A stretch of DNA of 29,888 nt, taken from IMG/VR virus record IMGVR_UViG_3300006737_000116, positions 1 to 29,888 of that record. One strand, 5' to 3'. Shown here piece by piece: positions 1-29,888 of this stretch. The notes beneath the pieces are model-generated. The model had not been told where the DNA came from, did no database searches, and worked only from the letters and a program-made list of their open reading frames with translations. Every line of letters starts with the position of its first letter. Position 1 is the first letter of the stretch. Origin of the DNA: a virus. The position numbers and the translations under genes are program-made.

Positions 1-422
1 TCTCCTGCACATGGACAAATAGATTTTGATTCTTTTTGTTCTTCTTTCCAATGGTATGGTATCTTCATCCAAATAACAAAAGATATTGTCCCACTATGAC
101 TATGTACTGGACTAAACTCATGTTTATTTTGATAGTTGACCCAGAAACCATTTAAACATATATCATGCTTACTAGCATTCATGGTATTTAAACCAACCTC
201 AGTATAATAACTATCAAATATTGGTCTGATGACTCTATCTAAAAACCAATCATCTCTATCAATTAAATCTTTAGCATCTGTTATATTACCAGCAAGTCTT
301 TCTGAAGCATTTTCTTCTGCTTCATTAATATATTCCCACAATCTATCAACAACGTCCTGTGGTAATTTGGTATCTAGTAAAGGAACATTTGGTGGGTAGA
401 ATTTATTCCATTCTATATTCAT
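1..422 (-). CDS. 2OG-Fe(II) oxygenase-like protein, partial (3' end outside window)
   Basis: Reading from an ATG at 422 down to the window edge gives 140 residues without a stop, so only the N-terminal part is present. The ATG overlaps the TGA of the gene upstream (ATGA), which fixes the start and implies coupled translation. Residues 104-121 read SPVHSHSGTISFVIWMKI. This His-Ser-His followed by a hydrophobic strand is the first metal-binding segment of phage 2-oxoglutarate/Fe(II)-dependent dioxygenases, and it aligns with the HSH of the neighbouring oxygenase. The distal iron-binding His and the Arg that binds 2-oxoglutarate would lie outside the window. Such enzymes hydroxylate proteins or small molecules using O2. 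The substrate is unknown. Family-level confidence is good; no specific reaction can be assigned. Confidence 0.75.
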   Translation of the reverse strand, partial: MNIEWNKFYPPNVPLLDTKLPQDVVDRLWEYINEAEENASERLAGNITDAKDLIDRDDWFLDRVIRPIFDSYYTEVGLNTMNASKHDICLNGFWVNYQNKHEFSPVHSHSGTISFVIWMKIPYHWKEEQKESKSICPCAG

Positions 423-1027
423 AATCTAATATTAAATGATAAACTTATTCTGTCATTATCTGTAGTATTTGTTTTAACTCCATGAGGAAGCCAACCAGGA
501 AATAACATTAGTTTTCCTGGATCTGGTATATGATCCCATGCTGATGAATGCTGATAGAATACTTTTGATTGTTTCATCTGTGGAAATGGTGGTTCGAAAA
601 ATATATCACCATCTTTACTATTAGTCTTATAATAGTAAACACCAGACAAGTCAGCAGAACCATGACTATGGATATGAGCATAGTTCCCTTTTTTAAATAA
701 AGAAAACCATGACTCCATCTGATAGTTCTCACCACCAAGAGACCAGTCATCTACTGGACCATACGAGAGTATTTTAAGATATTCTATTAGATATTTGTCT
801 ATCTGTTCTTGTAATGCAGTTAAATTATATTTCCCTATTACATTACAATCACTATCAGGTTTGAAATCTGTTGACAAATAATGTGTAGGTGACCAACCTT
901 CTTTTGTATTAAAGTCTACATCATCTATGATATCATCAATCTGTTTATTAATTTCTTTATGCTCAAGGATTGTAAAGAAGATTGGTGTAGCATAGAGATC
1001 TTCAAAATTAACGGATTCTACATCCAT
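419..1027 (-). CDS. 2OG-Fe(II) oxygenase (PF13759-type)
   Basis: 202 residues with the layout of the putative 2OG-Fe(II) oxygenase family often found in T4-like cyanophages. The HxH iron-ligand motif is at residues 120-122 (HSH), followed by LSGVYYYKT. The distal ligand is H182 in FPGWLPHGV, and R193 in DRISLSFNIRL fits the Arg that binds 2-oxoglutarate. The protein ends directly after this strand, as usual for the family. It would catalyse oxidative hydroxylation coupled to 2-oxoglutarate decarboxylation in the infected cell; the substrate is not known. It lies 14 bp after the kinase-like gene, and its TGA overlaps the ATG of a second oxygenase, so the three form one expression unit behind the tail-fibre gene. 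A role in modifying fibre or host surface molecules is inference. Confidence 0.88.
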   Translation of the reverse strand: MDVESVNFEDLYATPIFFTILEHKEINKQIDDIIDDVDFNTKEGWSPTHYLSTDFKPDSDCNVIGKYNLTALQEQIDKYLIEYLKILSYGPVDDWSLGGENYQMESWFSLFKKGNYAHIHSHGSADLSGVYYYKTNSKDGDIFFEPPFPQMKQSKVFYQHSSAWDHIPDPGKLMLFPGWLPHGVKTNTTDNDRISLSFNIRL

Positions 1028-1041
1028 AATAAATTACTGTA

Positions 1042-1524
1042 TCAATTTTGACGGAACGGTAGTTCCCTAGTTATATATTCTAGTACCAGATTGTTAGTTT
1101 CTAAGTCCTCTCTCCATAATTCTTTCCGTTTAATTTTGCTCGGTATATAACTATAGGACTGAAAATCAATAGCATATATCAGGTCTTCTTTTTCTAATAC
1201 AATGAAATTGTCATAATTAAAATCACAAAAAGTCCACTCTCTATCCTTTTCAACTAACTCATTATAGATGGTATCTCTATATTTGTTTACTGTCATTCCA
1301 CATTTTCTTCCCTTGATATATTCAACCGTTTGAATGATAGTGCGATCTGATACCTTGTAATCAAATTCAGGTATTCTTATTTTTCCAAAATTATCTTCCT
1401 TTATCCTATCCAATTTTTCGACTATCATTGATACATGTTCAGATGTATTACAATGAATAGTCTTTGTAAATTGGTATGATATATCTAGATCTAAAAAGGG
1501 GTATATTCTACTTTTATGTTTCAT
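1042..1524 (-). CDS. small protein-kinase-like fold protein
   Basis: 160 residues from the ATG at 1524, chosen because it forms TGATG with the stop of the tail-fibre gene. An upstream in-frame ATG at 1545 would add seven residues inside that gene. Residues 65-72 (QTVEYIKG) look like beta5 and the hinge of a kinase. FCDFNYDNFIV (99-109) has the DxxxxN spacing of a catalytic loop (D101, N106), and AIDFQSY (118-124) looks like the metal-binding DFG element. This resembles choline or aminoglycoside kinase-like proteins. No glycine-rich loop or obvious beta3 Lys is visible, and the chain ends about 40 residues after the DF pair, so the C-lobe is almost absent. It may be a minimal kinase, a remnant, or an unrelated fold. 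The kinase-like call is inference from motif spacing. Confidence 0.6.
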   Translation of the reverse strand: MKHKSRIYPFLDLDISYQFTKTIHCNTSEHVSMIVEKLDRIKEDNFGKIRIPEFDYKVSDRTIIQTVEYIKGRKCGMTVNKYRDTIYNELVEKDREWTFCDFNYDNFIVLEKEDLIYAIDFQSYSYIPSKIKRKELWREDLETNNLVLEYITRELPFRQN

Positions 1525-4500
1525 CAAGTTTTCATAATAAAGCAAAGTGCATAGTATGGAGGCATGGTGCTTACTGCACTTCCACTTCCAGCACTTCCAG
1601 TATTTCCAGATCCACCAGAACCTGTGTTACCACTACCATTAGAACTTGTTCCTGGATTTTCGCTACTTGTGCTTCCGCTACTAGCACCAGTAGTTCCATT
1701 AACAGTTGCATTTAAAGTATGGTCGTGGTTGTCACTGACTCCTCCAGTCTCGACGTAGTGAGTATGTGCTCCAGCTGAATCTGTTGTAAACGTACCGAAA
1801 CTACTACCAGCAGCACCACCACTACCAATCGGAATACCACGAGTATATGATGTTTGTGAATTCAATCTACTATAGGTGTGAGTGTGTGCTCCACCTGACC
1901 CTGTATTTGCAGTATGATAGTGGTTATCACTTTGGATTGATGTATAACCATTTACCAATGAACTAAAGGTGTGAGTGTGACTACCAATAGTATGACTGTG
2001 ACTCGAAACAGTGTGACTGTGACTACCAATAGTATGACTGTGACTAGCACCAGTGTGACTATGCGACGGCATGTTTGAAGTCGAAAGCGTTACACTTGTA
2101 GCACCACCTGAAGCACCTGGATTGTAACTACTACCAGCACCAATAACGAACCTATCTCTTAGATCAGGAGTTCCATATGATCCATTACATAGATACCATC
2201 CAGAAGGAATGTTAGCAACACTACCAGACCACATTATAATACCTCCAGCAGGGATTCCTCCACCTGGTGTTTGATTAGTCCACTTACTAGAACTATTGTC
2301 CCAAGCAAGAACTTGATCGTCTGCTGGAGAACCACTAATAACAACGTCTGTTAAATCAGCAATGATACTAGCACCACCACTGCCAGATTGATCATCAACA
2401 ACTAAATCAATGGTTCCATCAGCATCTTGATATGTTGCAGCAATTCTTGTTTCAGTATTACCACTAAACATTCCACCAACAATGTCCTGAACTTGCTCAG
2501 TTGTTAGTGGTTGAGTATTAGCTGTCATATCATCGACAACTAAATCAATGGTTCCGTCTCCATCTTGATATGTTGCTGCAATTCTTGTCTCAGTATTACC
2601 AGAGAACATTGCTCCAACAATGTCTTGTACCTGTTCTGTTGTAAGTGTGGAACCACCAGAAGAATCTGCTTGGTTAGTCCACTTACTTGTACCGTTATCC
2701 CACTTAAGTACTTGACCAGATTGAGGTGATCCACTTATAACAACGTCTGCTAAATTTCCAATAACAGATGATGTTGTTAGATGAGCACTTAGATCTGGTG
2801 GAGTGTATGAGAATACACCGTTAACACTGTTATAAGAAATAGAACCATCACCAGATGCAGTCTGAGGTGATCCTACTGATAGACCTCCTAATGTTATGAA
2901 ACTACTAATGTTAGGAGGAGTATATGAGAATACACCAGAAACATTGTTATAAGACAGTCCTGCGGTTCCTGCTGAATTTTGAGTGACAGATAAAGCAGTT
3001 AATTGTATACCAGGAGTAACCTGATTCTCCCATGTAGCAGCAGCATTAGGACCACCACTGGTTAGTACCTGACCAGTAGATCCTACATCACCAGCAACAC
3101 CAAGTTGACCTGATTTACCTGCACGGAATATTTCGTTCGCTGTACCACCACCACTATAGATTCTTACATCTCTTGGGTTAGCATTATTTGATGAAGCATA
3201 GATTCCAAGTACACCAGTTCCAGCACCATCAGTATCATTAAAGATTTTTGCTACATTGTTTCCAGACTGAGTACCAGCAATTAATATTTGACGATTTGCA
3301 TCAATCTGAACTGCTTCTGTACCTTCTATATCAAAAGTAATTTTTCCTGTACCACCACCAGTATCAATTGTTTCTACTTTGGTATTGTTTTCTGCTATGT
3401 TATCAGCATTACCACTACCAGTTTCATCAGGACCATTTTCCCAAGATGTACCGTTGTATTTTAATACATGTCCATTTTGAGGACTAGAAATAGTTACATC
3501 AGAAAGTTCATTTACAGAAAGACCAGTTATGTAACTACTGAGATCTGGAGGAGTGTATGTGAATGCACCACTTGTATTGTTGTATGCAAGTCCACCACCA
3601 CCTGAAGCACTAGCGTTAGAACCAACAGAGAATGCTGTTAGGTCTGTACTTACAGCAGAAAGATCTGGTGGAGTATATGAGAATACACCAGTACCATTAT
3701 TATATGATAATGCTGCTGTACCTGCTGAGTTGGTTGTTACAGAAAGATCTGTTAATGATATACCAGCACCACCTGTTGCAGTTTGGTCAGCAGCAGCAAT
3801 CCATTTAGATGAACCAGCATCCCACTTCAATACATGTCCATCAGTAGGAGTTCCAGCATTAACATCAGCAAGATCATTAATATTTGAACTAGCAAGACTT
3901 ATTGAAGTTAGATATGTATTACTATCAACAGAACCATCTGCCTTTAAGAATTGAGATGATGTTCCACTTGTCTTGACAAATTTGTTACCAGTTATATCAC
4001 CAGTAGATCCACTAATAGATGCTCTCCATACGTTAGTAGCGAGGTTACCAATATAAAGTCCAACACCATCATTAGTATTAATTCCAACACCAGAAGTAGC
4101 ATTTAAACTAATAGCATAGTTTCCATTATTCTGTACATCAAATCTACCAGGAAAACTAGCAGTTCCAGTTAGGGTGATGTTTTTATCTGTAGTAGCACCT
4201 CTTCCAGCTACATCATCAAGTGTATCTGTTTCGGTATATCCAGTTAGATAACCACTTAGATCTGGTGGAGTGTATGAAAATTCACCTGTAGTATCGTTGT
4301 AAGCAATTGCTCCATCGCCAGAAGCAGATCCTTCAGTACCTATAGAAAGATCTGTTAATGCAATTCCACTAGTACCAGTAATGGTAAGTGCTCCAGTACC
4401 GCCACCTTGTCCAAAGGTGATTCCAGTACCAGCTACAAGATTTAATGTCTGTGCATTACCAGCACCATTATTTGTATAGACTATTTGAGATGTAGTTGCA

Positions 4501-5957
4501 TTAGCATGGTTGAATACAAGAGTATTATCTGCTGCTGGAGTAAATGTAAACTGACCAGTTAAATTATTGTATGATAATCCACCATTACCAGAAGGTGTTC
4601 CTTCAGTACCTACAGTAAGGTCTCCTAGTGCAATACCACCACCAGATCCACCACTATCAAGAGCATTAACCCACTCTGTACCATCCCATTTTAAAATTTG
4701 ATTAGTCTGTATAGAAGTGATATTAACATTGCTAATATCCTCAATGTCTATTCCAGTTAGATATGTACTAGTATCAACAGTACCATCTGCTTTTAAGAAT
4801 TGAGATGCTGTTCCACCTGTCTTGACAAAACTAGTACCAGTAACAGATCCAACAACATTTAATCCAGTGGTACTAAGAGTAGCTTTTAGAGTTGCACCAG
4901 AATAATAATCAAGTTGATCTGCAACTATATCTAAGTCACTATTATTTCCGTTGTATATAACTTTTGAACCAGCAGCATTATATCCAAGTGTTGCAAATTG
5001 TGATGTTCCGATTGAAAACTGTCCAGTATCAGAACATATTAAACTACCTGCTGTTATATCATCAGTAGTTGTATTACCAGCAGCAGTTACTGCTGCTAAT
5101 GTAGGTGTAGATCCACCAGTTTGATCTACCCATGTGGTAACACCATTTCCATCAGTCTGCAAGACCTGTCCATTCGTCCCTTCGTCTGGGGGAAGAACAA
5201 ACTCATGATTGCCACTAAACGCTGAATGTGCTGGTGCTTTTATACTTACTTTGTGTGCGTTATTAACCTCACAATATAAATCAATTGCTGCTACATTTCC
5301 AGTACCAGTTCTTATAGCAACACTACCATCAGAAATAGTTACACCACCAGTAGATCCATTACCACCAACAGTAATACTGTTAAATGAATTAATATCTAAA
5401 GGAGTAAACGATAGTACACCTGTACTATTATCATACGTTAATGAACCATTACCACTCGCAGATAATGAAGTGACAGAAATATCTGATAGTGTTATAAAAG
5501 TACTGACATCCTGTGGTGTAAATCCAAATACACCAGTGGTGTTATTATAACTTAAACTTGAACCACCAGCACTAGGAGTATTATTAGTTACCTGTAAACC
5601 TTGTAAAGTAACCCAAGTCGCAGAGTTATCTGTTACTACACTATAGTTACCAGAACCATCTGTTACCATCAGACCAGCACTAGTGAAGTCTGCGTCCTGA
5701 ATAGCATCACCAATTGAGGTGATAAAATTACTTAAATCTGGTGGTGTATATGCTATCGCACCAGTAGTGTTATCGTATGTTAAATTACCTGCACCACCAG
5801 CAGAATTGACAGTGACACTTAAATCAATCAAAGTAATATAAGACGCATTCAGAATAATCTGACTACTATTAAAAGTATGAAGGTCTAAACCTATTTCATT
5901 AATCTTCTGCCTTTGTACCTCGAAGGTATCAGACTTATTTACTATGACTTGTGCCAT
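1524..5957 (-). CDS. tail fibre protein with repeat shaft, collar domain and His-rich tip
   Basis: 1477 residues. The N-terminal part (about 1-40) should attach to the baseplate. The shaft is built from nine copies of a ~38-residue beta repeat ending in variants of SYNNTTGVFSYTPPDLS, five copies of an L-x-DV...VLKWD...W unit, two copies of a SQFLKADG unit, and a 46-residue unit in tandem. A phage tail collar domain (PF07484-like) starts near residue 1232 (GGIIMWSGSVANIPSGWYLC, then TPDLRDRF). After it come nine or more HxH motifs (from about 1299), as in the iron-binding T4 gp37 tip, then a Gly/Ser-rich segment and the end MPPYYALCFIMKT. The protein is probably trimeric and binds the host receptor. 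The start (ATG at 5957) overlaps the preceding gene by 23 bp; no Shine-Dalgarno is seen. It sits where T4 has gene 12. Confidence 0.9.
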   Translation of the reverse strand: MAQVIVNKSDTFEVQRQKINEIGLDLHTFNSSQIILNASYITLIDLSVTVNSAGGAGNLTYDNTTGAIAYTPPDLSNFITSIGDAIQDADFTSAGLMVTDGSGNYSVVTDNSATWVTLQGLQVTNNTPSAGGSSLSYNNTTGVFGFTPQDVSTFITLSDISVTSLSASGNGSLTYDNSTGVLSFTPLDINSFNSITVGGNGSTGGVTISDGSVAIRTGTGNVAAIDLYCEVNNAHKVSIKAPAHSAFSGNHEFVLPPDEGTNGQVLQTDGNGVTTWVDQTGGSTPTLAAVTAAGNTTTDDITAGSLICSDTGQFSIGTSQFATLGYNAAGSKVIYNGNNSDLDIVADQLDYYSGATLKATLSTTGLNVVGSVTGTSFVKTGGTASQFLKADGTVDTSTYLTGIDIEDISNVNITSIQTNQILKWDGTEWVNALDSGGSGGGIALGDLTVGTEGTPSGNGGLSYNNLTGQFTFTPAADNTLVFNHANATTSQIVYTNNGAGNAQTLNLVAGTGITFGQGGGTGALTITGTSGIALTDLSIGTEGSASGDGAIAYNDTTGEFSYTPPDLSGYLTGYTETDTLDDVAGRGATTDKNITLTGTASFPGRFDVQNNGNYAISLNATSGVGINTNDGVGLYIGNLATNVWRASISGSTGDITGNKFVKTSGTSSQFLKADGSVDSNTYLTSISLASSNINDLADVNAGTPTDGHVLKWDAGSSKWIAAADQTATGGAGISLTDLSVTTNSAGTAALSYNNGTGVFSYTPPDLSAVSTDLTAFSVGSNASASGGGGLAYNNTSGAFTYTPPDLSSYITGLSVNELSDVTISSPQNGHVLKYNGTSWENGPDETGSGNADNIAENNTKVETIDTGGGTGKITFDIEGTEAVQIDANRQILIAGTQSGNNVAKIFNDTDGAGTGVLGIYASSNNANPRDVRIYSGGGTANEIFRAGKSGQLGVAGDVGSTGQVLTSGGPNAAATWENQVTPGIQLTALSVTQNSAGTAGLSYNNVSGVFSYTPPNISSFITLGGLSVGSPQTASGDGSISYNSVNGVFSYTPPDLSAHLTTSSVIGNLADVVISGSPQSGQVLKWDNGTSKWTNQADSSGGSTLTTEQVQDIVGAMFSGNTETRIAATYQDGDGTIDLVVDDMTANTQPLTTEQVQDIVGGMFSGNTETRIAATYQDADGTIDLVVDDQSGSGGASIIADLTDVVISGSPADDQVLAWDNSSSKWTNQTPGGGIPAGGIIMWSGSVANIPSGWYLCNGSYGTPDLRDRFVIGAGSSYNPGASGGATSVTLSTSNMPSHSHTGASHSHTIGSHSHTVSSHSHTIGSHTHTFSSLVNGYTSIQSDNHYHTANTGSGGAHTHTYSRLNSQTSYTRGIPIGSGGAAGSSFGTFTTDSAGAHTHYVETGGVSDNHDHTLNATVNGTTGASSGSTSSENPGTSSNGSGNTGSGGSGNTGSAGSGSAVSTMPPYYALCFIMKT
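1966..2063 (-). repeat. HxH motif array in the fibre tip
   Basis: This stretch encodes five closely spaced HxH motifs (HSH four times, then HTH) separated by T-[GIV]-[AGS]-S spacers. Further HYH, HTH, HTH and HDH motifs follow down to about 1735. In the T4 long tail fibre tip such motifs line up in a trimer and hold iron ions. The DNA repeat is a codon-level repeat of this peptide, not a CRISPR-type element. Confidence 0.8.
2391..2645 (-). repeat. tandem duplication of a 46-residue unit in the tail fibre
   Basis: Two copies of a 138-bp unit follow each other: 2645-2508, and 2507-2391 (39 of 46 codons retained). Each begins LTTEQVQDIVG, contains GNTETRIAATYQD, and ends DGTIDLVVDD. The peptides differ at only a few positions, while the DNA differs mainly at third codon positions. 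This suggests an in-frame duplication followed by selection on the protein. Confidence 0.85.
2775..5840 (-). repeat. nine-copy degenerate beta-repeat region of the fibre shaft
   Basis: Nine ~38-residue repeats with consensus L-[ST]-x-[LF]-[ST]-V, then a Ser/Ala/Gly-rich turn, then L-[ST]-Y-[ND]-N-x-[TS]-G-x-[FI]-x-[YF]-TP are spread across the shaft. They are interspersed with the VLKWD and SQFLKADG units. The repeats are degenerate in DNA but conserved in protein. Such modular shafts set fibre length and can recombine between related phages. Confidence 0.82.
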
Positions 5958-6156
5958 TGTGTTCTATCAATTGTTTTATTAGGGTCTTGAGTTCACTAAG
6001 TTCACTTTTAACATTATCCAATTCATATTCCATACTCCGTTGCTTGTTTCTGGATGCCTTATATTTGGCAAATGACGACCTATCGGTATTTATTATTGCA
6101 CCTGTATTTACATCACGATATAAATGGTCTTGGTCTTTAACCTTTAGGTTGTTCAT
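5935..6156 (-). CDS. small coiled-coil protein beside the fibre gene, unknown function
   Basis: 73 residues. Its ATG overlaps the TAA of the DUF4815 gene (TAATG), and its own stop lies 23 bp inside the tail-fibre gene, so all three are probably translated in a coupled series. The N-terminal half has a pattern LYRDVNTGAIINTD (17-30) that I associate with small hypothetical proteins in structural regions of T4-like cyanophages. The C-terminal half (about 42-66) is an amphipathic coiled coil with regular Leu/Ile spacing (VKSELSELKTLIKQLI). The position suggests a small structural or assembly factor for the fibre. Function is not known. Confidence 0.8.
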   Translation of the reverse strand: MNNLKVKDQDHLYRDVNTGAIINTDRSSFAKYKASRNKQRSMEYELDNVKSELSELKTLIKQLIEHNGTSHSK

Positions 6157-9100
6157 TAGTATGATGCCACTGCCCTCATATCCTGAATCTTAGGAACAAA
6201 TGCAGGGTTTGTAGACTTCATGACAATCTTAACTGCATAGGATGAGAATTCTGGTAGATTCTCTATGCTGTAAGATAGTTCCTGATATGAAGACTGTTTC
6301 TCTGTAATACCACTGATAGCATTTTCAGAAGAAGCAATAGTATCTACATCAGGTTCACCTGATGTGTTGAAATAAATCCATTCAATATCCTCAAAGTTTT
6401 CCTGTGAAGAAGACTTCTTAAGTTTATAAAGGATCTGTAAATTCTTAGTATCAGTTACATTAGCAGTAAGTTTTACATCAATAGATGTAGCAGGATTTTC
6501 AATAGAAATTTCTTTAGTTACATACTTAGCAATTCCAGAACTATTCTTAGATTGTGTCTCAGAAATAAAATCAATACCATCTGAATATGATACTGCTGCA
6601 ATTTCAATGAAACTTGCTTCATCTACTGGTTGATTTGGATATGAAATCAAATCCCCAACTCTAAAGATATCATTCAACTGATCATCTACATTAGCATTTC
6701 TATCAAAACTACTATTATCAATAAGTCTTCCATTGTAATCATCATTGATTGGTTGTTTATCATTAACAGTAGTTAATTCACCAGATTTACTATTCCATAA
6801 AAGTATCCTACCAGATATCTTATTGTCATATGTTTGGGCAACAACAGAAGGATTTCTTGCAGTCACAAATGTTGGTGGTGTTGTAGTATTTGGAATATCA
6901 AATGCAAATTTAATAAGACCAGTTGTTCCAACAGTAATAGTTCCAGTAAATGACTGACCACTAAATGTTAGTGTTTCACCAGCAACAAAAGTATTAACCG
7001 TAGTTACTTTTACATATACTGTGCTTCCATCAACTTTAACAATAGTACCTTCTGCTTTTGAAGTAACACCAACAAGAGTTTGATTATTATTAATTACTTC
7101 AGCACCTTGAAGACCAGATGCAGTGAATGAATATACAGGTAAGAAGGATACAATCTGATTCCTTCTACCATAACGTTCCTCTGAACCTGAAGAAGATTCA
7201 ACACGGTTACTAATAGTTTTAACAGATGCTCTAGCAAGATCAATAACTGGACTCAAATGAGACACAGTAGATGATAAGTCTAATTTGTATAGTAATGAAT
7301 TATTGATACCATTAGCAGTTTCATTAATCTTAGAAGCAACAATCTTTTGATTGATGAAATAGAAATCTTCATTTAAGAATGTTTTTTCATAATCAGTCTG
7401 AGAATATGATGTAAAGGTTCCAACATTATCATCTATTGGTGAAACATTGGTTGTTTTAACAAAACTATTAATCTTAGTCTGACTAAAGGTTAGATTGGAT
7501 ATAGAAGCATATAATTTTTCAAACTTTCTATTATATGTTGCTAGTACACTTGTACCACCACCGAAGGAATTACCAGACGCTCTAGTAGTTCCAGTGATGT
7601 TGTAGTAATCAACACCAGTATTAGAAACCTTATAAAGATTGCTATTTAAAGAGGAAGCAGTTACACCACCAACATCAACTGCATTCTTGAAGTAAACCCA
7701 TGACTTATTAAGGTCGAAACCATTATCTCTATGATTGACCTTAACAATATAGTTATTATTCTTAAACAACGTTGATGTAGCAGTAGTATTTGCTTCTGCA
7801 TTAGTTTCAATAGGATCGTGATCTAATGGTTCAAACCCTAGATTATCATTGGATAGTACAAGACTTGCAGTTCTACTAATATCAAAGTCTGCACGATTCA
7901 AGACAAACTTAATATCTTCAAATAGATCCTCTGTCCAAGAGTTTATATTTTGAGACTTAAACAGAGATCCTAAAGCAGGTTGCGTTGTTACAATTTGACT
8001 AGTAGCAATTTCAGTATCACCAAGTTTAGATGCCCACATTTCATAGTCAATAGAATCTGTCTCTATAGCAAGAGCATACTCGGTATCATTTTCAAGGTAT
8101 ACAGGGAAATCGAAGTTAAACTTGGTAGGAGTGATTGATTGTGTCTCTCCTTCAACATCAATAGCAATACCCATTCTTACTGCTGGAGTATCAATAGTAA
8201 TTTCAGATTCTATTACAGCACCAGCATTACCAGATCCTGTTCCTCTAAGAACAATTGATGGTGGTTCTGTATATCCTGAACCAGAAAGAGATATCTCTGC
8301 ATCATATACAAGACCTTGAGAAACCCTAACTGTAGCAGTAGCATTACCACCACCAGGAAGTTGAGGACTTTCTATTGTAATGATTGCAGATTCGTAACCA
8401 CTACCTATACTAGAAACATTCAAACTAGTTACACGACCAGAATCCTTAGCAATGGTAAGTGTGAATTGTGTATTGTTAGCATTATTAGCTTGTGTGATAG
8501 ATGCAACAGTTAATAGTTCATCTTGAACAAAACTCTTACCGTTGTTATTGTCTAATACAATTGTATATACTTGGTCATTTGTTAATGTATAATTACCTGT
8601 TGTACTAGCAACAATCTCAATATTATTTTTATCAATAACTTTACTGATAGGACCAGAAGCATTGGATTTAGATCCAGTTATACTTTCACCTTTTGTAATA
8701 TTAAGTGTATCACTTGAGACTACTTTTAAGAATGTTTCTGGTGTTAATACTTTCTGAGTACCAGGAATAATATTCTTGCCTGGTTTTCCACTAACAACAT
8801 CAGTTAGATAAACTCTCAATGGAATATTTTCACTCTTCTTATTAAAGAATAGATCTAAACTTGTAGTAAATACACCACCATCAAATCCATCAACTTTAAA
8901 TGTCTGAGCAAATGGGTTAGGTCTTACTGGGTTTTCAGTATTACTATCAATAATCTGTGTACCTTCATTCGCTTTAAAGAATGCAGGTCTTGTAGATATA
9001 ATCGAAGAAGGATTCTCTGGAACTATACCTGTAGCATAGAACTTAACTTCAGCAAATGTTTCTACATCCTTTGTATCAACATCAGTCGAACTAGATGTAA

Positions 9101-12100
9101 ATCTGATTGTCTTAACACCTGTACTAAATCTCAATTCATCAGCATCTGTATCATATGATACAGTGTCAACATTTCCAGTCCATACAGCATTTTCTCTAGG
9201 TGGAACACCAGCAGGAACAAGGATAACACCACTTGCATTACCATTATTATCTGTAGTGATAGAACCATTAAATGCTGACAGTGAGTTAGCAGCAATACCA
9301 GTATACTTAAGGTCAGGATTTACCCATCTAGCAATATCTCTGCCTTCCATAAAGACATAGACCTTTGTATTTGGTTTTAATCTATTAATTTTAAACTTAA
9401 CAGGGATACTTCTAGCAAAGTATGATAGTGATGTAACAACAACGTTGGATCCTACACCCTTAGTTACTAGTCCCTTACCAACTTCATTGTTCTGTGGACT
9501 AATATTAGAAGATGTTCCTACAGCAGCAGTAGCAACATTAGAATCTGCAATATTAGAATTAACTTCTGCAAATGATCCAATGTTATAGAATGCTTGGTTA
9601 GCACCTAACCAATTAACTTTATATGAATTATAAAGACTTGAGAATGCTTCCTTTAAATTTTCCTTAGCAAGGAATATAGAGTATAGATTAGTATTATTAT
9701 CTGTTACTAAAGGTTCTACACTATTGTCATACCAAGAATCTACACTAGGACCAATAAATGAATCACCAACATATTGAAGAACAACAAATGGGTTGGGATT
9801 AACTGTCTTAGTAGCAAAGTTATTTCCTAGTAATTCTAATTCTGTGTATGGAAGAGTAACTATATCACCAGTCTTCTGATAACCAGAAACAGATCTTTGA
9901 TCATCTCTATTATTAACTTCAATTAATTCGATAGAATCTTCTTTTGCTTGAGAACGTAATACAGACTGTTGTGTATCAATAGAACATTTATAGTCTATTG
10001 ATTTTAGGGATCCAATCCTATGAGTCTCAAAATTGTCTACAATGAAACCACTCTTAAAGCGATTGACACCAGCAGCATCTGTAATCTGCATATTAAGAGC
10101 TTGTTGCTCAAGAATACTTAACGTAGTGTAATATTCTAGTCTCTCAATACGTTTCTCCAACTTACCAATGTCACGCATTGTGTAACGACGGTTATCGACT
10201 GGAGTAATCCTTACATCCTTACCTGATTGTGTGAAAGCAGGTATGTACATATAGTACAATGCAATAGCATCACTAATAACATCTGGTTTAGATGGGTTGA
10301 GTGAAGAATTACCTTCCTTAACAATAAACTGACCTTTCTTATTCAAGAACAATCCATCAATCCTATCAAGGTATTGTGTCTGTGTGAATGAGAATGTATA
10401 TTCGAGATTTGAATCAGGAGCAGGAGTACTAGAAACAATACCACCAGTTCCAGTGAATGATCTACTATTAGGTGAAGATAGTAATGATGTATTCTGAAAT
10501 CCACCAATAATAGCATCGTTATCAACTTTAGGTCTAAAATCTAAAACATCTTTAAGAGATACCTTACCTAATACAGGTGAATTGAATGAAGGAATTTCTT
10601 CTGGTCCTACACCAGCTTCATGTAAGTATGAATCAACAGTAATGAAATCACCAGAAGTATGATCAAAGTAATCAAAAGCAACTACTAACTGTCCTACAGG
10701 TGCTTCAAAACCAGGTTTAATGACAAGTCTAGAGATATCATATATTGTGTCTCTTTGACCATCGTCAAATGTAAACCTATTAGTAACATCAGTACCAGTA
10801 ACCAAGTTACCTGACTTATCAACTACAGGAGGTGTTGAACTAGATCCTTCATAAACATATCTCAAGTTAAATGCATCTGCATAACTGAATACATCTAAAG
10901 ACTCTGTATCATAATCTCTACCTCTAAAAGGTACAATTTTGTCACCAGCAGACTCAACAATAATTCTCTTGTTTAAGTTTGCTGTCTTGAGTCTTGGTTT
11001 TGCTTTAGTAACTTCTAAAGTAGCAGTTAGTTTTAATGTAGGATATGTTGTATATGATGTAGATCCAAAATAATTTGAAGGTAGATTCAACTTAACACTA
11101 CCAGAAGTTAAACCACTAGCAGCATCAGTAGATGCCTTTATCTCAACCTGATCTGAAGTGATATAAACTACATCACCAGCAGCAACATCAGGAGCATCTC
11201 CTGCATCAAGTACTGTGATTAGGAAGTTGCTTTCACTAAATGATACAAATCTTTGAGTTCCAAATGGGAGTTGAGCAGCAAAAGTAATAGAACCAGCACC
11301 ACCAGAACCAGTAGATATAAAATCTCTCCTGAGATAGTAGGTAATCTTGGAATCATCAGAAGTAGCAACAATAGAACTTATTTGATTGGAACCAGTTTTA
11401 TAAAGAAGAGTTCCTTGATTAAAGTTATCAATAGATGGTCTTACTCTAACAACACTAGCATTAGTAACAGTATTAGGTAGTGACCTATCTAAGTAAATTC
11501 TTGATTTGTATACACCAGCAGGTTCTGTTGATTGTTGTACAACACCTCTTACAAGATTTCCAGTATCATCTGTAAACTGAACCAAATCTCCATGAATAAC
11601 AAATGTTGTTGCATCTCCACCAAATCCTGTACACTCAATATACTTTCTTCCTTTGTTTCCACTGAAAGTAAAATCAGTTACTGAAACAACCTCAGAATAC
11701 TTCTCTTTGTTAATCTCAATATCTGCTGTGAATATATTAGAATTACCAGATCCAAATTGAGAGTAGAATGACTTAACATTCTGTGGTGTGTATGTTGTAA
11801 CAGCATTTCTTACTAGAACTGGAACAACAACTGCTTGTGATGAAGCACCAGCATCAACAATCTCGACTAGAGGTGGTTGTGAGTATTCAACTCCAGCAGC
11901 ATCTCTGTCTATAATGCCTACACTATAAACTAACTGATCTCCACTGACATTAACAAGTATCTTAGAGTTATCATATTCAACTCCATCAATTCTAATTGTT
12001 GCTGTAGAAGAATGATTTGCTCCTCTATTAGTAACAACAAAATGAGATATAGTATTGTCTTTTGCAATCCTTAAAGTATTACCTGCTTCATCAGCAATAA

Positions 12101-14261
12101 CTTCACCACTCTTGAATACACCAAACAATCCTTTGATCATCAAGGTTTTATTTGAAGTATATGATCCTGTAGATGTTCCTTCTACTACACCATATGCACC
12201 ACTGCTAAGACCTCTAATATACTGTCCTGGAGTAAAACTACCAGAAACTAAAATCTTATCATCTAATTGTATCTTAGTAAAGAAGTTAGGATCAAAATAA
12301 GAAAATCCAAATGTACTATTATATGTTGCATCACCATTAGATAATCTACCTTTAGATATAATAATATCAGTATCAGAATTAAATCCAATTCCTCTATCTA
12401 ATAGAGTATAGTTACTTGGTTTTGCTAATCCAATAACAGGAGTAATTGTTTCATTGTAATCAATAATTTTTCCGAAAGGAACGGATCCAGGTGTTTCAGC
12501 ATCGTTCTCATTCATATAGATGAATCTAAACTTATTAGGATCAGTATCATCATACTCAATAAGAAAATCATCTAGAAGATCTTTCTGTGCAGTTACAGTA
12601 ATCTCTAGGAATGTAACTGTGTCATCTGGATTAGATTCAATTCTAGGAACTCTAGAATAAGATAGAACTTCAAAACTATTTGCTATGATAGTAGTTCCAC
12701 GTGATTGAATATACCAAAGAGTTGGAATCCCATCAGCACTAGTTCTAAAATTAGAACCAGTAAGACCTGCTACACGTGTTGCATAGTTGTTATCAACTTC
12801 AATGTAGATAGTCTTAATACCCTGATTAATATCAAAGAAAGAACCTCTCCTATTGATAGTCTGTTTAGGATCAGTTGCTGCCTCAGTATTATTCATACCA
12901 ATAGATCCGTCATTAAATGCAGCAGACAGATACACATTAGGATATGATGTAAGTTCAGATCCTTCTGAGTTTACTGGTAGTGAACTATAATTGTTAGTAA
13001 TTCTATAAGTAGGAAGACCTTTTGTTTTAAGACGTATATCTTCCCTGTTTAAAGTCTCTCTTGCTTTATCTACATCAATGTACTTAGTTTCTTTGTTAAC
13101 AACCTCGTAACCTTTAACATATGCTTTACCTGGACCAACACTAGCAACTAACTTCTTACCAGCATCAGATTCAGATAGACCATTTACTAGACCTTCTGTA
13201 TCCTTTCCATAGATACCAAGATTGCCATTCTTCTGATAGAACTCCCTTACATCAAGAGAGAAGTTGTCAACAACATAATCACCAGACTCATCATAAGTCC
13301 TACGTGCAAGAGTATTCTCAAGAAGGTTGTAGTCCGTTTGTACTACTTGAGTTTGTACTACTCCATTCTTGATCTGAAGTAGTTTAATGAAATTCTTATC
13401 TGTCTTCTCGTCTAATGAATATACAACGAGACTCAATATGAGACTTAACCTATGTGCTCCTGGTGCTGAGTAGTTCGAAGATCCAATAGAGTTGTCATAT
13501 AGACTTGCATCCTCTTCAGGAGTTACAACGTTCTCAACAATTTTAAATCCAACCTTAGCAGATGGTTGGTCATAGTACTTATCAACTACAAGTAATTGAT
13601 TTGCATTTCTTACGAAATATCCATTAACAAAGTAAATACCTTCTTCTACCTTGACAGCAGAAGCAAATCCCATTGCAGGACTCTCTAACGCCGTTGATAC
13701 ACCTGTGTCAGGATTAGTAACAGAAATACTAGTAGGAAGTACACTTCCATCGGTTCCAACCACCATCAGTGGTGTATTAACACCGTCTACGACCTCTAGG
13801 GTCTCACCTTGACGGAATGTGTTCTCGTTTCCAGCATCACCACTATTTGTATAGTTGACATAAAGAACATCTGCTTCTGTCTCTGTTGCAACTTCAGACT
13901 GTACTATAGTAGCAACAACACCAGAAGTTAATCCTTTAATTTGGCGATTTGTTAATTGTGTAACATCATATTTTTTATAAACTATCTGACCATTTTGGTT
14001 TGTAGGTATCTCAGATACTGAAGATAGTTTTACATAATTTAATTTATTATTAAATCCAATCTCACCAGGAATGACTAACTCACCCTGTTTAAAAGCATAC
14101 TTACCAAACTGCTCAACTTGATTTTGCAGTAAAGACTGAAGCTGCGTTAACTCCCTCGCCTGAATTGAATATCCAGGTCGAAAGAGTACTTTATAAAAGT
14201 TCTTGTCAGTGTCGAAATCGTCGTAATATGGTGCGACATTAAGATTCGTCTTTTGAGGCAT
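6156..14261 (-). CDS. giant DUF4815-type virion structural protein
   Basis: 2701 residues. The N-terminus (VAPYYDDFDTDKNFYKVLF, then RPGYSIQARELTQLQSLLQ, then a VIPGEIGFNN segment) matches the start of DUF4815 (PF16075) proteins of marine T4-like phages. The element YLDRIDGLFLNKKGQFIVKEG near 1294-1314, followed by a YYMYIPAF element, is typical of the end of that domain. A charged helix (DIGKLEKRIERLEYYTTL) follows at about 1354. The second half carries Gly-Tyr beta repeats (GSGYESAIITI, GSGYTEPPSIVL) also found in the gp7-like protein. It occupies the place of T4 gp9/gp10, so it is likely a baseplate-periphery or fibre-attachment protein; that is inference. The ATG at 14261 is 31 bp after gp8. 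Confidence 0.85.
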   Translation of the reverse strand: MPQKTNLNVAPYYDDFDTDKNFYKVLFRPGYSIQARELTQLQSLLQNQVEQFGKYAFKQGELVIPGEIGFNNKLNYVKLSSVSEIPTNQNGQIVYKKYDVTQLTNRQIKGLTSGVVATIVQSEVATETEADVLYVNYTNSGDAGNENTFRQGETLEVVDGVNTPLMVVGTDGSVLPTSISVTNPDTGVSTALESPAMGFASAVKVEEGIYFVNGYFVRNANQLLVVDKYYDQPSAKVGFKIVENVVTPEEDASLYDNSIGSSNYSAPGAHRLSLILSLVVYSLDEKTDKNFIKLLQIKNGVVQTQVVQTDYNLLENTLARRTYDESGDYVVDNFSLDVREFYQKNGNLGIYGKDTEGLVNGLSESDAGKKLVASVGPGKAYVKGYEVVNKETKYIDVDKARETLNREDIRLKTKGLPTYRITNNYSSLPVNSEGSELTSYPNVYLSAAFNDGSIGMNNTEAATDPKQTINRRGSFFDINQGIKTIYIEVDNNYATRVAGLTGSNFRTSADGIPTLWYIQSRGTTIIANSFEVLSYSRVPRIESNPDDTVTFLEITVTAQKDLLDDFLIEYDDTDPNKFRFIYMNENDAETPGSVPFGKIIDYNETITPVIGLAKPSNYTLLDRGIGFNSDTDIIISKGRLSNGDATYNSTFGFSYFDPNFFTKIQLDDKILVSGSFTPGQYIRGLSSGAYGVVEGTSTGSYTSNKTLMIKGLFGVFKSGEVIADEAGNTLRIAKDNTISHFVVTNRGANHSSTATIRIDGVEYDNSKILVNVSGDQLVYSVGIIDRDAAGVEYSQPPLVEIVDAGASSQAVVVPVLVRNAVTTYTPQNVKSFYSQFGSGNSNIFTADIEINKEKYSEVVSVTDFTFSGNKGRKYIECTGFGGDATTFVIHGDLVQFTDDTGNLVRGVVQQSTEPAGVYKSRIYLDRSLPNTVTNASVVRVRPSIDNFNQGTLLYKTGSNQISSIVATSDDSKITYYLRRDFISTGSGGAGSITFAAQLPFGTQRFVSFSESNFLITVLDAGDAPDVAAGDVVYITSDQVEIKASTDAASGLTSGSVKLNLPSNYFGSTSYTTYPTLKLTATLEVTKAKPRLKTANLNKRIIVESAGDKIVPFRGRDYDTESLDVFSYADAFNLRYVYEGSSSTPPVVDKSGNLVTGTDVTNRFTFDDGQRDTIYDISRLVIKPGFEAPVGQLVVAFDYFDHTSGDFITVDSYLHEAGVGPEEIPSFNSPVLGKVSLKDVLDFRPKVDNDAIIGGFQNTSLLSSPNSRSFTGTGGIVSSTPAPDSNLEYTFSFTQTQYLDRIDGLFLNKKGQFIVKEGNSSLNPSKPDVISDAIALYYMYIPAFTQSGKDVRITPVDNRRYTMRDIGKLEKRIERLEYYTTLSILEQQALNMQITDAAGVNRFKSGFIVDNFETHRIGSLKSIDYKCSIDTQQSVLRSQAKEDSIELIEVNNRDDQRSVSGYQKTGDIVTLPYTELELLGNNFATKTVNPNPFVVLQYVGDSFIGPSVDSWYDNSVEPLVTDNNTNLYSIFLAKENLKEAFSSLYNSYKVNWLGANQAFYNIGSFAEVNSNIADSNVATAAVGTSSNISPQNNEVGKGLVTKGVGSNVVVTSLSYFARSIPVKFKINRLKPNTKVYVFMEGRDIARWVNPDLKYTGIAANSLSAFNGSITTDNNGNASGVILVPAGVPPRENAVWTGNVDTVSYDTDADELRFSTGVKTIRFTSSSTDVDTKDVETFAEVKFYATGIVPENPSSIISTRPAFFKANEGTQIIDSNTENPVRPNPFAQTFKVDGFDGGVFTTSLDLFFNKKSENIPLRVYLTDVVSGKPGKNIIPGTQKVLTPETFLKVVSSDTLNITKGESITGSKSNASGPISKVIDKNNIEIVASTTGNYTLTNDQVYTIVLDNNNGKSFVQDELLTVASITQANNANNTQFTLTIAKDSGRVTSLNVSSIGSGYESAIITIESPQLPGGGNATATVRVSQGLVYDAEISLSGSGYTEPPSIVLRGTGSGNAGAVIESEITIDTPAVRMGIAIDVEGETQSITPTKFNFDFPVYLENDTEYALAIETDSIDYEMWASKLGDTEIATSQIVTTQPALGSLFKSQNINSWTEDLFEDIKFVLNRADFDISRTASLVLSNDNLGFEPLDHDPIETNAEANTTATSTLFKNNNYIVKVNHRDNGFDLNKSWVYFKNAVDVGGVTASSLNSNLYKVSNTGVDYYNITGTTRASGNSFGGGTSVLATYNRKFEKLYASISNLTFSQTKINSFVKTTNVSPIDDNVGTFTSYSQTDYEKTFLNEDFYFINQKIVASKINETANGINNSLLYKLDLSSTVSHLSPVIDLARASVKTISNRVESSSGSEERYGRRNQIVSFLPVYSFTASGLQGAEVINNNQTLVGVTSKAEGTIVKVDGSTVYVKVTTVNTFVAGETLTFSGQSFTGTITVGTTGLIKFAFDIPNTTTPPTFVTARNPSVVAQTYDNKISGRILLWNSKSGELTTVNDKQPINDDYNGRLIDNSSFDRNANVDDQLNDIFRVGDLISYPNQPVDEASFIEIAAVSYSDGIDFISETQSKNSSGIAKYVTKEISIENPATSIDVKLTANVTDTKNLQILYKLKKSSSQENFEDIEWIYFNTSGEPDVDTIASSENAISGITEKQSSYQELSYSIENLPEFSSYAVKIVMKSTNPAFVPKIQDMRAVASY

Positions 14262-14282
14262 TGCAACCAGTCTCTAATTAGG

Positions 14283-14290
14283 TTTTTATA
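14283..14290 (-). promoter_or_regulatory. possible weak late-promoter box
   Basis: The minus strand reads TATAAAAA 22 bp upstream of the DUF4815 gene ATG, one mismatch from the T4 late consensus TATAAATA. It lies in the 31-bp gap after gp8, at a spacing like that of the boxes before gp25 and gp8. In AT-rich DNA this could be chance. Confidence 0.3.
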
Positions 14291-14292
14291 AA

Positions 14293-16053
14293 TTAGAATT
14301 CGATTACTAGTTTGATGTCCTCAATTTGGTCAGCAGCTCTAGTAATTTGTCTTCTGTTCTCTATGTATACGATTTCGCCAGAGTTTGCAGCGATTTCGGG
14401 GGATGCTAAACCGCCTGTAAGCTGAATGCCAGACACTGCTCCATTAGCACCAGTATCTACATTTCCACTTGCTGTGGACGCTTGTCCGACAACGGCATTA
14501 GCAGCATTTGATTCAAATGCTCTCACAACACCAGAGTCACTATGTAATTCTGGTGATTGATAATATTTAAGGATTCCAGTAGTGGCATCCCATGACACAA
14601 CTTTACCATATGATGTTCCACCTGTTACTGATTGGAAGATATCTTCGTCAACAGTATAATCAGATGTTGCTCCATTGATCTTTAGTACAGCTGTACCACG
14701 TAATGTGGAAGCAGAAGCAAAATCAGTTGTTCCAAAATCAAATGGATCTTGAATGATACCGATACGACGGAAATCATTATCTACAGGGAAGTCACCTGAT
14801 CCTTCATCATATGTCAAACGAATGTTTGTCATAACTCTCTTAGAGAACATTTCACTTTCAGCATCAGAACCATGTCCTCCAGTAGGAGATATAATAACTT
14901 CTATAGAAGCAACTCCAGTAAATGAACTTGCAGCAGCAGTAAGACCAGCGTCAGTAAATACTTTACCTGTTTCTAAGATTGTAGAACCATATGTGTATCC
15001 AGTACCTGCTGCTTCCATTACAGCAGTTGTAATAGATCCAGAACCGTCTGTAGTAAACTTCACGATACCACCTGATCCATCACCATATACTGAGGTATAA
15101 AGTGTTGCTGTAGCTGGAAGTGCAGAACCTGCATCTTTAACCACTGCTACTTGAACACCACCATCAATTGCTTGACCTTCAACAGTTACACGACTTGCTT
15201 CAGTCTTCTCAACGATAGGTAAGAAGTCTGTAGAAAGGAATGAAAGAACGTCTGCTGTAGGAAGTGTAAACATATGCTTCCAGATATATCCAGCAGTACC
15301 AGAAGGTTCTGTGTAGACACCACTAGCAAAAGCACCTTGTCCACCAGCAGGTTGTGACTTAGGTTCATAGGTAGCGTTTTGTCCAGTTGGATTAGCAGGA
15401 CTCTCACCATTATAAAGACACTTAAAGACCTCATAGTTGGAGTTCATTACATAGAACTTACCAGCAGAGAGACTTGTTTGACCAGTAGCAGTTGACTTAC
15501 CAATAGCACCACCGCCACCTGGAGTAGGTGCGTATGATGGACGGTACATGTCAAACTTAGGATTTAGTGAGATGTTCCAGTTATAACGTGGAATAACAAG
15601 ACGTGCAAATGGTCCTGTAATACGCTTGGCAGCAATTAGTTCATTATAAATTGCTATTTTCTCGGAATAGTTATCAATAGGAGCAGGAGGTGCTTCTTCA
15701 GTAGCATACCTATAAACTCCAGACTTAGCAGTAGCACTTGATGTACCACCAGTAACAGTAGTTCCGAATGCTGGTGTAGTTGTAGCAGTAGGAAGAACGT
15801 TGTTAACCAGAATACTATTCTCATTAACCTCAGCAACTGTTGCTGACCATCCACCACCTGAAACAGTTTCACCTGCTACAAATGTACCGTCTACATTGAA
15901 TACCTCAATGTACGCATCCCATTTTGCGGATCTTCCTACGAAGAAATACATTCTGGTTCGAGCTGCATCCGCATCATTTGCGCCCTCGCTCAAGGATTCT
16001 AAGAATTGCTTCGCATTGAAGATTCTAAATTTTTCTGAAATAATAGCTGCCAT
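14293..16053 (-). CDS. gp8: baseplate wedge protein gp8
   Basis: 586 residues, against 334 in T4 gp8. The C-terminus YIENRRQITRAADQIEDIKL corresponds to the T4 gp8 end YMENRPPIIMAMDQTEEINI. GYIWKHMFTLPTADVLSFLS and FRRIGIIQDPFDFG also match T4 gp8 segments (GYVWEYLFEIPP and FRQISIITNPLEA). The N-terminus (SEKFRIFNAKQFLESLSEG, then MYFFVGRSAKW) fits as well. The extra length comes from inserted Gly-rich beta modules: FVAGETVSGGGWSATVAEV near 60-80, AAGTGYTYGST near 345, and QSVTGGTSYGKVVSWD near 480. The protein joins gp6, gp7 and gp10-like partners in the wedge. The ATG at 16053 follows a double late-promoter motif. Confidence 0.88.
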   Translation of the reverse strand: MAAIISEKFRIFNAKQFLESLSEGANDADAARTRMYFFVGRSAKWDAYIEVFNVDGTFVAGETVSGGGWSATVAEVNENSILVNNVLPTATTTPAFGTTVTGGTSSATAKSGVYRYATEEAPPAPIDNYSEKIAIYNELIAAKRITGPFARLVIPRYNWNISLNPKFDMYRPSYAPTPGGGGAIGKSTATGQTSLSAGKFYVMNSNYEVFKCLYNGESPANPTGQNATYEPKSQPAGGQGAFASGVYTEPSGTAGYIWKHMFTLPTADVLSFLSTDFLPIVEKTEASRVTVEGQAIDGGVQVAVVKDAGSALPATATLYTSVYGDGSGGIVKFTTDGSGSITTAVMEAAGTGYTYGSTILETGKVFTDAGLTAAASSFTGVASIEVIISPTGGHGSDAESEMFSKRVMTNIRLTYDEGSGDFPVDNDFRRIGIIQDPFDFGTTDFASASTLRGTAVLKINGATSDYTVDEDIFQSVTGGTSYGKVVSWDATTGILKYYQSPELHSDSGVVRAFESNAANAVVGQASTASGNVDTGANGAVSGIQLTGGLASPEIAANSGEIVYIENRRQITRAADQIEDIKLVIEF

Positions 16054-16094
16054 AGCACTGGTCTCTAAATGTTAAATTAAGACTAAATCCGAGT

Positions 16095-16112
16095 TATTTA
16101 TATTTATTTATA
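16095..16112 (-). promoter_or_regulatory. double T4-type late promoter upstream of gp8
   Basis: The minus strand reads TATAAATAAATATAAATA, two exact copies of the T4 late-promoter box TATAAATA (16112-16105 and 16102-16095), 10 bp apart. The TAA stop of the gp7-like gene lies inside the upstream copy. With T4-like spacing, transcription would start near 16089-16099 and give a leader of roughly 35-45 nt before the gp8 ATG. The late promoter would be used with a phage sigma factor (gp55-type) and sliding clamp. Confidence 0.72.
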
Positions 16113-19100
16113 GGGCGTTTCTGATGTACTCTCCAATGAGATGCTCCTCGATAGGGGAGTTATCTATGCCTCTTTCACATCCTGTAAAACGATCACTCAA
16201 CTTTCCAGTGTAACTGATCTTTTCACGTCCAACAAAAATGGTTCCTGATGATGCAAAATTAGTCGTGTTTGCATATACAATAGCACCTGTTGCTAAATAT
16301 CCACCACCATTAGCATCTGGCAAATCTGATGTGTTCAACTGAGTTATATAGTAGTTGATGGATGGGTTAACAAAGTTCCACTTGATATTGCCTACGAAGT
16401 TTGTACCAACTGCATCGTTGATCTCTTCAATAGTGAAATTCCACACACTGATCTCTTCCAGCGTATACTCGGATACTGGAATACCACCTGTGGAAAGAAC
16501 ATCACCTAGATCTAATTGACCACCTACAGTGCTATAACTAACCCTGTTAAATGTCTGAGGAGTTGGTCCTAAAACTGCGGAACTATATGTGTTGTTGTAC
16601 GCAAAATGAGTATCAACAGCACCAGTTACGACATGTCTGACTAGTTGCTTCTTAAGATCTACATCAAGTGTAGCTACAGATCTAATAACTCTAGTCTTTT
16701 CAATTTCAATCTCTACAGATGATCCCATAGGAGCAGAAGTAACTGAAGTTGGCCACGTTCTAACTATTTCATGACTAACATTAAATCCACCAAGAGTACG
16801 AACCAATTGGAATGTGGAGACAATCTTTGGTTTATGCTCAACTGCTGGATAAGAACCACCACCAGGTTGAGCACCACTAGGACCACCAGGAACAATACCA
16901 CCAATAATTTCAATACCTTTAATAGGTACGATCTCAGATGATATATTTGTAGGACTATCGTTTAATAGTGCAGTTGAGAATATTAATCCAACAAAACTAT
17001 CAATCTTCCTATCACGTCTTTTAATTCTAGTATATTTTCTAGCAACACTAACTCTAGGTGCTTTAGTATAACCAGAACCAGATGATGTAAGTTTGATATC
17101 AACAATTTGACCCTTACTTACAATTACTTCAGCAGTTGCTCCACCTCCAGCACCATCTTCAGGAATAAAATGTAATATTGGTGGAGTATTATAACCATAA
17201 GCAGTAGTAGGTTCAATAACACCTGTATCATAATATAATTTGAGACTCTTCTTGTTCCAATCTACAGCAGTTACCTTACCACCCTCAATAGTACAAGTAA
17301 CACTTAAACCACTACCCGAAATATCACCATTATAATTTGTAGTTTTTATAGAACCAAAGTATTTGGAGGATACCTCAGAACCAGGTCTATAATCTTTAGG
17401 ATTTACAAATCTAGGTAATCCTTGTACATCTCTATATCCATCTTCACCATCAATCTTGATTACATCTCCTTCATTTAAATAAGAGAGTAAGTTCTTAGTT
17501 ACATAAAATGACTTATCTGCTTTGTCGCTATCATATAGCCATGGAGATGAATTCCTCTGCATTTTATGATTATTAGATTCATCTTTCTGATAATCAAGTG
17601 TACTAGGAACATTAACCTCAAGTTCGTCTTCACCTGTAGAGAAGTATAATGCTTCTGATCCATTGAATAAAGGATTGTTACCAGCAATAACTAATTTAAC
17701 TGATCTATCACTAAGAGTCTCAATAGACTTAATAGTGCCTACAACATTCTTAAGTAATCCATTCTTCTGATAAGCATACCTATTAAAATCATAGTTTGTA
17801 TTAACCCAACTGATTAATGGAACAAATGCATTAGGATTAGTATCTGTAATTGTTAATTCTAATCTATTAAAATATGTACCAGGTTGGAAATCATGTAAAG
17901 TTATTGACTGTTGTATATCTCTACCATACAATAACATAAGTTCTACATTGTTATCAGCATATATCTTTCTTGTAAATCTTATAGCAGGTCCAGTAATAGT
18001 ATATGAATCAGTTTCTCTCTGCAATACACCATCTATGAAAACTAGTACATAATCAGCATCATCAATCTTCTTGACTTCTTTAGTAATACTATCAAGAATA
18101 ATAAACGGACCAGCAGATCCATCAAATATACCAGAAGTCTCAAGTTCACATCTATTGTAGTTTCCTATACCATGAAGAGCAATATTATCTACTGCTAATG
18201 GTTCCTGAACAGTCTTAGTATTTTCTCCCTGCTGCCAAATAGGTGCTCCTGTAAATACAATCTTATTTGGTACAGTAGTTCTATCAATACTATAAGAAGA
18301 ATCATCTTGTACAACACCACCAATAGAAACCATAAGGTTCTCATTGATATCAGTCTCTACTTCTCCACCATCATCATAATATAGATCAAATATCTTATTC
18401 TCATTGTTAACGTAGTCAGGAAGAGATATTACGGCAGTTCCAGGACCAGTTATAATTGTTGACTTAAGGTTCTCATATAAAGCATCTAAAGCAGACTCTA
18501 CATCTGCACACTTAGGAGTGAAAGGACTACCTGTACGAATATTAAGGTTGATGTATGGATTTAACGTTGTAAACGTACCAGCAGTTAGTGTATTTCTCAT
18601 TGCCATTACAGCAAGATCTTTTGCTTTCTCAAATGCTTTGATAGTTGGTTCAATCTCACCTGTAATATAATCAAGTAAATCATTATTATAATATGACTCA
18701 CCAGCAAGAATAGATCTCTGGTTACCACCAAATCTTAAATCATGCTCATATGCATCTACTACTAAACCAATATCTCTATGACATGTTTGACCTAACGTAC
18801 CCCATGTAAGTTCTGGATACTCATTCTTGATAAAACCTAATGTCTCTGACTGAATAAATGCTCTATTCATAGACAACTGGTTAGCAGCATCAATCCATGT
18901 ACCAGATCTCTGGTGTATATTTCTTAATTTCTTGAGATACCTAGCATTTAATGCAGGAGTCTTAAATTCGAACCATCTACCATAAAACTTAACTCCAGGT
19001 ATTGCTTGACTATTCTTTGTACTTGCTCCGATTGGTGGGGAAGAGAATGTAATGTTATTACCATTAACAGCATATGCTGCACCAGGCTCTTGCATCACAC

Positions 19101-22100
19101 CATCAAGTGTAATAGTCAATGCTTGTGCATTATATGGTGAAACAGCATCACCATTCCCGTCTACAAGAACAAATGTAGTCTGTCCTTCAAGATTACCTTG
19201 ATTTGTAAATGCACCATTAAAAGGAGCATTGAGGTATACCTGCTTTGCTCTAATCTCTTCTGTAGAGAATGTATCACGTGATACAGAACCTAATCCCTGC
19301 TCAACATGTAATTGTTCTGTCTTGATAATAGAGGTACTGATTTGCTTCCTTGTACTAACAACAGTAATCTTATTCTTTTCAGGATCCCATAACTGAATCC
19401 TAGTAGAATGTACACTGGATGTACTAGGAGACATTCTTACATGTGCATCAGACTCAATAATAACTTCGCCAAATAACTGAAAACCAGCAGGGTGAGTGGT
19501 AGACTTAATTAAATCTCTCCAAACATCAATTGATGTCTTAGATTTAATAACATGAGAATAATCCTGATAGTAGTAAGTATCAGTAAGTTTCTGATTAGAT
19601 GAACTTACTATACCTTGATCATCACTATATGATCCAAGATTATCAAAGTAAGTTTTAATCTCTGGTGTAAACTCTGTATATGAAATACTATCAAGAGTCG
19701 CAGTATTTCCTCTAGCAAGACCCTTAATAGATAACTTCTCTCTAAAGAGACCAGTTACATCCTTAACAGATAAAATGTCAGATCCTTTTCTCCATGCTGT
19801 AACAGTTCCTCTAGCAGTATCTCCCTGAACTATAGTTTCACCAATCTTAAATGCATCATCATCAAAATTAGATAGTTTAAGTATATAATTTGATCTGATA
19901 GTGGAACTTAAAGTAGTATCGTTATGATAAGCACCACCATTGTTGATAATACGAATATTTCTAGGAACTCCTATATCAGTACTTGAAAGATATACCTTAA
20001 GATCAGTTTCTACAATCCTAACATCTGGAGCAACAGTGTAATTAGATCCAGCACTCTTGATAAGGATACCAGTAACGATACCTTTATCTGATACTACGTC
20101 TAATACAGCGTTTCCATCAACAAGTGCTTTTGGTTTGGAATAATTTGTTCCACCATCAACAACAGTTACACTATTAATAGCACCATCTAAGATGCTAGTG
20201 GTAGCAGTGGATTTCAAGGTTTCTGTTGGAAGAACACCAACCACTATTGGTAATTTCTTATACTCACTACCAATATTAATAATATTGATCTTGTCAATAG
20301 CACCAATAGAGAACTTAGACATAGATGTATATGTGACAGTTCCAGAACCGTCATGTGGTGCAGTTGTACCAGTGTCATATACAACAGAGTCACTTGTTAC
20401 ATACAATGCTCTCTTAGTACCTTGAAGAGGATCAGAGACAACATTTAAGAAACCTGTCTCAGGTGCTGCAACAGAATTCCTATCAAAATAATAATACTTA
20501 GAATACCTTAATGGTACTTTTGTACTATATGTGTTTGTAGCAACTCTAGGACCAAATCCCAACTTGAGATCAACATTGGTATTGGTATCAATCTTTTCAG
20601 GAGTGTTTATGTTATAATTGATACTAGGAGATATATCAAATTCCCTGTCCTGCATTGAGGAGTGAGATACATCAAAGTCGTATCTATAGAATTCCTTAAT
20701 GTTTAGTACGGGATTTCTCACAAAATTTATTTGATCTGTGGAAAACTCAAATACTTCAATTGGATTAGAGACTTGAACAACTCTAACAAGTCTTTTATCT
20801 TCACTTGTGTCATAGAACACAGTACCTAGACCAACAGCATTAACGTTCGATAATGTCGAGTTGTAATTCCATACAACTTGTGCTTTTTGAGTAACTGCAT
20901 CATAGGTTTGAATGAATGCATCATTAGCAAGGTTACCTATCTTATAACCTCTGTTTAATGTGTATCCAGGAACATACAGTGTGACAGTTGCCCCAGTAAA
21001 ATGGTCAACTGGCACACTCCCCCTCTTAACTGTGAGGACATTTCCACTTTTGTTTAATATATCTAATACCTCGTCACCTATCTGTATACGATCACCATCA
21101 GTAAACCCAATACTATTAACTACATTAACCTGAGTCTCACTGAGTCCTAGACCAATATGATCTACCTCTAATTGTAGTACAGGTGTACTAGCGTCTGTCT
21201 TAGATAAGTCAGCATCACCAACGGTGAGGACATCAAACTTGAGATATCCAGTACCCTTGTTCTTAATTGTAACATTTGTTACACTTCCAGAAGCATCTAC
21301 AACTAAGTCTGCTGTTGCATCACTTCCTGTTCCACCCTTAAGAGCAATATCAATATAACTACCAGATGTATAATCTTCACCACCATTCAATATAGTAGTT
21401 CTACCAATACCTGTATCATTAATAGTTGTAGTAGCTGCTGGTGACTGGAACGTGACTTCTTGATAGATTCTGCTTCTTACATACTGTGTTGTAGTTGTTT
21501 CAGTATCATCAGGGTTAATGTCTATATGAATATCATCTCCAATACCAACACCATGACTACTAGCAGTTTTAAGTATTGCAACGTGATCATTTATAGTAAA
21601 GATATTAAGACCAGAACTTAAAGAAGTAGTGCTAATCAATTTTGAACCAACACTATCAATTAAATTGCTACTTCTGATGAAGTAATCATCAGTAACAACA
21701 AAGTCACCACTTGTTACTTTAACTTTAACTGTATTCTTACTAGTAGTACTTTCTAGTACTTCTCCAACAGCAATAATACTAGCAACACCATCAGTATAAC
21801 TTAGGTTTGATCCTTTTGTATAAGATGAATTCTCATCTAATATTAGAGTTATTACTTGAGTGTTAGAAAATAGTTGATCTGTAGTTGTAAACACACCATT
21901 GACATTTCTCAATGCAAGTTGTTGACCACTAAACACATCACCTATCAACTCACCAGTTGCACCAGTGACTGATTGTGTTATAGTGTCTCCAGCAAATAGG
22001 TATGAGGTATTTGATAGATTAATTAATAATGCTTTAGTCTCTTGTGACTCAATAGATGATACTGTCTTACCTCTTACAGAAGAAACCTCAGCAGTAACAC

Positions 22101-24669
22101 CACGACCTTCAGTACCATTATTATCAATCTCTAATTGAGATCCAACTGAGAATGATGAGACGCTAGATACTGCGTTTGCACCAGATATAGTTCCTCTTGT
22201 GATTTCATCTACTATAAGAGTAGTTTTATCACCATTGTTCTCAATATCAGCAGTTCTTAATCTCTTAGATGATTTGGGTATATCGTTGTGACTTAGTGAT
22301 TGTACGTAGTTCGAATCTCTAGGAACTGCATAATAGTTTTCACCTATGATGTAAGGGAATACAGGTTCGTTAGATGAACTAACAGTTACGAAGTAGGCAT
22401 AGACACCATCAGGATACTCAGGTGTTAAACAGTAACGACCATTGTTGTGATCTAGTGTTCCTAACTTATGTGTATACTTGTAATCCTCAAAGAAAGTACC
22501 TAGTGAATACTCAGCCGTGGAAGGTCCAACCGATCTTCCTGGGTTCAATGAGTAACTGGATGTCATCTGTGTGATAGAACTAGATGCATCTAGTGGGTTG
22601 GTGTATCCATAAGCACCATATATGGGATTACCATCATAAGCATAGCCCAGAATAGGACTATGGTCCGAACCATCGTCACCACTACGCAAAGCAGTAGGTA
22701 CAGGATTTGTTTGAGTTAACTTATACCTATCCTTAGTCCATGAGAGAATACTCGCATCTGCTGTCGCTCCAGAACCAACTGGGATAATATCGACCCTAAC
22801 TTTACCAGAGGAATAACCACTACCAGCAGTTACTATGGTACACCCAGTTAATTGACCACTATTTGAGATCTCTGCTTTATATTCCGCAAACCTTCCCTTA
22901 CCAGCTAAGTCTAAAATTCTGATTACAGGTGGAGATGAATAATACTCACCTGGATTTGCTACAACCATACTGGTAATAGCACCATTTGTTATAACTGGAG
23001 TAACTATTGCATTCCTACCAGAAAGTATCTCTATGGTGGGTGTAACAGTGTACAGCAGTGGTGTATCAACAATAACTGATTCGACTACCTGACCTGCTAA
23101 CTTAGTCCTTGCAAGACCAGAATCGCCATTAATGAGAACATATGGTTCTTTAGCGTATCCGCTACCCCTTTGAGTAACAGTAACTTTCTGAATAGAACCA
23201 CCAAGTACAGTCTCAGGGTGTCTTGCACCCATAGCAAGACTACCATCAAGGAAAACACCAATGTCCTTATTGTTACTCTTATAGATCTCAGTGGTTAGAG
23301 TAGATTGTTTAGGAAGAATGCGTAACTGATTATTAGGCAACGCAATATAGTAATCATCACCATCATCAAAGATGGCAGATATATTAGATAGATCCCATCT
23401 AACATTATTAGAAGAATCGAATATCTTTACATCTGTATTAACAAAACCAGGATCTGATATCTCAAGTCTCTCTCCTACATTAGCATAAGGACTTGGGTTG
23501 GTAGGTGAAGCACTGTAGAATACACCTAGTATGAGTACAGAACCGTCACCTATACTAACGTTAGCAGCATCATATACCAAATCACCAATAGAATGTGAAG
23601 AAGCAGCAGATCTGGTCTTAATTGTAAACTGATCTATAGTCTTTTCTTCAAAAGTAAAGGTTTCGTTATTAATACTGAACTTTCCTTTATCACCCCACCC
23701 CATTGTGGAGAATACATCAACTACAGTACTTGCATTATCAATTTCCGCAGTTAGAGTGCTCTTCGATGCTAATGTAAACTTACCATTGACAGTTTCTTCC
23801 GCAAGTATCAATTCGTATAAATCAATACCATCATGCCTTTCACTAAAGAGGACATTATCTACTACCGCAGAAGCGTAGGCCCCATCTACGTTTTGGACGA
23901 TGCTTTTTCCTATAAATGATTCTGGAGTACCAGAAAGTATTTTTACCTTAAGAGAATAATTTTTTATCCAAGTAGACTCAGAAGATTTAAGAGTCTGCTC
24001 TCTAGGATACTTTACTTCTGGAGAAGGATCATCCTTAACCAGACATTTGAATAAAAACTTGATTGAATTGCTCGTTCCCTTAGATTTGTAAAAATCCGCA
24101 ATATTCTTGATCAATTTACGCTGATCAACACTCTCATTAAGGAAAGCAGTTGGAAAATCAGGTAGATACTGAGATTCAAAACTTTTTACTAATGCATAGA
24201 GAAAGAGATTACTAATATTGTATACTTTGACAGCAACAACGTGATCTGCTGCATTGGTAGTAACAAATGTAGACTCCTTATAGAGATCTCCCAGCTGAGT
24301 GTTACCTGAGACTCCTCTACTGACCTCTAAGAATTGTGTAGATGATTTAGACTTATAGAAACATATCTCATCACCAACCTGTAAGTAACCACTATCGGGA
24401 AAAGCACTGGTGTCCCCTACAGTTAGTGACGTATCCGTTGATTGAGCAAACTGGGTTAACTGTGTATACTGTTGCAGTATACTCTTATCATAGAAATCAA
24501 TATCACGGTATGTTGTGAGATGATTCGCAATGTCTAGGGGTTGACCCTGTAATTCTAATTGCTCATAGTACTTTTGTACGAACTTTCCAAACAGTTCATA
24601 CTCTTCGCTTATAAAAGAAGCGAGTTGATTCTCTATTAATAGTGAGGTCTTCCTAGCAGTCTTAGACAC
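16108..24669 (-). CDS. gp7: giant gp7-like baseplate wedge protein with YHYH domain
   Basis: 2853 residues, against 1032 in T4 gp7. Residues 182-210 (DQRKLIKNIADFYKSKGTSN, then SIKFLFK) resemble the T4 gp7 segment FYSTKGIEASYKFLFKVLYN. Near 1712-1735, WRDLIKSTTHPAGFQLFGEV resembles the later gp7 WKSDVIRFVHPVGFGFI. About 1500 residues of extra modules separate them, including a YHYH-type domain (LGYAYDGNPIYGAYGY near 671-686, then LDHNNGRYCLTPEYPDG near 735-751). About 1100 residues follow: three DGVxQ...Y.I...I.F fibre repeats (near 1846, 2110 and 2206) and a segment with DIGLVVDAYEHDLRFGGNQR near 1960. It would sit in the baseplate wedge. The start is GTG, overlapping the gp6 stop as TAGTG. 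The gp7 identity rests on remembered T4 sequence. Confidence 0.8.
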   Translation of the reverse strand: MSKTARKTSLLIENQLASFISEEYELFGKFVQKYYEQLELQGQPLDIANHLTTYRDIDFYDKSILQQYTQLTQFAQSTDTSLTVGDTSAFPDSGYLQVGDEICFYKSKSSTQFLEVSRGVSGNTQLGDLYKESTFVTTNAADHVVAVKVYNISNLFLYALVKSFESQYLPDFPTAFLNESVDQRKLIKNIADFYKSKGTSNSIKFLFKCLVKDDPSPEVKYPREQTLKSSESTWIKNYSLKVKILSGTPESFIGKSIVQNVDGAYASAVVDNVLFSERHDGIDLYELILAEETVNGKFTLASKSTLTAEIDNASTVVDVFSTMGWGDKGKFSINNETFTFEEKTIDQFTIKTRSAASSHSIGDLVYDAANVSIGDGSVLILGVFYSASPTNPSPYANVGERLEISDPGFVNTDVKIFDSSNNVRWDLSNISAIFDDGDDYYIALPNNQLRILPKQSTLTTEIYKSNNKDIGVFLDGSLAMGARHPETVLGGSIQKVTVTQRGSGYAKEPYVLINGDSGLARTKLAGQVVESVIVDTPLLYTVTPTIEILSGRNAIVTPVITNGAITSMVVANPGEYYSSPPVIRILDLAGKGRFAEYKAEISNSGQLTGCTIVTAGSGYSSGKVRVDIIPVGSGATADASILSWTKDRYKLTQTNPVPTALRSGDDGSDHSPILGYAYDGNPIYGAYGYTNPLDASSSITQMTSSYSLNPGRSVGPSTAEYSLGTFFEDYKYTHKLGTLDHNNGRYCLTPEYPDGVYAYFVTVSSSNEPVFPYIIGENYYAVPRDSNYVQSLSHNDIPKSSKRLRTADIENNGDKTTLIVDEITRGTISGANAVSSVSSFSVGSQLEIDNNGTEGRGVTAEVSSVRGKTVSSIESQETKALLINLSNTSYLFAGDTITQSVTGATGELIGDVFSGQQLALRNVNGVFTTTDQLFSNTQVITLILDENSSYTKGSNLSYTDGVASIIAVGEVLESTTSKNTVKVKVTSGDFVVTDDYFIRSSNLIDSVGSKLISTTSLSSGLNIFTINDHVAILKTASSHGVGIGDDIHIDINPDDTETTTTQYVRSRIYQEVTFQSPAATTTINDTGIGRTTILNGGEDYTSGSYIDIALKGGTGSDATADLVVDASGSVTNVTIKNKGTGYLKFDVLTVGDADLSKTDASTPVLQLEVDHIGLGLSETQVNVVNSIGFTDGDRIQIGDEVLDILNKSGNVLTVKRGSVPVDHFTGATVTLYVPGYTLNRGYKIGNLANDAFIQTYDAVTQKAQVVWNYNSTLSNVNAVGLGTVFYDTSEDKRLVRVVQVSNPIEVFEFSTDQINFVRNPVLNIKEFYRYDFDVSHSSMQDREFDISPSINYNINTPEKIDTNTNVDLKLGFGPRVATNTYSTKVPLRYSKYYYFDRNSVAAPETGFLNVVSDPLQGTKRALYVTSDSVVYDTGTTAPHDGSGTVTYTSMSKFSIGAIDKINIINIGSEYKKLPIVVGVLPTETLKSTATTSILDGAINSVTVVDGGTNYSKPKALVDGNAVLDVVSDKGIVTGILIKSAGSNYTVAPDVRIVETDLKVYLSSTDIGVPRNIRIINNGGAYHNDTTLSSTIRSNYILKLSNFDDDAFKIGETIVQGDTARGTVTAWRKGSDILSVKDVTGLFREKLSIKGLARGNTATLDSISYTEFTPEIKTYFDNLGSYSDDQGIVSSSNQKLTDTYYYQDYSHVIKSKTSIDVWRDLIKSTTHPAGFQLFGEVIIESDAHVRMSPSTSSVHSTRIQLWDPEKNKITVVSTRKQISTSIIKTEQLHVEQGLGSVSRDTFSTEEIRAKQVYLNAPFNGAFTNQGNLEGQTTFVLVDGNGDAVSPYNAQALTITLDGVMQEPGAAYAVNGNNITFSSPPIGASTKNSQAIPGVKFYGRWFEFKTPALNARYLKKLRNIHQRSGTWIDAANQLSMNRAFIQSETLGFIKNEYPELTWGTLGQTCHRDIGLVVDAYEHDLRFGGNQRSILAGESYYNNDLLDYITGEIEPTIKAFEKAKDLAVMAMRNTLTAGTFTTLNPYINLNIRTGSPFTPKCADVESALDALYENLKSTIITGPGTAVISLPDYVNNENKIFDLYYDDGGEVETDINENLMVSIGGVVQDDSSYSIDRTTVPNKIVFTGAPIWQQGENTKTVQEPLAVDNIALHGIGNYNRCELETSGIFDGSAGPFIILDSITKEVKKIDDADYVLVFIDGVLQRETDSYTITGPAIRFTRKIYADNNVELMLLYGRDIQQSITLHDFQPGTYFNRLELTITDTNPNAFVPLISWVNTNYDFNRYAYQKNGLLKNVVGTIKSIETLSDRSVKLVIAGNNPLFNGSEALYFSTGEDELEVNVPSTLDYQKDESNNHKMQRNSSPWLYDSDKADKSFYVTKNLLSYLNEGDVIKIDGEDGYRDVQGLPRFVNPKDYRPGSEVSSKYFGSIKTTNYNGDISGSGLSVTCTIEGGKVTAVDWNKKSLKLYYDTGVIEPTTAYGYNTPPILHFIPEDGAGGGATAEVIVSKGQIVDIKLTSSGSGYTKAPRVSVARKYTRIKRRDRKIDSFVGLIFSTALLNDSPTNISSEIVPIKGIEIIGGIVPGGPSGAQPGGGSYPAVEHKPKIVSTFQLVRTLGGFNVSHEIVRTWPTSVTSAPMGSSVEIEIEKTRVIRSVATLDVDLKKQLVRHVVTGAVDTHFAYNNTYSSAVLGPTPQTFNRVSYSTVGGQLDLGDVLSTGGIPVSEYTLEEISVWNFTIEEINDAVGTNFVGNIKWNFVNPSINYYITQLNTSDLPDANGGGYLATGAIVYANTTNFASSGTIFVGREKISYTGKLSDRFTGCERGIDNSPIEEHLIGEYIRNAL

Positions 24670-26474
24670 TATTCTTTAGTCGCTGTAAATTTGCTCTTTG
24701 CTACATCTACGTCAAGATATACTTCTCTAAGTACAGTGACATCATTCGATGCAGGTTTTACACGCAGTTCGATTCGATTATCAGAAAAACTTCCTTGAAT
24801 GAGGGTCAAGTCATACAACATGATCTCACCTTTAACATAATCAATATCACCCAAAGAGTCATTTAAGATAATTTTCTCGCCTGACACTGGATCTAGTCTA
24901 TATAGTATCATTTTTCCAGATCGATCCTCCAGATACGTGGTATAGTTTGGATATTCTAGTGTTATGAAACCAGTCGAAGAGACTACTGGATTATCACAGT
25001 CTGTGGCAAATGAATTTTGATAACAAATCTCATAGAATGTAGATGAGTTTAACTGTGCATAGAAATCTTTTCTGAGTGTGACTGAGGTTAGGTTAGATTT
25101 GATTGCTTTATCAGAATCGTCAATGACACTAATGAATTTTGAATATCTGAACTTGCCATTAAACTTCTCTGTCTGAGATGTCTTCAAATATTCTGTGATT
25201 CCCTTAGCAGCATTACCTGCTACTTGTTGCGGAAGTAATTCTGTCTTAGTTCCATCAAAGAAGATATTTGAAGTTAATTCAACATACAAAATAGATGGAT
25301 CCACTAGAACTGGTCTAATTGATCCAACAGAATACTTCTTCAGATCATTCACAATCTGATTCTTAGTATATGCAGAAAGGAATGACGCAGTACTAGGTTT
25401 AATCGCAATAAAGACCTTACCATAATCAGGTGGAACTTGTTCCTCACCACCAAACACAATAATATCACTAATTGCAGGATATACGTTACGTGCAATCACT
25501 TCATAGTCAGAACTAGTTACTGCTCTGTTCTGTGAAGAGAAAAACTTAGGTGCAAGATACTTAATCTTAGCAATACTCTCAATATCCTCACCACCATATG
25601 CTTTTTCCACAGTGGTGATACTAGTAACAGAGAAAGGTACTGTTAATGTGTCACTAGCATCCTCTAGAACGCCACCAAACGTGAATGTCTTAGCACCATT
25701 GACATCTTTGCCATGAGTGACCACATAGGACATCTGAATGACGTTTCCGTTCTCTAGTGCTTTTCCTAAAACACCATCACCAAACACAACTTCGTAGTTC
25801 TCATCTTCAACTTCACTCACAAAGTAAATTAATGAATCTTGACTAATCACAGGATCTAAAATATTATCTACTCTCTTCCACTCTGTAAACTCAGTCGCTG
25901 TTGGACTAGTATACACTCGTATCGTCAAAGTGTTGATATCAGCTCTACTATTTTCAATCTTAAACCTTTGTCCTTTTGTGGTTGTGGAAAACACCGTATT
26001 AGTTGTGACTAACGTACCTTCAACTAAATCAATATCTGTAAATGTTGCAACACCGTTTGCGACTTCTGCCTTAAAGTCTTTTGTTGCAACAAATTGATAT
26101 GATGTATCATCATAATTAGTCAAAAATCCTGTTCCTTCTTTTAAGAGAACATATTCAGGTGGATTATTTGGAATATTAACATTAAAGTTAACTTTTGCCT
26201 TCGAAGCAGTAATTGACTTTGGAGTATAACCCAATTGTTTCGCTAGAGACACCACATTGTCCCTGAGAGACGCAGAATCCAAGAACAGTTCATTCACTAC
26301 CATATTGGTATTGAACGCTGTGTAGTACGTATTATAAGCAAGTACGTCTAATAGTTGACTTAAGGTAGATCCTTCGAAGTCATAATCAGTAAAATCTGTT
26401 TCTGCTCTCAAGTACTCTGTGAGAGATGACTTTATATCTTTAAAGTCAAGGTTAGCTAGTTGTGTGTAAGGCAT
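24669..26474 (-). CDS. gp6: baseplate wedge protein gp6
   Basis: 601 residues, close to T4 gp6 (660). The N-terminal block (DYDFEGSTLSQLLDVLAYNT, then FNTNMVVNELFLDSASLRDN) and the central block (AYGGEDIESIAKIKYLAPKF, then QNRAVTSSDYEVIARNVYP, about 290-345) are the conserved segments of gp6/baseplate J-like proteins. GGEEQVPPDYGKVFIAIKP follows. gp6 dimers form the inner ring that joins neighbouring wedges around the hub and rearranges during sheath contraction. The ATG overlaps the gp25 stop (TAATG), and the TAG overlaps the GTG of the gp7-like gene. This arrangement should keep the three wedge proteins in proportion. Confidence 0.93.
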   Translation of the reverse strand: MPYTQLANLDFKDIKSSLTEYLRAETDFTDYDFEGSTLSQLLDVLAYNTYYTAFNTNMVVNELFLDSASLRDNVVSLAKQLGYTPKSITASKAKVNFNVNIPNNPPEYVLLKEGTGFLTNYDDTSYQFVATKDFKAEVANGVATFTDIDLVEGTLVTTNTVFSTTTKGQRFKIENSRADINTLTIRVYTSPTATEFTEWKRVDNILDPVISQDSLIYFVSEVEDENYEVVFGDGVLGKALENGNVIQMSYVVTHGKDVNGAKTFTFGGVLEDASDTLTVPFSVTSITTVEKAYGGEDIESIAKIKYLAPKFFSSQNRAVTSSDYEVIARNVYPAISDIIVFGGEEQVPPDYGKVFIAIKPSTASFLSAYTKNQIVNDLKKYSVGSIRPVLVDPSILYVELTSNIFFDGTKTELLPQQVAGNAAKGITEYLKTSQTEKFNGKFRYSKFISVIDDSDKAIKSNLTSVTLRKDFYAQLNSSTFYEICYQNSFATDCDNPVVSSTGFITLEYPNYTTYLEDRSGKMILYRLDPVSGEKIILNDSLGDIDYVKGEIMLYDLTLIQGSFSDNRIELRVKPASNDVTVLREVYLDVDVAKSKFTATKE

Positions 26475-26872
26475 TATCGTGTACGGCTCAAGAAGAAGTC
26501 TACTGTGACTGGTGGTTGTCTAAGACCAAGTATCTTATAAGTCATTTCAATATCAAACCCATCTTCCATTTGATTAGGTTCACAAAGTAATTCTGTAACG
26601 ACCACTCTCGGTTCATACCGTTCTATCGTTTCAAGAATAGAAGACTTCATCAGGTTTGCAGTAGCGTAGTCTAACGGTTCAAACAAAAAACGGCGAAGAC
26701 TGCTACCCAATTCGGGTTGAAACAGTCTTTCGCCTTTAGATGTTAATAATAGTGATGTTAAAGCTTGCTGGATGGCAGCACCGTCCTTCGTAACCACTAA
26801 ATCATCAGTTACGGGATGTTTTTTAAACGTAAGAGATAAATCCTTGAAGGATTGTGTAAACTTCGTAGCCAC
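26474..26872 (-). CDS. gp25: baseplate wedge protein gp25 (GPW/gp25 family)
   Basis: 132 residues, the same length as T4 gp25. The conserved core TSKGERLFQPELGSSLRRFL (44-63) and the family signature EPR (residues 87-89, in ERYEPRVVV) are present. gp25 sits at the inner end of the wedge, binds gp6 and provides the site where sheath polymerisation begins. The start is GTG at 26872 (GTG-GCT-ACG). A CTAAATAA late-promoter-like box lies 25 bp upstream. T4 has gene 25 elsewhere in the wedge/hub region, but placement directly before gene 6 is common in cyanophages. Confidence 0.95.
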   Translation of the reverse strand: MATKFTQSFKDLSLTFKKHPVTDDLVVTKDGAAIQQALTSLLLTSKGERLFQPELGSSLRRFLFEPLDYATANLMKSSILETIERYEPRVVVTELLCEPNQMEDGFDIEMTYKILGLRQPPVTVDFFLSRTR

Positions 26873-26896
26873 TCAGACAAATTAGAATACTCCAAT

Positions 26897-26904
26897 TTAT
26901 TTAG
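26897..26904 (-). promoter_or_regulatory. candidate late promoter for the gp25-gp6-gp7 operon
   Basis: The minus strand reads CTAAATAA, 25 bp upstream of the gp25 GTG and overlapping the stop of the SET gene. It resembles the CTAAATA/NATAAATA late box described for T4-like cyanophages and heads the three coupled wedge genes. One motif in AT-rich DNA is only moderate support. Confidence 0.5.
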
Positions 26905-27182
26905 ACGCTATAAAATGTATATTTCAAGAATAACTCTTCTCCCTTCTTAATTGGTTTGATAGTTTTCATATGATAGATATCACCCTCACGCCATTTTATA
27001 CAGTTAGGATCTCCACTATGATTTACGAACCCTCCTAAAGGAGTTCGAATAATATCATCATATACTAAAACATGAGAGACACCAAGATACATCATAGCAT
27101 CTATATCCTGTGTTGCGAAAAGACCTTGCCCTGCGACAGGACTCTCTTTAACTTTTAGAAAGTTTGGTAATGCTTGATACAT
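26901..27182 (-). CDS. compact SET-domain protein (putative lysine methyltransferase)
   Basis: 93 residues with the SET-domain hallmarks in order. AGQGLFATQDI (17-27) is the SAM-binding GxGLFA strand. GGFVNHSGDPNC (50-61) is the NHSxxPN pseudoknot motif. GEELFLKYTFY (81-91) is the GEELxxxY element, with Y88 as the likely catalytic or substrate-channel tyrosine. SET proteins transfer methyl groups from SAM to lysine; bacterial and viral ones act on host or phage proteins. At 93 residues it is shorter than the usual ~130: the middle SET-I part is nearly absent and there is no post-SET region. It lies between the PAAR/small-gene group and gp25, unusual for a baseplate operon. The target is unknown; a virion or host protein is possible. 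Confidence 0.85.
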   Translation of the reverse strand: MYQALPNFLKVKESPVAGQGLFATQDIDAMMYLGVSHVLVYDDIIRTPLGGFVNHSGDPNCIKWREGDIYHMKTIKPIKKGEELFLKYTFYSV

Positions 27183-27220
27183 TTTAAATAATCATGTCGG
27201 AGATTTCGGCGTTCGCCTCC

Positions 27221-27370
27221 TCAGAACTGCTTCGGATGAGTTATCACGTCACCGTGAATCTCACCGATATCATCGATATGGGCATGATCAATCTTTTCAA
27301 TATGAAGATGCTCTAATGCATTCGCAATTCTTTCTAGAGAATCAGCAATGCGACTGAAGTCTTCACTCAT
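27221..27370 (-). CDS. small acidic/His-rich helical protein, unknown
   Basis: 49 residues from an ATG at 27370 that overlaps the stop of the 45-residue gene (ATGA). The first half (SRIADSLERIANALEHLHIE) is an amphipathic helix. The second half is rich in His and Asp/Ile (HAHIDDIGEIHGDV). No family is recognised. The tight coupling and sensible helix periodicity support a real gene. A GGAGG sequence straddles its 3' end, 38 bp before the SET gene start. Confidence 0.6.
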   Translation of the reverse strand: MSEDFSRIADSLERIANALEHLHIEKIDHAHIDDIGEIHGDVITHPKQF

Positions 27371-27504
27371 CGACCTTGCCCCCTGCTACGCTTCCTCGCA
27401 CCATTACGAGAAGTTGCAGAATACTTTGTATGCTTTCCATCACCCTGACGAGTCTTCTTAGGTCTCGCAGAGATCTTATCATTTGTACTGTTGTATAGTG
27501 CCAT
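27367..27504 (-). CDS. small basic protein, unknown
   Basis: 45 residues beginning MALYNSTNDKISARPKKTRQ and ending RNGARKRSRGQGR. More than a quarter are Lys/Arg, and Gly/Ser/Thr are frequent. The composition suggests a disordered nucleic-acid-binding or virion-packaged peptide, but no family domain is seen. Similar short proteins starting MALYNSTNDKI are, as far as I recall, common in T4-like cyanophages. It is the first gene after a sigma70-like promoter, and its TGA overlaps the ATG of the 49-residue gene. Confidence 0.7.
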   Translation of the reverse strand: MALYNSTNDKISARPKKTRQGDGKHTKYSATSRNGARKRSRGQGR

Positions 27505-27524
27505 AGTAATTTTCAACTAATAAT

Positions 27525-27553
27525 ATTATATCACAAAACTCGCTAACCGACAA
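27525..27553 (-). promoter_or_regulatory. sigma70-like promoter before the 45-residue gene
   Basis: The minus strand has TTGTCG (27553-27548), a 17-bp spacer, and a perfect TATAAT (27530-27525). The -35 lies in the last codons of the PAAR gene. The start would fall near 27518, with a ~14-nt leader before the ATG at 27504. It would let the host polymerase transcribe the small genes and SET gene apart from the late structural transcript. Confidence 0.6.
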
Positions 27554-27839
27554 CCACACTCGCATCGCCAGAAGAAATACTCCCTGCACATGCTGAATCA
27601 CCTTCACGGGCAAGACTCTTACCACCTGCCTTCACAGTTGAGGATCCTGCGTTAACAGCAGTGGTGTGTGGTACGCACTTCTCGCCAACCAAGATAGTAT
27701 GTGTTGTCAGGGCAGATCCATCAGTCGCTGCTGCTTTACCGCCTATAATCACAGTCTCTTCTCCAGATGCGATAGTAGTTACACTATCACAACCATGACC
27801 AGTATTCACTGAATCTCCTTTACGTGCTGCGTTCGGCAT
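27543..27839 (-). CDS. PAAR-repeat spike tip protein (gp5.4-like)
   Basis: 98 residues, close to T4 gp5.4 (97). PAAR features are RKGDS (6-10), repeated Gly-rich turns such as VIIGGKAAATDG and VKAGGKSLAREGDS, and metal-ligand candidates H15, C17, H47, C55, H58 and C84. PAAR proteins fold into a small metal-bound cone that caps the gp5 central spike and helps pierce the outer membrane. Three ATGs occur in a row (27845, 27842, 27839). The upstream GGAG is spaced 1, 4 and 7 nt from them, so the third is preferred; starting at 27845 would only add two Met. Confidence 0.9.
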   Translation of the reverse strand: MPNAARKGDSVNTGHGCDSVTTIASGEETVIIGGKAAATDGSALTTHTILVGEKCVPHTTAVNAGSSTVKAGGKSLAREGDSACAGSISSGDASVVVG

Positions 27840-27930
27840 CATCATTCTCCAATGCTATCTGTATACTATCGACAAACTTACCCATAGAAAGATGTAAAGT
27901 GTTTATCGATATAATGTCATGAATCATCAT
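27820..27930 (-). CDS. 36-residue micro-ORF overlapping the PAAR gene start
   Basis: An ATG at 27930 opens a 36-residue frame (MMIHDIISINTLHLSMGKFV, then DSIQIALENDDAERST) ending at a TAA inside the PAAR gene. A purine-rich GAGAG lies 4-8 bp upstream. The peptide is balanced and amphipathic rather than random, and it fills an otherwise empty 100-bp gap in a densely packed region. The PAAR Shine-Dalgarno lies inside it, so its translation could also open or block PAAR initiation. No family is recognised. Confidence 0.5.
   Translation of the reverse strand: MMIHDIISINTLHLSMGKFVDSIQIALENDDAERST
27847..27850 (-). promoter_or_regulatory. Shine-Dalgarno GGAG deciding the PAAR start
   Basis: GGAG on the minus strand is followed by A and three consecutive ATG codons. 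The 7-nt spacing to the third ATG (27839) is the most favourable. It is one of the few clear Shine-Dalgarno sequences in the window. Confidence 0.65.
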
Positions 27931-27943
27931 GATCTCTCTGTAC

Positions 27944-28162
27944 TCATCTTCCTGCATAACGACCTATCATATCGATCTTCTTATATAAGTCATTCAAAGT
28001 CTGGGTTAGCGTCATGTATTCCTCCGATGTAGGTGGCTTGTACATCAACTGGAGGTTCTCTAAACTCTTCACTTTCTGTTCTAAGTTCGTCAATCTCTGA
28101 GACAACTGCTGGAGTTGCTCTGTCAACTGTGTCATTATTAATTGTTGCTTTTGATCCATCAT
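27944..28162 (-). CDS. small coiled-coil protein in an overlapping frame, unknown
   Basis: 72 residues. Residues 8-38 form a strong coiled coil (heptad Leu/Val in LTEQLQQLSQRLTNLEQKVK), followed by an extended segment and a second helix (TLTQTLNDLYKKIDMIGRY). The frame opens with TAG-ATG-ATG directly behind AGGTG, which can serve as a Shine-Dalgarno. The first 173 bp overlap the 90-residue gene in another frame. The regular amphipathic pattern is hard to explain as a shadow, so I call it real. It may be a small hub/baseplate assembly factor given its neighbours; function is not known. Confidence 0.7.
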   Translation of the reverse strand: MMDQKQQLIMTQLTEQLQQLSQRLTNLEQKVKSLENLQLMYKPPTSEEYMTLTQTLNDLYKKIDMIGRYAGR

Positions 28163-28262
28163 CTACACCTGAATAACGTTTGGTGGCGGCATTCTCGAAA
28201 TCATCACAGAAGTGCTCGAAGTCTTCCAATGCCTTTTCATAATAGTTACGATCTTCTGTCAT
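27990..28262 (-). CDS. acidic small protein, unknown; 3' part overlaps another gene
   Basis: 90 residues from an ATG that overlaps the preceding stop (ATGA). The N-terminal 25 residues are an acidic helix (YYEKALEDFEHFCDDFENAA). The remainder is acidic, proline-containing and probably disordered, ending near HDANPDFE. From about residue 34 onward it shares DNA with the 72-residue coiled-coil gene in the +1 frame. The start is well supported by coupling. The C-terminal half may be constrained by the other frame or be of little importance. No family is recognised. Confidence 0.65.
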   Translation of the reverse strand: MTEDRNYYEKALEDFEHFCDDFENAATKRYSGVDDGSKATINNDTVDRATPAVVSEIDELRTESEEFREPPVDVQATYIGGIHDANPDFE

Positions 28263-28492
28263 AGTCCCATACCCTTGCCGAAACTTGACACTGGTTTACC
28301 TCCTGACATACCTGGCAAGTCTGCAAGGGGGTCATTTATAGGATCCTGTTTAAACCTTGAGTCTAATTCGAATTGTTCGAATCGTTTCTCCAAATGACTT
28401 AGACGGCGATCTATCGATTTCTCTACGTCATTCACTCTGCTTTGCAGTTGCATCATCTGCATTAGAATCTCACTTGTAGTAACTTCTGCCAT
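28259..28492 (-). CDS. small coiled-coil protein, unknown
   Basis: 77 residues from the ATG at 28492, two bases after the stop of the 61-residue gene. A longer frame to 28585 would overlap that gene by 91 bp and reads as a shadow. Residues 5-45 form a long charged coiled coil (LQSRVNDVEKSIDRRLSHLE), then a proline/glycine-rich tail (DPLADLPGMSGGKP) ends in GKGMGL. Its TGA overlaps the ATG of the 90-residue gene. A short helix plus flexible tail suits an oligomeric virion or assembly component. Function is unknown. Confidence 0.72.
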   Translation of the reverse strand: MAEVTTSEILMQMMQLQSRVNDVEKSIDRRLSHLEKRFEQFELDSRFKQDPINDPLADLPGMSGGKPVSSFGKGMGL

Positions 28493-28494
28493 TT

Positions 28495-28680
28495 TTATAA
28501 TATGATTATAGTAATTATAACACCCTCTGCGAAACTTAACCACTGTATCTGATAGTTTGATAACCCAGTTTTTTTCTGAAACCATCTGATGCTTTTCTTA
28601 TGAAGCATTGCGGATCCGATTCTTCGCTGGTTAAACCACCTTGCAACCTTCTCTGCTTTACTTAACTCTCTATATGCCAT
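28495..28680 (-). CDS. small basic protein with C-terminal hydrophobic segment
   Basis: 61 residues. The first 40 are basic and helical (ELSKAEKVARWFNQRRIGSA, then LHKKSIRWFQKKTG). The last 15 (WLSFAEGVIITIIIL) are hydrophobic and could be a tail anchor with the charged part in the cytoplasm. It is the first gene after the late-promoter motif at 28758-28765, with a 78-bp AT-rich leader and no clear Shine-Dalgarno. No family is recognised. Confidence 0.65.
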   Translation of the reverse strand: MAYRELSKAEKVARWFNQRRIGSAMLHKKSIRWFQKKTGLSNYQIQWLSFAEGVIITIIIL

Positions 28681-28757
28681 GATAAACTTTTTGAGGGATT
28701 TTTTTGCTGGAAAATTTTTTCTAAAACTATGGTTTTAAAATTTTAATTTTGTAATTA

Positions 28758-28765
28758 TATTTATC
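28758..28765 (-). promoter_or_regulatory. late promoter (GATAAATA) at the head of the structural cluster
   Basis: The minus strand reads GATAAATA, matching the NATAAATA late box of T4-like cyanophages, and runs directly into TATAAT (28759-28754). It lies between the terminator of the upstream unit and the first gene of the cluster, 78 bp from the ATG at 28680. No good -35 is found at 17 bp, favouring a phage late promoter over a host sigma70 promoter. Confidence 0.6.
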
Positions 28766-28840
28766 ACGCTCTGGGAAACGTTTGTAGGTTAGAAAGACGG
28801 TACTTTTTTCGCACGGGAGGGGGGGCATCGGGGGCATCAC

Positions 28841-28866
28841 AAAAAAACCCTGTCATGGGACAGGGT
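28841..28866 (-). terminator. rho-independent terminator after the 86-residue gene
   Basis: The minus strand forms ACCCTGTC-CCAT-GACAGGGT, an 8-bp perfect stem with a 4-nt loop, followed by seven T. It begins 12 bp after the TAG/TGA end of the 86-residue gene. The plus-strand reading has no T tract, so it acts on the minus strand only. Confidence 0.92.
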
Positions 28867-28877
28867 GTGTTATAATG

Positions 28878-29138
28878 CTAGAAGCAACCGTTGAGACTGT
28901 CGCCCCAACCTGATCTAAAATACTCCTCACGCTCACGGTCTCTGATTTGAGGATCGCCTAAGTCATCCATGACATCTTGTAAGAAGTTCACGGGTGAGAC
29001 TTCGACTGTGTGAGGTGCGATACCTGCAACCGCACGGTCATGCTCGGCAGTCATGCGAGCGAGAATCGATTTCATTGCTGCCTGTACAACAGGGTCACGG
29101 CGAGCAGATTCGTTTGTGAGAAAGATGTTTTTGTTCAT
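28878..29138 (-). CDS. small accessory protein, unknown
   Basis: 86 residues beginning MNKNIFLTNESARRDPVVQA. It is predicted helical and charged, with a C-terminal acidic/basic run (DDLGDPQIRDREREEYFRSG). No family is recognised. It is monocistronic: a sigma70-like promoter sits directly upstream and a strong terminator directly downstream. The -10 ends only 7 bp before the ATG, so the mRNA would have almost no leader. An internal ATG at residue 22 (after AGG-CAGCA) would give a 65-residue product if the message is not leaderless. The region looks like an early-expressed accessory unit. Confidence 0.7.
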   Translation of the reverse strand: MNKNIFLTNESARRDPVVQAAMKSILARMTAEHDRAVAGIAPHTVEVSPVNFLQDVMDDLGDPQIRDREREEYFRSGWGDSLNGCF

Positions 29139-29144
29139 GCTTCT

Positions 29145-29173
29145 ATTATAGAGGATGTGAACTCATGAATCAA
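29145..29173 (-). promoter_or_regulatory. sigma70-like promoter of the 86-residue gene
   Basis: TTGATT (29173-29168), a 17-bp spacer and TATAAT (29150-29145) occur on the minus strand. The expected transcription start falls at about 29138, the A of the ATG. The -35 overlaps the edge of a 7-bp inverted repeat at 29172-29192. Confidence 0.7.
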
Positions 29174-29192
29174 CAGAGCGTTACACTCTGTT
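29172..29192. repeat. 7-bp inverted repeat at gene end and promoter
   Basis: AACAGAG and CTCTGTT form a perfect 7-bp inverted repeat with a 7-nt loop. It covers the stop codon of the 47-residue gene and touches the -35 of the next promoter. No T tract follows on either strand, so it is more likely an operator or mRNA stem than a full terminator. Confidence 0.55.
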
Positions 29193-29324
29193 ATATTTGA
29201 CTAGTTCGCACCTGATGCCAGCACCTTGATAAAATGCGAGCATGTCCAACGCCTTATCCTTGGAAGAGAATGTAACGACTCTCCCGTTGCGTTGGTCGGT
29301 TGCTGTCCAGTAGCGAATGCTCAT
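29181..29324 (-). CDS. 47-residue hypothetical protein
   Basis: 47 residues reading MSIRYWTATDQRNGRVVTFS, then SKDKALDMLAFYQGAGIRCE and LVKYNRV. The pattern strand-turn-strand (RYWTATDQRNGRVVTFS), helix (KDKALDMLAFYQGAG), strand (CELVKY) is a sensible small alpha/beta fold. The ATG is two bases after the stop of the DUF3574-like gene, so it is probably co-transcribed with it. No family is recognised; the composition and compact spacing support a real gene. Confidence 0.68.
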   Translation of the reverse strand: MSIRYWTATDQRNGRVVTFSSKDKALDMLAFYQGAGIRCELVKYNRV

Positions 29325-29326
29325 AG

Positions 29327-29632
29327 TTAATTAAAAACGGCGTTGGTTTGTACTGTTGAGATCAAAACAGAATCCTGTCTGAATTGTTTCTTATATACTG
29401 CTGCTATGCAGTGCATGCTCAAGAGGTGCTCCTCAACCTCATTATCTGGACACTCAAGATAGAAAATCTTGGTGTTTTCAAGTTCACCTTTCCAAAGACC
29501 CTCGCCATCGATGAACGTGCCATACTCAAAATGTGGCATGATCTCACGCTTAATGAATGAGTTCATCATTGCATCAGTAACAGTTCCGTTGTCTGGAATG
29601 TTGCGACCCATGATTAGTTCAAGTCTTTTCAA
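29327..29632 (-). CDS. DUF3574-like small protein with TTG start
   Basis: 101 residues from a TTG at 29632, preceded by GGGAG at a 5-nt spacing. The first ATG (29611) has no ribosome site and would cut the first beta strand. The pattern LELIMGRNIPDNGTVTDAMM, then F-x(7)-F-x-YGTFIDGEGLWKG resembles DUF3574 proteins (LELyFGR...G..V...F....I...FP.G.T...G.GQW). The function of that family is not known. A TATAAT box inside a dyad lies just upstream. Domain assignment is from memory of the family consensus. Confidence 0.7.
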   Translation of the reverse strand: MKRLELIMGRNIPDNGTVTDAMMNSFIKREIMPHFEYGTFIDGEGLWKGELENTKIFYLECPDNEVEEHLLSMHCIAAVYKKQFRQDSVLISTVQTNAVFN

Positions 29633-29637
29633 ATGGT

Positions 29638-29642
29638 CTCCC
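29638..29642 (-). promoter_or_regulatory. Shine-Dalgarno GGGAG supporting a TTG start
   Basis: GGGAG on the minus strand lies 5 nt before TTG (29632-29630) and 26 nt before the first ATG (29611). The spacing favours initiation at TTG. Confidence 0.6.
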
Positions 29643-29646
29643 TTGT

Positions 29647-29667
29647 GTGTATACTATTATTATACAC
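29647..29667 (-). promoter_or_regulatory. TATAAT promoter element inside a perfect dyad
   Basis: GTGTATA and TATACAC are perfect 7-bp inverted copies separated by 7 bp, and the minus-strand TATAAT (29664-29659) overlaps one arm. Transcription would start near 29652 and give a short leader with GGGAG. No TTGACA-like -35 is seen at 16-18 bp, where the terminator hairpin lies. The dyad could be an operator. Confidence 0.5.
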
Positions 29668-29714
29668 AAAAAAAGCACCTCGTGGGGTGCTTGTGTACCA
29701 GTTCGTCAACTGGT
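29668..29714 (-). terminator. double-hairpin rho-independent terminator
   Basis: Directly after the TAG of the partial gene the minus strand forms ACCAGTT-GACG-AACTGGT (29714-29697). It then forms AAGCACC-CCACGA-GGTGCTT (29692-29673) followed by a run of T to 29668. The second stem with its T tract is a standard terminator; the first stem may support or regulate it. Confidence 0.88.
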
Positions 29715-29888
29715 CTATAGTTCACTCATCATTTCCATCATCTCGTCATAGTCTGCCATTGTCCAACTCGCTCCGTCTGGTGTTTGATTCATGCCCATAT
29801 CTTGCATCTCTATAATAAAATCAAACCATGAATCACAGCGTCTTGCTATGTTGTATAATACCTGGTCTCCTCCTACCCATAACGCACA
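29715..29888 (-). CDS. hypothetical protein, partial (N-terminus outside window)
   Basis: 57 C-terminal residues run open from the window edge to a TAG at 29717-29715. They include GDQVLYNIARRCDSWFDFII and end WTMADYDEMMEMMSEL, with a Met/Asp/Glu-rich tail. The frame is followed immediately by a double-hairpin terminator, which supports it as a real gene end. No family is recognised from this fragment. Confidence 0.65.
   Translation of the reverse strand, partial: CALWVGGDQVLYNIARRCDSWFDFIIEMQDMGMNQTPDGASWTMADYDEMMEMMSEL

Follow-up and report, generated by a model that had tools for sequence, protein, structure and literature searches.

The window, by which we mean the whole stretch of 29,888 nucleotides of viral DNA analysed here (IMG/VR record IMGVR_UViG_3300006737_000116), encodes on its minus strand a real, conserved and compact SET protein, which is widespread and functionally unnamed, its fold family being already known. 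The gene probably specifies a compact SET-fold, SAM-dependent protein-lysine methyltransferase that marine T4-like phages, along with some other marine phages, carry as accessory cargo (moron/AMG-type) open to exchange. This reading as a cargo enzyme is based on the SET sequence, the predicted fold, invariant residues, purifying selection, the clade to which the protein belongs, and the repeated occupancy of one genomic slot together with other loci. The methyltransferase activity is predicted, and a lysine of a virion or host protein may reasonably be taken as its target.

The SET protein, its conservation and predicted fold

The open reading frame starts with ATG, codes for 93 amino acids and has the exact bounds given below, together with the codons of its main motifs.

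26901–27182, minus strand: compact SET-domain protein, phrog_28741 (open reading frame, Pfam, PHROG, predicted fold, conservation)
27123–27131, minus strand: GxG codons G18-Q19-G20, which in characterised SET enzymes lie on the SAM side (among 89 relatives, one variant at G18 and none at G20)
27018–27023, minus strand: codons of N54-H55, the NHS motif (invariant in 89 relatives)
26919–26921, minus strand: codon of Y88, the expected catalytic tyrosine (invariant in 89 relatives; aligned with Y105 of the viral protein vSET)

The protein matched the Pfam SET family (PF00856, 4.5e-11) with 43.6 bits, above the curated cut-off of 22.4 bits, and PHROG 28741, a family with no functional name (7.5e-49). 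This was the single SET match in the 29,888-base record, and one of 14 control genomes had such a match. NCBIfam had no relevant model for the protein, the weak AnkI/LegAS4 match lying far under its cut-off. An identical copy of the gene exists in another contig (L002). The original prediction of a 93-residue SET protein that keeps the SAM-side and NHS motifs is borne out, as these were found intact: G18-Q-G20, Y32-L-G34, the NHSxxPN block (N54, H55, P59, N60) and GEELxxxY88. A T4-type late promoter (TATAAATA) was sought before the gene and none was found nearby. Directly upstream of the start, at 27199–27220 on the minus strand, a possible hairpin (GGAGGCGAACGCCGAAATCTCC) was spotted by eye.

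In an alignment of 89 sequences, comprising 67 viral and 22 bacterial-genome representatives, no variation occurred in G20, G34, H37, R46, T47, G50, F52, N54, H55, N60, E83 and Y88, and Y2 and G18 had one variant each. Free variation of N54, H55 and Y88 among homologues had been named as what would speak against the original prediction; all three residues are invariant. Between the window gene and its close relatives, dN was 0.11–0.28 and dS 0.6–2.7, giving dN/dS values of 0.05–0.23 for the pairs with measurable dS. Other pairs of relatives mostly agreed with low dN/dS, with outliers at a dS of about 0.03 (L041/L043, 0.5; L069/L077, 3.5). The values of 0.05–0.23 indicate that the gene is under purifying selection and thus constrained, rather than a chance open reading frame.

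Structure prediction had been proposed as a further check, with a fold devoid of a SAM pocket as the other feature that would speak against the prediction. The AlphaFold2 model (input alignment of 39 sequences from the window and viral contigs) has the SET (beta-clip) fold and superposes on SAM-binding SET enzymes. Its mean pLDDT was 92.2 and its pTM 0.81, with pLDDT values below 50 in the last four residues only. Foldseek searches against the PDB returned vSET of Chlorella virus PBCV-1 first (3kma, 1.5e-6), then MLL1, ASH1L and further SET enzymes. With VIA-align, the model matched vSET with a Z of 11.9 (rmsd 1.9 over 85 residues, 29% identity), MLL1 with 11.8 and SAM-bound SMYD2 (3tg4) with 10.9; Z ranged from 10.6 to 11.9 across 50 solved SET-domain entries and exceeded 10 for many SAM- or SAH-bound SET enzymes. 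Judging from the roles of the conserved positions in characterised SET enzymes, the protein would be expected to bind SAM.

Like the phage protein, vSET is a small stand-alone viral SET protein, and the two share the GxG, NHSxxPN and catalytic tyrosine positions. The segment from GxG to N, however, spans 52 residues in vSET and 34 in the phage protein, as read off the pairwise alignment (G20 and N54 of the window protein align with residues 17 and 69 of vSET). vSET methylates H3K27 on histones of its eukaryotic host (PMC3089700), whereas the known hosts of phages carrying relatives of the window gene are bacteria and its sequence clade is bacterial.

Kinship with marine bacteria and spread among phages

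The spacing from GxG to N is 34 residues in the window protein and 34–45 across 85 proteins of a compact clade, compared with 57–69 in nine classic SET proteins from bacteria and archaea. Within this clade 3–18 residues follow the catalytic tyrosine. With its spacing of 34, the window protein has no SET-I insert in the stretch from motif II to NHS, and its chain ends five residues past Y88, with no post-SET cysteine cluster. A signature of LGxxH and RTPLGGF.NHS is near-universal in compact members. In a maximum-likelihood tree, which rests on about 100 columns and resolves deep branches poorly, the compact clade was split from the classic SET proteins with a support of 99/87.

Inside the clade, phage sequences interleave with proteins of Pelagibacteraceae, Flavobacteriaceae, Porticoccaceae, SAR86 and others. 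The chromosomal members from these four groups (L089, L099, L111 and L112, respectively) belong to the same length class, carry LGxxH and RTPLGGFINHS and likewise lack SET-I and post-SET; the Pelagibacteraceae protein is 60% identical to that of the window. Their neighbours are non-phage genes, namely ccmF and a redoxin gene in Pelagibacteraceae, semialdehyde dehydrogenase and pyrroline-5-carboxylate reductase in Flavobacteriaceae, ketoacyl synthase in Porticoccaceae and carboxyltransferase in SAR86. Close homologues are spread patchily among cells, being present in 1 of 53 Pelagibacteraceae genomes, about 10 of 199 Flavobacteriaceae and about 8 of 112 Porticoccaceae; the remaining matches in the 53 Pelagibacteraceae genomes are longer SET proteins with weak scores.

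The gene is not of the eukaryotic type, its compact clade also including proteins from chromosomes of marine bacteria. Its nearest cellular relatives are marine bacteria, so its kinship is bacterial, not eukaryotic. A eukaryotic donor therefore found no support, within the limits of a tree of about 100 columns with poorly resolved deep branches. The phylogeny that had been suggested for finding the donor lineage gives bacterial kinship, and transfer may have run in either direction. An origin from cyanobacterial hosts found no support either: 1 of the 201 genomes in the Synechococcaceae set matched, and the matching contig (L093) may be viral. In the published view, bacterial SET genes have a separate history (PMC3980110), with which the bacterial kinship found here agrees.

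Rarity of such genes in phage structural clusters, also part of the original prediction, is contradicted by an alignment-based scan that located relatives on at least 574 viral contigs. Of annotated phage records, only nine encode one, including the Prochlorococcus phages P-SSM7 and P-RSM6, the single-cell virus AG-345-P14 and the Pelagibacter siphovirus Kolga. One of these records takes its label for the protein from the PBCV-1 structure; the others give no functional name. PSSM7_204 of P-SSM7 (T4-GC 716, 78% identity to the window protein) and CPXG_00131 of P-RSM6 (64%) both belong to phrog_28741 and are annotated as “hypothetical protein”. In two podoviruses, a SET-like domain forms the C-terminal part of a protein of 253–291 amino acids. 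These proteins, at 5527–6285 of a Caudoviricetes record (L086) and at 5431–6303 of Rhodoferax phage P26218 (L087), lie in the structural/packaging region, and their N-terminal part was assigned to no family. Our literature search found no report of SET in cyanophages or as a marine-phage AMG, subscription journals being mostly outside its reach.

The slot before gp25 and other loci

The original prediction placed the gene between PAAR-side small genes and gp25, which agrees with the annotation of the window:

27543–27845, minus strand: PAAR-motif protein (Pfam PAAR_motif, 6.8e-11)
27367–27504, minus strand: lysine/arginine-rich open reading frame of 45 amino acids, phrog_516, no functional name; possible candidate substrate
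27221–27370, minus strand: small open reading frame of 49 amino acids directly upstream of the SET gene, phrog_35332, no functional name
26474–26872, minus strand: gp25 baseplate wedge subunit, the next gene downstream of the SET gene (Pfam GPW_gp25, 3.3e-14; phrog_261)
24669–26474, minus strand: gp6 baseplate wedge subunit (Pfam, PHROG)

Downstream of gp6 the window holds two giant open reading frames, at 16108–24669 (minus strand, 2853 amino acids, phrog_4406, virion structural/baseplate wedge-like) and at 6156–14261 (minus strand, 2701 amino acids, phrog_358, no functional name). In Cyanophage P-RSM6 (L083, record positions 103907–129628), gp6 is followed by one annotated CDS of about 25.7 kb, an exceptional length for a phage gene.

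Among 147 distinct viral contigs, gp25 lies just downstream of the SET gene in 96 (at a distance of 31–157 nt in 85 of them), the order nrdB-SET-talC known from P-SSM7 occurs in 11, and 40 have other settings. The latter include clusters with 2OG-Fe(II) oxygenase and radical-SAM genes (L008, L204), UDP-glucose dehydrogenase (L200), a glycosyltransferase (L074) and a nearby primase-type gene (L198). Contig L007, in which the SET gene follows a 607-aa phrog_773 “major head protein”, was not counted in favour of a capsid target; that protein has no capsid domain according to Pfam, and psbA-region genes surround it. In the tree, the sister of the window sequence is L008 from a 2OG/radical-SAM setting, followed by the gp25-linked L003 and the nrdB-linked L009. 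With such near relatives in different loci, the gene relocates while scarcely changing.

The slot itself is also variable. In 73 close relatives by gp6 with enough upstream DNA, the SET gene precedes gp25 in 45 and is absent in 28, where the slot is taken by 2OG-Fe(II) oxygenases (11 by tblastn), a phrog_3704 “ferredoxin” gene or small open reading frames. In Synechococcus phage ACG-2014h, the slot holds a 2OG oxygenase (phrog_81; T4-GC 104) and PurM. The oxygenase is, like SET, a small modifying-enzyme type of gene in the same slot, although fold and chemistry are unrelated. A 2OG gene was near in only 3 of the 62 SET-gp25 loci with 2.5 kb of upstream sequence; the loci are related and these counts are not independent. 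The window, too, encodes a 2OG-Fe(II) oxygenase of this slot-filling family (phrog_81) at 419–1027 on the minus strand, after a tail-fibre gene.

A gene hot spot between gp46 and gp25 has been described in cyanophages (Sullivan et al., PMC3037559). An obligate T4-type baseplate gene would always accompany gp25 and gp6 at a fixed locus; the SET gene is missing before gp25 in 28 of the 73 relatives and lies between nrdB and talC in P-SSM7. It rather behaves as hot-spot cargo, being sporadic, present in a known insertion slot and replaced in relatives. Because genes are known to be exchanged just upstream of gp25, adjacency to gp25 says little about baseplate function: the placement is that of a hot spot and is not evidence for baseplate methylation. 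The label “baseplate operon” therefore misleads; the adjacency to gp25 stands, whereas a role in the baseplate is weakened by the hot spot, the alternative cargo and the loci far from baseplate genes.

Possible function, alternatives and implications

As a cargo enzyme, the protein would bind SAM in the SET pocket and, during infection, methylate a lysine on some target protein. Modifying this target would help infection, and it would not specifically be a baseplate protein, since the same gene occurs at loci without baseplate genes and in a siphovirus. As SET-I and post-SET are both absent, it would fall to the conserved N-terminus (Y2, P6) and the LGxxH/RTPLGGF segment to select the substrate. 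The mobility of the gene and its occurrence in a siphovirus suit a host or general target; the linkage to gp25 and the podovirus fusions suit a target in the virion. Some observations sit less easily with the cargo enzyme. In many SET enzymes, SET-I contributes a part of the lysine channel for which no counterpart is obvious here, so that activity could be altered or dependent on a partner. The main clade also shows strong conservation of the position before gp25, as need not be the case for purely random cargo.

That conserved position is one reason to consider a dedicated virion enzyme, which would methylate baseplate, tail or capsid lysines of its own phage and so tune assembly or adsorption. 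The order SET-gp25-gp6 is kept in 96 of the 147 contigs, mostly at short distance, the SET-like domains of the two podoviruses belong to structural/packaging-region proteins, and free virions of Cellulophaga phages from the sea were found to contain methylated structural proteins (PMC13288928). We nevertheless regard this as unlikely, as the slot, a published hot spot (PMC3037559), holds unrelated cargo in SET-less relatives with similar gp25 and gp6, an about 80% identical gene lies in the nrdB-talC interval or next to 2OG/radical-SAM genes, and the sole SET copy of P-SSM7 is away from gp25. It is also very doubtful that the protein has kept the fold and a SAM/SAH-binding or protein-binding role without methyl transfer. 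Classic enzymes have their lysine channel shaped by SET-I and post-SET, whose absence here would agree with such a loss, but the catalytic tyrosine and the NH pair never vary across 89 diverse sequences, as expected of an active enzyme.

SET enzymes often target basic, lysine-rich tails, and the neighbouring phrog_516 peptide, with the pattern PKK(T/S)RQG...TKxSATSRN...KKRYRGQG, has a histone-tail-like composition. Its gene lies within 50 nt of the SET gene in 34 of 105 loci, and methylation of the peptide might modulate its DNA-, RNA- or virion-binding role. This appears highly improbable, because phrog_516 is found upstream of gp25 in a wide range of marine T4-like phages and mostly occurs without SET (449 phage records, nearly all SET-less; 17 of 17 SET-less relatives tested), and at SET loci away from gp25 it is near in only 1 of 45. 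We consider the peptide an easy candidate for in-vitro assays rather than the likely substrate. More broadly, it would be a long shot that in infected cells the protein marks lysines of phrog_516 or of a host protein involved in translation or takeover, as a bacterial-virus counterpart of chromatin methyl-marking; if it does, many uncultured marine T4-like phages would carry chromatin-like methyl writing.

A proteomic study from 2026 detected methylated host proteins (e.g., EF-Tu) and virion proteins in phage-infected marine Cellulophaga, whose phages are not known to encode a methyltransferase (PMC13288928), which makes the modification itself plausible in such systems. With 93 residues, the window protein is a very small natural SET protein for structure-function work. 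The compact SET family, with its at least 574 viral contigs, offers a concrete phage-encoded candidate writer of protein methylation. Since its cultured carriers include two Prochlorococcus phages (P-SSM7, P-RSM6) and one Pelagibacter phage (Kolga), whether phages themselves write protein methylation becomes directly testable.
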